Shown: piece by piece, positions 1 to 64,000 of the stretch
Numbering within the stretch: the stretch's first letter is position 1
Layout: every line of letters starts with the position of its first letter
Assembly (NCBI RefSeq): GCF_028502605.1
Contig: NC_079236.1
Span: 3,782,001 to 3,846,000, forward strand
Reading direction: 5' to 3'
Length of the DNA: 64,000 nucleotides
DNA from: Trichoderma breve
Lineage: Eukaryota; Ascomycota; Sordariomycetes; Hypocreales; Hypocreaceae
Position numbers and translations under genes: made by a program
The notes under the pieces: generated by a model
What the model saw: only the letters and a program-made list of their open reading frames with translations
What the model was told of the DNA's origin: nothing
The model's database searches: none

Positions 1-1909
1 AGGCACGTAGTTCATCAGAGACTGGTTCGACCCCGACAAAACTTCCAACAAGTCCTTGTTCGTCATGAACTTTTCCCGAACGGCATCATCGCTAATTGAG
101 CTATTCTGGAAATAGCCTTCGATTTCGCCTATTGCTGCCCAGAACTTGGAACCGTTGGGGTCAGCCTGACTCTCTGGTCGTCGCCATCTGCTGGTGCCGT
201 ATTTCCTCCGCAGCTGTTCATCTTCATCCTTTTCAGCGGCTAGCGCTGCTTTGCCTTCTTCAAAAATCGCCCAGTCGTTGGACCGCAGCTTGTCAATGTC
301 GGCAAAACTCCTTTGAATCTTGTTGATGGCGTCGGATTGTCGAATTTCCTCTGCGTGCTGAATCAAGCTTGGCGGTAGACCAAGCGGCTTTTCCAGAGCT
401 TGCAGAGATCCAGGTAAGCCAATGGAGCTGAGAAGCGTGTGAATCTTTTCAGTCAAATTCTCGAGCTCCTGGATGATGTTTTGGTTCACCGTCCGATCTC
501 TGCGCTCCTCGTAGATGGATATAGCCACATGAACTGAGAACGGAACCAGTTTCGAAAACAGCGCCGGCCCAAGCTCAGCGTGATCCCCGAGGTAGTCGAG
601 AGGATTGGCCACCTGAGGAGGCGTTCTGGCTGTAGCCATGTTGGCTCTCTCGAGGATTTTCAATTCAGCTTTCGGAGGGACAGGATCTTTACGTGATTGT
701 TAGCGCGCAACGAGCTCCAAAGGGAGTACCAGCCAAGACATACTAAGGAAGATTAAGTCGTTGTCCTTTTCGGCCCTCTTCAAATCTTCCTCCAGCTTTC
801 GCTTCAATGCCTGCAAATCCTCCATGACGGTCTTGTTTAATGAGGACACCCGGCCCTCTTTGATCCCATCATTTGCGCAGAGGACGGCGTCCTTTAGACG
901 CGCAATCTCCTCGCCGTACTTTCTCTTTTCTAGGCAATCGCATGCGGCGCGGTACTGAGCGGCTGCTGCAAAGTGGTGATGCTTTGCGTTCATGTGATGG
1001 ATCCACTCGCTGCTGATGGCTTCACTGTGAACGGCGGCCTCGGCTGCTAGATTGTACAGGTCAGAGACCCTCGCAGCCAGCTTTGCGATTGAAGCGTCCT
1101 TGTAGCCGTCCATGACCGCCTTCTGCCAGAAGCACTCCTGGCTCTGCGCCAAAAAGAGCTGCACCAGGGACTCGAGGGTATTGTTGTCCATGTCGTCGGG
1201 CGGGTCGGACATGCGCAGCTCGGGAAGCACGGATTTCTGAACGTGGGAGAGGACGCCGGCGGCGAGAGAGAAGTAATTGGCTGCCGATTTCAGACCTTCG
1301 GTGTCTCCTCGGGGAGTGTTGAGGGCCAGCTGGGAATACAGGGCGGCGAGATTGTAGAGGACATTCATGAGCTCGTACTTGAGGTTGTTGCGCGCCATCG
1401 GCCGCTCGGTGTGGTAGCCCAGCGCGGGATACCAAGTGAATTCGGCGCCAATCTAGAGTCAATCCAAGCCATCATCAGCATCTGGTGTCTTTGCCGTCAT
1501 ATCTTATGACTCTTCTTCCTCGATTTCCTGTTCAATTTCCACCCTAATCTTCCAGGACAACAAAAACCCCAAAGTTGTTACGCACATCGATTGGAAACTT
1601 GCCACCAATCCACACGAGCTGGCCCGCATACACCTGCAGCTTCCGGATGCCGCTCAGATGCGGCTCCCGCACATTGACGGCGTCTCGGCGCAGCGCATCC
1701 ACCGCCTCGAGATCAAACTGGAACATGTCCGGGTGCTGGTCATATTTAGTGTTGATGTACTGCCGGATCGTCGTCGACAGCGAAATCTGAAGCGACCGGC
1801 GGAACGGGATGCAAAGAATGTTGGTGGACGGCCTGCAGTAAATAACAAGCGGTCAGAAAGCGCAAAACACAGCAGAGGATCGGGGGGGAGGGATTCCATA
1901 CGTGGACAT
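1..1909 (-). CDS. palA: PalA/Rim20 pH-response adaptor, BRO1 domain (3' end outside window)
   Basis: Encodes the BRO1-domain scaffold that binds ESCRT-III and the transcription factor PacC/Rim101 during alkaline-pH signalling at endosomes or the plasma membrane. Exons on the minus strand are 1909-1902, 1832-1586, 1452-744 and 686-1. The first exon is only 8 nt (ATG TCC AC), and all three introns have GT-AG ends. The joined 550 codons read as an uninterrupted BRO1 domain: an early IPFRRS motif, then KYDQHPD, FTWYPALGYHTERP, NLKYELMNVLYNLAALYSQLA and DNDLIFLNPVPPKAELK, followed by the start of the central V domain. These are the family's strongest signatures. The C-terminal part, where a proline-rich PacC-binding tail would lie, is cut off by the window edge. 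Orthology to PalA rather than Bro1/Vps31 is judged from the IPFRRS start and the INPVPP-like junction. Confidence 0.93.
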
Positions 1910-3575
1910 TTTGGGCGCCGGGCCGCTGTCGGGCCTCGAGGGAATGCAGAAAAGCTACAGAGGAGTTTGTAGGAGAGGAAGAAGCTATCATGACATGACC
2001 AGCTCCGGGTACTATTTGATTCTTTGTTGCTGGTCGGTGGTTGGCGGGGCATTGCCGGGTTATCCATGGAGGGGCGTCATCGATGACTCAGCAGCTTTTC
2101 ATCATTTCAAGTGTCGCTTCATACATACCCTGAACCTGTGATATTAATCAAAGGGATTGATTCAACAAGGCAGAGATGCTGTAGTTAGACGATCGAAATT
2201 CTAGAGTATATGCTTCATGTATATTGAGACTATCCAGTAGCTACAGCTCAAGTGACCAGCGAGACACATCGTTATTTACCCACATGGAGAAGTATAGTAG
2301 TGCTTCTAGCAGAGGTTTATTAGTACTAATAATATACCACATAAATAATACACCAAATCAAGGCCGAACGAAATGCAAAGGATCAACAAGTTATCAGTCA
2401 ATTAACAGTCCTAATTTGGTATCCATAATCTTTAGTATTGTCACAACACTCAAAACACATCCAAGTTTTCGTCCTACCCATTACGTTTATCGGAGAGTTG
2501 GGGGTTGGTCGAGGACTGCCACTCCTCCAAGTTCTGACAATCCTCGGCAGTTGTGAATTCTGCAGGGTTCGATCTATCATGGCAACTCTCAATGCCAGAT
2601 CTCTACCATAGTCCTTCTTGCTAATTGGTCATCAATTAGGGTGCCGGTCCTCAGAGAGACGCCTTCTACAGTCGAGGCTGTCGATTGCTTCAAAGAGAGG
2701 GACCAAGTTCCAGTAGCCGAGTTGATGTTCCTGTCCAGCTGAACCAAGCGAAAACCAGCCTCCTGGTCATATCTACATATCTACTTTTTGATGTGGAAAT
2801 ATCCAAGCACCAGAAACACCATATCGTGGTAAAGAGGTCTAATATTTTATTCATATCGTCTATAGCTCCCTTTTATCAAAAAGGTCATTGGCTCAGCCCA
2901 GCACTGCATCCTCTCGGCCTCGTCTCAGCCCATGTAACTTGCAGTTCCTACAAATTGTCTTGCATCGTATAATTCAAAGCAATGTGGCGCTGCACTAGGC
3001 CATCATCGCGAAAAGACAAAGTCTACATGACATGATACACCCTGAGCCCAATGCGTCAGGATGAAAGAAGAAAAAAAAAAAAAATAGCAAAATGGTGAGG
3101 AAGAAAACAATCATTGAGGAATCATTGAAGAAAAGAAATTATCAACTCCCTCACATTCGACTTCAAGGACAAAGCACCCTTCGAGCTGTTCATGTCCCGT
3201 TTCCGACTCTATTGTACGGGATGCACGTCGATATGGATATCCAGCCCACCAAGCTCCAAAACGCCAGCCGTTGAGAAAGAAAAAAAATTGGAATAAAAGA
3301 AAATAATCTATGGTTTGCTGACTTTTGGCATTGGAGCAGCCTTTGGTGGTATCATGTGTCGTGTCTTGGGCCTTTCTGTGGGAAGAGAACGATTCGCGTC
3401 CTAGACACAAGGTACGTCGCACAGCCCGACTACCCAGATGGGACATAACCGTCCTGTCCTGGTGACACCCGGGGGGAGAAAACGGTGTCTCAAGCTGTCC
3501 AACGTTACCTGCCTCTCCCTCAGACTCGAGCAGAGATTAAAGGGCAAAGGTTGCACCGCGTCGAGTTTTCCGGCT
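1910..3575. other. intergenic region between palA and the glycosyltransferase gene
   Basis: About 1.7 kb holding the palA promoter on the left and the 3' flank of the glycosyltransferase gene on the right. Only short shadow frames are present. A poly-A run sits near 3070-3083. I see no domain, RNA gene or repeat array here. Confidence 0.6.
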
Positions 3576-5231
3576 TTATGAGGGGATCCAAACAAGCTCA
3601 ATGACACCGTCAATGTTGCTCATTGGCTGCTTATCGGCGTGGACCCATCTCTCGTCATTTCTGCTTCGCGTATATGTTTGCAGAACGGAACCATCCGATT
3701 GGAGTTCGGACTCCTGAAGCTCCCAGGAAATCTTGCGCCCCGTCTTGAGGAGCGACTGTCGCCGCGGGCCAAACATAAAGTCAAGGTTCCAGCCCTTGTT
3801 CTCAGGCGCAGCGTACAAAGTGGCTTCCAGCTGGTTGGTATCGAAAGTGATGCCTTGGGGATAGTGGGCAATGGAGTAGCCCGAGATGATGAAGTCGTCC
3901 GTGGTTTGGAAGCGCATCAGAGTGCAATCCTCGCCACACGCGTGGGCAATCTTGGTGTATTGTCCAGGCTTGGCGCTGTGCCAGCCGCCGCCACGGTAAT
4001 GATGCAGCGAGAGCGGCTTGATGCCCCATTCGTAGAAACCACTGGGGTGGCCGAAAAAGTCGAGCTGCCAGAGGTCCCAGAGAGTGGTCAATCGCACCTC
4101 TGTGTTTTCGTAGATGCACTTGCGCAGGATGATGTCGCCCTGAGGACCCCAGCCGGAGTTGGACTCGAGAATCTTGGCCTGCGTGGTACAGCCGCCAAAG
4201 TGGCCAGTGATTTTCTCTGCCATAGACCGCGACAGGAAGACGCCCGCTCCTCCAAAGGCCTGAGAGCCGTGACGCTCAATGGCACCGACGTCTTCGGACA
4301 AAGTGCCAATGTACATGTCCCTTGTGTGGTCAAAGGTCGCCATTTTCTCAATGAGGCCATGCATGTTGGGGAAAAAGGTGTCGTCATCACAAGTTACCAG
4401 CCACTTTCTGCTTTTTGCTTCGGGATGGGTGAAGAGAGTTGGCACCAGAGTCAGGTATCGGACGGCCATCTCAACAGACGAGTCGGAGTGGTAGACGTCG
4501 ACATCGATGCCCACGTCGCCCAGCATGTTGGCCACCTCTTGAAGCTGATCGTCGGTGGCATCGAGGAGCATGAGCAGCAGCTTGCCGCCGTTTGAGTTGC
4601 CGTGGCTGTCGGTGAGCCAAAAGATCCACTCGTTGATGGGCGTCGTGCTTGCGTCCATGAAGCGTTTGTACGTGGTCGAGACTCCAAAGATGTAGTCGGA
4701 CGCGTTGACGGTGCGAGGGTAGTCTGACGCGGGCACGTCAACCTCAAGGGGAGCAGCACACACATCACCTCCACCGAAGCCTTTGCTCAGCTCAACCGTT
4801 CTGAAGCTATCAGGGAGCAGTTTCTGGGAGAGCTTGGTCATTCGCTTGCGTTCGAGGCCGTCTTTGCGAGTAAATCGGACGTAGCGCTTCATGTATTGAA
4901 ACCTGTCCTCGAGATTATAGCGCTCTTTGATCTGAGTCAAGTGGGCTAGGTCGGCGTTGCAATCCATTTTGACCTTGGGTGACGAGGCAGGTTTGCTGTC
5001 GAGATGCTGCTGGGAGGCGTGTGAGGATCCAGTCCTGCCGGCTTGCTCGAACAGCTTGGAGCGAACGTGAAGGCTGTCATTGTGCATGGTAGCCATGATG
5101 ATGATGAAGACGCACAGGGCGCCCAATATGGACCGCACAATTGGGCTCTTCATGCTGATGACTCGATGGGGGCCTGGCAACAACTTGACGCCCATTCTAG
5201 AGAAGCTCTGGTAATCGAGGTTTGCCTGCAT
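3576..5231 (-). CDS. type II membrane glycosyltransferase, GT31/Fringe-like (DUF604 type)
   Basis: A single-exon protein of 551 residues. Residues about 30-49 form one hydrophobic signal anchor (IVRSILGALCVFIIIMATM) after a short basic cytoplasmic tail, the usual layout of Golgi glycosyltransferases. The catalytic region carries a CDDDTFF motif (Asp282-284), matching the DxD metal and nucleotide-sugar site of Fringe-like GT31 enzymes, and a downstream GGAGVFLSRSMAEKI segment typical of the same fold. The sugar and acceptor cannot be told from sequence; cell-wall or glycoprotein glycan extension is the usual guess. The frame stays open to 5300, but its first codon there is GTG; the first ATG is at 5231. 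A second Met twelve residues later is an alternative. Upstream DNA is strongly CT-rich on the coding strand (5640-5870), which is common in fungal leaders. Confidence 0.82.
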   Translation of the reverse strand: MQANLDYQSFSRMGVKLLPGPHRVISMKSPIVRSILGALCVFIIIMATMHNDSLHVRSKLFEQAGRTGSSHASQQHLDSKPASSPKVKMDCNADLAHLTQIKERYNLEDRFQYMKRYVRFTRKDGLERKRMTKLSQKLLPDSFRTVELSKGFGGGDVCAAPLEVDVPASDYPRTVNASDYIFGVSTTYKRFMDASTTPINEWIFWLTDSHGNSNGGKLLLMLLDATDDQLQEVANMLGDVGIDVDVYHSDSSVEMAVRYLTLVPTLFTHPEAKSRKWLVTCDDDTFFPNMHGLIEKMATFDHTRDMYIGTLSEDVGAIERHGSQAFGGAGVFLSRSMAEKITGHFGGCTTQAKILESNSGWGPQGDIILRKCIYENTEVRLTTLWDLWQLDFFGHPSGFYEWGIKPLSLHHYRGGGWHSAKPGQYTKIAHACGEDCTLMRFQTTDDFIISGYSIAHYPQGITFDTNQLEATLYAAPENKGWNLDFMFGPRRQSLLKTGRKISWELQESELQSDGSVLQTYTRSRNDERWVHADKQPMSNIDGVIELVWIPS

Positions 5232-8200
5232 GTGTCGTGTCCTGCGTGCGGGTTCTGAAGCATGTGCTGCCAACGAGGATGTGCTCTTGATGAAGAACAC
5301 CTGTAGGGGCCACTTTTCGTTGAGGAGTTTGAAGTATCAAAACTTAGAATCTGCCAGCGCAAGATGATGGGTTGAAGCGAGTGTGCGGGTTAGGTGGCGG
5401 ATAGTGGGTGACAAGTCAATAGTACAAACGAATCTCTATTGCCGGGAAAAGAGAATGCGGAAATGGTGACACAATCAAGCTTATCGGAGGAAGCTTGATT
5501 GGAAAGTTGAGAAACACGAGGAAAAGCAAGCAAACATGCAAACAGCTTCTGTGTGAAGTCGAGTCCTACATGTATCGACCGCGGGTGATTCGCCAAAGTG
5601 AAGGAACTGGCGAGGTAATATGCGTCAAAGAGAGGACGAGGTTGACAGATAGAGAGCGAGAGTGTGTGTGATATTGAGGAAGAAGAAAAGGAGAAAAGAA
5701 TTCGAGTCGAGTCGAGTCGAGAGATGGAAGAGGCAAAGAAAGACAAAGAGACCGAAGGAAAAGAGGACTAGGAACAGGAATAGAAACGAACAGGAAGGGC
5801 ACACAACTGCTCGGAGCAACTTAGAACAACAAGGCCAAACCATGAACCGAGTCGAGTCAAAGGAACTCCAGGTATGATGAAAAGAGGGTCCACAGAGGGC
5901 CGGGCTGTGGCAGGGATTTGGCTGAGGTGAACATTTGGAGCTTTTTTGTTGGTATGAAAAGGATGGAAGATTTTGGTGGGGGCGAGTTGTTTTGGATGGA
6001 CCAGCATGAACATGGGGCGGGCGGTGACACGCCAGGGCGGCAGGATGGGTACACGGCTGATGAGAGGCGGCGGGTAGCGAGAACTTGGAAGATGTGGTAG
6101 CGATTAACAGACGGGGCGGCAGACTGTGTGAGGGGAGTGTTATGGCGGTGGTATGTGCAAAGGTTGATGTACGTTGTGATTTCTAGATAGCAAGTACTCC
6201 GTAAGGGAGATGCCGGTGGGCACTGTATTTTCTTTTGTCTACAGGCGCTGTAGGCGAGCGGGCAGCTTCAATGTCACTGTTCCCAGCGGGCGAGCTGCTG
6301 AGGTACATGTACAGAGGGAATTCCATCGCATTGGATCAATTGGCCGCTGGGTGGTTCTGTTTTGTAAACACCACAAGTCGAGGCCCTGAGATGCATAGCC
6401 CAAGTGCATATATTCAGCACTAACTAATACTTGACAGTAAGCTACATGTGCATAAGCATCGCTCCATCTTCCTCTCTCGTCGGCAGCAAAAGACAAGACA
6501 AGACAAGCTTTTCGTCCACGATGCTTGCCTTGTTTCGCCCTAGCCCGCTGCTGCGATCCATGTCTTCTGGAATCGCTAGTCCAAAGCTTGGCCCTGGCTC
6601 TGGTTGGCTGGCAGGGCCCAATGAGGCAGCTCAGGCCTCACGATGGATGCGGCTAACGTTGGATTTGCGTGAGCGGGTTTTGCTTTTTTGCGCTTGAGGG
6701 CTCTTGTCGCTGGTCGAAAGCCAAGTCTAGATTCCGCATGGCTTTAAATTAAGTAGCATGACGGATACAAGGGGAGACTGGCATCCCGTGTGCAAGTTTA
6801 GTTGAATGACAGAGACCCCCTTATATCGATCAATGCATGAGAGAGAGTGTGGTGCTGTATGTACATAGACGCGCGCGCAAGAATAAAGACAAATCTTTGC
6901 ACATCTTTGTTTGACCCAATCAAACTCGCATCGACTGACTCTGTTGCCAATCTTGCTTCCAAAACCACGCAGCACCAGCCCCTGGGGCGCCGTTGATCGC
7001 TGCTCTCCACATGCAAATCTATGCCGTGAGGGGGATGTTCAAATGCGGGCCTCATTTCGCCCGTCTCTCTCCTTGTACTGTACAACGCACAGGCAGCATT
7101 CAGTGTACCGCGTAATAGTAGATTAGTATGTAGCAGTAGCAGCTGGGCCGTCTGACGGATACTCCTTGACCGCTGGACAGACACAGACAAGAGGCCATGC
7201 CATGCCATGCAGGGGCTGATAAGCCAGATGGCGATATTCTTCTCCTGCCTATCATCATGCTGGCTGGCGTGATGCATCTCGCAGGCCCGTTGCCAGATTG
7301 CTTTGTACTATCCATACTGGTCAAGAAGAAATCGCGCGTGTATATGTGTATACAGATACACGTCCAGACTGCTCCTAGACGACTATCACCACTTGTTGCA
7401 AAGACTCATTCCACTCGCAATATTCATTCTCAACTACATCTAATAATATCATATTATTGTACTATATCAATCATCTTCTGATTACCACATCCCCAACTCC
7501 ATACCTCGCTTCGAACAACTCAGCAACCTCTCTCCTCCCCCCTGAGCCCATTCCACCATTCCCTCATCATCATCCTCCAACCCCCCCGTTCTCCATACAG
7601 TGTGCCCATCTCGCCATCCCCCCCTTCGGATCACCGCCATCCTGTAACGCTCGAGGCGGAGCATTGCCGAACCAGAAACGGGGCGCGCGAACAAAAAAGC
7701 CAAGTTTTCGCCTCTCCCTGTCCAGTGGGGCCGTGCCTTCAGCCATGGTCCACCGCAGCATCAAACTTTTCCTTGGTTGAGACGTCATTGGTGTCGCGCA
7801 TTTGCCTTGGATGGCTGAAGATCAGCGTTGACAATCATTCAAGCCGCGCAAGCTGTTGACTGTTGCGAGCCATTGGCTGTGTTCGAGGCGTTTACAGCTG
7901 AGGTGAAGTGACTGAATGACCCTGAGACGCTGCGAAAAGATTTGGTGTCAGCAAAGATGTGGTGAGGTGACCACTACGGTAATCATTTAGTAGCCTCGGA
8001 GTAACCCGCATTAATCAATGTAACTCTGCTATTTTTTTTTTTTTCTCATCGGACCCTCGAATGTTATAACCGCCGGCGTGTGAGCCTGCAGATTCAATCT
8101 GCAATCTCCAGCCGTGCGTCCATAAAGGGGAACCTTGAAGCTTGCATGTGCCCATGAACAAGGCCCATCAAAACAATGCCTGTCCCCGGCGTCGCGATCT

Positions 8201-10282
8201 ACATCCTTAGAAGGTGCCAAGAATCAATCTACCGCTTGGTTCGGCTTCCTCAATTAGATTTTGGTTCCTTGATGATCCCTGTCGCCCTGATACGCCCGCT
8301 AGCATGGACCTGGTCTAGTCAAAGAGACGCTGCATCCCGTCCTTCTGTCGTGCTCATACAAAGTACTCGTACTGCTTCCGCCCGCATCGTTGTACGCATG
8401 TACGCTCACCAACTTGGGTAGTAAACAGACTCACAGCAAAAGTACGGAGTGCCCGATAAGACAACGCTCACTTGCAACGTAGCAGCGGCTGTGGTGCTGG
8501 GATTTCTACACGGACGATTCTCTCCGCGGATTCCGATGCTCTCGCCTTGCCAGATCGTCTACATGTAGCTAGCAGCGCAAAGTTCACTATGACGGCGTTG
8601 AAGCTGGCGACGATCTGTATTTTAATCGCCAGCGTGATGATGTAAATGATGTATCTATATCTATTAGATCCATCTACTATCTGCTAACTAGTAGATCTAT
8701 CTGCATCTACTAGATCTGCCTCTGTCATAGAGCTATCTACTCGTACACTGACATTCTACAGTGACGTCTGAGCTGTGCAAAGGCATTTTTCGGACATTGA
8801 TACCACGAACATGGCCTTTCTATCTTGGAGTATGTCGCATTTTATAACCCAAATTATCTTGTGGTCCGCCGTGGAGCCTTGCCTTTGCTGAAATTTATTG
8901 GACGAAGGACGAGTATAAAAGCCCACCTACATATGCCCTTGTCTTTTGCAATGAATCCAGACCGCCGATAACGTTCCCCCAGAATGTGGAGAAGAAAAGC
9001 ATTTCCTCGGATACATTGCATGCGCCATCTTGTGGCCAATGTTCATGGTTCTCGGCATGACAAAGACGGTGTTGTTGGTACCTAGTAGTATTATCGTGAC
9101 TAAGATGGGGTTGTAAAAGGTGACACGTGCTCGCTGGATGTTTCAAGACTGAGCATTGATGCCTCGATATTCTATTTATACTGTTTCGAGAACTTTGTTG
9201 GGTGTACATATATGCAGTTGACTCTCGTCCCCATACCGAGCTTTCCCATCAGTAACCACACTCGATGTCTCTTCTACTCACCGCTACATCTTTGAAGCTT
9301 CTATTTTTGACACCCTATTATCGCCAACTACATTATAAAAATAATAGTATAGAATGGGGTCTAAGACCGTGTATGATCAAATCGCAAGCATGGCTGCCTT
9401 CAGCTGAGAACCCATCAATGCTGCTGGGGCTTGAAGCTTGGACAGAAGTGAATTGATACCATGCGGCAGGGCAGCAGTGGAAGTAGATGGGACAAGATGG
9501 AGCTGATATGCATCTTTGCGCAGGCTCCATGAATTACGAACGAATAGTGACTCTGTTTGATGATGGTGTTTTGCGCTTTGTTCGCTGCACGGTAGCTGAG
9601 CTGGAGCTCTTAGCCGCTGTCGCAATGCTTTGACCAGCTCTATCCGCCAATACCGTTCGACAAAACGATATTCGACACACGCTACATGTATGAATGCGCG
9701 CATATACGGGCTGCAGCGTGAAGCCACCGATGACCATGGCGGTTTCGATTTGGACACAGAGAGCCGTGGACGGAAGCCAACCCTGCTAATCAGATCTACG
9801 GATGTGCCCTTGTCCATATAAACCGCCCGTCATCTGGATTCCCCCGCATCTCACCTTTGAGGGTAGCAGTTTGCCAAGCCGGGGCCTTTCATTTCTTGGG
9901 CCTTTCATTGCCTCATCTGCCCAGCCTCAGCGGTTGCATTTTCACATCCATTGGTGCTAGCCCCATGGCTGCCCAATATCTTCAGCTGAGGGAAAAAAGG
10001 TGCCGCCAGATGCTGCTTGTTGTCCATCAAATGCATTCCTCCCGCTAGGCATCTGCAGTTCATTCAGCTCGCCCCTCATGCAGGACAGGCCGTGCAGATT
10101 GATTCAAAGCAGTGCAGGCCTTGTGATGCATACTATTTAAGCTTAGTTGACCCAAGACAAGGGTCTGGATCTCTTTGACTGAGTGTAAGCCGCGGCTGAA
10201 GAGGGTGCTGTGACAGCTTGGAAAGCTTGGCATGTCACTGCCAGTAGCTCGGCGACAGATTTAAAGACCGAGAGTTCTCCGA
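5232..10282. other. 5 kb gene-poor region
   Basis: No convincing coding sequence in about 5 kb. It contains a purine-rich plus strand at about 5640-5870 with a short CGAGT pentamer run near 5703-5720. Further on are a poly-T run near 8031-8043 and a small AGATCTA/TAGATCT palindrome-rich patch at about 8650-8735. The frames here are short, overlap on both strands and show no recognisable motif. The left part is presumably the promoter and long leader of the glycosyltransferase gene. Confidence 0.5.
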
Positions 10283-10420
10283 ATGCTGAGTTTACGAGGA
10301 GTTGAAGAAGAACTAATAGTCGAGGAAGAGCCGTTGAAAATGCCGAGATATCAGAATATATTTTGTCGGAAGAGACAGTCTCGGTCTGCGGAAAACAACT
10401 CGATATACGGCTTATTTACA

Positions 10421-10781
10421 ATGGCGGATACCTTCAAACCGACCCATTCCGATGTGACGTCGGGCAACACTTTTATGGACCATAGCGAGATCCTGCCGCC
10501 GAGCTACGGAGCCGAAGACGGAAATGCACTGCTTCCTCCTCCATACTACAGCCGAGAAAATGTTGGGAATCTGAGTGCGGATGGTGCCTTTTTGTCATCC
10601 AGAGGGAGGTCTGGGACATTGTCCAAGTGCTTGAAATGGATCGCAAAGGAGATGGCTGAGTCGACAAGCGTGCCGTCACATAGGAGAAGTAAGTTGGGTG
10701 TTGATGAGGCAGCAAGAAATGTTTTCTAACATGATTTGATTAGATCCAGATATGTGTTTCGGTGCTTGCTGTCGCGGTTGA
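10421..10781 (+). CDS. small PPxY-motif protein with Cys-rich tail, function unknown
   Basis: Two exons, 10421-10688 and 10744-10781, joined by a GTAAGT...GATTAG intron, give 101 residues. The protein has two PPxY-type motifs, LPPSYG and LPPPYYS, within 20 residues, which are binding sites for WW domains of Rsp5/Nedd4-type ubiquitin ligases and their adaptors. A serine- and basic-rich stretch follows, and the C-terminus is short and cysteine-rich (NPDMCFGACCRG) and appears only after splicing. No signal peptide or membrane segment is visible. The frame is open upstream to an ATG at 10283, which would give 147 residues. I prefer 10421 because its context (A at -3, G at +4) is better. I do not recognise the family. 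The intron, the paired motifs and the compact tail argue that this is a real gene. Confidence 0.5.
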
Positions 10782-11175
10782 TGTGCCTGTTTGGTGGAGT
10801 TGATCTGCGAATGTTTGGCTCGAGGGATGACTTTTACTATTTTCGTTGTAGATATTATGAATGAGTACGTATTTACCTGTTCACGTTCAAAGATAACTGT
10901 CTGCTGCTGGTATGTTCAGCTGGAGCAGTACCAGCAGCTCTCGCTCTTGGGACATGCACGAGGTGAGTTTGCACAAACCTCAATGGCGACCTAGGTGAGC
11001 TCAACCACTAGGGTTTTGCTCAGCAGGCCCTTTCAAGAGCTGGAAACCGTCATAGACATGGTCAAATCAGCACATCGCTCCTTTTCATGTCACCGCAGGC
11101 CATACATGATACGACGCAACACGAACCGAAGCATATACGCCTTCCAATGGATGATGATAGCCGACAGCAGCCACT

Positions 11176-11910
11176 CTAGAGCTCCCACGTCTGCTCAACT
11201 TCGTGTGCATATTCGATAATATCACCAGGTTCCAGCGAGCTCCATTTGGACTCGTTTTCCATCGCATCGACATAGTGCTCAAAAGCAAGCACCGTCTGAT
11301 TCGCCCATCTCTCGGGACTCACCGCGCCCACGCCCGTAGCCATGGGAACCATGAGAAGGCTGCGGATCTCGTCATGTCTCCCGCTCAGTCTACCCTCACG
11401 AATTGCCCGGTTGTGTTTATCTATCGCACAGAGCAAGCTCCACGTGCACTCGTAGATAACCTCGTGATCCCAGTTGACGTTCTGCGGGACTCGCATTGTC
11501 GGGCACAGCGCCAGATATTTGGTATTCCAGGTGTTTCGTGAGCGGGCGTGGAAGTCGTCGGGGATGCGAAGCAGCGTACAGGTTCCCGGAGGAGCGAAGC
11601 CGCGCCATTCATCGTACAGCTTCGCCTGGGCAGCTCTTGTGAGGGCGAGATAGTCGTCGCGGGGAGAGAATGAGCGCGAGATGGCGTCGTCGAAGCCTCC
11701 GTCCAGTCGGCCGTATGAATTTGCGGGAGATACGATGAGATCGAACTCGGCCTCTACAAAGGAGAGGGCGCAGTTGTGGTAGGTGATTGAGACGGAGGAG
11801 AGGCTGTGAGCTTCGACGGCGGCCTGGAGGGCGGTGCTGTATTCGTCTTCCATGCAGAGGGCGTGGATGTGCGGAATGGGAGAGGCATTTTGATGAGCTG
11901 CTGACGGCAT
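11176..11910 (-). CDS. macro-domain-like protein (ADP-ribose-binding fold)
   Basis: A single-exon protein of 244 residues. Its core, DLIVSPANSYGRLDGGFDDA, matches the loop that opens the ADP-ribose pocket in macro (Appr-1''-p processing) domains, where NxxN-G-x-x-x-G-G is usual. The later stretch MVPMATGVGAVSPERWANQT matches the second conserved loop (PxxGTGxxG followed by a conserved helix). Such proteins bind or hydrolyse ADP-ribose derivatives in cytosol or nucleus. The pocket here lacks the canonical GGG and reads LDGGFDD, so activity may differ. The frame extends to 12012 but begins there with TTG; the first ATG is at 11910. It lies convergent with the small PPxY gene and divergent from the mannosidase gene. 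Confidence 0.72.
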   Translation of the reverse strand: MPSAAHQNASPIPHIHALCMEDEYSTALQAAVEAHSLSSVSITYHNCALSFVEAEFDLIVSPANSYGRLDGGFDDAISRSFSPRDDYLALTRAAQAKLYDEWRGFAPPGTCTLLRIPDDFHARSRNTWNTKYLALCPTMRVPQNVNWDHEVIYECTWSLLCAIDKHNRAIREGRLSGRHDEIRSLLMVPMATGVGAVSPERWANQTVLAFEHYVDAMENESKWSSLEPGDIIEYAHEVEQTWEL

Positions 11911-13222
11911 GGCGATGCAGCAGCTAGGCTGTGTGAGATTGCTGGCTGGTGTGAGTGTTGATGTGATATCTGGTGATGGTTTCGCTGGTGTTGGAGCTGT
12001 ACAGTAGAGCAATGTGTTGTTTCGGCGCTATCCATTTGAGGATTGATGCGAGATTACATAACGTGGAATTTATCGTGATCAATGTTGCAGGGATCATTCA
12101 TGAAAGGGACGAGGTTCATTGATCTCAAAACATTGAAGTCTTCAACACGTGTCAGCGACGAGACAGGTCTCACAGATTGAGACAAAGAAGACATTGAATA
12201 TCCAAGAATTTCAATTGCTTGCGCTACCAAGTTCTTGCTGGAGGCTCAGCGAGCAAGACACTGGATGAGTCTGCTCTGTAGTATTAACTTGTAGGACTTG
12301 AACCCGTCGGCATTCGATGCCAAGAGGTAGCATCAAGGAAAAGAGCCGAGACAAAGGCGGGTGGCAGCGGCCGTCGGTGCGGAGAAAAGGGCGAGACGGA
12401 GGATTGCTCGGCTTTTACGCATATAACAAAGAGAATTGAGTACCTGATTCGTCCGCTTGTTGAATACGCATCTAAGGACGATGCTAATGCGAGGCGAGTT
12501 CGCTCAATTCCATCGTGGCTGTTAAACAAACATCATGGATCGGATCATCGCCGTCGCCCAATTGCCAAGTCCCAGCCTCGTGCTTTGTTAAGAATTACCT
12601 GACTAACTTCAATTTGTCTCAGACAAGCGACAATAAAGCATAAGAACCATAAAGCAAAATCCCACCAGCCAAGAATGCAGTCTCAGCACTCCCAAGACAT
12701 TCAAGCTTCTCCCATCAGCTCATGACAATGCCCACGACTCCCTCCAGCTTCCTCTTTCAAAACACCAAACCCGCCCTCCCCACATAACACAGAGTAGCAT
12801 CGTCATGCCGGATAACATCCAACTCGCCCGCATCCGCATCCTTCCAAACAAACCCTGTTGGTGATGCCTCTCCCTCTTGAATCTCCCCGCTTCCCCCGCA
12901 CGCTTTTTACCCAAGAATGCGCTCCCAAGGGAAAGATCGCCATTGCCCGTCCGGTTCCCCCACCTAATGGATCTGGGTGTAACTCTGTGCAAAGACAGAT
13001 GACGATAAATAAAATGGCTGGCCCCGGGACAGAGGCAGAGAAGGGCGGTGATCGGTGAGACTTGCCTCGCGATTGCAGCCCCTCCCTCTTTGCCTGGGCC
13101 TTTCCTCCGCTGCAGCGCGAATCTTGCTCGAGATTCTTCTCGGATTTCTTTCTAAAAGCATTGTTATTGCTGCATCCATAGCTTTATAGCAGCAGACATT
13201 TCCTGTGCCTAATTGAGTCGCG
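11911..13222. other. divergent intergenic region
   Basis: About 1.3 kb between the divergent macro-domain and mannosidase genes, so it holds both promoters. Short frames here (12284-12529, 12720-12992) have no recognisable content and overlap frames on the other strand. A CT-rich tract around 12720-12900 is the only compositional feature. Confidence 0.5.
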
Positions 13223-15450
13223 ATGCCTCTACACATGTCTCCTCAAAGCGTTCTTAGCGCTGCCCTCGGCATCTTGGCCGTGTTCCCAGCAACTGCGTCT
13301 GCTGGCTGGCAGAAGTTCCCACCGCACCGCCGTACAGCTTCCTCGTGTCCAGATTATACCACTTTTTCAGGGCAGCCTCATGGACCGTATTCGTCTGGTC
13401 CTCTGAAGCTGCCCTACATGAGGCCGAGCGAGGAGTGCAGAACATTCAAGAGCCCAGCAGTCGAGGTGAGATTCAATAACTATTCCGACATGAGTTATAG
13501 CCCAAATGGGACGTGTATGACTTCAATTGAGTCGCTGACGATAACGTCTCTGTATATAGAAAGTCATCAGCGACTTGAAATCTCGGCTCAAGGATCCAGA
13601 TCTTGCTCGACTTTTTGAGAATACCTTTCCGTCCACGCTGGATACTACCGTCAAGTATTTTGACCCGTCGCTGAATCTGGCATTCATCATCACTGGTGTA
13701 AGTTGTTTTCTCAATACAATGCTTCCATATCAAGGCTCATTTGTCTAACTCTTTGCTAGGATATCACGTACGTATACATGCCAATATCATCATGGATCGA
13801 CATCAATTGACTGATCTTCTAAGTGCACAATGGCTGCGCGATACCGGCAACCAGTTTGCCCATTTATACAAGCTTCTTCCGCATGATAAGAACCTCCAAG
13901 CCCTTGTCAAAGCAGTCATCAACACAGAGGCGCGATACATTTCGCAGTATCCATACTGCGGTGCGTTTAACTACACCCACCTGCTACAGAGGCAACCGTC
14001 TGACAAATGATATTGCATGTAGGCTCGTTTCAGCCACCCCCAGAGAGTGGGCTTGCTCCAAGTGTGAATGTAAGTCATTGAGTGCGATTCTTACCAGTAT
14101 GGACTTTTTTTTTGACACTACATGTAGGACTGGGCAACAAATGTCATAGTAAACCCGTATGTATACACCCCTGCCAATTGCGAAGTTGCCATTCCGAAAT
14201 TAACACCTGCGCTCTTTACAACAGGCCTGTCAACAACCAGACGGTATTTGAATGCAAGGTATGATGGCTGCTAAACTATTTAATGGAGGGTTTCTCACAA
14301 TTAATAGTACGAACTCGATTCTCTTGCTGGATTCCTCAAAATCACGCGTTCTTACTACGCCAACACAAAGGACTCATCCTTCATCAATGACAATTGTACG
14401 AACCACTGTGGAAAAGGCGAATCTCTCCTTCTCTTGGGTTATGAGCTAACACTATCTTCAGGGAATGCTGCAATGAACCAGATTGTTCGAGTCCTTTACG
14501 AACAGTCTCAGAGCAGTTGGTCGGACGACTTTCAATGGGTCAGCTACTACAACTGGACGGGCACTGCTGGGGCGCTCTCCCCAATGGTACCCAACAGTGG
14601 CAATGGCGAGCCGAAACAAGCAAATGGTTTGGTTGCTTCGAGCCACAGGCCTTCTGACGACCTATGTGTCTTTAGTGAGTTTTGGAGTCATTAAGGCACG
14701 TTCGTTATATAATTACTCACTAATGATTCAATCTAGACTTTATCACTTCCGACAATGCTATGATGTCTGTCGAGCTCGCTAATGTTGCAGACATGCTCAA
14801 CACAATCAGGACCCAGAGGAGCCTCGCCAAGCAACTTCAACAATACTCCAATACCATCAAGCAGGCCGTTTGGGCACATACCCGCGCTTCCAACGGCATT
14901 TTTGCATACGAAACCAACGGAATTGGAGCGCAATACATCATGGACGACGCCAACGTACCTAGCCTGGTGTCGTTGCCGTATCTGGGATTCTTGGAGCGGA
15001 GCGATCCTACCTACCAGAAGACTAAAGCCGCGATGTTTTCGAGAGCGAACCCGTACTATGCTGTAGGAAAGACGTGGAGTGGCATTGGGTAAGTCAAAGA
15101 TTGATGGATTTACTCACTCTTCTTTTAATATTGGGACTTCGATTAATCGTTAATGATATAATAGAGGTCCTCACGTCAACGCCACTTATCCGTGGCCCAT
15201 GAGTCAAATTTCCGCCATCTTTGGCACGGATGATGATAGGGAGATCAAGCAGCGTCTGGCACTCATTCTAGAGAACACTAGTGGACTGGGGTTGATCCAT
15301 GAGAGCGTCAACATTTACAACTCGAGCGTGTACACTCGTCCGTGGTTCGCGTGGGCAAACAGTTATTTTGCAGAGATGATTTTAGACTTGGCCGAGAGGA
15401 AGCCTAGCCTGATTCTAAAGTCTGGGAAGCCGTACAAGATTGGACAGTGA
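13223..15450 (+). CDS. GH125 exo-alpha-1,6-mannosidase, secreted
   Basis: Glycoside hydrolase family 125 (formerly DUF1237) inverting exo-alpha-1,6-mannosidase, acting on terminal mannose of N-glycans or cell-wall mannan. Eleven exons give 524 residues: 13223-13465, 13560-13697, 13760-13767, 13824-13960, 14023-14069, 14128-14156, 14225-14258, 14308-14395, 14462-14674, 14737-15088 and 15165-15450. The third exon is only 8 nt, yet it is needed to complete the family signature TGDITAQWLRDTGNQ. Other GH125 blocks are RPSEECRTFKSPAVE, YPYCGSFQPPPESGL, SSHRPSDDLC, SLPYLGFL and RPWFAWANSYFAE. An N-terminal hydrophobic stretch ending in TASA is a plausible signal peptide, so the enzyme is probably secreted or in the secretory pathway. 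The tightly spaced introns make automatic prediction of this gene error-prone. Confidence 0.93.
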
Positions 15451-16607
15451 TGCGATACGGACGAGAAGATGGATGGTCATCAAGATTTGTGTAGTAGATG
15501 CGCGTTAGTTCTCTGAGTTTATTAATGCTACGATTATGTTTCAAGTTTACAATAGCACCGATGAATGTGGTTGATGTGGTAGTCGTACTGTACTTCAATA
15601 GTCGCTCAAGAGTTGCAGGCGGCATGATAGTTTAGAGATAGCAGTGGATAAAAAGACAAGGTTGGGAGATGAGTTGATATATATAAGGAAAACAGGAAAA
15701 CGAAAACAAAAGGCTAAAGTAGTAAAATATATACATACAGCTGAAACAAAAATATACACAGAGGGCTGCGCCCCATCCATTGGTTCAAAATCCAGAATCA
15801 ATCCGTAGTTTAAAATGATCGGCCGCAGCTGACCAAGTCAAACCTTGAAGATAAAGTTCAATTTCCAATACTGAAAAGAAATGGCCCATGCAAAGTCTTT
15901 GGATTCATTCTATGAAACACAGGGTTGCGGCTAACAGGAAATTTGCCTAGGAATTCATCACTCCCTTCGCATATGGTCACCCCTTGGATACCATGTCGAA
16001 ACTATATCGAATCATATCACGCAGAGCCAGGAGAGGGCCTTAAACAACTGATAACAACAGCTATTTGTCATCTATAATGTAGAGGTTCGTTTGACTTCTA
16101 TCCCATTGCTCACTAATTTTCTTGACTCATCCAGCTTTCTACCCATTCGTAGTAGTATCGTTGTAACGGCTGCGACAGATGGGATGGTCGCTATGAGAGC
16201 GAAAGTCTGCCATATCCCCAGTCATTCTTTGACACGGTGAAATTCAACATCGTGGTGTTTTCCATGTCCCAAATACCGAAGGCAGTATAGATTAATATAA
16301 GAAAGGCTTTTTGGCAGCGCGGAACACGAATAGCTATTTTCGTACCTGCCCATACCCTCGATGACGAATTATTATTTCCAGAATCACATAATTGTTTCCT
16401 CTCTGACATTTTTCAGCTTTTATTTGATAGTTGTTCCGTCTTCAAGCCACATCCAGCAGTATGTAAGAGACCACCGCCTCGCATTAAAAAGTCATAAATC
16501 AATATGTCTAATAGAGATTGATGTAATTAATCTATAGCTTAACACTTAAAGAGAGAAGAGTTAACTGAATCAAAGACCGATTGAGCAAATACTAAAGAAC
16601 AAGTAAC
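15451..16607. other. convergent intergenic region, no gene seen
   Basis: About 1.2 kb between the 3' ends of the convergent mannosidase and M3 peptidase genes. It is AT-rich, with only short frames and no recognisable motif, repeat or RNA. Confidence 0.55.
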
Positions 16608-18952
16608 CTATGATAGGTTCAATTCTTGTGAGAAAGGATAGAAGTCTAGTTCTCTGCCTAAAAATTGGGTCAAAATCGTCATTTCATCCTCGCTTGCCCC
16701 TTTTGTAAGCACTGCATGGCGATACCGACGGCCATTTGCCGTATTCTCCGGATCAAGTTTAAACGTTGCATTAAACACGTCGGCAGCATAAACAAGAGAA
16801 CTAACACAAAGCGAAGAAATAATATCTGTTAGCAAGTATGTAGGTTTATTAAACGAACAAACGAATGAATGAATGAATGACGAAGGAGGGCATGGAGACA
16901 AGAAGATGCTCACAATAAATAGCTGTAATAACCAGCGTCATAGTTTTCGATAAGATGCCTAAAGTTGGCATAACCATGTCCCCAAGCCCAATCGCCATTT
17001 ACGGCTTCGCCTCCAGCCAAGGGGAGAACTTTGCGGCGCAGCTGATTCCACTTGACAGCCAGTTCCCACCTCTCGGCTTCAGTATTGTTAGTGATCTGAT
17101 GGACCAACATGTCGAACATACCGATGGCCGTTTGACGCAGGTACAACAACGCGCTATTGCAGTGCTTGCTACGAGTTAGATTTGCAATCTCCAAATCAGA
17201 CAACCTCTCTGTTGGCCTGGGCTTGCCATTCGCCGCTTCGCTCCATGTTTGTAAGTGGTCCGCGGATATGTATGAATAATGTCTACCTAGACGCTTTAGT
17301 TGTGATGGTGTCCAGCACCAGTTCTCTAGTACCTGACTAGGCATCTCTGCAAAATCAACAGGCGACGCAGTTCCGTGAAAGCATGCAAACTTGGTTTGGG
17401 CCACGAGCTCGTGGATACCATGTCCCAACTCGTGGAACAACAAGATAACATCACGGTGCTGAAGGAGCGTCGGGTTAGTGACGCTAGGTTTCTCGAAGTC
17501 AAACAGCAGTGCAGTCGCAGGATATTGACGCGATCCATCCGGTAGAATACAGCCCTAAGTATGGCTAGTTAGCTACTAGACATATCCATCACCATCTTCT
17601 CCTTCGTCATCGCTTCTAGACGCGATCGAATATATTCGTCTTGCACTTACTGGTCGTATTGGCACATTACATGCAGTTGGAGGTTTACCTTTCCTATCGT
17701 AGAGGTCAAGGTACAGATAGCCAACAAAGTCGCCACCTTCTTGCTTATCGTTCCATACGCTGAAAACTCTCACGTCATCATGCCAGAGCATCTCGGCGCT
17801 CTTATAATACCCGAGGGTGACGCCGGAATCTTGGTTTGGTTTGGTAATCTCCGTAAAAACCAAGCCAAAAAGATGCTGGTTGATTTCCAGCATAGATTCT
17901 ATAGTTGACAGCAGGGGGAAATATTCTGCCAGCTGCTGCTGATCCAATTCATACTCTCTCTCCATCATGAGTCGATTATAAAAAGCATGATCCCAGAAAT
18001 AATAGTTTCCATCAAATGACTCTCCACGAGACTCGACATCATTCTTTTTCATGGCTTTGAGATTCTCAACCTCAGCATTTGCTGTCTCAGAGAGCATTGA
18101 AACCAAATTGGTCAGGAAATTGTTGACAACATCTGGTGTTTTGGCCATTCTATCCTCAAGTCTCAACGCAGCATGGCTAGTGTAGCCAAGTAGACGAGCA
18201 CTTTCGGCACGGAGCAGGATGAGTTCTTTGAACACAAGTTCATTTCCGCGACATGTGTTTTCACTAGCCATATAGCAAAGCCTTCGTATATCGGCATTTG
18301 TGGCAAACATCATAACCTGAAGGATTGTTCTGGAGTCGCATCGGAACCTCTGCTCGTCCCTAATGGTGTCGCTCTTAAATCTAGATAAAACTTCGTCCGG
18401 TACCCCTCTCAAGTCCTGGCGGTTAAGCCAGACTTCTAGACGTGAGTCTGCCAAATTCTTTTTGTATTCAGCCTCTAGCACGGAGATACGGGATTGCATA
18501 GTCTGGAAGTGCTGGCGGGAAGAGTCTTCTGAGAGCAAGAGTCCATTACGGATATGGCCCTTGTACTTCTTTTCTAGATATCGCCGCGATTCGCCATCCA
18601 GCTGCTCACCAATGCGTAACACGGTATTTATCAACTTAAAAAGGTCATTATTTAATGAGGTTTCAAGTTCAAAGTCCTCAAACATAGTAGCTGCGACGTT
18701 AGCAGCGTCTTGCAGAGCTGCATCTGGCGAGAAATTTCTGTAACTTGTGATGAGCCACTTGTCTGCCGAAACGGCATTTTCAGCCTGTGCGAGTGGCAGA
18801 AGGACATTGGAAAAGGTCGCGTCTTCTGGTAGCACCGTATCTATGATCTGTCTCTGCGTCTGACGAAGTCTTTGGATCAGCTGTCGAGCGCATTCGGTGA
18901 TGGATGATGGTGTTGCTCCGAAGAGCGGAGGCGGCTCTGGTGGATGAGACAT
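16608..18952 (-). CDS. M3 family metallopeptidase (thimet oligopeptidase/saccharolysin type), intact
   Basis: Zinc oligopeptidase that cuts short peptides, normally in the cytosol. Exons on the minus strand are 18952-17651, 17554-16914 and 16800-16608, giving 711 residues, close to the usual 700 of the family. The active site HELGHGIH starts at His475; the third zinc ligand is the Glu in FAEMPSQVLENWCW, and the substrate loop YDAGYYSYLF is present. The C-terminal block with FLGRE is complete. The frame is open further upstream to 19003, but starts there with GTG; the first ATG is at 18952. There is no obvious targeting sequence. A second, damaged member of the same family lies at 56019-58186 in the same window. 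The intron after VPIRP contains in-frame sequence, so a naive gene call would run past the junction. Confidence 0.92.
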
Positions 18953-20033
18953 GGCGATGCGAACGGTTGATTTGGGTGGCAAGTTGGACGTGTTCACTGA
19001 CACTGCTGATTGAAAGGCCCTCGCAATTCCGGCTGAGGGAACTTGGATTCACGTGTTTGCCAATACTACTTTACTCATGCTACCAACTGCAAAGCTTGTC
19101 ACATGCAGAATCATGAAGAACACGTCCAACAGCTTGGGGGCCAAAATCCACAATGGCACAAGCGCCCCGACCGTCTCTGATAGGTTGCTCAAAAATTATG
19201 CGTTCTGTACAAAGAAGATCGCTAGTGACACGTCCCTAAGTCATCTTCAGTGCATTTAAGCCTCTGGTTCCTGGACTAGTAAGTTTCTAACACAGTTATT
19301 CGCCACAATTAACTAGCTATATACATCTATTACCCATGGCTAACGTAGTACCCGATTGCCAGTAATAGGTTTGGGTTACTCTTTTGGTAATTAATTCTAG
19401 ACCATAGCAAGTCTACTGTTACTAAATGCGTCGAAGCCCTGAAGTGGGTATGATTTTGTCACCGGGCTGAAAAACAACCTGAAACTTTTACCTGCTAGTA
19501 TACATACAGAAGGTCAGTGTCCAAAGTGCTAATCAGCTACCTATTGGGAAGTATCGTTGGATGCAGTTGGATGCAGTTGGATACAGTTAGAGACGGTTAA
19601 ATGTAGTTGAACGCAGTTAGATGCAGTTAAACACGGTTAAATATAGTTTAATGCAGTTAGATGCAGTTAAATCCAAAATCTGCATAGAGTTGGTGGGTAC
19701 CAGGCTCCTCACACAGCCGTGAAAATAACATCTAGTCGCCGAATGGCATATGCAAAAGACAGAAGTGAGATGTGTGTTTGTTTGTTTTGTTTGTTTTAAT
19801 ATTAACGACCATAAGTATCTAGCTAGATACACAAATCCTCATCTGGGCAACAGGTCGGTAGGAGCCAGTTTCCGTCTTAATAACCTCCACGTGGTCTTGT
19901 TCTTTTAAGACCGGCCTAGTTAAACAGCAAGCTTCATGTATACACTAATACTGTAGAGTGTAATGGGCGCAGTAGGCCTAATAGACGTAGTGGATTTAGT
20001 AGATCTAGTATCTATGGTAGCTATAGTATGTAG
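18953..20033. other. intergenic region with tandem-repeat patches
   Basis: Holds the M3 peptidase promoter and then AT-rich DNA with no coding signal. It carries the 10-bp tandem array described separately (19551-19670) and the start of a degenerate GTAGTAGAC-like array from about 19970. Confidence 0.55.
19551..19670. repeat. 10-bp tandem array (ATGCAGTTRG-like), about 12 units
   Basis: Twelve successive decamers sit exactly in 10-base phase. The consensus is close to ATGCAGTTAG, with variants such as ATACAGTTAG, AGACGGTTAA and ATGTAGTTGA. Most differences are transitions, as in a decaying minisatellite. Confidence 0.85.
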
Positions 20034-20067
20034 CTATAGTAGACGTAGTAGACGTAGTAGACGTAGG
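19970..20067. repeat. degenerate GTAGTAGAC/GTAGATCTA repeat patch
   Basis: An imperfect array of 9-mers of the type TAGACGTAG, with three near-perfect copies at about 20037-20065. It overlaps the 3' end of the decayed gene on the minus strand, where it encodes a run of Leu-Arg-Leu. Confidence 0.7.
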
Positions 20068-22455
20068 TATAGAATGTATGCAGCCAAACTCGCCAAGGGC
20101 ACTTGAGTATATGTTTTCTTTGCCCCTTTGGCAACTTGGTGATATCGCTCAAGCTTCATATCCTTGCTGTTAATAATGTCTTTGTACAGGAAACAAGCGG
20201 TGATCGTCAACAGTATCGTCAGATGATCATTAGGAAACTTCTTGGCGAACTCTTCCAAGATGGTCATCAACGCTTGTGGGATGTCGAGTGCATTGACGTA
20301 CACAAGTTTGAGCTGAAATTCAGAGGGAGCATTGAGCGACCGCCACATCAGGGAGGCGTTGCAAAATCTTTGTCCCACGCGGGGGGCACCATCCTCAGTT
20401 TCAACGGTATCGTCCTCCTTGGAGATGGGAACTAGTTGAGGAGGGGCGACATTCTTTCCCCGCTGCAATCGTACCCAAAGGTCCTTCACCCCATTCAAGT
20501 ATTCCCTTCTCAGATTGGTGGCGGGAATGAAAGTCTGCAGCGACTCTCCATCAACGTAACTCTTCATAGCTATATAGTTGGCCGGCGACGTCACGGAGTA
20601 GTGAGGCAAGAAACCCTGATCCACCACAGCATTCTTAGACGAAGAAAACAGCGTCGAGCCAGTGGGAGCGTCCTTGGACGAAGCAAAAGGCTTTGTTGAG
20701 GAAGAGAAAGTAAAAGTAACAGCTGAACCAGATGAAGCAAAAGGATTTTGCGAAACATTGGCAGCATTTGCTGATGTAGAAGAGGCGCTGTCTAAACCTC
20801 TAAGGAGGGTGTAGTAAGTGTTGGAATAATCGCTAATAAAACTCGTTCCGTAGAGCCTTTTAACGAGTTTTATATACCTCTTAGGTAGCTTCTTGTAAAC
20901 GGCCGATAAAATGAGGTATATAGGCCATGCTTTATGAATCGGGGCCAATGCAGACATTTCAGGGCTTCAGAAACAACGGTGTTGATGGTCGATAGCACAA
21001 CGAATCCTCCACCCGCTTTTTTCTTTGCCCTCAGGCCTCGCCAAGACAAGAGATCGCTCATTATTATCGCGGAAGCTCGTGGTCGGGAAGATGTTACCTG
21101 AGCAAAGACTCAGGTGTCCTTGGTATGTTTGGTAGCATGCATCTATACCTTGGCCATGTGATGTGTTGAAATTGCAAAAAGGCCAAAAGCCAGAGGACTG
21201 TTGAGGCTTATATATCTTCATTTCAACATGATGAAATAAATGAGTAGATCTATCAGATGGTAGTAGATGTAGTAGGTGGTAGTAGGTGGTAGTAGGTGGT
21301 AGTAGGTGGTAGTAGGTGGTAGTAGGTGGTAGTAGATGTAGCAGATATAGTAGATGGTAGACGTAGCATGTTCCGAGGGAGGATATCCTCGGTGTGTTCC
21401 AAGGCAAATATTCGCAGGGTCTCGTCAAGCTCTTCTGGGTATTCCAAAGTTACCGTAAGTGGAACCTTGAATTGAAAGACGTCCGGCACAATATCCGCGT
21501 GCGACACAATCTCCTCCAGGGGCTGGTTCCTTTCCCCTGGGCTTAGGTTTGGGAACCTATATGCCCCATTCAGGCTGTCTCCTGGCTTTATTCGGCATTC
21601 TTCGATATCTTGATGCGCCAAGGCATCTAAAGGAAAGCCACATACGATCTCCGCTATCAACAACTCGGCATACTCATGTAACCCCGCAATTCATATTCCT
21701 GTCTGTAGAATGATTTCAGGGATTTCGCATGCACGAGTTGCTTGGCCTTCTTGAGATTGAACTTCGAGCTCACTACGAAATGCGGGATTGTTCCAGAGCC
21801 GGTTATGATTTTTTGCTGTTCGGACTTCAGATTAAGGCCCTTAAAATCGAACGCGGCCGAATGCTTGTCTTCGTTGGTAGCCGATGCGATCGCATGGCCA
21901 TCCATGTGCATTGACTGTCCGATGTAAACCGACTTGCCATTCGAGATAGAGAGTATTAGGGCCTCATTGTCGTTCATATCCTCTCCATTCGCTTTGTTCC
22001 TTGGCTTCTTTGTAGGGTCGCATGTGAGATGTTGGCATCGTGCTAGCACGTGATACTGCATGACCTCGTCTTCAGAGATCACGGCGTCTTCATCTCTGAA
22101 GTAGATAAGCTGGTCTTCAGTCTCTACCAGTATTTGCTGGTCCGGTAAGAGGATCACCGTATTCAGTTCATCATTACCGAATATAACGGTGCAGTCTTTC
22201 CAGCGGTCCTCAAATTCTTCTGCCGGCTCGAATGCGCTGGCCATCCTTAGGACAATCTTTGGGCCAATTCCTCTCTGCTCCTCTGGTACCTCTTCCACTG
22301 TCTCTAGGAAGAGTACGCGTCCTCTTCCATTTCCGTGCTGTGGTGCTCGTGGGATGCTGTTCGTCTGTCGGGCAAAGATGAGCTGTGTATAACTTGGGCA
22401 AGCTGATATGGCAAGCCTGCGGAGGTGGCGCGGCCAGACAGCTATCGGCTAGCAT
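20034..22455 (-). pseudogene. decayed unknown gene in several frames, interrupted by tandem repeats
   Basis: On the minus strand three blocks of protein-like sequence follow each other in different frames. Block 1 (about 22455-21657) is acidic and ends with a frame break near 21660-21675, where the reading continues as HEYAELLIAEIVCGF in another frame. Block 2 (to about 21350) has charged, structured-looking sequence (e.g. VPLTVTLEYPEELDETLRIFALEH) and runs into a 10-bp array that reads as a poly-Tyr/His/Leu-Pro tail. Block 3 (20957-20034) includes a Ser/Phe-rich stretch and ends in a second repeat patch. Block 1 has no upstream ATG in frame before a stop; its first Met is at 22244. I do not recognise the family. 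Decay of one or two genes is the simplest reading, but unrecognised introns could rescue part of it. Confidence 0.4.
21271..21330. repeat. 10-bp perfect tandem array (AGTAGGTGGT), 6 units
   Basis: Six identical AGTAGGTGGT decamers, flanked on both sides by degenerate AGTAGATGTA copies (about 21255-21365). It lies inside the remnant gene at 20034-22455. Confidence 0.92.
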
Positions 22456-24517
22456 CTTGAATTTTCCAATTCCTCATTGGAAATCTGTTGGTAAATCTAT
22501 GGGGCAAATGTTGACGTGAGTGCCATTGCCTAATCATGAGTCTCGAGAAAAGTGGTTCATATTGGCGTACGAATGCGGGGACCCCTTCGGCAGGACTCTC
22601 TTTTTCCTTTCGTTTGGCTGGATTATCGTCGATTCTATGAGGCAGTGTTGCGACCTCTGGTCAGCCAATATCAAGACCAATGTCTTGTAGACATACATAC
22701 CGCAGAGAAACGGAAACAAGCAGCCAGGGTGCCGGCTTCTGGTACGAAAAGGTGCCTGTGATGGAGGCGGATTGAAACGCAAGGTCCTACATCAAGCAGT
22801 GCTTTTCTCGAGCGTGGTATGAAGAAACGAAGTTGAAGTAACGAAGCCTGCTCTCTGGTTAGTCAAAGGTCATAATAGCATCTCATGGGGAATCAGAAAA
22901 GATATCGAGCGAAGTATTAGAGAAGAAAAAACGAGAACGGCAACACACAAAAGATAAGGAAGAGATGAGGCAAGAGAATGAGAAAGGCGGAGGTGCGCTG
23001 CTTGCCTGCAGATGATGAAAGGAGAAAGAAAAGAAAAGGAAGAGAGGAGAGTTGCGCCATATTTAAATAGGCGCACACACACAAATGAAGCCTCAAGGCA
23101 CCAAGTAAAGAGCATATGCTGGAAAATGTAAAAGTACCTACCATTTAGTGGCCAGCCGCAGCTGAAGTGAAGTACCTTTCACGTTGCAAATATGTTGCCG
23201 ACTCCAAGGCATCGCCGCGCATCCATGCCAGCAGTCTTCAAGTTCCTTATCTTGCTCTGGCCCAGCCGTCGTATCTGCAGCCTCGTCATCTACACTGCTT
23301 GAGATGTCATAGGCACGGATGCCGTCTGCCAATTGCTAGGCTTGAGGGGCGTAGTCTCTGTAGTCGTTGTAGTGCATGTAGTCGTTGTAGTGCATGTAGT
23401 CGTTGTAGTGCATGTAGTCGTTGTAGTGCATGTAGTCGCTGTGGTCGCTGTGGTCGCTGTGGTCGCTGTAGTCGCTGTGGTAGCTGTAGTAGATGTAGGT
23501 AGATCTAGTAGAGATAGATGGATCTGGTAGATGTAGATAGATCTAGTAGAGGTAAATAGATCTAGTGCCTGAGTTTGTCCGATACAACTTCAGGATTCGT
23601 GGTTCAGCCATGGTTTCAGGGGCCAGGAAGTGATGTCGCCCATCCGTAAGTAGTCAAATCAACGGCTCTGGTGTTCCACTCGTCGTTAGTCAAGGGTTGG
23701 AATAAACTATGAAGTCTCAGGAATACATACAGAAAGAGGCCGTGTAGAGAGCAAGTCGTGGAATATAATAGGGCAGAAGAACTCGCGTGGGATGAATCGG
23801 ATGCGGATGTCGGAATTACAAGCATCACGGTGATCCTGACTACAGCACGATGGACAGAATACGGTTTCTGTCTCTTGGTTGACCAGCGGTCATCGTGATT
23901 TCGTGTGGGAGACCCTGCTGTTTGAGGTCATGAAGAAATACAGAAACGCTGTGCTCGTTCAAGTACGATGAGATAATGATGGGAAGGACATGAAGGGGGA
24001 AAATGCTGCAATTTATGGTCCAAGAGAATTGAGAAGCGGCGGCAATCCATTTCCAGGGAGAAACACTTCAAGAGCAGAGCAGTGAAGAGACTAGAGCGAA
24101 GCAATTCATGTTCGATGGCTCAATGCAGTTCAAGTAAATTCACTTCCGATCAGCAAAAATGACACCAAATTCACTGCAAGAGAGTCACCGCCTGGAATGC
24201 AGGCAAGCGTCCGCGTTTGTTCAATGTTGTCATTAAGCGGCTATCTGCAGCTTTGGAGAAATCACCGCTCCACTAATATCGGCTGCCAACTGCTGGTGCC
24301 TAGTCACAGCGGTTAAGCACATGTGCAATTTAAATCACTGATGCATTGAGTCATAGGTATCGCTTGTTTGATGATGCCTGTCAGTGAATAGTGTGTGCGT
24401 TTGAGTAAAGGTGGAAATCGGAGATATTCTCAGGTGACGTTCCGAGGGGCACATGGTAACATGATACGTTCAATTGCATATTGATTATTATTGCAATATC
24501 TCGTCAGGTATTCTGCT
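22456..24517. other. intergenic region, 2 kb
   Basis: Between the decayed gene and the 3' end of the Zn2Cys6 regulator. Apart from the short tandem array at 23351-23498 and a purine-rich stretch at about 22915-23045, only short shadow frames occur. Confidence 0.5.
23351..23498. repeat. 18-bp/9-bp tandem array (GTAGTCGTTGTAGTGCAT and GTGGTCGCT)
   Basis: Four copies of GTAGTCGTTGTAGTGCAT are followed by 9-mers of the GTGGTCGCT/GTAGTCGCT type. Degenerate TAGATCTAGTAGA copies then run to about 23565. On both strands it reads as open low-complexity frames (Val-Val or Cys-Ser rich) that are not genes. Confidence 0.9.
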
Positions 24518-27053
24518 TCATCCCAAGACAAGTGGATCGTAGACAACGGCGTCTTCATAGCTAAGAAGGAACTCTGAGAAGCCATCCTCAGAAAGATAAA
24601 ACCCTGGACTCAATAGCTGATCAACGTCTCTAAACTGTGGCGAACCACTGAACCATGTATTTGCATATTGTTGTTCACCTACCAAGACGGTAGGGTCTGG
24701 AGTCGGAAGCAAGGGTGGCTCGGTTGGTGGAAGCAATTGCGGCTGTGATTGTTGTAGATGCGTGGAATCTCGACTGTTATCGGCGTTCTTGGTAGGTGGT
24801 TTTTCCACTTGGGAATTCGACTTCTTGAGTATGTTTTGAGCCCGATCAAAAAGTCGATACGTGACGTCGGCGCTCCAATATGTTTCTCTCAAGTTTGACA
24901 AAACCAGCATGTGAAGTTGGAGCTTGTTCTCCGCGAGACCGCGGGTCAATGCGTTTGAGGACTTGCAGTCGAAAAGGTGAATCTGCATAGCGGGGATCAT
25001 CGCGGTAATCCTATGGCGAGAGATAATCAGTTTGCAAGCTCCAGAAACTGGACAAGAGGAGAGGGAATTAATACATCATTGGCTTCAAATATCGTATACC
25101 ATCCACTTCAATGAGACTCTGCAGCAGTCCGTTGGTATTTGATGCAGCTTCGCGGGCTCGGCTCGTTGCAATCTTTTGCCACAGTGAATGCGCTCCAGAT
25201 GGGAGAGGAGTAGACCGATTCAATACGTATGGTCGATAGAGTATTGCAATTGTAGCTCTAGTAAAGAGTCAGTGGCTGTGTAGATGAGGCGGGTTTGTTG
25301 AACGGGAGCACAAACTGGTACAATAGATCAATTTGAATCCCATTGATGGTCAAACTCTCACTAGAGTCAGCTGGGACGGCGTCTTCTTGGGCCAAGGCCT
25401 GTAACTCTTGCGCATATCTGTCAATCTCCGTAATACTGGGTATCCCTCCATTCACACAATAATGGACTCTTAAGATGTGGCCCAACGTATCGCAAATGCG
25501 CACAAGCCGAATCCACATCTCGGCCAAGGCCCTGGATTCCACCGGCACAAAATTGCTTCGCGCCCGGCCAACAACAGACTCTAATTCATTCATGATGTCT
25601 TCCACCACAGGAAGAGGCGTGTCGCAGTCTTCGCTATGAATGCGCATAGGACGGCCCCGTGCCAACGAAACCCATCGATCTCTGACGACACACGCCCACC
25701 AGATGCGACGCATGAGAGATTCTCGCGCTGGCAAAGACTTCTGCGGTGCACGGCTACCCAAACGCGAAGACCTATGGAGTCCGATGTTCTGCGAGAGCGA
25801 AATTGCAATGCCTATCCAGTACCAGGCGCCAGTATGATCCTGAGGGTCAGTATACCAGAATCCCAATAGGATGACGGACTGAATGAGCACCAGTTTTTCT
25901 GTCCCTCGATCGAAGTCATAGAGACACTGTCAAGAGTCAGTTTACGAGACATATTGTGATCACCAAGTGCCAGATTGCTCACCTTGGCACGTTCGTACAT
26001 GGCAGTCTTCATTGCCTTTCTAGAAGAGAACCCTGCTTTTTGTAAAACATCCGCATCGACGAACTGAGAGCAAAGGTTAGACGGCGACATCAATTTGCGT
26101 CTTCACATGAACTCACGTTTGCAGCAGCCAGCAGAATACTCCAATAGAGCAGCAGGCTAATATTCCGAGAGCCATTGCTGCAGTACTCATTTAGAAACGC
26201 GGGTGCATCGATTATTGGTAGAAAGAAGTGAACATGATGGAAGTAGCAGCGTATTAACTCATCGCACACATCGTCCGGAGGCCTAGAGAAGACACCCTGA
26301 AGGCGCATATACTCTAGCTCATGCGGTTTGTGAGACGACGAGATGACCGTGTCTGGCGGCAAATATCGTGCGTCTTCAGGAGTCTCAGGGTGGCAGAGGT
26401 CATACACAGAGTGGCGTGGCCCTCTCCTGTCGCCTATTGATATGATGAGATATCTTTCCCATGTCATGATTGTCAGAATTCTGATAGGATGCTTACCGAT
26501 GTAAGTAAAAGGGCCATCTTCAGGCAAGATAGTGTCTGTCGCCGATCGGCCCTGGGCTTCTCCAACGCCCATGACATTGTTTCTTGACGACGGTAGGGAT
26601 GCCGAAAATGTTTCGCCATAAGGGTATTCTGGAGGATCTTCAACTGGTATAGCACCAACTTGTGGATCTACCAGGCCACCGGAAGCAGCCTTGCTGTATG
26701 AGATCCCAGCCGTATTTCCAGCTGCCTTCTGCGACGTAAACTGAGAATCTCTTTTCCTCCGTGGCCTGTGAGAGGACAATTGGTGAGCAAAAATGGATGT
26801 CAATACTCAATCAAGCGCTCTTCAATGCTTACCGATGCTTCTTGCGCGGAAGAACAACACAAGATCCGCCATCGCGCTGGCAGTTTGAACACGCATTACC
26901 CCCAGTCTGAACAACGTCGCAACGAACTTTGCGCTGATTGCAAGGCTGACAGGCAACCCGCGAACGAATCCGTGGAGCAACTCTGGCACTACCACTGCTT
27001 CCCCATGCGTTACTGTTGGGCCGAGCTGCATGTAAGCTCTCCCCAGATTCCAT
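24518..27053 (-). CDS. Zn2Cys6 transcription factor with fungal-specific TF domain (cutinase regulator-like)
   Basis: DNA-binding transcription factor, presumably nuclear. Seven exons on the minus strand (27053-26833, 26765-26497, 26433-26117, 26063-25983, 25926-25316, 25257-25075, 25010-24518) give 724 residues. The zinc cluster is C35-x2-C38-x6-C45-x9-C55-x2-C58-x6-C65, followed by a basic KKHRPRRKR linker that spans the first intron. The middle-homology region is complete: YFHHVHFFLPIIDAPAF, SQNIGLHRSS, RRIWWACVVRDR and a run near YQATIAILYRPYVLNRS. This order resembles the CTF1/cutinase-regulator group. The second intron (26434-26496) has no stop and could be retained. One donor is the weaker GTTTGT at 25315. 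The frame opens at 27173 with TTG, so ATG 27053 is chosen. It diverges from an MFS gene over 455 bp, suggesting that it may control it. Confidence 0.9.
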
Positions 27054-27508
27054 GGCCGGCAAAAGATGAGTTTGTCTGGGGAAGAAGTTTGCCGTCGGTA
27101 GAAAAGAAAAAAGATTCTTGCCGACCAGCTTACCTTTTACCCCGGATGGGGTATACGAGCTAATACTCCACAAACCCCATCTTTGTGGCGCCTGAACTAT
27201 GAAGTTGTCGCGAGCTAGAACGGCTAATTCGGCTATTATCTGACTTTTAGCTTTGTCCGCACGTCTGCCGAGACATTTCTATTCCGAGATCCATCTAGCG
27301 GTATGTCGCAGTTTTCTCTCCTTTGCTCTCTCCACGGATGGGCATCATGACGGAACATCGCGGAGAAGAGCGGGGTGATTTCAACCCTGTCGTGTTCTCT
27401 GTGTGGTAACTTTGCCGAACGATGGTCAGCCAATTGTGTCACAGGGTCAGGAGGAACGACGACGAGAACGTTATATAACATCATTATCACCACAACAACG
27501 GGGATCGA
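27054..27508. promoter_or_regulatory. bidirectional promoter of the Zn2Cys6 regulator and the MFS transporter
   Basis: The 455-bp gap separates two divergent starts. It contains a direct repeat CGGCTA-N3-CGGCTA at 27221-27235 and further CCG/CGG triplets (e.g. 27270-27303). Such triplets are the half-sites bound by Zn2Cys6 factors. Binding by the neighbouring factor is inference. Confidence 0.5.
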
Positions 27509-29229
27509 ATGATGCTTGCACACATTGAACAGCAAAACAGCCACTCGTCCGGCTACTCTGTGACTATGGCGCCTTACGACATGGAAGTGCTTGACGACAC
27601 CAAGCATGATGGGGCTGAAGAGATTGAGAAGATGGAAGACGACACTGCCAACATGAAGCCTACTAGTGAGACATTCACTCCGGAGGACGAGAGACGGCTT
27701 ATTCGGAAACTCGATTTCTGGTATGATACCCCTCTCGCTTTAGTTGTTTATACCCTTTCCCCGTGATCAATGGCTCACTCAATTGTAAAGGATTATTCCA
27801 CTTATGATGGTGACGTATACACTGCAGAGCTACGACAAGGGTGTCATGAGCGCCGCAACACAGTTCAACTTCAATGCAGACTTGAAGCTCACCACGATTG
27901 TTGGTCATTTGCCAGACGGAACCCCAATCACGAATAACCAGAAATACGCCAATGCCTCGATGATGTTTTACATCGGATATCTTGTCGGTACATACCCGAT
28001 GATGTTCTTGTGTCAGCGCTACTCAACATCGCGAGTGGTGTCAGTCGCTACATTCCTCTGGGGAGCTGTTCTGATGTCCACGGCTGGCTGCTTCAACTAT
28101 GCCGGTATTATGATCAATCGCCTTTTCCTGGGTTTCCTCGAGTCAGCCGTTGCTCCCTCCTTTACTGTCCTGGTTACCTTCTGGTGGACACGAGAAGAGC
28201 AGACCCTGCGAACTGGGTTCTGGTACAGCTGTGTTGGAGTTGCCACAGCCATATCGCCCCTCATCAACTACGGCTTGGGCCAGATTCACGGCTCACTGCC
28301 TTCTTGGAAACCAATCTTCTTGATTCTTGGCGGTGTCACCATCTTGTGGTCCATTGTGCTCTTCTTCTTCCTCCCTGATGACCCCATGACAAGTAAACGG
28401 TTGACAGAAGCCGAGAGACACATTGCTATTTGCCGTCTCGAAAGAAACAATGCCGGTACCGTAAGCCACGAATTCAACAAGGCCCAGTTCTTCGAGGCTT
28501 TCCGCGATTACAAGCTGTACAGCAGCGCCTTCATAGTGCTTCTTACCGGTGTGCCATCGGGAGCCCTTGGAACTTTCGGTACTGTTGTGATTAACGGATT
28601 TGGATTCGACCACTTCGATTCTCTGGCTCTAACATGTCCCATTGGAGCGATTACTGCCACTTCGATTCTTCTCTCGGGCTACATCACACGGAAATGGAGA
28701 AACATGCGTTACCTGCTGATTATTATCTGTGGTCTGATCTCCATCGCGGGCACTCTCATCTGCTGGTTCGGACCTCGGAGTAATCGAGGATTGTTGTTTG
28801 CAGGTGTTTTTCTCATTGCTGTTCAAGTTGCTTCTGGAGGAATTGCTGTCTCTCTGACGGCATCGAACATAGCCGGACATACTAGTAAGCTTTTTTCCCC
28901 TCTTGTGGCATCTGTCTTGTGTGGAACAGCATCTCACAAAACTTTTAGAAAAATCCACTGTCAGTGCCTCGACCTTCGTTGGATACTGCGTCGGAAATGT
29001 CATTGGTCCAGTGATCTTTGGCGCGTCTCCGGGGCCAATCTATCACGCGGGATTTGTAGGAAGCTTTGTCTGTCTGTGTGGAGTGGTGGTGATTGCGTCC
29101 ATTACTCTTATTGCGTTGCGTATGGAAAACAGAAAGAGAGACAAGCGAAGCGGCACACCCATGGGTCTGCACTCAATTGATGAGGATCTTACTGATATCC
29201 AGAACAAAGATTTCAGATACGTCTTGTAG
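27509..29229 (+). CDS. MFS transporter, anion:cation symporter (allantoate permease-like) family
   Basis: Plasma-membrane secondary transporter of about 12 membrane helices. Exons 27509-27720, 27791-28884 and 28949-29229 give 528 residues. The soluble N-terminus ends in DERRLIRKLDFW, the usual lead-in to helix 1 of ACS-family carriers. Then come SYDKGVMSAATQF, a RLFLGFLES loop and the PDDP motif in the central loop, all seen in Dal5/Tna1-like permeases of carboxylates and nitrogenous anions. The substrate cannot be named. Two adjacent ATGs open the frame (27509, 27512), and a third in-frame Met at 27566 is possible. Its divergent arrangement with a Zn2Cys6 factor suggests substrate-induced expression. 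Confidence 0.92.
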
Positions 29230-29926
29230 AACACTTAGCTAGTTTCCAATAGTCTCTTCAATAGCAGTTGTTCAATTACTCTAGTTCATTCCTATCTCAC
29301 TTGTTTCTAATATGGTTTCGCCTTCCCCATAACTTCAAGAGAAGTAATATCAATACAGTCAGACTGTCTCCATGATGGCCTTCAACTAACTCAACTTATT
29401 CCATCCATCTCTACTGAGCCAGATGTTGAAGTTTCAGTTTAGCTATCTTTTAGTCATGAAAAACCCTATAAGTCCGGCAAATCAGTTCCATCATGTCTAT
29501 AGTTTACAGACTATCTTATTAACAGTCAGCTTTCTAGAACACAATCGTGAGCTCGAACCTGCTTACCGAGGCACCGGCTTCCGATTCTATCCATCTGTCA
29601 GTCAGCCCTAAGAATTATGGAGCTTCATAGACGGTGAGAGGAACCATTTGAACATATGACTCCGGTAAACTCGGTAATTACCAAACATGAGCTGGAGATT
29701 CGGCATTCTCATGGACTGAATTCGTCTAGCTGGACCCTTCTCTCCAGGGTTCTCCGCATCTTTTCCACAGAAAATGTGACGGACCCTTGGGGTAGCATTT
29801 TCCAACTGGAATGTGACTATATATAAAAGGAGAGATAATCTAAGACAATTGACGTAAGTGGAAAGTGTGATTCAGTGTTCCATTGTTCTCTCTTCCGGAT
29901 TAGGATTCTATTGTCTCTGGTTACCC
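29230..29926. other. intergenic region upstream of the esterase
   Basis: About 0.7 kb with no gene seen. A TATA-like element ATATATAAAAGG at 29818-29829 lies about 100 bp before the esterase ATG. Confidence 0.5.
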
Positions 29927-30968
29927 ATGTTGTCTCTCAAGGTTGCATTCTTCGCCGCTTTGGCTGAAGCCTTGGTCCTACCCAAAGGCCTTCCGTCCAT
30001 CTCGTTGGAAGGATGCCTTAAGAAATTACCTCATGGCCAGTCAGCTGGTAGTGTTGCAAACGTGACAATTACAAGTGGTGGGCTGCTGAGGTACTATCTC
30101 ATCTCAATTCCACCAACGTACCATAATGAGATCCCAACTCCGGCGATCCTGTCTTACCACGGGGGCGAAAGAACCGCAGAAAGCCAACTGGAATTAGACG
30201 AATTAACCAGTGCCCAGTTCAATACGAATTCTTTTGTCATTTACCCTCAGGGCATCAATGTAGGGCAATTTAATCGCTCGGAAGCAGTATTTAAAGCCAA
30301 GGCTGACATATCTGAAGGACTTTTGGCAAGGCGTTCCGAATGTCACCGTAAACGACCTCCAGTTCACTGCAGATATTCTCGACCATGTTCAAGAGCAGTA
30401 TTGCATTGATCCTGCTCGAATTTTTGCTACTGGAAAGTCGGATGGCGCCGGATTCTGTAACGTTCTGGCTTGCGACAAGAAAATGTCGAGCCGGATTGCA
30501 GCATTTGCCCCCGTATCTGGTGCCTTTTATGTCAATACGTCGTCCTGTGACGCCGACACCGTGCAGATCCCATGTAACCCTAGCCGTCATGACATTCCAT
30601 TCCTGGAGTTTCACGGTGGCAACGACACTACAATTCATTACCAGGGTGGTGCGCGCAAGCAGGAATGTCTTCCATCCATCCCGCATTTCATCCAACAATG
30701 GGCTGCACGAGACGGGCTGAGCCTCCACAATGTTACCACGCCGATCTCATCTAATACTGTATCCTACAAATACGGGTCAGGAGTCAACTTTGGATTGGTT
30801 GAGCACGTTTACGACGCTGTAATCGGACATGATTGGCCCAGCACGGCGCCAAATGCTGATAACCAGGTGTCTGGCCACCACATTGCTAGCTTCAATGCAA
30901 CACCAATTATTTTGGAGTTCTTTAAGCAGCATCCTTTGAGCGTGTGGGATCTCCTTGCAGAAATTTGA
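29927..30968 (+). CDS. secreted CE1/LpqC-type esterase (feruloyl or acetylxylan esterase-like)
   Basis: Exons 29927-30259 and 30318-30968 give 327 residues. The protein starts with a hydrophobic signal-like stretch (LKVAFFAALAEALVLP). The body follows the polyhydroxybutyrate-depolymerase/feruloyl esterase fold: a LISIPPTYHNEIPTPAILSYHG strand, DFWQGVPNVTVNDLQF, and the nucleophile elbow GKSDG with Ser152. The later FLEFHGGNDTTIHYQGG carries the acid residue, and a C-terminal GHDWPS supplies the likely catalytic His. Substrates in the family are ester decorations of plant cell-wall polysaccharides. The frame starts upstream at 29858 with GTG, so ATG 29927 was chosen; this also places the signal peptide at the N-terminus. 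The splice is needed to join YPQGIN to DFWQG. Confidence 0.85.
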
Positions 30969-31621
30969 GATATAGAGACAAGGAAGCGATTGGCTGGGAA
31001 GTGAAGGAAACTAATTGTACATCTGTGTAAATGTAAATTTGCTTCACATTATGAAATATTCATCATTGTTAATATTTATGTATTATTGCGCGTTAAGTGT
31101 ACTTGTAAATGCTGTAAACCTTCTCAATATGTGCTCAGTGAGACGCTGCTTTGTTAGATCCACCAAGTCCCTTTGTTTTCCACATGCTACGAACGTGACT
31201 TACGATCAACAAGCTCAGTTCATAGCAGGTATGTAATAAGGATCTGACATTGTGCCTCTTCCTACGCTAATGGAATTCCATGTCTTCAATTAGTTGGGTA
31301 GCCACAGTACCGCTACGAGATTTGTACGGAGTCCAATCGGCACAGTTGACCGAACTGGCCGAACAAGCAGCCGAACCCCTTGCATTCCGGCAAAAAAAGT
31401 AGAGCCCGGCAAATGCTTGTTTCCATTTGTTATTGCCGACTTATACCTGCACAGCGCTGTCTATCGGTTTATAGAGATGGCACGAGGAAGGGATTCTTAA
31501 GCCACGTCTCTTTGAGTCTAGGCTCTCCTCTTAGTTCGGTCATTTATTTGTGCATTTTTCTTAGCACTCCTGTCATTCGTCTACTCACTCCTTCTTTGAG
31601 GCACCAGTAACGCACGCCAAG
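30969..31621. other. intergenic region, no gene seen
   Basis: About 650 bp, AT-rich in its left half. It contains the promoter of the following hydrolase. Only short frames without motifs are present. Confidence 0.5.
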
Positions 31622-32758
31622 ATGTCGGACACTTTGCCTTCGCCAAGCACAACCCCAGATGGCTTGGAGCCGCGATTTTCTCTCCCTTTGTCGACACCTC
31701 GGTCAAGCAAAACATCGTTAGCGATCGGTGGTGTTACTATATACGTCTATGGATTAGATGAGCTCCAACAAAAGTCTGGAGTGGACGTCGCTGTTTTGTA
31801 TCTTGCTCATAACCGAACAAGAACATATCTAGTTACAGAAGGCATCGCCCATGAGATTTTGCATAGATATAGATCCGATGGCAGGAAGAAGAAAGTTGAG
31901 ATGATTGCCATTACGATGAACATGAGAAATCATGGAGATCGCCAGGTATGTGTTACTCGCCACCTTTGCCGCCATGATGACAACTAACAAGGGTGGAACC
32001 CAATAGGTCAGTCCAGAAGCAAACTTGACTTGGTCAGGTGGTAATGAAAACCATGCGTAAGTTGTGCAAATTTTTTCAAAAGACATGGTTTATGTTGTCC
32101 ATGTTTCTTTAATTGAGTATTACTAACAGTGTACTATCTCTACAGCGTCGATTTAATATCCATGATATCCGGTGCAACCCAAGACTTCAAGCTTGTCCTC
32201 GACTTTTTGCCAGCGTATTTCCCACAGTTCAATCGCATGCATAATATCATGTTGGGCGTCTCATTAGGCGCCCATACAGCCTGGCGTATGGCATCGGCTG
32301 CATCTGGCCAGTTTGACGCCTTCGCGATGGTTGTCGGTTGCCCAAACTTGACATCTCTCCTACTAGAGCGTCTAGGAATTGATGCTTCAGCTCTTGGTGT
32401 CAAGGGAGAAGAGCTAGAGACTGTCAGCTACGAACATTTAGAAAAGCTTATGGACGAGTCGCAACGGCGTCGATGGCCGCGCGCATTGGCAGAATTGATC
32501 CGAGAGGGTGATAGGAAGATATACGAGGAATTCCCCAGCGATGTACCTCTATTCATGTGCAATGGAGAGTACGATAAACTGGTACCGGCACGGTATACAA
32601 CATCATGGTTAGAAAGAAGGAGCACCATGCGGAACGGAAGCAAAACATCTAAAGACATCAAGCCCAGACTGTTCATACAGGAGAACACAGGACACAGCTG
32701 TACGAAAGAAATGGTTGCAATGCTTGCCGACTGGTTGGGCGATATGTATAAACTGTAG
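31622..32758 (+). CDS. alpha/beta-hydrolase fold protein
   Basis: Exons 31622-31945, 32007-32056 and 32146-32758 give 328 residues. Clues to the fold are the nucleophile elbow GVSLG (Ser164) in IMLGVSLGAHTAW, an Asp in NGEYDKLVP, and a His in ENTGHSCT near the C-terminus, giving a Ser-Asp-His triad in the right order. There is no signal peptide or membrane helix, so it is probably cytosolic. The short middle exon is only 50 nt. The physiological substrate cannot be predicted. The family is broad (esterases, lipases, thioesterases). It follows the secreted esterase on the same strand, but sequence and spacing do not make them an obvious pair. Confidence 0.85.
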
Positions 32759-32801
32759 AGTAGAATTGGGCATCTTAGAAACTTTTACTCGCACTTGTTG
32801 G

Positions 32802-32920
32802 TTGGGATGCTGTACGGAAGACTCTTTGTCTGCTTCAGTGGGTGTTGCCGTGGTTGTTTCCTAGATATCCTAGACATGGCTCTCACTTCAAATTGTACAT
32901 GCATTCATTCACTTTATTTA
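32802..32920. repeat. diverged direct duplication, copy 1
   Basis: Shares TACGGAAGACTCTTT, TCTGCTTCA and ATTCACTTT in the same order and spacing with 33386-33500. It begins 44 bp after the hydrolase stop codon. Confidence 0.75.
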
Positions 32921-32944
32921 AACTTTGCCCTTAATGAAGTATAC

Positions 32945-32998
32945 GTAGTAGATGTAGTAGATGTAGTAGATGTAGTAGATGTAGTAGATGTAGTAGAT
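32945..32998. repeat. 9-bp tandem array (GTAGTAGAT), 6 units
   Basis: Six near-perfect copies of GTAGTAGAT. It is the same motif family as the arrays near 20, 21.3 and 23.4 kb. Confidence 0.92.
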
Positions 32999-33385
32999 AA
33001 AAAAGATAACATTTTTTTTCCCTTCTATTTCTCTTCCTCTTCTCCGAACTAAAATTTTCTCTTTCAACATCCTCCTCTTCATCCACCTCAAGTTCTTCCA
33101 TCGTCTCAAGCTCCTCATTCGCCTCAAGCTCTTCGTTCATCACCCCAGTCGGCTATCAACCAGTGTTCGAAGCTTCTTCAACATGCCCACCACTCGAGGC
33201 ACTCGAAGACGCCAGGAGCGCGCTGTTCGTCGGCTCAACGTTATGATGGAACAGCTGGAGCGTGCTTGGCCACCAAGGTATTTTCCACCGCCCTTCTTAT
33301 TCATACCTCAAATTCTGATAATATTCTCAGACTGCTCCATTACGATATACTTTCGCGAGATCCCTACCGACCGTTCTTCTTCGTT

Positions 33386-33500
33386 AGGATGATATACGGA
33401 AGACTCTTTATCTGCTTCAATAGGTGTTACCACAGTCGTTTTCTAGACATCCTACACATGAATCTCATTTTAATTCTATTTCGCATACATTCACTTTGTT
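33386..33500. repeat. diverged direct duplication, copy 2 (G-to-A enriched)
   Basis: Roughly 75-80% similar to copy 1 at 32802-32920. The differences are mostly transitions, chiefly G in copy 1 to A in copy 2, several at TpG. Confidence 0.75.
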
Positions 33501-34630
33501 CATTAATTTTCCGTTCATCTTAATGCATCTAGTTTCGTATGGCTTGAACGGGTAGGCTCTTGCTGAAGAAATACTATGTTCAGCTGCCAAGAGGGCCGAA
33601 ATTGCGGCATCGTTTTGCAGTCAAAGATCTGGCAGAGGGTGATTTGCGTACTCCTCTTATCAGTAATGTTGTTGGAAATGTCAAAATTAGAATAACTAAA
33701 GACTGTTCCTCCTCTAGTACTTAGACTTTACTTCACAACTTGTTACAGTTCCGCTTATTCCCCTTACCCCATACATGCACCCCATGCATTGTCGCCTGAA
33801 TGGGGCCTGCACTCTGCATGGATCCAATCAAATTGCTGCACTACGATCGCCATAAGCTCACCAAGGCAAGGCTCATTTGTATATAATACCGCATTGACTC
33901 ACGTCGTGTCGATGAATGCCACATCTGCAACTCCCGCAAATGCCGTCTATAAATGGCAAGATAAAAACCCCTCATATAAAATCATGGAGATTGGAATTTA
34001 TACTTTGTGTAAACGGCGGTCAGATGATCAAGGACTGTAGGACAGTTCACCTTGCATCAAGCTGAGCCGAATCTGCCCACGCCAAAAGTTACTAGGCCGC
34101 TGCGGCTGAGGAGTCCAACGCCGGCATTTGCCAAATTGGACGCGATCCGCCTCACTTTCGTGTTCCTTGGCGTCCTGTAGGGGAAAGCTTCTGGAACATC
34201 ACGATCGCTGCGCCACCGCCGAGCCATGCATCATACCACCTCTGGTTGACCGAGTTGTCTGGACTAAACAGCCCTGCCTTATAAGCCAATGATGGTGAGG
34301 CGGAAAAGCGAGGGAGCAGCTCTCGGGGCAATCCAATGGGCATACTTTTGGAGGTTTCTTTGGCTCGGCGCACATTGGTCATTGTATAAATTGGCGCGCT
34401 GTTATCTTTGTTCAATCCGAGCCACCCCCTACAGTTTTGAACAGAGAAGCTTTTGTACTCACCTTTAAAGTTACACCAATCATTTATTATCTACATAAAT
34501 TGCTCCTCTTGTCTGCTCTTTTTTCTCTTTCATCTCTCATATCCAAATTCTATTGCTGCTCTTTTGATTATTTCCCCTCACAACTGCTTATCCAAACACA
34601 TCTTCTCTAAGCACACACCAACAAGTCACC

Positions 34631-36343
34631 ATGGCGTCCTACAAGATTTCTGCGCCGGACGAATACCTTGCCATCACTGGCATGGGTATTCGTACCGTTA
34701 GAATCACCAAAGCTGCCTGGGTGTGGCCGTTTCAGCGATACACTCGTTTCAGTGTGCAGCCCCACGACTATGCCATGGACCTCCAAGCAATGACAAAGGA
34801 GAAACTACAGTTCTCTCTCCCTGTTGTATTTACAGTTGGACCAGACGTCAATCAGCGTGGGGCCAACATTAAAGGAGGAGTCACCGCAGAAACAATCTCA
34901 CATGACGGAGAAGACAATTATGAGACCACAAGCCATCAAGAAGACTCTGGAGACGCTCTCGTCAAGTATGCGATGCTTTTAGCTCGCTCAAACAGCGGCA
35001 ACAGGGTAGTTGCAGAGCGAGATCATGTAGAAAACATTGTCAAGGGTATTATCGAGGGTGAGACGCGTGTTTTGGTGTCCGGAATGACCATGGAAGAAAT
35101 CTTCACCGAACGTGAAGTTTTCAAGCGACGCATCTTCCGCAACATTCAGGGTGAACTTCAGCAATTCGGCCTTAAAATTTACAACTCGAACGTCAAGGAG
35201 CTCAAGGATGCTCCCAATTCCATCTACTTCGAATCGCTCTCCAAGAAGGCCCACGAAGGTGCAACGAACCAGGCAAGAATCGACGTTGCCGAAGCTCAGC
35301 TTCGAGGTAACGTTGGAGAAGCCAAGAAGAAGGGTGAACAAGATCGCGAGATTGCGAAAATCAATGCCGAGACTGCTGTACAAAAGACAGAGAGGGATAT
35401 CGAGCGCGCAGAGGCGGAGGCGCGCCTCCATACCCAACAAGCTGCTCTTACACGAGATGTGGAGATCGCCCGGGTCACCGCTAAGCGAACTCTTGAGTCT
35501 ACGGACGAGAATTTGAAGCGAGAGGTCGAAGTCAAGCGTGCAGCAGCCGAGATGGAACGTCTTCGAGCCCAAGATGTCGTCAAAGCGACTATCATTCGTG
35601 AATCTAAACAACAAGCCGCGGATGCCCTCGCGTATGAACTCAACGCAAAGGCAAAGGCAGATTGGGAGGCAGGACAACGCGCCGCAGATACAGACGCTTA
35701 CAAAACTCGTGTTTCTGCAGAAGCAAACCAGGAGGCGAGCCAGCGAGGAGCAGATACAGAGGTTTACAAGAGCCAAAAGGCTTCTGAAGCAAACGCATAC
35801 AAAACTCGGGTAACGGCCGAGGCTAACCAAGAGGCCAACCAACGCGCAGCAGACGCTGAGATTTATAAAAGTCAAAAGGCTGCCGATGCAGAGGCATATA
35901 GGGTTCGTGTGACAGCGGAGGCAAACCAGGAAGCAAGTGTGCGGAGCGCTGAGGCTGCCCTTGTCAAAACCCTTAAAGAAGCCGAAGGTATCACAGCAAT
36001 GGCAGACGCATACGGCAAGCTCTCTGTTGCATTTGGTGGTCCAGCTGGTCTTCTCCAGTACATGATGATCAAGGACGGCACTCTTGTCGAGCTTGCCAAG
36101 GCCAACGCCAGCGCTATCCGCGGATTGGAGCCCAAGATCAGCGTTTGGAATACCGGAAACCAGGGTAGCGGCTCGGAATCAACCGATGTCATGCGCAATG
36201 TCTACCAGATGCTTCCACCACTGATGACTACGATCAATGAGCAGACTGGTATCACTCTTCCTGAGTGGCAGTTTGGCCGACTCAACGCGGCTCAGGGGGC
36301 AATGACAGAGAGCAATGTCAATGGAGCTGGAAAGAAGAAGTAA
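34631..36343 (+). CDS. floA: flotillin-like SPFH-domain protein
   Basis: Single-exon, 570 residues. Flotillins mark sterol-rich membrane domains at the plasma membrane and help organise polarity and endocytosis in hyphae. The N-terminal SPFH/band-7 domain runs from about residue 5 to 190 (SAPDEYLAITGMGIRTVRITKAAW in two halves, then FSLPVVFTVGPDV and FKRRIFRNIQGELQQFGLKIYNSNVKEL). A long Ala/Glu/Lys coiled coil covers about 210-455 and ends in a conserved AEGITAMADAYGKLS block. The start ATG sits in CACCATGGC, a strong context. Within the coil a 33-residue unit beginning AYKTRV/AYRVRV occurs almost three times (see the repeat entry). A long antisense frame across the coil is a composition shadow. 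The symbol follows the Aspergillus flotillin name. Confidence 0.92.
   Translation: MASYKISAPDEYLAITGMGIRTVRITKAAWVWPFQRYTRFSVQPHDYAMDLQAMTKEKLQFSLPVVFTVGPDVNQRGANIKGGVTAETISHDGEDNYETTSHQEDSGDALVKYAMLLARSNSGNRVVAERDHVENIVKGIIEGETRVLVSGMTMEEIFTEREVFKRRIFRNIQGELQQFGLKIYNSNVKELKDAPNSIYFESLSKKAHEGATNQARIDVAEAQLRGNVGEAKKKGEQDREIAKINAETAVQKTERDIERAEAEARLHTQQAALTRDVEIARVTAKRTLESTDENLKREVEVKRAAAEMERLRAQDVVKATIIRESKQQAADALAYELNAKAKADWEAGQRAADTDAYKTRVSAEANQEASQRGADTEVYKSQKASEANAYKTRVTAEANQEANQRAADAEIYKSQKAADAEAYRVRVTAEANQEASVRSAEAALVKTLKEAEGITAMADAYGKLSVAFGGPAGLLQYMMIKDGTLVELAKANASAIRGLEPKISVWNTGNQGSGSESTDVMRNVYQMLPPLMTTINEQTGITLPEWQFGRLNAAQGAMTESNVNGAGKKK
35696..35965 (+). repeat. 99-bp in-frame repeats inside the flotillin coiled coil
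   Basis: Units start at 35696, 35795 and 35894, exactly 99 bp apart. Each encodes AY(K/R)xRV(S/T)AEANQEA..R.A(D/E)..., the third being partial. Confidence 0.9.
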
Positions 36344-37358
36344 ATTACAGGAGACAACACTTTCTTTACCTTTTCATTTGTATGCTTCTCAATTCACATG
36401 TATTATTAGGATACTGGCGGTTGGGTTCTGGGTGGTGTTTTGAAATGTTGCTTGAGCTTGCTTACAATACCAGTATGGAACGGATCAAGAGACTGATGAA
36501 ACGCTGTAGTTTTCTTTGCCTTATTTAGTTAATTGTGCTCAGTACTATGCTATTAGTGGTTACATATAAACATAAATAAATATTTAATTTTTTTGATCCT
36601 TTCTCTCGGCTTTGCGGCAACATGGCGGACTTCCATCACACCACCCTAACCAATGAAAGTACCCTCACACTTGCAAGTGGCTAGAGTATCTAGGAACTTA
36701 ACCCCTGAACTTTTTATGAGTAAAAGCTCTTACACCATTCATGTGGTTTCCACTCGGCTAAAGTCATCGGTGAGTGTATGGATTATCATCAGACTTCCAT
36801 TACGCCTGGCTTCGACTATACAAGCAAACTTAGGAGGTTGTATAAACTTCATCATACTTCATTTTATATCTTAACAGCATGGCACTGAAATAGGAAGCTA
36901 TTTGAAGTACTGACTATATTGGGTGTAGAGATATTCCTTGTTCACACCGCTTATTGTTGCTCTGATACTCTCAGACTCGAACCAATAACACAATGGATTG
37001 AGATTCAAAACTGGCGCTATCAAATTTCACGGGCGAATTTGGTAGGTCGTAAGTCGTAGGCATCCATTAATAGACACATTGCTTATTTCTTATAGTCTGG
37101 ACCATGTTCAGTATATTCATCTAAAAAGCATGATACTGAAATAGGAAGCTGGGGCTAGCGCTTAACACATCATAATGCATGTCATTGACAGACACGAGAG
37201 CTCGAAACAAGGCCAAATAACTCGTTTATTGATTACCAGGTTAAAGCATTCCTTACGAAACTTTTCCTATAAAGGATCAAAACTGAGCCAGAGTGATGTT
37301 CATATTTCTCTTCGAAGTCTTCATTGACATTTTTCTTCTAATAAACATCATTGTAATC
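36344..37358. other. intergenic region with a short direct repeat
   Basis: About 1 kb, AT-rich. The 18-mer ACTGAAATAGGAAGCT plus flanks occurs twice (about 36884-36899 and 37135-37150), roughly 250 bp apart. No coding sequence is supported. Confidence 0.5.
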
Positions 37359-39305
37359 ATGACTTGGACAAAGACCATTGCCTATACGCTGGCCACGTGC
37401 TCGCTCTGGCTTCCCACTAACGCCGACAATGTCTGGCCAAATGAAGCAACTGACGAGCTTGAGAAAATGCTGTTCGAACAACAGAACCCTTTTGAAAGCA
37501 GCCTTGCCACCTTTGCTGTCCCTTGCAGTGCCAGTGGTCTCGCCATCGGCCGTGGTTTTGGTGCTGAGTGGATCAGAAACGCATACCATGACATGGCCAC
37601 GGCAGACGTGCAAGCTGGCACTGGAGGAATAGATGCCTCGATTGTTTTCGAAAAGGATCGCCCAGAGAATCCTGGCGCTGGTTTCCAAGAAACATTAGAC
37701 TTTTTCCGGCCAAGATATACCACCCGATCCTCGTTAGCTGACCTATTCGCTATGGGGGCGGTTTTTGGAGTTGGTGGATGCTCAAATGGAAATATCATCC
37801 TCCCCTACAGGGCGGGTCGTGTTGATGCAACCGGCCCAGGCCCTTCTGGAGTTCCAGAACCACAGGAGGACCTTGCCACACACACTGCAAAGTTCGTGAG
37901 GCAGGGTTTCAACACGACTGAGATGATTGCCCTTGTTGCCTGTGGGCATACCGTTGGAGGTGTGCATGGTGTAGATTTTCCAGAAATCGTGCCGAACCCA
38001 CAGCCCCCTCCAGTTACTGGCGTTCGTATATCCACTCTCTTTGACCAACAGAGGCTTAGCGATTATTCATGCATGCGGCGGCTAATGTTGACCATTTAGC
38101 CTTTCGGTAATGACAATACGGTCTTTTTTGATACGACGACAAGCAATTTCGACAACCAGGTGTAAGTCGGCCTTGGCACCTCGTGGTCAACTAAGCCCCC
38201 CTAAACCCATCCCGTCGACATGTAACTGATCTTGACCAAACAGTGCCAAGGAATTTGTAGCCAATATTTCTCAGAATCCACTTGCATTTGGCCATAATGA
38301 GACAACGCGATCGGATTTCCGCATTTTCAACGCTGATGGCGGTGATATGATCTCACGAATGGCTGAATCACTAGATTTCTTCTCTCAGACTTGCGCTACG
38401 CTGTTGGAACGTATGATCAATACGGTGCCACCAAGTGTCAAGCTAACTGATGTTCTTCAACCCCTGCCCGTTAAGCCAAGAAAGTGGTCTATAGACGTCA
38501 ATGCGGATAAGACGCTGACCGTCAGTCTAACTTTAAGAGTAAGTACTAGTAATAGCACCAACAAGAACGGGTGAGAGCCGCAAGAAACTAATTTTTCAGA
38601 TTGTCGATACTCTGCTGGGAGGTGGCATCCAGGCCTTGGTCAAGCCAGTCTCACGCACCGGCGCGGCTTTGCCTGCCACATCGCCCGTCGTTATTGGAAA
38701 CATATCTACTTCAACCTGCGACTATCCTAACTGCGGCCCAAGCTTTGTTTATCTTGACTACAGTATCAATATTCCTGCTGAGCAAGGCATATCCTCTTTC
38801 ACTGTTGACATTACGGACGGCAGTGGAAAGACTACGACCTATAACAATGGAGGCGCCGGATTTCCTCTGTCTGATGTTGTTCAGCCACAGATGAGCCTCA
38901 GCACGCAAACTACGAAAACTGTCAACGGTGTCACTCTTCAACAACTCAATGTGACTGCAGCGGTATGATTGACCCCCATTGTGCGACAGTATGTTAAATA
39001 AGAGTGGAGTAGCTAACAGAGTATTTATGCCTCAGGTCTACAATGCTGACCAGTATACTAACATCTCGCTTATCGTTCCTCAGCCTTCAAACTTCAGTGC
39101 TACCATAAGCCCATGGGTTGCGGAGGTGGCCCCCATGAAGGCTTCCGGCAAGATTGCAGGGACCAACTACACTCTCTACACTGGTTCGTGGTTGGCCAGC
39201 GACGAGAGCGCCCCTCAACATCCTTTCGATGTTCTTGCCACAGGTCCACAGGGCAGTGCTTCGAGCACATTCAATTCGTGGGGGGACGTGCCATTCGTTC
39301 TCTAA
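37359..39305 (+). CDS. secreted haem peroxidase of the plant-type superfamily
   Basis: Five exons (37359-38021, 38100-38161, 38244-38538, 38600-38962, 39036-39305) give 550 residues. A signal-like N-terminus (TIAYTLATCSLWLPTNA) precedes the peroxidase domain. The distal site is WIRNAYHDM with Arg73 and His77; the proximal haem ligand is His197 in ACGHTVGG. Other family blocks are SSLADLFAMG, YRAGRVDA and GPSGVPEPQEDLATHTAKF. After about residue 320 a beta-rich C-terminal region of unknown role follows. The class is the fungal extracellular peroxidase group resembling class II enzymes; the substrate is unknown. The first intron uses a weak GTTCGT donor at 38022, chosen because it restores the frame into PFGNDNTVFFD. 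The frame begins at 37293, but ATG 37359 places the signal peptide first. Confidence 0.85.
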
Positions 39306-41127
39306 GCGCAGAATAACAAGACACAATGCGCATAAGAAACAGGAATGGTGGGCGTATGGAGCTGGCCCTAACTGAAACCGAATGTATATAAAATGCAGAG
39401 ATAGGTAGACACGAAAAAGAATTGTCTATCAATTTGTGAAGCTCAGCTAACTCCACTGATTGTATTACTTGCTAGTTGAAACCACTTACATCCCATGTTC
39501 CTAAACTAAAGATGCTGAGCTAACCTAGCTGCATAACTGCCCGAGTAAGGTAAAGGTAATCTTGGCATTTATTACTACCAGGCAGCAGCTCAATTCTGCC
39601 CTTTAATCCCAGCACTTGCTATGCTCTATGCAAACGAAAGCCGGACAATGGGTGTCGAAACAAGCAGCGTTGTTAATGATGGCTAACTGTATGTAGATAT
39701 GTCGGTCTTCTGCTGCTGTAATTGGTGGAAACCCGTAGCATGCTCAGGGATGGTGCCGTGCGGAATTCTCGAAACCCCTGCTGGAATGGTCCCAAAATAT
39801 GACATGGTGCTAATGAAGTATCATCGGGGTGCCAAATATCTCTCTCTACTCTCTTGGTATCTCAGGAAAAATTCTGCTTCTGTTGCCAAAGTCGTAGCTA
39901 CAAGGAATTGAATAGGGCCAACATCTAAATTAGATATCTATTCGTCTTTCGAGATAGTTTACCGTGGTAATTGTACTCTTTAGAAGCATCTCCAGAAGTC
40001 TCGTTTTACTACCTTACCTTGGTATAAGTGCTGTTTACTACTTTGGCACCTTCGCATCCTAGAACCTTTTTAGCACCCTGCCAGAACGGCAACCTGATCC
40101 TACCATCATTTCCAGTTCTAGCAAGGAACACAGCCGCCTTTGCATCGCCCCCTTCTAAACGTGCTTCGGAATTCCGGAAAAGCTCAACTGTTAGCCACGG
40201 AGATACATAACAAGAGTTTCTGCTTTTCCGAATCTCTGTTTTTGGATACTAACTCCGCCATTTCGGAGGTTTTCTTACACACGTGTGCACTAAGACGCCC
40301 CGGAAAAGCGGCAACACTCCGAAAGTCCGATCCATACAAATGGTCTTCCATTTCGCTACTAGTAAATGCGTAATTGTTCCGGCTACACCTCTGGCACCCC
40401 TTCCTTCTGCTAGTTCCTGTTACTGCCCTACCAATGGTCACAAGAGCTTCCTAATGTGGGTTGTTCTAGGTTTATAGAATAGTCCCTTGACATACAATGG
40501 CCTGCTGCCTGACCGTTACCTCTTCTGACCTAATCCTTGTTGCGTTGGTATTCCTATTCCCCTGGTCTAGATAGATGAGTTCATCTACCTAATCAGAGAT
40601 TAGATGATGGCAGCAAAGTATCTTTCCGTAAGAAGCATCTTTCCGTAGAAGGTATCTTTCCGTATTTCCGATGTTGCTTTTTCAGTTGCCTTAACAAAGC
40701 GCGTAGAGGTGTGAAGTATAATGAAGTGCTGGGCTTATGGTTCCTCTCGACTATAGTTTCTAAGAATTTACCTGTTTCTTGGAAATTGTCTACCTCATAT
40801 ATCGAGATCTTTTGGCTTAACGGGTCTCATGATCTGCCGAGACTACAGGAAAGAGCGATGTTTCTCCACTTGATTACGATGGCAGTTGACATCGAGCTTC
40901 CAAGCTACTGAATAGCAAATCCCATAACCAGAAGACGTGCTGCCGTGGCGGATAAATACTTGTGGATGAAACAGGATTACATTTGAACGAGCCTCCTGTT
41001 CCAATACTTCAACAGAAGACGTCGATGACTACTCAAGACGGTACATATAAATACATTTTTCAATATTTAGATCAGTATCACTCAAGAACAGGCAGGATAG
41101 CTCATATAATGCATGTATAGAGTAAAT
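39306..41127. other. intergenic region, 1.8 kb, possible remnant DNA
   Basis: No convincing gene. It contains a short tandem repeat ATCTTTCCGTA (40619-40665). TTCCG/CGGAA motifs are unusually frequent at 40170-40330, which could be the remains of a mobile element, but no terminal repeat or protein fragment is recognisable. Confidence 0.4.
40619..40665. repeat. 17-bp tandem repeat with core ATCTTTCCGTA, 3 copies
   Basis: Three copies of (G)(T/C)ATCTTTCCGTA with short AGAAG-like linkers, about 17 bp apart. Confidence 0.75.
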
Positions 41128-42921
41128 TTACAAGTGGCTAGAGCGTATAGGAGCGTCGCCTTCCGAGACTCTGTTAATCAAATCCCTCATCTCATCTATA
41201 TGCTTCTCACAGATACCTCGAGGTGTTGTCTTATATTTTTTGCATAACCGGGCAGCTGCCGCAACAGCAACGGCGTGTTGCCCTCCGTTACCCATAAACT
41301 TTGTGTTTGACGAAGCAACGTGGGTTACACTAATATGCTTCCCCGCCATCATCAGGTTGCTGATATTCGCAGAGTAGAGACAGCGAAATGGAATGTCGTA
41401 GGGCTTTCCATCCCGCTCGTCCCATTCCCAGTCTTGAAGTCGGAAGTCATAGTCTTGATTACCAGGGATATGCAGACAAAATGCTCCTTCGTTCTGCACA
41501 ACAGCATCGGGAAACATTTTGTGATTACGGACATCGTTTTCCGTAAGAACATAGTCGCCCTTGTATCTCCTAAATTCCCCCTGTGCGGGCACAAAAGCAA
41601 CCAAGTCTAGTGCAAGATTGGCATACTTTTCGGGCTCCAGCCTCTTGACATTGGAGAAGGTGCCGTAAATGGCACGCAGGAGATGATCACGAATACGCTC
41701 TCCGTTCTTATATGGATCGAGAAATTGGCCATATTCCCAATAGTGCGTCATTTCTTTTCGCATGCGTTTGCGAGCTGTTGGGCCCACACCATCTTCTATA
41801 CGAGGACCCTGGCCGTTCTCTTCTCCATACTTGACAAGCTGGCCTGAGAGGTTGGAGAATTCTTTGGACACCTCTGTAGCCCAGGGAACGGCTGGAAAGG
41901 AAACTGGCGATGACGCCATTTTGGTACGAAAGAATAACGTGTTGCCGTGATGTGCCTGGTCACCTTGTAAAGGTGCCAGACTTTCGCCGTATTCGTCCCT
42001 AGACTCGCGTCCAAACAAGGTCTCTGCTCCTGCGTAGATTCCAAGAATGGCTTTTCCTGAAGAGTCTATAAAGATGGATGCAGAGAGGCGGATTTCACGT
42101 CCGCTCCGAGCATCACGGGCATCGATTGAAGTAATCCTTCCTTTGGCAGTTGCTACTGAATAAACTGTATGTTCCGTAAAGACCGTTGCATTAGACTCGG
42201 CCTGGAGTAGTTGAAGCGCAATTAAGTCGCCATTCTCACGACGCTCATAAATTTCATCGACAATCCGCCCAACTTTTCCTCGTGGGCGCAGTCCAATCTC
42301 TGGGCTTGCGTTGCCACCCAAAAACGGACGGTCGTGGACCAGGGCCACACGTTCTCCCAAACGTGCCGATGCTAGAGCAGCAGTGATGCCGGGCACTCCG
42401 CCCCCTACTACGATAACATCAAAGGTTCCTGCATCAACCGGCTCATTTGGAAGTCCTCTTAGCCGCCTTCGCCACGAGCGCTGTTTCTCATCCGCCGCCT
42501 CGGGAGGAGGAGTATCGGCGGTGCTGAAGAAAAGAGCGTCGCAGCGACCACAGAATCCGGTCAAGTCATGTAGCGCAAGCTTTAGTGAGCCAGAAGAAAG
42601 CTCTATCTGGCCTCCGAATTGCCAGCTCCAATCTTTATTATTTTCTCCAAAGGTTGTATCGAGGACACGTCCATTGACAACAACGTTGAATCGCCCCGGG
42701 TGATGATCAGGAACCCAGTCTTTGGCACGAACCCATATGTTGTAATTTCCAGATTCTGATACTTTAGCAGTAGTTGTAGCATCAACGACTGGTGTCCCGT
42801 TGCCATGAGCTAGAAGATACGGCGACCCCATCTCCAGCTCAAATTGGGAATCCAAGACCCAGCCGCCGAAGTCGTCAAAGGACTCGGCCTCTACGAGGAA
42901 CTCGTGACTTCCAGCGGCCAT
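41128..42921 (-). CDS. FAD-dependent oxidoreductase with N-terminal beta-sandwich domain
   Basis: Single-exon, 597 residues. Residues about 5-130 (from FLVEAESFDDFGGW to CDALFFS) look like a galactose-binding or CBM-like beta-sandwich. A linker rich in Pro, Arg and Glu leads to a Rossmann entry DVIVVGGGVPGITAALASARLG, with a following GGNASPEIG. These mark the FAD_oxidored (PF12831-like) family, common in Bacteroidetes and Planctomycetes gene sets for polysaccharide or sugar-acid use. The C-terminal block contains SNTKFMGNGGQHAVAVAAAARLC, closing the FAD site. No signal peptide is obvious. The absence of introns in an intron-rich neighbourhood and the bacterial-style architecture suggest, but do not prove, horizontal origin. 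Substrate unknown. Confidence 0.85.
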   Translation of the reverse strand: MAAGSHEFLVEAESFDDFGGWVLDSQFELEMGSPYLLAHGNGTPVVDATTTAKVSESGNYNIWVRAKDWVPDHHPGRFNVVVNGRVLDTTFGENNKDWSWQFGGQIELSSGSLKLALHDLTGFCGRCDALFFSTADTPPPEAADEKQRSWRRRLRGLPNEPVDAGTFDVIVVGGGVPGITAALASARLGERVALVHDRPFLGGNASPEIGLRPRGKVGRIVDEIYERRENGDLIALQLLQAESNATVFTEHTVYSVATAKGRITSIDARDARSGREIRLSASIFIDSSGKAILGIYAGAETLFGRESRDEYGESLAPLQGDQAHHGNTLFFRTKMASSPVSFPAVPWATEVSKEFSNLSGQLVKYGEENGQGPRIEDGVGPTARKRMRKEMTHYWEYGQFLDPYKNGERIRDHLLRAIYGTFSNVKRLEPEKYANLALDLVAFVPAQGEFRRYKGDYVLTENDVRNHKMFPDAVVQNEGAFCLHIPGNQDYDFRLQDWEWDERDGKPYDIPFRCLYSANISNLMMAGKHISVTHVASSNTKFMGNGGQHAVAVAAAARLCKKYKTTPRGICEKHIDEMRDLINRVSEGDAPIRSSHL

Positions 42922-44071
42922 GGCTTGAGTAAAGGTAGCAATGGTAGCACAGTAGACAATAAAGAAGGCTCGGCAACCGAAATGTTATCAATGATGTGAA
43001 TCAAATACAGGATAGTTTATAGATGAGACGATTGATTGATATCCGTTTGCTCAAGGCAAGTTATATACATCTCGTGGCCTCGGTTTACCTCCACATTATG
43101 AAATAGTAATCAACAACCGAGTTTACTTTTTAAAGCCGGATTGTTGCCGGAAGCGTCCGACGGCTGAAGATTAAGGTACAACACATGGCGAATAGCAATG
43201 AAGTGTATGGAGTACCATGTGAGGTTAAAACAATGCCAGCGTGGAGAATACTACTCCATTAGCTAATTTGAGTGACTAAGGCGGCAGATACTTCGGCAGC
43301 TGTGCTGTAATGAAGAACCTGGGGAGGTGGCGAAGGGGGAAGAAGGAATTGGCTCAATGGTTGAACAACTTACCTAGGTAATTACCGGCAGGCTTCATAT
43401 GTGCAGAGACTATACATGAAGTCCCATCAGTTTGTCATTAGCAGCCATAAAAATCACGTTACTGATGCTATCATGTAATATCTCTTATCTAATTGCAGTC
43501 ATTCAATAGCATTTACAGCTTGAGTGGCGAAAGGGAGATGCTTATTTGTTACCCTGTAGTCATCTAAATCGAGTGTCCGCCCAGCGTATAGTTGACTAAA
43601 TGAGGTGAGATAAAGGAGACATGATATACACACACTGAGGTGAATCATAATTGATCCGGTATAGGAAGAGAAACATCTTTACAGAGTCATTGCAATCAAC
43701 TGTCTTGTTCCGGATACCGCGGATGCCGAAGAGCTGCGAGACACGGCGTCTTCAAAATGCCCAAAGAAGAAAGAGTTGATGATTGTTGTGCTGACTAATT
43801 TTGATTACATACGCAGAGTTGGCGCGCTAGAAGAGATACCTTTCGCATGTACCTGCGATGCGGTCCGATGAATCGCCGAGTCGCAAAAAAACCACCCCGC
43901 CATTCATTTTGGGTGAGTCAATCTGCCCCGCGATAAAAGGACATTTTGGTAGGTTCGATTAAAAAAAAGTTGGATAACAGACGACACTGCGAATTGCATC
44001 ACCAACCACCGCGACAGAGAGAAACCAGAAGCATCAAATCAGGTACTCGAGGAATTCACAAGGGGAGCGCC
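42922..44071. other. divergent intergenic region
   Basis: About 1.15 kb between divergent genes, holding the promoters of the FAD oxidoreductase and tyrosyl-tRNA synthetase. No coding sequence, repeat or RNA gene is seen. Confidence 0.55.
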
Positions 44072-45563
44072 ATGGCCGCCGCAGACGCATCCGAGAAGCT
44101 CGCGCTCATCCGCGAGAATCTTGCCGAGATTCTGAACCCGGAGATTATCGAGAAGATCCTGGACGAGGGCCGCCATCCCAAGATTTACTGGGGTATGTTG
44201 GAATTGGAGAGATGGGAGACGAGACGGTTGATGTGATTGCTAACAATTGACATTCCTTATCAGGCACTGCGACAACCGGACGCCCTCACTGCGGCTACTT
44301 TGTTCCCGCCATCAAGATTGCCCAGTACCTCGCCGCCGGCTGCCATGTGACGATCCTCCTCGCCGACATCCACGGATTCCTCGACAACCTCAAGGCGCCC
44401 ATCGAGCTGGTCGAGCTGCGAGTCGAGTTCTACCGATTCGTCATCACCGCCATCTTCAAGGCTGTCGGCGTGTCGACCGAGAAGCTCAAGTTTGTGCAGG
44501 GCAGCTCGTACCAGAAGAGCCCCGAATACATCATGGACGTCTACAAGTTGTCGTCTGTCATCTCAGAGCACGATGCCAAGAGGGCTGGTGCTGAAGTGGT
44601 CAAGCAGACGGACAATGCGCCTCTGTCTGGCCTGCTCTACCCCATTCTCCAGGTAGGTAGTGGCGTCGTGGTCATGACATTGACGTGTGGCGGATCTTTG
44701 TGCTGATTCAGTACGCTTGCAGGTTCTTGATGAGCAGTACCTGGATGTGGATGCTCAGTTTGGTGGTCTTGATCAGCGCAAACTGTTCATCGCCGCCAAG
44801 GACTGGCTGCCCAAGCTGGGATACAAGGAGGTGAGCTTGCAAAATACCCCACTACCGATCCGCTGAACCGTCTCTAATAAGTATGTTGCAGCGATGCCAC
44901 TTGATGAACCCCATGGTTCCTGGCCTCAAGGGCGCCAAGATGAGCTCCAGTGACGAAGGTAAGAGGCCTTCTAATTGCGCAACAATGGTTCAAATGACTC
45001 GATACTGATATGCGATGAACAGACAGCAAAATCGACCTCTTGGATGCCCCCGATGTCGTCGCCAAGAAGATCCGCAAGGCCGTTGCCACCCCCAAAGTGG
45101 TTGAGGAAAATGGCATCCTGGCCTTTGTCGAATACGTTTTGCTGCCGGTAGCAGCTCTGCGAGGAAAGCGAGAGTTTATCGTTGATCGTGAGAGAGATGG
45201 TCTGGAGCCATTGGTCTACAGCAGCATCGCTCAGATGCACGAAGATTACAGAAATGACGTGGTACGTATTAGTCAAGTGATTTCGGTTTTCATGATCTGT
45301 TCAAGTACTGACCAATTCAACAGCTGTCACCACAAATTCTCAAGGCGGCCGTCACGAAATCACTAAACGAGCTGCTGGCCCCGATCCAGGCAGAGTTCCA
45401 ATCGTCAAAAGAATGGCAGGAGATTGCCATCAAGGCTTACCCCCCACCGGCAAAGAAGGAGAAGAAGGTCAAGGACAAGGGCAGCCGCCACCCTGGAAAC
45501 GCAAAGGCAAAGGAAGGGCAAATAGACGTCAAGGATCTGAAGGAGGCTGTGAACGAGGTCTAG
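44072..45563 (+). CDS. TYS1: cytosolic tyrosyl-tRNA synthetase
   Basis: Charges tRNA-Tyr with tyrosine in the cytosol. Six exons (44072-44192, 44264-44652, 44723-44830, 44892-44958, 45023-45261, 45324-45563) give 387 residues, similar to yeast Tys1. The class I signatures are present: the HIGH-equivalent in [10 protein letters not shown], and KMSSS in [12 protein letters not shown], which crosses the fourth intron. The [19 protein letters not shown] block separates TyrRS from TrpRS. The C-terminus is a lysine-rich tail as in eukaryotic enzymes. An upstream extension of the frame to 43946 starts with TTG and has no targeting character, so ATG 44072 in GCCATGGCC context is used. As a core gene it marks the left limit of the accessory cluster that follows. 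Confidence 0.96.
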
Positions 45564-45797
45564 GGGATGACGATGTAAATACGGACAGTGGCATTCGCAA
45601 TGGGAGCGGGCGCTTTGACAACAATCTTGACTGCGGCATAGACGAGCAGGGCGCAAACAAAATTCTAGAATACCCGATATATACGGAGTACATGCAGTTA
45701 CGAATACATTTGGTCTTGATACCTGCTATCAATTCCTTTGCATCCTCATTAGAGGCACCGTGTGTTGTGTTTCTCTCTCTCGATAGTAGACTCTTGT

Positions 45798-46978
45798 CTA
45801 CTGATCTTGACCTTTTCCATGATGTTTCACTGATGACTCAGGGACCATGGTTGATCCATTGTGCCTCGAGACTACCCAATCTCGAAGTTTCGCAAAATTC
45901 CGGCATGTGTGTGGAACATCAGAGTTCACGTAGTTTCTTCCTAGATAATCCGTCCATTCTGTAGGTATTAAGGTCATGTCTCCCGAGCACATTAACATCT
46001 GTCGAATATGATCGATGCAATGTTCTATAATAAAAAGTAAAACTTGTTAGTGTACCATGCAATTATTTAAACGCTAGGATTAAATCAGCTGCGCATACCT
46101 TGGTGGATGATTGTATTAGGATGCGTAGACGGTGGATAGTAGTCTGGCCAAAATGATTGCCGCAACCGGTTCTATTCACTGACATTAGACCCGTTCAAAA
46201 TGGCTGAGAAGTATGGGACCTGGATAGAATCGAACATACCAAGCAATGTAGAGCATGAAACATGTCAATTCTAGTAGGATTAGTATAGCTTGATAAATGT
46301 TCAGCTTTCAAAGAGAACATACCCTGCCATATAACCACCCACTTTATCATTCCAATATACATCCGAGGCACTTCCAAACGCCTCGATGGCTTCTTCAGCA
46401 GTGATTCGGAAATATCTTCCTGCATGATAGTTAGCAATAAGTAATTGTTAGAGTTTAAACTGGGCAGTAAACTCGCCAGCTGTAATTTCTTCCCATGCGC
46501 TGTCAATCTCGGGAGAAGGGGGGCCGGTATATGTTGTCTTCCCTGGATTTGGTACGTGGAATGTGCCATTTTCCATAAAGACTGGAGCTCCTGTGAATGT
46601 CACTATTTCCAACTCAATTTCCGATGATGCGGACTCTATCATATCAGATGGTCAGTTTCTGTAGGACTTCTATGCTGCATCAAGGTACGTACTGAAATCG
46701 GTTGGGCGAAGTAGAGAATATTCTTCGGATTGACATGGCTTGTCCCTAAGTTCATATTGAGCGAAAGAGATGATCATGAATACCAAGGTCAGAATCCATG
46801 GTAAAGCTTGAAAAGGTAGCGACTGTGTCCATCGCCTGGAGCGCAAATGAACTTCTTCTAGCTCTATACCATCATCTATTTCGCTCTTCGTAGAATCTTC
46901 TATTGAAGCTCTGCCCAACAGCGCATAATCTTTCTCCAATGAAGACATATTTTGTAACGAACGTTTAATTCGCCACAT
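45798..46978 (-). CDS. UstYa-family (DUF3328) oxidase, copy A
   Basis: Members catalyse oxidative cyclisation or modification of fungal ribosomal peptides. Six exons on the minus strand (46978-46693, 46635-46477, 46419-46323, 46270-46240, 46171-46099, 46024-45798) give 290 residues. One membrane helix (ALPWILTLVFMIISFAQY) follows a short cytosolic tail. Both HxxHC motifs are intact: HALHC before LNRLRQSFWPDYYPP, and HQEHC before IDHIRQMLMCSGDMT. A PHTCRNFAKLRDW block ends the domain. Intron 2 must use a GC donor (GCGAGT at 46476) to match the homologous junction in copy C; a GT alternative (46463) gives a less family-like join. The frame begins at 46984 with GTG; ATG 46978 and 46948 are the candidates. 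It lies 0.7 kb downstream of the repeat-bearing precursor gene on the same strand. Confidence 0.9.
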
Positions 46979-47713
46979 TGCCACCCTGTCGTAAAAGTGT
47001 CTAATCAGTAAAAGAGTGGTAATTTTTTTTTGATGTCAACTGAACATACAGCAGAAATTCGAACAACCTGTATACTGGCTTGAGGATTGCTCCTTCGGAG
47101 CATTAATCCTAGTGGGGTTGGAGCTTCTGATCACATCGACGCGAACCAACAGCATGTTACACTGAAGGATTTCAATACTACAAAAGGTCTGGGGAAGCGA
47201 GGGTAGCCCGGCATTGTAATGCCGGCGGATATCCGGCATCATGGGTCCGCTGTATCCCACCAAGTGCCAGCGTGTGACTGACTACACGCCGTGCCTAGGC
47301 TGGCGATAGAGACTCGCAATGACGTTGAATCTTAGTATGGCTTGATAACGAAAGCTTTTAAGTTGTCGCAGGATCATGGTCTAGAATTGATAAAAGCTGT
47401 TTCCTAAATTTAATGACGCATACTGCTTTCTCGTATTGTAAACGCTAACAAATGCTCTAAAGGGACTTTGGGGATGGTGTAAGTGGTTCCAGATGCAACG
47501 TATGGTCTGTTGTAGGTGAGACATCAGCCTTACGTCTACATAATTTATGCCAATCTCTAATGGATCAACATCTCTATCTATATTGCGATATGGATGTAGA
47601 ACAGTTGGTTATTGGCAAGATTGCCTACGTTGAACTTAAGGAAGATATACTTCTAAATTGTGCAAACAGCAACGCTCATAGACTAGATATATCATGATGA
47701 CCGTTATACCGAT
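46979..47713. other. intergenic region between UstYa copy A and the precursor gene
   Basis: About 0.7 kb with no coding signal. It carries the CGG/CCG palindrome block at 47208-47237, upstream of copy A, and then the 3' flank of the precursor gene. Confidence 0.55.
47208..47237. promoter_or_regulatory. CGG-N10-CCG palindrome plus CGG-N4-CCG palindrome
   Basis: CCGGCAT-TGTA-ATGCCGG is a perfect inverted repeat that contains CGG-N10-CCG (47209-47224). It is followed at once by CGGATATCCG (47226-47235). It lies about 230 bp upstream of UstYa copy A. CGG inverted repeats with a fixed spacer are typical Zn2Cys6-factor sites. Confidence 0.55.
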
Positions 47714-48118
47714 TTACCTTTCACCTTTGCGACCGCCGTCTCCCTCATCATCGCCCTCATACCGCTTCACTTTCTCGCCCTTACGGTCGCCTTCTCCTTC
47801 GTCGTCGCCCTCGTACCGCTTCGCTTTTTCTCCTTTACGACCGCCATCTCCTTCGTCATCGCCTTCATAACGCTTCATCTTTTCACCCTTACGATCTCCA
47901 TCTCCTTCATCATCTCCTTCGTAACGCTTGCTGAAACTGGTTTGAACTACATCAATTGAGCGTCCAGCAAGATCCAAAGCACCTAGATATGTGTTTTAAA
48001 GTTAACACTGACTCAATTGCACGCATTATAGCATCTACTTACCCCGGGCTGGGATAGCAACAGCGGCAGTGATATACGCTGTAGCCAGTAGGCTAACTAT
48101 TGCTTTGGTGAATAACAT
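47714..48118 (-). CDS. secreted repeat precursor of a dikaritin-type RiPP
   Basis: Two exons (48118-48043 and 47982-47714, GTAAGT...TCTAG intron of 60 nt) encode 114 residues. A clear signal peptide (basic FTK, then a hydrophobic core to TAAVA) is followed by a short leader ending in SFSKR. Four units then follow, each starting YEGDDEG and preceded by Lys-Arg: YEGDDEGDGDRKGEKMKR, YEGDDEGDGGRKGEKAKR, YEGDDEGEGDRKGEKVKR and a shorter final copy ending GGRKGER. This is the layout of UstA/PhomA-type precursors: signal peptide, Kex2 sites and identical cores with a modifiable aromatic residue. The cores are very acidic. UstYa-family genes on both sides support the assignment. The product cannot be predicted, and no identical core is known to me. 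Confidence 0.88.
47717..47923 (-). repeat. 54-bp coding repeats of the RiPP precursor, 3 full and 1 short copy
   Basis: Units at 47870-47923, 47816-47869, 47762-47815 and 47717-47761 (coding order). The amino acids are almost constant, while many third codon positions differ between units. Confidence 0.93.
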
Positions 48119-48842
48119 GGCAGACTATAGTATTGATATGGTGTCCAAATTGATGTAAAGTTTAGATTCTTCAAGTTGGAAGAGAGTAGCACTGCTGGTA
48201 CATAAGAAGAAAATACACCAACTTTTTATACCTAATTCTAGCATGATTCCGATATGGGCTACTTCAGAACCTCTAAATATTGCTATAAGCCGATGGTCAT
48301 ACAAATAAAATTTATTCATCAACAAGTTGTTAAAATGCCTTCTGACCTTAATTTAGTGGGCACATGAACGTTACAGCGTTCGTGAGCGAGACTGCAACTT
48401 GTCGTCATGACTGAGCGATATCGCACCTGAGGACTTTTCCGCCTTGTCGCATAGATAGTGGTACTTTTGTTTCCTCCTTCCTTAGATAGCCAGTGAGGAT
48501 CTTCAATATGTTTCTACCTCAATCCTGAGCCGAGAGCAAAAGTTCGCCAGAAGACTCATGCATGTTGGCGCTAGTAAATGCAAGTAGATCGAAGTATCAC
48601 CAACACCTTCTCTGCAATTAAGACGACATGTCAGAATTATATCGATGACGATTACCAAAACAACTAATACAGAAGTAGAATATTGAATTAGTTGAATGAA
48701 AGCAACAAATCGGCTTTTGTTAGTTTCCCGTGCTGGCAAAAAGTTCGCAAAAATACGATGTCTCTATAGCCAGCGGAGTCATATGGGATTGTCTACTCTG
48801 TTTCTCTCAAACTAAAATTACCACAGTAAATCGCAAAACAAC
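48119..48842. promoter_or_regulatory. divergent promoter region of the precursor and acyltransferase genes
   Basis: 724 bp between two divergent starts. It is AT-rich, with no gene. I could not find the CGG-N10-CCG palindrome that occurs elsewhere in the cluster; only single CGG/CCG triplets are present (e.g. 48711 and 48728). Confidence 0.5.
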
Positions 48843-50255
48843 ATGCACGGCGATATGGAGAGATTTGGCACTACTCGCCCAACAGCCAAGTATCGTGCCG
48901 TATATTGCTTTCAACACATCTATCCGGCAATAGTCAAGCTAGGCGTATTGCTTTTGCCAAGCTGGTTACAATCCGATTCAACTTATCGTCCGACTTCTAC
49001 AAAGAATGTACATACAACAAGCTATCTAGACGGCCTAAGAGGCCTCATATCTATTCTGGTTTTCGTCCGTCATTTTTCTCTTCCGTGGCAAAAGCACATG
49101 GATTACGGCTATGGATATGAGAATTACTATGGAATACTTCGCTTGCCAATCTTACGCCTCATGTATGCTGGTCCATTGGTGCCCATGTTCTTCATTGTTT
49201 CCGGCTTTGTCCTCTCCATCAAGACCTTCAAGCTAGCTCAAGTAGCAGCACATGATTGCCTTTTTCTAGCTTTGTCGAAGTCATCTTTTCGGAGAGCAAT
49301 TCGTCTCTTTTCACCACCAATTATTACAACCTTTTTTGTCATGGTGCTTGCTCAACTCGGGAGTTTTTCTTTCCCATATTCCGATATGCCCGGGAGAAGA
49401 CCAGTTCATCCTGTAGCTGAGAGTTCATTCTGGCTTCAGTTCATTCGCTGGGCAAATTTCGTTAGCGATGAGTTGGTTAATCCATGGCGATGGGACGTCC
49501 CACGCTTAGAGTACGGCCCTCATCTCTGGACAATCCCAATATCGTACAAGGGGTCATTGGTTGTATTTCTTTTGTGCCTCATGCTCGCACGCGTGAAGCC
49601 GAATGTCCGATTATGTATACTTTGCAGCCAAATGGCCTATGCCCTTATGCAGGGCCGCTGGGACATCGCACCCTTCTTAGCTGGGATGGTTTTATCCCAA
49701 CTTAGTCTTTTTCGTTCAGCAGACACACTTCCCCAATCCAAAAACACCAAGAATCACCAATCTCTAGGTTACGTTGGAGACATACTGGATTTTCTATTGC
49801 TACTGTTGGGCCTATACATCGGCTCATTTCCCCGACACAACAAGGGAACGGACTGTGTCTCTGGCTATCGGTTTCTATGCACCATTACACCCAATTATCG
49901 ATACTGGCATGATATTTCTGCTTTTAACATTATATGGGCACTATCTCGACAAAGATACCTTCAAGTCCCTTTAAGCTCTGCTACGGCCCAATACTTTGGT
50001 AAAATATCTTTCTCTATGTATCTCATACATGAGCCAATGCTACATGTCTTTGGATACTTCACTGTTCCGTTCTTCTGGAAATTTACCGGAACTGATTCAA
50101 TATTTCACTACCAACTTGGATTTGGGCTTGGTATGCTTGTAACTGGAGTTGTCTTAATCTGGCTCTCTGACATATTCAAGAGGGTCGTGGAAGATGCATG
50201 TGAACGTTTCACTACTTGGGTAGAGAAGTCATGTTTTACTACGCCATCAGTATAA
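48843..50255 (+). CDS. membrane acyltransferase, acyltransferase-3 family
   Basis: Single-exon, 470 residues with about ten hydrophobic segments. The family start YLDGLRGLISILVFVRHF contains the catalytic His-type motif near the first helix. The block PMFFIVSGFVLS follows, and the C-terminal KISFSMYLIHEPMLHVFGY is the other hallmark of acyltransferase-3 (PF01757) proteins such as OafA-like and fungal secondary-metabolite O-acyltransferases. It probably transfers a small acyl group from an acyl donor to a hydroxyl or amine in the secretory system. It is divergent from the RiPP precursor gene, so shared control is likely, and the mature peptide may be acylated. That link is inference; the family also includes sterol and sugar acyltransferases. 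Confidence 0.85.
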   Translation: MHGDMERFGTTRPTAKYRAVYCFQHIYPAIVKLGVLLLPSWLQSDSTYRPTSTKNVHTTSYLDGLRGLISILVFVRHFSLPWQKHMDYGYGYENYYGILRLPILRLMYAGPLVPMFFIVSGFVLSIKTFKLAQVAAHDCLFLALSKSSFRRAIRLFSPPIITTFFVMVLAQLGSFSFPYSDMPGRRPVHPVAESSFWLQFIRWANFVSDELVNPWRWDVPRLEYGPHLWTIPISYKGSLVVFLLCLMLARVKPNVRLCILCSQMAYALMQGRWDIAPFLAGMVLSQLSLFRSADTLPQSKNTKNHQSLGYVGDILDFLLLLLGLYIGSFPRHNKGTDCVSGYRFLCTITPNYRYWHDISAFNIIWALSRQRYLQVPLSSATAQYFGKISFSMYLIHEPMLHVFGYFTVPFFWKFTGTDSIFHYQLGFGLGMLVTGVVLIWLSDIFKRVVEDACERFTTWVEKSCFTTPSV

Positions 50256-50475
50256 TGAATATTGAGTGACGAAAAAGTAGATAGAAAGCCATTATATGTC
50301 AAAAGCATTCTCATTATATACTCTCTAAAACTAGCGAAAAGAAACGGGTGCATAAGAGACTAGAGATGCAAAAATGGACCACTGTGCAAAGAACATATTG
50401 GATTAAAGCTTAGATGTAACTTATGAGTTTACAGACTTGAACCCCGTAGTTAGACAAATTATTACTGCTGGCTCC

Positions 50476-51541
50476 TCAGTCTTGAAACACCTGGGTCTCC
50501 CCTCTCCAATGCTCCCAGACATCAACATCTGGCAGATGAAGATTGCCACCGGCATGGTATCGGTTTCTTGTCCACTCTCTCAGTTTGTCAAAATTTCGGC
50601 AAGTATGAACAACATCTGAGTCGGCATAATTGCGTCCTGGGTTTGCGTAATATCGAGTCCCGTAGGCAGTCATATCCCCAGCACACATGATATACTGACG
50701 AATTTGATCGATGCAATGACCTGCAAGTGTAATATCGACTAAGATCAGCCCATTGCACTATGGTGCGGATATGTATGCAAAGGGTGGATATACCTCTATG
50801 TTTCAATGCCGCCTCCTTGTGTTCAGGGTCGATTGGATAATAATCAGGATAGTAATATTTTCGGAGATTATCCTGTATGAGTTAAACAGTGAGTTATTGA
50901 CATGGGGCTAAGAACGGGGTAGTTTGGTTAGTAGTAAACAAGCACTTACTAGACAATGTAGAGTGTGAAAGACGTCCAGTCCCACAGTGTACCCTCCTTT
51001 TCTATGATGCCAATGAATCTCATATTCGTCTGGCCAAAGCGCTCGCGCCTCGTCTTTTGTAATCATAAAGTCTCTCTCTATGACGTAAAGTAAGACTCAG
51101 ATCGTGAAGATTATGGATAAATACTCACCTCCGGTGAGATTACGCCATGCGTCGTCGACCGCGGGACTTGGTGGCCCTATGTAGTCGATTGGGGAAGGAT
51201 TCGGGATAAAAAATTGGCCATTTTCGTCGTACTCTGCATTTCCGTGAAACCGAACCTGGTGGTACTCAATCGACTCTCTCGCAGCGGCTTGTTCTCTTGC
51301 GTCAATATCAGTGTGACTGTATATCTAAGTGAGAACACTCACGAAAATCGGACTGCTTCCATTCTGGAAACTCGGTAGGCTTTGTGACCCATATGTAAGC
51401 TATAAGGCTTAGCGAAACAAAAGCAAGTATTCCTGTGCTTGCTATCCACGGCAGAATTCGTTGTCTGGGATCCGATAAAGGCCTTGGAATAAAATGGTCA
51501 GATTCAGAAAGTAATTCCGATGATTCCTTTTCATCGTCCAT
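50476..51541 (-). CDS. UstYa-family (DUF3328) oxidase, copy C
   Basis: Five exons on the minus strand (51541-51343, 51293-51129, 51077-50950, 50872-50794, 50720-50476) give 271 residues. One membrane helix (ILPWIASTGILAFVSLSLIAYIWV in part) follows an acidic tail. The HTLHC motif is followed by LDNLRKYYYPDYYPIDPEH; the second motif, HRGHC, by IDQIRQYIMCAGDMTAYG; and the domain ends with VHTCRNFDKLREW. It is closest in this window to copy A, with the same intron positions, so the two are likely paralogues. The upstream frame starts at 51607 with TTG, hence ATG 51541. It is divergent from copy D across 555 bp that contain a CGG-N10-CCG palindrome. Confidence 0.9.
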
Positions 51542-51905
51542 TTTCTTCCTCTGAGATTGCGGACTAGGTAAGGTGGTAGAATGGTTGGTGAGGCAAAGTA
51601 AGTTCAAGTCTTAACACTCTTTCACCAATTCTCCAAGAGTTTGTATGTTTAAAAAAGATCATCTCCAGGTTTCACATAGCCTTAATTCCATACCTTCGTT
51701 TCTTTTCCCCGCTGGGGAAAATGCCGCAAGTTTGTGATCGTACACGAATATGACCATACATGACAAATGTGACCTTGTTGTTGGTCGCACCCTGACTAGT
51801 GTAAACGTACTTTGGCCAACCAACGGGCATTTACATGCATACGACGACGAGAAGGATTTACTAGCGTCATCTAGATATATCCAAGTTACTAGCATGAGAT
51901 GACTG

Positions 51906-51921
51906 CGGAACTTTTGTGCCG
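51906..51921. promoter_or_regulatory. CGG-N10-CCG element between UstYa copies C and D
   Basis: CGGAACTTTTGTGCCG in the divergent promoter. It shares the spacing and TGCCG half with the sites at 47209 and 55501. Confidence 0.45.
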
Positions 51922-52096
51922 AGTTACACTGCGTAGTCGAAGTTAGGATCTCAATCCATCAGCATATGGATCAGCACCATAAACTTCAGAGTCGTTGCTC
52001 ACCTAGGCCAGTGATGGCGACTACGTTTTTAATACTCTTTGCAAAATTCTGATTAGAAAAAAAAATAAATTGTTGCAGATCAACGGTTAAAGTATT

Positions 52097-52976
52097 ATGT
52101 CGCGTGGATATATCAGCATTTCCAATGCAGATCTTGCCCTGACAGAAGATCAGGACTGTGAAGAAAGCATCGAAAAGACTACTATTGATACTGCAATTAC
52201 TTACAGATGGGGGAGTATTGCGTGGGTTTCGATTATTATCTTTGCAACGGGAGTACCACTATTGCTCCTACTACTACTTCATGAAGAGAATCGACATGAG
52301 TTCATCCTCCCAAACGGTTAACAACTTTGCGAAACCCGAACATGGTTGGTTCAGTTAACCTAACGGCTCAATAATGATAGTGAAATACAGCACACCCGTG
52401 ACGTTCCAGCCGAATTATCTCTATTGGAACGTCTCCAGCGCCGAGTCAGCTCACGCGTGGGAACTTGTTAGTGAGTAATCCCCTGTGTGTAGCATTCAAG
52501 TGACCAGTGAGAACGCTGACGAAGAGCCTCGTTGGTGCAGATCATCATGGGGAAATTTTCCTACTAGGCTCGAAGAGATATAATCTCCCACCGGGAATTG
52601 AGAGAGCAAATGGTTATCAGTCGTATCCGTTGTCAGCTTTTCATCAACTACATTGCCTAGTAGGTAACACTAATAGCAAGCTCAACATTCTATCGCCACT
52701 CATACTTTATTGTTCTAGAAAATGATCAGAAAACATTATGCGGCATTGCTCAACAAAGTCATATTGAACGACCCTGTGGATAATCATATTGAGCATTGCT
52801 TTGACTATCTGCGTCAGTCAATTATGTGTGCAGCAGACATGACAATTGAACAAGCACGAGTCGATCCTGACGGTCATCGAAGAGCGGTAGATGGGTGGAA
52901 GACGACACACCAGTGCAGGGACTGGGAAAAGGTTCTGGAAGCAGTGCGACCCTTTGGCTGTAGCAATTGTAAATAG
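52097..52976 (+). CDS. UstYb-like (DUF3328) oxidase, copy D
   Basis: Four exons (52097-52316, 52381-52466, 52525-52659, 52719-52976) give 232 residues, short for the family. A membrane helix (IAWVSIIIFATGVPLLLLLLL in part) follows a short tail. The YNLPPGIE segment is typical of the UstYb/CctO-like branch. The motifs HQLHC (followed by LKMIRKHYAALLN) and HIEHC (followed by FDYLRQSIMCAADMTIE) are intact, and the domain ends in THQCRDWEKV. The donor after HAWEL is taken as GTTAGT at 52467; the stronger-looking GTGAGT four bases later would need a 37-nt intron to stay in frame. It is the first of two tandem plus-strand copies. Role as in copy A: oxidative tailoring of the peptide, inferred from family and neighbourhood. 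Confidence 0.87.
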
Positions 52977-53323
52977 TAGGAAGAATCGTGTAGATGGACA
53001 TGACTGAAAAGCAACGATTATAAAAGATGAAAGAGTAAAACATTTAGTGATGTGGAGTGTGATGGTCTACGCGTCTAGAGGTACTTGTAAAGATATGAAT
53101 GGAGAAAGCGCTCCGTGCAACTAGGACTATTTTTAGCACAGTGGAGACAGGCAGAGATTATAAATGTCTAAGGGTGCCCGGTGCTATCTCAGGCCACAAC
53201 TCCTTTATATACGTCAATTTTCATTGTGAAAAGGTTGAGGCAAAAAAAAAATTGGACACTTTTGAACATTCAGATATTATTCAAATTTGCTTCTACTCCT
53301 TTGCTTCTACTCATTTTACGGCC
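52977..53323. other. spacer between UstYb-like copies D and E
   Basis: 347 bp with no gene, presumably the terminator of copy D and the promoter of copy E. A CCGG with imperfect flanks at about 53178 does not match the CGG-N10-CCG pattern. Confidence 0.5.
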
Positions 53324-54292
53324 ATGGCTTACAAAGGCATATCCGAGGAAAATACTGGAATGGATGAAGAGCAGCATGTTCCATTTCTGCCACCTATAGA
53401 TCATCCAGGCCGTACATCTGAGAATACAAAGCAAAATATTCGACCGGATTACTTGAAGATAGCCATGTATGGACTGCTTGGTTTATCTGCAATGTTAATT
53501 ATCGGCGGTTTAAGGTCAAAGCCTACGTTTGAAGGATGTGTGAAACATTTACATGAGTGGTGTAAGTTTCAATGATAGGCCCTACGTCAGTGGAACAACA
53601 ATAACGTAATTTGATGCCATGTATAAATAGCGCCAATGTTGGAAGCATTTGAATATGATGCCAGACCGAGAATTGGAATGACTTCAAATTTTATATACAT
53701 GGGGCATCCTACATCAGTTCTTGAACAAGCCTGGGACAGTCTTTGGCAGTGTGAGCCCTTTCAACTTCTTACTATTTACACTCTTACATCTGACGTTTTA
53801 TTCTAGTCGGATCATTCGGGTTCCCAGAAGAACAACTTCCGCTACTCCATAAATCCAGCACAGAACATGATTGGCACCATCTGCCGGAGGCAGATGGTGG
53901 AGGTATTCAAGCTTATGTTGAAGGCTTCCATTACATTCACTGCTTGGTATGGATCATTCAGTTTGCAATCGACACCACTGAGAAACTGCTAATGAGCTTA
54001 GAACCTCGTACGTCAGTTTACGTATCGGAATGAGTATGATTATAGCGATATTCATGCTTTCAATAACCCTCATATGGACATTATGGACCACGTTGAGCAC
54101 TGTTTGGAAATGCTCAGAGTGAAAATAATGTGTAATGCAGATTTATCCATTTACCCGGTATCAAGAGACACAAGCGATGACAGGACGATTCATGTTGAGA
54201 GGCAAAAACAGGTGTGCCCAAAATTTGAGAGATTAGTTAAATGGGCAGATGATCACATTACTGTGCCATTTCACAAAGAAACAGAGGGATGA
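53324..54292 (+). CDS. UstYb-like (DUF3328) oxidase, copy E
   Basis: Four exons (53324-53561, 53631-53750, 53807-53946, 54002-54292) give 262 residues. The N-terminal tail (with FLPP) leads to the membrane helix LKIAMYGLLGLSAMLIIGGL. SPMLEAFEY and EQAWDSLW are standard early blocks of the family. The first catalytic motif is HYIHC, with NLVRQF after it; the second is HVEHC, followed by LEMLRVKIMCNADLSIY. It ends with a CPKFERLVKWADDH block. It resembles copies D and F more than A and C. Its motif histidines are all present, so it is predicted active. It is followed within 76 bp by the 3' end of copy F, a convergent arrangement. Confidence 0.9.
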
Positions 54293-54367
54293 GCATGTCA
54301 TTTAACTTGGTGTTTCCCGGTAATAACTTTAGAAGCATGTATTAACATGGACTTTATTTTCTGCTCC

Positions 54368-55470
54368 TTACAAGGAAATGGCAAATTGACGGAGTGACTC
54401 ATTGCTACTCGTAAAGCGTTGTTGAGCCCAATGAAGTATCTTGGGGTAATTCCGACAGATATGATCATTTCCGGTGACAGGAACAGTTCCTTTTGAAGAA
54501 TGGTTGGTGTTGGCGATCAAGTACAGAGTGGCATCAAAATTGCAGACTAATTCTCTGCGAAGAGCTTCTATACATTGGTTGACTTGTGACCTCAAAGGCA
54601 CTTCAACATATGTCTCGTTTGGCACCATGTAGACATACTGACGAATCAACTTCTATGCATCTTGTTTCTTAGTATTCTTGATATGCTATATATTGCTACA
54701 AGAGTGCTAAGCACTTACCACGCAATTTAAATGTAAAACTACTCCAAGAACAGCATGTTCGCTAGAATTTGAGCGGCTATTCAAAGGAACTTGACTCACT
54801 CCGTCTAAAATAAGTTACATTAGCAATCCATTACTTTGATCTGATCTCTGAATTATCTGACGCAGTATTGATAGGTACTAACACGGAGCGAATTCTTCCC
54901 AAGCTGCTTCGCGATCAGGTGTTGGTGGTCCTCTATAGGTTTCACGATCTGAGTAGTGATCACGAAAATTTTCCCGTTGATATTCCACGGCCTCAAGTGC
55001 AGGTGCTATAGTAGGGTTCACAATATTAGTTATTATGAGAAAATCGGAGTCGAGATAAATTTGAAATGGAATATTGATAACACGTACTATTGGGGAAGAA
55101 AAGGTTTGTACACGCTACATCTGAAGGAGCACGCAGAGCTTGGAAGCCATAAAATATACTGGAGGCAGCAAAGCAAAAAATGCAGAGCGCTAAATAAATC
55201 CAGCGCAAAAGCTGCCGTGTATTATCGCGTTACTTTAACAACATAATGTCAAATACCTCGCAAACATCTCTTTCTCCAGGTTTTATCTAAGAAAATATGA
55301 AGAAAGCTAGTGATAGTCTTCACCTGGCAAATAGATGATTCATTATTCAGATATTCATTCCTCAGAGAATATGTGGAAGTACTTTGAGTGGAATAAGACA
55401 AACCTGTAGTAGCGGCTGTGATGACTATAGAATTGTAACTCGCTATAATACAGGGAGTTTCCCTATGCAT
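54368..55470 (-). CDS. UstYb-like (DUF3328) protein, copy F, both HxxHC motifs degenerate
   Basis: Exons on the minus strand: 55211-55088, 55005-54883, 54804-54719 and 54652-54368, plus a proposed first exon 55470-55324 that supplies the only in-frame ATG (254 residues in total). The fold markers are intact: a membrane helix (WIYLALCIFCFAASSIFYG), TPALEAVEYQRENFRD, TYRGPPTPDREAAWEEF and a final HICRNYPKILHWAQQ. The two catalytic motifs are not. Where family members have HxxHC, this protein has LHLNC at the first position and QVNQC at the second. Splice sites and frames are otherwise sound, so this is a structured but possibly non-catalytic member rather than a random wreck. The first-exon donor (GTGAAG) is weak, so the start is the least certain part. 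Confidence 0.72.
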
Positions 55471-56018
55471 ATGCAGGATGAAGCAGCCAAAAGACTAGGC
55501 CGGCAACATTTTGCCGATTTGTGAAAGACGAACCAACATGCAGAAAAACGCAAATTAGCGGCGCAAAAGTGCACTCAGTCACAGTCTAGCACATGATACT
55601 CGTGTATGCTTTTTAATCACACTACACTCCGACTTACATAGCGCTCTTTGTTCCTTGGAGGAGGAGCCGGTGAAGCGTCAACCCAAAAACACCATAGAAG
55701 GAGTCACCTGCTCCCTTAGTACTAGTCCACTGGGCATCGCCTTTCACAGAAACAGAAAAGATAAGGCCCGGCAAAGAGTGCCGATCCCATCTCACGTAGG
55801 ATGGAAAGCGAAATGCGGGCACTGAGAAAGTGTTGACATAGGATAAACCCATTCATCGCCAACTTGAGCAAGAGTCGACAGGCATGCGATTGACAACTTG
55901 TTGGTAGGTTCTCTTATTATACACTGATGTTTCGACGTTTCAATTGCAAGGTAATGATCTCAACTTATAGTTGAACAAGCTGTCAGTTGCTAAAGCATAC
56001 CTTTTGCTCACTTCCACG
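55471..56018. promoter_or_regulatory. divergent promoter of UstYb-like copy F and the M3 peptidase remnant
   Basis: 548 bp with two inverted CGG repeats: CGGCAACATTTTGCCG at 55501-55516 (N10) and CGGCAAAGAGTGCCG at 55769-55783 (N9). No coding sequence is visible. Confidence 0.5.
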
Positions 56019-58186
56019 ATGGGAAACATCAACATTTTGTCTAGTTCTCTTCCACAGATACCACCGGCCTTTGATGCGACACCGTTATCATTAATTGAAG
56101 AAGCCAAAGCTCTCATTGACCATACCCGTACTGTCTGGGATGAGGTCGCTCTAAACGTACAACCTAACCATGCGACGTTCGAGAACACCATCATACCTAT
56201 TATTACCGATGAAAACCAGAAATATACCAGATTGAGAATTCTCAGGTTCTACAGCTCTACATCACCATGCAAAGAGCTACGAGATGCATCTAATTCTGCT
56301 ACCTCAATGTTCAATGATGCTGATGTGGAATTGTACTCTCGAGTGGACATATATCACCTAGTTAGTGCAGTATTGGATGGCATTCATCAAGAACGGAAAG
56401 ACTTGGACGATGAGTCTATTTATTACGTCGACAAATTACACCGTAAGCTTAGGCAAAATCGCTGCGGAATTACCGACGTGGGAAAAAAGAAAGCTTTCGA
56501 GCGAGCTCAGAAGAGGATTCAAGAGCTAGTAACACAATGCACCTCAAACTTTCATGAAGATAACTCTGGCATCTGGCTTTCCATTAAAGAGCTTGCAGGC
56601 ATACCCGAAAGGATTCTGGCTCAGCTCAAGCAAGGCGAAGGCGACCATGAGGGCCAAGTCTGGGTGAAGACCAAGGTTCCACATCCGTTCAAGATCATCT
56701 CACATGCGAAGTCGGAAGACACTCGCAGAAAAGTGTACTACACGATGAAAAATAGGTTACCACAAAATATACCTTTGTTTCGCCAGCTGGTTCTCTGCCG
56801 AGACGAAGTCGCTAGATTATTAGAGTACCCAAACTACTTAGCTTACAAGACAGCTGATAAGATGGCCCGAACACCCGAAAAAGTCATTACTATTCTAGAT
56901 GAAATTAGACATAGAATTCATCCACACGCTGTCAAGGCCGCCGATGAGTTACTGGATTTAAAAATTAAAGACGCTATTGCAAGAGGAGAGACTGCAGAGG
57001 ATCAGAAACTTTTCCTCTGGGATGAAAGCTTTTACGCAAGAATACAACTACAAAAAGAATCAGAAATCCGGTCGACAATATCAGAATATTTCGAACTATA
57101 TCACACATTGGATAAACTATCAGAGCTTCTCGGACACATATTTGATACTCGGTTTGAGCTCATTACTCCTGAACAGCAGTCTGTGCTAGGAGATGGAAAG
57201 CCCCTTGTCTGGCATAACGATGTTTTGATGTACGCTGTTTGGGACACTAGAAAACCAGGCGAATTCCTTGGTTATGCTTATTTCGACCTCTTTCCTCGCG
57301 AGGGAAAATATGGACACGGCGGAAGTTATGCGACGCAATGGGGATTTACTAAGCCAGACGGCAGACGGTTCTATCCTTCTTGTGCCCTGGTAATGAACTA
57401 CACGAAGTTGGACTCAAAGCCAGTTTTGCTAAGCTTAGTGGACGTCCGAAAGCTCTTTCATGAGCTTGGACACCTTCATCATTCGTTATGCACTAAAGTT
57501 AAATACGCAACATTATCCTACATTGATAGGGATTTTGTGGAGGCGCCAAGTCTTATGTTTGAACAGTTCTTTTGGAAGCCCGACATATCAAAGACCTCTC
57601 TTACCACTACTCTTATCTTTCTCCAGACTACAAGTCTGCGTGGCTTCAGGAGAATAAGACTAGGGAGGAACAGCTACCTGCGCAGCTGAGCGACAAAGAC
57701 GTCGCCGGGCTGGCCACACATGATCCAAAAAGGTTTATCAGTCGCGAGAATTATAATCTCTTCTTATCATACTTTGATATACTTGTCCACACTCCTGCTA
57801 CGCTGAAATGTTCAATAGACTGCAGACTGATATCTTGGCAATGCATGGCGGAGAGGCAATTGGCGATGGCTGGGATTGGAGTCATAGAGAGTCTGTGTTT
57901 CGCATGATTGTCAGCGGATATGATGCTGGGTATTATACATTTGTTCTGTGAGTGCCTTTGCATCTTCTTTTCCTTGTAGGAGAGCTTCATACCTAATCAG
58001 TCAATCAGTGGTCGAGTATTTGCTTTAAATATGTGGAACCGTGAGTTTAAGGCAAACACTCTCAACAAAGACGCTGCAAGGCGATTTCGAGATACTGTCT
58101 TTTGTGTAGGAGATAAGCAGCCTGAAGAAAAGACATTAAAGGATTATCTTGGCCGTGAGCCAGGTACTAGTCCTTATTTCAAATAG
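56019..58186 (+). pseudogene. M3 metallopeptidase gene with two frame lesions
   Basis: Paralogue of the intact peptidase at 16608-18952. From ATG 56019 the frame runs unbroken through the catalytic HELGHLHH (His481) and the Glu-bearing FVEAPS. Near 57578 the homologous reading jumps to the next frame, as if one base were missing in a CCC run, and continues to VHTPA. At about 57808 it jumps again, with roughly ten family residues absent between VHTPATL and MFNRL. It then goes through YDAGYY, a GTGAGT intron (from about 57947) and a final exon ending at 58186. No intron placement explains the two jumps. The protein made today would end soon after 57660. M3 oligopeptidases occur in some phomopsin-type clusters (from memory), so an ancestral role in trimming the RiPP is possible. 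Assembly error is an alternative. Confidence 0.75.
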
Positions 58187-59358
58187 CTTAATATTTAAAG
58201 ACTTATTTAATGTAGTTTAAAATTAACATTGCATAATTGTGAAAGAAAATTCTGGCTTTCCGAAACAGCTCGGATTTCCGATGCGATCCTTGGGAACAAT
58301 GACCATAAAAATTAGGGGCTCGATCGTATACATGTTGAACTGTACTTCTTCTGACACATCAAAAACCTCTTTGTCTACATATAGTTCAACACCAGGGTCA
58401 AATGGAGGTTGGCCTGTGGGAGTCAGATTCTGCCAGTCTTTGCGCATGCCCAAATGAAATAACAATCGACGAGTGGCCATAAGGTGAACCAGAAAATGAG
58501 TACCGAGGAATATGAAAGAAGACGGAAAGTCGTGGCGAGGGCATCGGAGAACAACGAAGAAGGATACGAGCAAGTTCGGAGTTGTTTCAGAGTTCCTTGC
58601 AAATTGATGATAGACACTGAGACCGTGGCGCAATATTTGTGTAGGACAAGGGGGAAAAAAGCCGAGGAGACGAAAAGTTCGGAAGAAAAAACATAGTGGA
58701 AGATGAATGGTTGATCTATGAGCAACGCGTCAGATATGATCTGGAGAGTGAGTTCCGGCAAAGTGAATTGCGTTTATCTACCTTACCTGCAGACAGTGCA
58801 CACGTATATGTAGCTACATGTACACTCGATTGACGCATGAGGATCGGCGGCGATGCGGAAATCTTTGGTGGCATTCATCAGATCGGATGAGTGACTTTCT
58901 CATTCTTGAAAATCGCATAATCTCGTCCGATTCTTCAGAGGGATACGGGCTGGACTGGACACGACTGGGTCTTGGGTGGCTTTCTGGCTCTCTCTCGATC
59001 GCGGGCTTCGGCAGCCTTGTCTTACGCGTTGTTTCGAACCGCATTGCGCATGTCCTCTTATTGCCACAGACTCGAGTTTGGAATGCATCTGATCCCATCG
59101 TTCTACGTCGGATCTCTCTCACCTGCCATAGTATCATTATGTCCGGTAGTTGGTTGCATATCGTTCTTGGGGCGAGAAGCGATTAAGTCTAAGGGAGTTT
59201 GCAGATATCCCTGAATACGGGCAACGTGGGATTCGCGCAAACTGTAGATTATCATTCTACCTCTGTCTAAGGCTGCAGCCTGACAGAAACATAGCGTCAT
59301 TGGAGCCCAATATACCCCATACTAAACCAAAGAAACCCCTTCTCCCCCAACATCCTCG

Positions 59359-59667
59359 TCAAAGATTTTGCTCGTCTTCAGACGACTCACTTCCAGCCGC
59401 CTCAGTCGCTGTGATTTGCTCGACACGGGCTTTGAATCTCTCTGCAGAGGCCATCACCATAGCTACGACCTCCAAGTTCTTCTCTACGGCCTCCTCCAAG
59501 TTCTTCTCCGCGGCCTCCAACATGATCTCTGCAGCCGCTTTATTCTCTGAGGCGGCATCAAACTTTGCGATTTCATCATACATCTTCGCTAAGACTTCGT
59601 TCATCTTCGCTATGGCATAGTTCATCTCCGCTACGGCGTCGTTCATCATCGCTAAGAAGACGTTCAT
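59359..59667 (-). CDS. possible coiled-coil protein with heptad repeats, unknown
   Basis: 102 residues from ATG 59667. The sequence falls into heptads: MNDAVAE, MNYAIAK, MNEVLAK, MYDEIAK, then LEAAEKN and LEEAVEK. These are ideal for a continuous coiled coil, with a final acidic SESSEDEQNL tail. The heptads correspond to imperfect 21-bp DNA repeats, so this could equally be a low-complexity tandem array that happens to be open. The frame extends a few codons upstream of the ATG without another Met, so it may be the last exon of a larger gene. I recognise no family. Confidence 0.35.
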   Translation of the reverse strand: MNVFLAMMNDAVAEMNYAIAKMNEVLAKMYDEIAKFDAASENKAAAEIMLEAAEKNLEEAVEKNLEVVAMVMASAERFKARVEQITATEAAGSESSEDEQNL

Positions 59668-59728
59668 CTTCGCTGTAACGCGCCGTCTGACCTTGTCGGG
59701 ATGGTCTGCTTAGGTATCGGTGGGAGGA

Positions 59729-59875
59729 GTTTAACTTTGAAAGGTGATGTCCGAAGACATCAACGTCAGAGCGTAGTGTTCACCTTTGGAAAGTGATATC
59801 GGAGGGGTTCAACGTCAGAGTGTAAAGTTCAACTTTGAAAGGTGATGTCGGAGGGGTTCAACGTCAAAGTGTGAT
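59729..59875. repeat. 49-bp minisatellite, 3 copies
   Basis: Units start at 59729, 59778 and 59827. Each begins GTTCAACTTTGAAAGGTGAT (with variants) and contains CAACGTCAGAG; units 2 and 3 share CGGAGGGGTTCAACGTCA. Confidence 0.9.
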
Positions 59876-62800
59876 GTGATGTGGGTGAAAGAAAACTTCG
59901 CGTTTGGGGGGAAAAGAAAAACGAATTTTTTCTTATGAACACAAAACAAAAGATCAGACGAAAGAGCCAATTGGCATTCGAGTATTGGGCATTTCGTTGC
60001 CGGGCGATGGGGACAGCCGTCGAGAGTGATGCCGCGCTCGTTGTCAGCTATCCGTCCGTTTTGCCCAGGTGTGCGACATACATGTCGAACTTCAAATCAG
60101 TGCAGCGACTGCCAGACATCCAGCTTGTAATGTTTCACAAAGAATATGCGTAGAATCTAGACATCCTAGCAATTTGACCCGAAATTCTTCATGCCCTCTG
60201 GCTGTGAGGCAACCCAGGATATTCTCAGTAATATTATGTGTCGGCCATCTCTTGTCAGGCGTCCCGATGCTCTGGGAATATATCTGTACATATTTTCAAA
60301 TATATTCCAGATCTTTAATGCTAAATTTTGTTTATAATGCAGATAATCGGAAAGCTTGAACCATAACTGAATCAGTGATATATATCCAGTCGCTCTTGAT
60401 AATCTAGTTTGTCGTTGGGAAATTTGCCTAACTGCCCATATATTAAGCATTGCCTCCCGGTTTTATCAATTTGGCATACATCAGGCCTTAGTTTTAATAC
60501 TCAGGGATTTATATATTTCTAGTCTTGCGATGTTCTCATGCCGGTTCACTGTAGTGATGCTCTATGTACATTGAAATATGGAGGTAAATGCTCATTATCG
60601 AGCTCGTTGTAGAGAAAATAGCTTCCTGGACGAGTCTGCAACATCTATTTGTTTGGTGACTCCCAAGCTAATATCAGCAACAAAGTCTATGGCGGCCTGC
60701 GAGAGAGGGGAAGAGATGGCGGTTACATGCGACATACCTACTGATGGGAAGCGCGTTACGTGATTTTTTTTAGTCGTTAATACTCGATGAGTAAATCTGA
60801 AGGCGAAAATCTACAGATCTACGGGTCTATAGTTTTCTGGTGGTCCTGTTTGTCTTATATTATACGCGTAACGGATGATCCGCTCTTTGTAGACCTAGAT
60901 ACGCTCGTCTTGTAACGAGATACCCAACCAACAAATTCCAGCGTTTTCTTTCCTTTTGTCTTTTGCTGGCGTCAGCCCAGCAAAGCTCAGTAATAAGTTG
61001 GGTATAGTCAGTGTTGTCGACAATTCAGTCAATTTTTCAATATGCATGACAGAGAATCTATTACACGTAAACATCGCATGGGAGTAACCGAATCCGACTA
61101 TAGGGTTGCTTAGGCACATACGACTACCAAGGGTAAGAACACGAGTTGCATTAGCTACGTGTCATAGTGTCGAGGCCAACCCATGTGGAAAAGAAGCGAA
61201 CCAAAACAAACAGCATCCATGACTCTGAGCTAAATAGGCAGTTACTGCATGAGCTTTCCAAGCACCATACTCAAATTCTACAGCGTCAGACCTGCGCTAG
61301 GGCAGTGCTTTGAGAACTGTTAGCCTCACAGACCAATGACTTGAGAGCATTTGATCTGTTTTAGTACGCTCATAGACACTGCTGGCTCGCTAGCCTATTT
61401 ATCGAACAACTTTGAAGACAATTGCACTCTCAGAAAGAGATATCTGTTCTGTTTACACGCCTCTTTTGTGATTGTACAGGGAAGCACTGGTCTTGGATAT
61501 ATACTCATAGATTTAAGTAGATACACATCTCATAGAAAGACTGGATAGTCTTCATTCTTGTCAATTTACCCCGAATCACGCATCAGCAAGTATGTCTGGC
61601 CTAGAAGCTCGTTGGCAGGGGGATCGACGAGATTGCAAATGTGCACTAAGACGAAGGTGCGACAGCAACTTTGGTTCCACACAAACCCTCAAGGTAACAA
61701 ATCGGGCTCCTAAATACTCTTCATGCCCCTATAACCCTGAAGATCGCTTCGTTTGTACGGTGTAGTGCAAAAGGGTTATCTTTCCATGGAACTTTTAAAA
61801 CAACCGGGGGTGGAAACTCCCGCCCCGATTTTGACAACCCAGCCTCCACTTTGGACTAGGTATTGACCCCGGGGCCTGCATGGACATTCGAGCGAATACT
61901 GCATTGCTCGGTTATTATGAGCTGTCATTGGTCGCTTTGTTATTAGTGTTGTCAAGTCATTTCCTAGGATTGGCCGCCTGGACTTGAATCAGCAAACTTG
62001 TAAAGTATGGGCGATATATATGTATTGTTATTGAGTCACAACTGACAACGTGAGCAAGTAATGCTGACTCGCCCAGTTATCTCTTGATCTCTATATTATC
62101 GCTCGTGCATTAATTATCCGTCAAATTCCCTCTTTAGTCAATCTCTTCAATGGTTTTGCGTCTACTGTGCAGGTTGCATCGCTATAACCAAATTGTTTTA
62201 GAATCACACATAGAGTGTCTGCGGACTTGCTGTCACATGCTTCCTGATGAACACTGCCCACCAAGTATTATCATGCCTTCGATTAGCAAAGTAAAAGAGA
62301 GAGTGTCTCCAGTTGCGTCATCTATGCAGGTATTTACCCCATGCAATAATACTTCATGCGGTAGAATGCAACGGATGGAACTCTCTCCGACGGCCATATC
62401 GCCGTTTCGGCCGCATCTGAAAAGGCGCTGAGTACATGTCCATCCATCACCAGGTATTTCCGCATATTACGGGGCGAAGCGGACCTGGTGTTGCTATCAT
62501 GGGGCACCGCCAGCTTTATTTCCGCAGCCGCACATCTCGACACGACATTGTCTCGTGCGAGGCGGATGCAGAGTCTCGTACAAGTATGTTCTTTCGATAC
62601 ACGTAAAAGAAATAAAAGCAAGCTATTTGTGTCTCCGCCCCACTGCGGAGTGGCCAGACGCAGACCACGGGAGGTTACATTAAAGCTGCTCAAGTGCAGG
62701 GGTGGTGGTATATATTCCCTCCCTACAGCAATGCGTGTGGCTTTGCTCCGAGGAGTTTCCACGGATATGGTCCCGGCGCCCCCCTTTGAACCCTCCTCGT

Positions 62801-63191
62801 CGCCAATACTGTGGCGGCTACTGCAGGACGTACTGCGGGTTGTTAACATCTCCCGTGAGATGGAGTCGCGGCCGCATCTCCGATCTCACAGCAGATTTTC
62901 CGCAGTCGATCGCAAAATGGAGCACCCGAGACAGACGAAGGGGGTAACAGAAATACTTTGTAGTAGTATTGCGTGGGTGGTTGATTGCGTGTATGCTGTA
63001 GGGGAGTACTCGGGGGAACATTGCCGTACGCGATGTTGCAAATGCAACAGTCAACTCCGCTATATATAAAGTGGTGTTTGCCACTATATGGACCAGCTGA
63101 TATTACAATCTCTCTTCCCCTCTTCTCATAGCATCTTTCGATCATTAGAAACACATTTGGTGAAGACGAGTAAATTCGAAAGCTTTTCGCG

Positions 63192-64000
63192 ATGGGCATT
63201 TTCATCAGCAACGACGCTGCAAAAATCGTCACCCCAGTCAAGCTCAGCTTGGCTCTTCCACTCGCCGTTATAGTGTTTGTAAGTTGAACTCTGTGATGAG
63301 ACTTTTGCTATGTTGACATGTCGGTGCTATCATATAGAGCTTTGGTTACTTTGTCTGGCTTTGCATCTACAATCTCTACTTTCACCCCTTGAGCAAGTTT
63401 CCCGGCCCCAAGCTGTCGGCCATTTCTCGCTTTCCTTACTCCCGCCTCCTTATCAGTGGTGAGGGCCACCGCGATGTTTTGGATCTTCATCTCAAGTATG
63501 GTCCCATCGTCCGCATTGCTCCCGACTTCCTGTCTTTCAGCCACCCTGATGCTATGAATGACATTCGTGGTCACCGCAAGGCTGGACAGCCGGAGCACCG
63601 AAAGGATCCTATTCGTCAAGAGTTACATGTAACCAACATCATTGGTGCCAACCGTGCTGATCACACTCGCTTTCGAAGGAGCTTGGCAAACGGCTTTTCT
63701 CATCAGGCCATGCTGGATCAGGAGCCTATCATCCGTGACTACGTTGAGGAACTTATGAAGTCTCTTGAGAAGAATGGCGCAAACGGAACTCAACCGATTG
63801 ACATGGTTCGCTGGTTCAACTATGCGACATTCGACATAATCGGCGATTTGGCCTTTGGTGAATCATTTGGCTGTCTCCAAAGCTCCACATATGATCCTTG
63901 GGTTCAGCTCATCTTTAACAGTGTCAAGAATTTGGTCTACATCGGTGCCCTCAAACATCTCAAAATAGTCCCTAAACGCCTGTTGAAATTCATCTTGCCA
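63192..64000 (+). CDS. cytochrome P450, N-terminal part (3' end outside window)
   Basis: Exons 63192-63278 and 63338-64000 (open at the window edge) give 250 residues so far. A hydrophobic N-terminal anchor (LSLALPLAVIVF then FGYFVWLCIY) leads to FHPLSKFPGPKLSAISRFPY, the proline-rich hinge of fungal microsomal P450s. HLKYGPIVRIAPDFLSF (beta-1), HTRFRRSLANGFS (C helix) and a FDIIGDLAFGESFGCL block follow. This matches the isotrichodermin-hydroxylase-like group (CYP65-type) used in many secondary-metabolite pathways. The I helix, ExxR and haem-binding Cys lie outside the window, so activity cannot be judged. It is 5 kb from the last cluster gene. Confidence 0.92.

What the first reader, a model, noticed from the sequence alone, without database searches (positions are those of the whole stretch)
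47714..48118. Candidate new dikaritin-type RiPP precursor with an acidic Tyr-first core
The sequence shows a signal peptide, four repeats each preceded by Lys-Arg, and a constant YEGDDEG core. Known UstA-type cores (such as those of ustiloxin and phomopsin) are short, Tyr- or Phe-containing and mostly hydrophobic; a core this rich in Asp/Glu is unusual to me. If modified like other dikaritins, the single Tyr per repeat would be the cross-link donor, giving a strongly anionic cyclic peptide that might bind metals.
Basis: partly seen in the sequence, partly recalled or inferred. Interest (0 to 1): 0.92.

Follow-up and report, generated by a model that had tools for sequence, protein, structure and literature searches.

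The report
Acidic fungal RiPP precursor, UstYa cluster
A Trichoderma-like fungus carries a small secreted protein made of four acidic, tyrosine-led repeats beside a set of peptide-modifying UstYa genes, so it very probably makes an unknown modified peptide; one of the five UstYa proteins has lost its copper-binding residues, as have its closest relatives found in other fungi.

Summary
On the minus strand at 48118-47714 a gene with one 60-nt intron encodes 114 aa: a signal peptide and four Lys-Arg-preceded units YEGDDEG[D/E]G[D/G]RKGE. The repeats differ mostly at silent codon positions (42 silent, 7 replacement). Five UstYa (DUF3328) genes and an acyltransferase gene lie within 8 kb. Homologues occur in other Trichoderma and, weakly, in Echria macrotheca, apparently on one contig with a UstYa orthologue.

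This is a UstYa-type Kex2-processed RiPP precursor, a new member of a known kind. Its unit is the most acidic of 11 compared in this genome. Gly at position 3 rules out the ustiloxin/phomopsin cross-link to residue 3.

Orthologues in T. afarasin, Rhypophila and Echria share the loss, and a second such gene sits in the only other UstYa cluster found here with the same acyltransferase family. In this strain gene 5 and a neighbouring M3 peptidase gene look disrupted. Product, cross-link and metal binding are untested.

The parts
48043..48118 (-). precursor exon 1: start codon and signal peptide MLFTKAIVSLLATAYITAAVAIPAR
   Evidence: hydrophobic first 20 residues; similar N-terminus in P0001-P0003; no signal-peptide program was run
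47983..48042 (-). 60-nt intron GTAAGT...CTAG
   Evidence: annotated homologues align without a gap across the join
47714..47982 (-). precursor exon 2: leader end ...SFSKR, then four KR-preceded units YEGDDEG[D/E]G[D/G]RKGE..., stop
45798..46948 (-). U1: UstYa (DUF3328), both HxxHC present (HALHC, HQEHC); exon model approximate
48843..50255 (+). Acyl_transf_3 membrane acyltransferase, single open frame
50476..51541 (-). U2: UstYa with TM helix and both HxxHC (HTLHC, HRGHC); 90% to a partial T. harzianum protein (79% of the query covered), 65% to Podospora aff. communis (99% covered)
52097..52976 (+). U3: UstYa, both HxxHC (HQLHC, HIEHC); N-terminal exons approximate
53324..54292 (+). U4: UstYa, both HxxHC (HYIHC, HVEHC); exon model approximate
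54368..55244 (-). U5: UstYa lacking all four His of the double HxxHC (LHLNC, QVNQC) but keeping both Cys; this strain has an in-frame stop just after the orthologue's start
56019..57950 (+). M3-family peptidase gene; reading frame changes twice, the first time with no room for an intron: looks broken; membership of the cluster unproven

Best explanation
The gene encodes a secreted precursor with four near-identical peptide units. It enters the ER by its signal peptide and is cut after each Lys-Arg by the Kex2-type protease in the Golgi. The Tyr-first peptides are then oxidised by the copper-dependent UstYa proteins encoded next to it (U1-U4), most plausibly by joining the single Tyr to a carbon of Asp4, Asp5 or Glu6, and trimmed at the basic RKGE..K end. 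The Acyl_transf_3 protein may acylate the product or an intermediate. U5, a UstYa without copper ligands, most plausibly acts as a non-catalytic partner (dimer subunit or substrate binder) in strains where it is intact. Shown here: precursor structure, selection on the repeat, gene linkage in this genome, loss of the His ligands in the U5 lineage. Inferred: Kex2 cutting, which enzyme does what, the cross-link, trimming, acylation, the role of U5.
For: Precursor anatomy and intron; peptide-level selection, 42 silent vs 7 replacement codon differences; homologues with the same units at 93, 86 and 86% in Trichoderma and a weak one in Echria (E 6.5e-3); five PF11807 genes within 8 kb; one Kex2-like P-domain gene found in the genome; in Echria the precursor homologue P0004 and the U5 orthologue P0033 are both listed with longest contig 754949, so by equal length probably the same contig; 8 of 13 other UstYa loci examined in this genome also have a dibasic tandem-repeat array nearby (one further flagged locus discounted, see full report). 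Published survey: 1758 of 7878 Kex2 repeat proteins have DUF3328 neighbours, and Tyr-bearing repeats are commoner among those (65.6% against 38.2%; PMC7329392 section 7).
Against: No expression or product data. No tyrosinase match in the window, and the only tyrosinase gene found in the genome is on another contig. Gly at position 3 breaks the YxI cross-link precedent. In this strain U5 and the M3 peptidase gene look disrupted, so the cluster may be partly decayed. Synteny in other Trichoderma could not be read. The Echria homologue has only one YEGDDE unit and its gene model looks truncated, and a U1-like Echria protein (P0019) is listed with a different contig length.
Confidence: 0.78

Rival explanations
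1. An unmodified Kex2-processed repeat protein: the units are released as linear acidic peptides with a signalling or pheromone-like role, and the UstYa genes nearby serve another substrate.
For: Most Kex2 repeat proteins (6120 of 7878) have no DUF3328 neighbours, and some, such as yeast alpha-factor, are linear (PMC7329392 section 7). The core lacks the YxI pattern of ustiloxin and phomopsin.
Against: Five UstYa genes surround the gene; in that survey pheromone-type precursors lack DUF3328 neighbours apart from three exceptions (abstract); apparent linkage to a U5 orthologue in Echria.
Confidence: 0.12
2. The cluster is a relic in this strain: U5 and the peptidase are broken and no finished product is made, although relatives make one.
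For: In-frame stop just after the orthologue's start in U5; two frame changes in the M3 gene.
Against: The precursor is under selection at the peptide level; U1 and U2 align to relatives exon by exon without a break, U2 at 90% to a partial T. harzianum protein covering 79% of the query. The M3 gene may not belong to the cluster, and U5 might start from an unrecognised upstream exon.
Confidence: 0.2
3. A secreted acidic repeat protein with a structural or metal-binding role that is not cut into peptides.
For: Strongly acidic repeats; in T. compactum one unit lacks its Lys-Arg.
Against: Each unit of the window's protein is preceded by Lys-Arg; few homologues (4 proteins at E<=10 of about 63-199 aa); UstYa linkage.
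Confidence: 0.03

Closest known systems
Dikaritins (ustiloxin, phomopsin, asperipin-2a) and their UstA-type precursors
   Same: Signal peptide, repeated units at Kex2 sites, Tyr in each unit, UstYa/DUF3328 genes adjacent (five here; five reported for phomopsin, two for ustiloxin, one for asperipin-2a, PMC7329392 section 7)
   Different: Tyr directly after Lys-Arg, Gly at position 3, acidic core; no tyrosinase match in the window; an Acyl_transf_3 gene and a His-less UstYa in the cluster
Kex2-processed repeat proteins (KEPs) with DUF3328 neighbours (Umemura 2020, PMC7329392)
   Same: Fits the class description given in the abstract and sections read
   Different: No paper in the library searched holds the string YEGDDEG.
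DUF3328 copper enzymes (CctR, PMC12435403)
   Same: U1-U4 carry HxxHC(x)nHxxHC, the binuclear copper site reported for CctR
   Different: U5 keeps both Cys but has none of the four His; in CctR alanine substitutions of the motif's His and Cys abolished activity
Second UstYa cluster of the same genome, G000:C3:3504-3524 kb (L017-L019)
   Same: Repeat precursor, several UstYa, an Acyl_transf_3 gene (28% identity, E 1.7e-49) and a His-less UstYa (RNLGC/RVDGC)
   Different: Precursor unit is unrelated ([C/Y]NIPWTKNYGEYDEKR...)

Membership tests
Dikaritin / UstYa-type RiPP cluster | Precursor with signal peptide and repeated units separated by Kex2 sites | tested here: met
   signal peptide judged by hydrophobicity and homologues only
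Dikaritin / UstYa-type RiPP cluster | DUF3328 (UstYa) genes in the cluster, the class-defining enzyme in a later definition (PMC12048977 section 23 passage) | tested here: met
   five PF11807 loci, five of five gene models above the family cut-off
Dikaritin / UstYa-type RiPP cluster | Tyrosinase in the cluster (five-gene definition quoted in PMC12048977; the same paper says clusters without it are not uncommon, section 21) | tested here: not met
   PF00264 finds one gene (two matches) in the genome, on contig C4
Dikaritin / UstYa-type RiPP cluster | Methyltransferase in the cluster | not tested
   no dedicated search; no methyltransferase family among the 20 proteins scanned
Dikaritin / UstYa-type RiPP cluster | Transporter or peptidase in the cluster | tested here: inconclusive
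   M3 peptidase gene present but its frame looks broken; transporters were not searched for systematically, the one scanned (MFS_1, 27789-29177) lies 17 kb left of U1
Dikaritin / UstYa-type RiPP cluster | Tyr side chain oxidatively cross-linked in the product | not testable with these tools
   needs mass spectrometry and NMR
Kex2-processed repeat protein (KEP) | Secreted protein with near-identical repeats bounded by dibasic sites | tested here: met
DUF3328 copper enzyme (for U5) | Double HxxHC copper site | tested here: not met
   U5 reads LHLNC/QVNQC; its three orthologues in a 30-sequence alignment read LNQQ, LNQR, LNQR at the four His columns, the other 27 of 30 read HHHH

The most novel reading that the evidence does not exclude
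There is a distinct subclass of fungal UstYa RiPP clusters, marked by a membrane acyltransferase and a UstYa that has lost its copper site but is conserved as a non-catalytic partner (or has gained a non-oxidative, for example acyl-transfer, role). The acidic Tyr-first peptide of this window is its product, a highly anionic, possibly acylated cyclic peptide.
Probability: 0.25. Interest if true: 0.72.

Novelty: new variant of a known kind. Interest (0 to 1): 0.5.

Why it matters
It adds a peptide family with an acidic, Tyr-first core to the UstYa RiPPs. The chemistry must differ from ustiloxin and phomopsin, because residue 3 has no side-chain carbon to attack. The larger question is what a UstYa without copper ligands does. 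A 2025 paper (PMC12435403) reports DUF3328 proteins as binuclear copper enzymes acting as disulphide-linked dimers. A conserved His-less member, found in the two acyltransferase-bearing UstYa clusters of this genome, makes the question of non-catalytic or heterodimeric UstYa subunits directly testable.

Tried and rejected
Widespread structural protein: not favoured, given the short hit list (candidates of about 63-199 aa only, so longer precursors would be missed) and a single copy in the genome. Tyrosinase-dependent ustiloxin-like route: no tyrosinase match near. Paper search for the core string: 0 papers. The Trichoderma RiPP paper PMC7099791 (Results section read) describes other clusters and does not mention this unit in that section. 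Solved-structure search with a UstYa (P0006): 17 weak hits, all PET hydrolases, best E 0.018, judged chance. AlphaFold models of P0006 and P0031 are of modest quality (mean pLDDT 70 and 63), and a PDB fold search with the first gave 0 matches at E<=0.001, so no structural claim is made. A first gene-model script was too strict and gave one model only; later ones give approximate exons for U1, U3 and U4. Their U5 N-terminus was wrong, as the orthologue alignment later showed. Paper search for DUF3328 with acyltransferase and precursor peptide: 0 papers. A six-term search around pseudoenzyme/heterodimer/DUF3328 found 37 papers with three or more terms; of the 10 listed only PMC12048977 held DUF3328 at all, and the other 27 were not seen, so it is weak evidence of absence.

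Full report
What is there. The finding's coordinates are exact. On the minus strand, ATG at 48118, a 60-nt GTAAGT-TAG intron (48042-47983) and a stop at 47714 give a 114-aa protein: MLFTKAIVSLLATAYITAAVAIPARG, a short leader ending SFSKR, and four units YEGDDEG[D/E]G[D/G]RKGE separated by KR. The first 20 residues are hydrophobic. No signal-peptide program was available, so the signal peptide rests on that and on the similar N-terminus of homologues.

Is it more than chance. Tandem Repeats Finder scores the array 234 (54-nt unit) and 294 (108-nt unit). Among the six pairs of units, over 14 codons, 42 codon differences are silent and 7 change the residue; random single-base changes in these codons would be silent about 20% of the time. 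The pairs are not independent, but the direction is strong: the peptide, including its RKGE half, is being kept. In the window and its 6-kb right flank this is the only array that meets the criterion (period a multiple of 3, open frame, at least two dibasic sites).

Relatives. A search of 5.77 billion proteins gave 4 with E<=10 among 3907 candidates: Trichoderma sp. SZMC 28015 (93%, 7 member sequences), T. velutinum (86%), T. compactum (86% over 84%), and Echria macrotheca (E 6.5e-3). The tool admits only proteins 0.55-1.75 times the query length, so longer precursors would not appear. Over 15 units in the four Trichoderma proteins, counting the window, Y1, G3, D4, D5, E6, G7, G9, R11, K12, G13 and E14 never change; position 2 is E 13 times and D twice. 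The first T. compactum unit follows Lys-His. The Echria protein shares the N-terminus and one KRYEGDDE, with the rest truncated or degenerate. There is no second copy in the own genome.

The neighbourhood. PF11807 (UstYa, DUF3328) gives 46 exon-level matches in the 38.5-Mb genome from 50 scored candidates, a lower bound by the tool's own note; I group them by place into 18 loci, and five matches are in this window. These resolve into five genes U1-U5 at 45.8-55.3 kb around the precursor, five of five models above the Pfam cut-off. U1-U4 have both HxxHC motifs (for U1, U3, U4; for U2). Between precursor and U2 lies an Acyl_transf_3 gene. An M3-family peptidase gene follows at 56.0-57.95 kb; its frame changes twice, the first time with no room for an intron, so it looks broken. 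A tRNA-synthetase-like gene bounds the cluster on the left (44251-44703 matches PF00579, class I W and Y). The genome search finds one tyrosinase gene, on another contig, and one gene with a Kex2-type P domain.

Linkage elsewhere. Fungal genomes other than the own one could not be read. Two indirect lines exist. First, the Echria precursor homologue P0004 and the Echria U5 orthologue P0033 are both listed with longest contig 754949; I infer the same contig from the equal length. Second, U2 and U5 orthologues at 90% and 92% are in T. harzianum and T. afarasin, the same genus as the precursor relatives, though not shown to be the same strains. Against this, the U1-like Echria protein P0019 is listed with a different contig length (2064662).

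How unusual is the acidic core. I fetched 13 of the 17 other UstYa loci, nine with about 20-37 kb and four with about 10 kb. The strict script flags 9 of 13. I discount L033, where only the strand opposite to the precursor-like frame has dibasic sites, leaving 8 of 13. Counting tandem coding arrays without dibasic spacing it is 10 of 13. The four remaining loci were fetched only as 1-kb pieces and not scanned for arrays. Across 11 units typed into (one representative per locus), the window's has the highest Asp+Glu fraction, 0.39 against 0.12-0.27, but its net charge is -2, L021 is -3, and the L021 unit also has a 7-mer with 5 acidic residues. Of the 11 typed units only the window's begins with Tyr, but the L017 array also holds a variant unit YNIPWTK... 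straight after KR, so Tyr-first is not unique in this genome. Published repeats of ustiloxin and phomopsin share an EDYXI pattern (PMC6339444, passages) and are cyclised between Tyr and the Ile two residues on (PMC7329392, passages). With Gly there, the present peptide cannot be joined in that way.

The UstYa that lost its copper site. In CctR the motif HxxHC(x)nHxxHC is the binuclear copper site, the enzyme is a disulphide-linked homodimer, and alanine mutants of the motif are dead (PMC12435403, abstract and passages). U5 reads LHLNC and QVNQC. In a 30-sequence alignment 27 read HHHH at the four columns, and the three exceptions are the U5 orthologues P0031 (T. afarasin), P0032 (Rhypophila decipiens) and P0033 (Echria), reading LNQQ, LNQR and LNQR, all with both Cys kept. 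A further Rhypophila protein, P0034, was left out of that alignment as a near-duplicate gene model; it shows the same losses by eye. The Rhypophila and Echria orthologues are 45-54% identical to U5, so the loss is old and kept. A survey of the motif in the other UstYa loci of this genome (all 18 loci touched; hits under 8 bits dropped; motif 2 of the C6:3310 kb gene unreadable at a fetch boundary, motif 1 of the L026 gene read only in part) found one further gene with neither motif, L018:7352-7801 (RNLGC, RVDGC). In four other hits (L018:6424, L021, L026, L027) the first His of motif 2 reads otherwise while the second is kept, perhaps at exon edges. One motif-2 reading each at window 50591 and L037:447 looked like run-on into an intron and was discarded. 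The Acyl_transf_3 search gave 6 matches, about five genes, two of them inside UstYa clusters: this window and the C3 cluster, the same two that have a His-less UstYa. If independent, the coincidence of two marked loci of 18 with the other two has probability 1/153 (my arithmetic). I noticed the link after looking, so this is a lead, not a test. The two acyltransferases are 28% identical (E 1.7e-49).

Caution about this strain. Aligning T. afarasin U5 to the window shows an in-frame stop just after the orthologue's start. Unless another start is used, U5 is not made here. Together with the M3 frame changes this suggests partial decay, or assembly errors.

Mechanism. Most likely: secretion, Kex2 cleavage after KR, oxidation of Tyr by U1-U4, C-terminal trimming of the basic end, possible acylation. 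Only the anatomy, selection and gene linkage are shown. Where the core ends is unknown. Metal binding by the product is possible for an Asp/Glu-rich peptide but nothing here tests it.

Verdict. A real UstYa-type precursor; new member of a known class, with a cluster variant (acyltransferase plus copper-site-less UstYa) that I did not meet in the searches, which are limited to the held library and, to 10 listed of 37. Fungal RiPP clusters of this general kind are common: 1758 of 7878 repeat precursors in one survey (PMC7329392 section 7), and 37-38 UstYa-like genes in two assemblies of one T. harzianum strain (PMC10416523, passage).

Mended on checking. The count of 8 of 13 now says that the script flagged 9; the claim that no other unit begins with Tyr was wrong for an L017 variant; the U2 match to T. 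harzianum covers 79%, not the whole; the Lys-His in T. compactum and the length limit of the homologue search were added; PF11807 counts are marked as lower bounds; the listing limit is stated. None of these changes the odds.

Noticed in passing
window 54368-55244 (-): UstYa gene U5 lacks all four copper-ligand His of the double HxxHC; the loss is shared by orthologues in T. afarasin, Rhypophila and Echria. In this strain a stop follows the orthologue's start.
   Followed up: yes
L018:7352-7801 (G000:C3:3514.8 kb): Second His-less UstYa (RNLGC/RVDGC) in a UstYa cluster that also has an Acyl_transf_3 gene and a repeat precursor with unit [C/Y]NIPWTKNYGEYDEKR....
   Followed up: partly
window 56019-57950 (+): M3 peptidase gene beside the cluster with two frame changes; a second M3 gene lies at 16913-19048 (-) in the window.
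   Followed up: partly
L012, L014, L016, L017, L021, L023, L026, L030, L032, L033: Tandem-repeat precursor-like ORFs at 10 of 13 other UstYa loci examined in this genome, with very different units (for example HEDTVVPDKQHYDKR, DKLQNLFYVPAGAEGESPEKR, TNDYPKYGKFGEFEAVNNEKR, and a Cys-bearing RGGGCGYYGKR/SEASTDACLLKR).
   Followed up: partly
L021:6721-7337 (-): A sibling repeat precursor with another acidic stretch (such as DEVPEDDEFGSW) just before its Kex2 sites.
   Followed up: no
window 63338-64000 (+): Part of a cytochrome P450 gene at the right edge of the window, 8 kb from the last UstYa; membership of the cluster unknown.
   Followed up: no
window 37287-38096 (+) and 41131-42984 (-): A haem peroxidase-like ORF (PF00141) and an FAD-dependent oxidoreductase ORF (PF12831) lie left of the cluster.
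   Followed up: no
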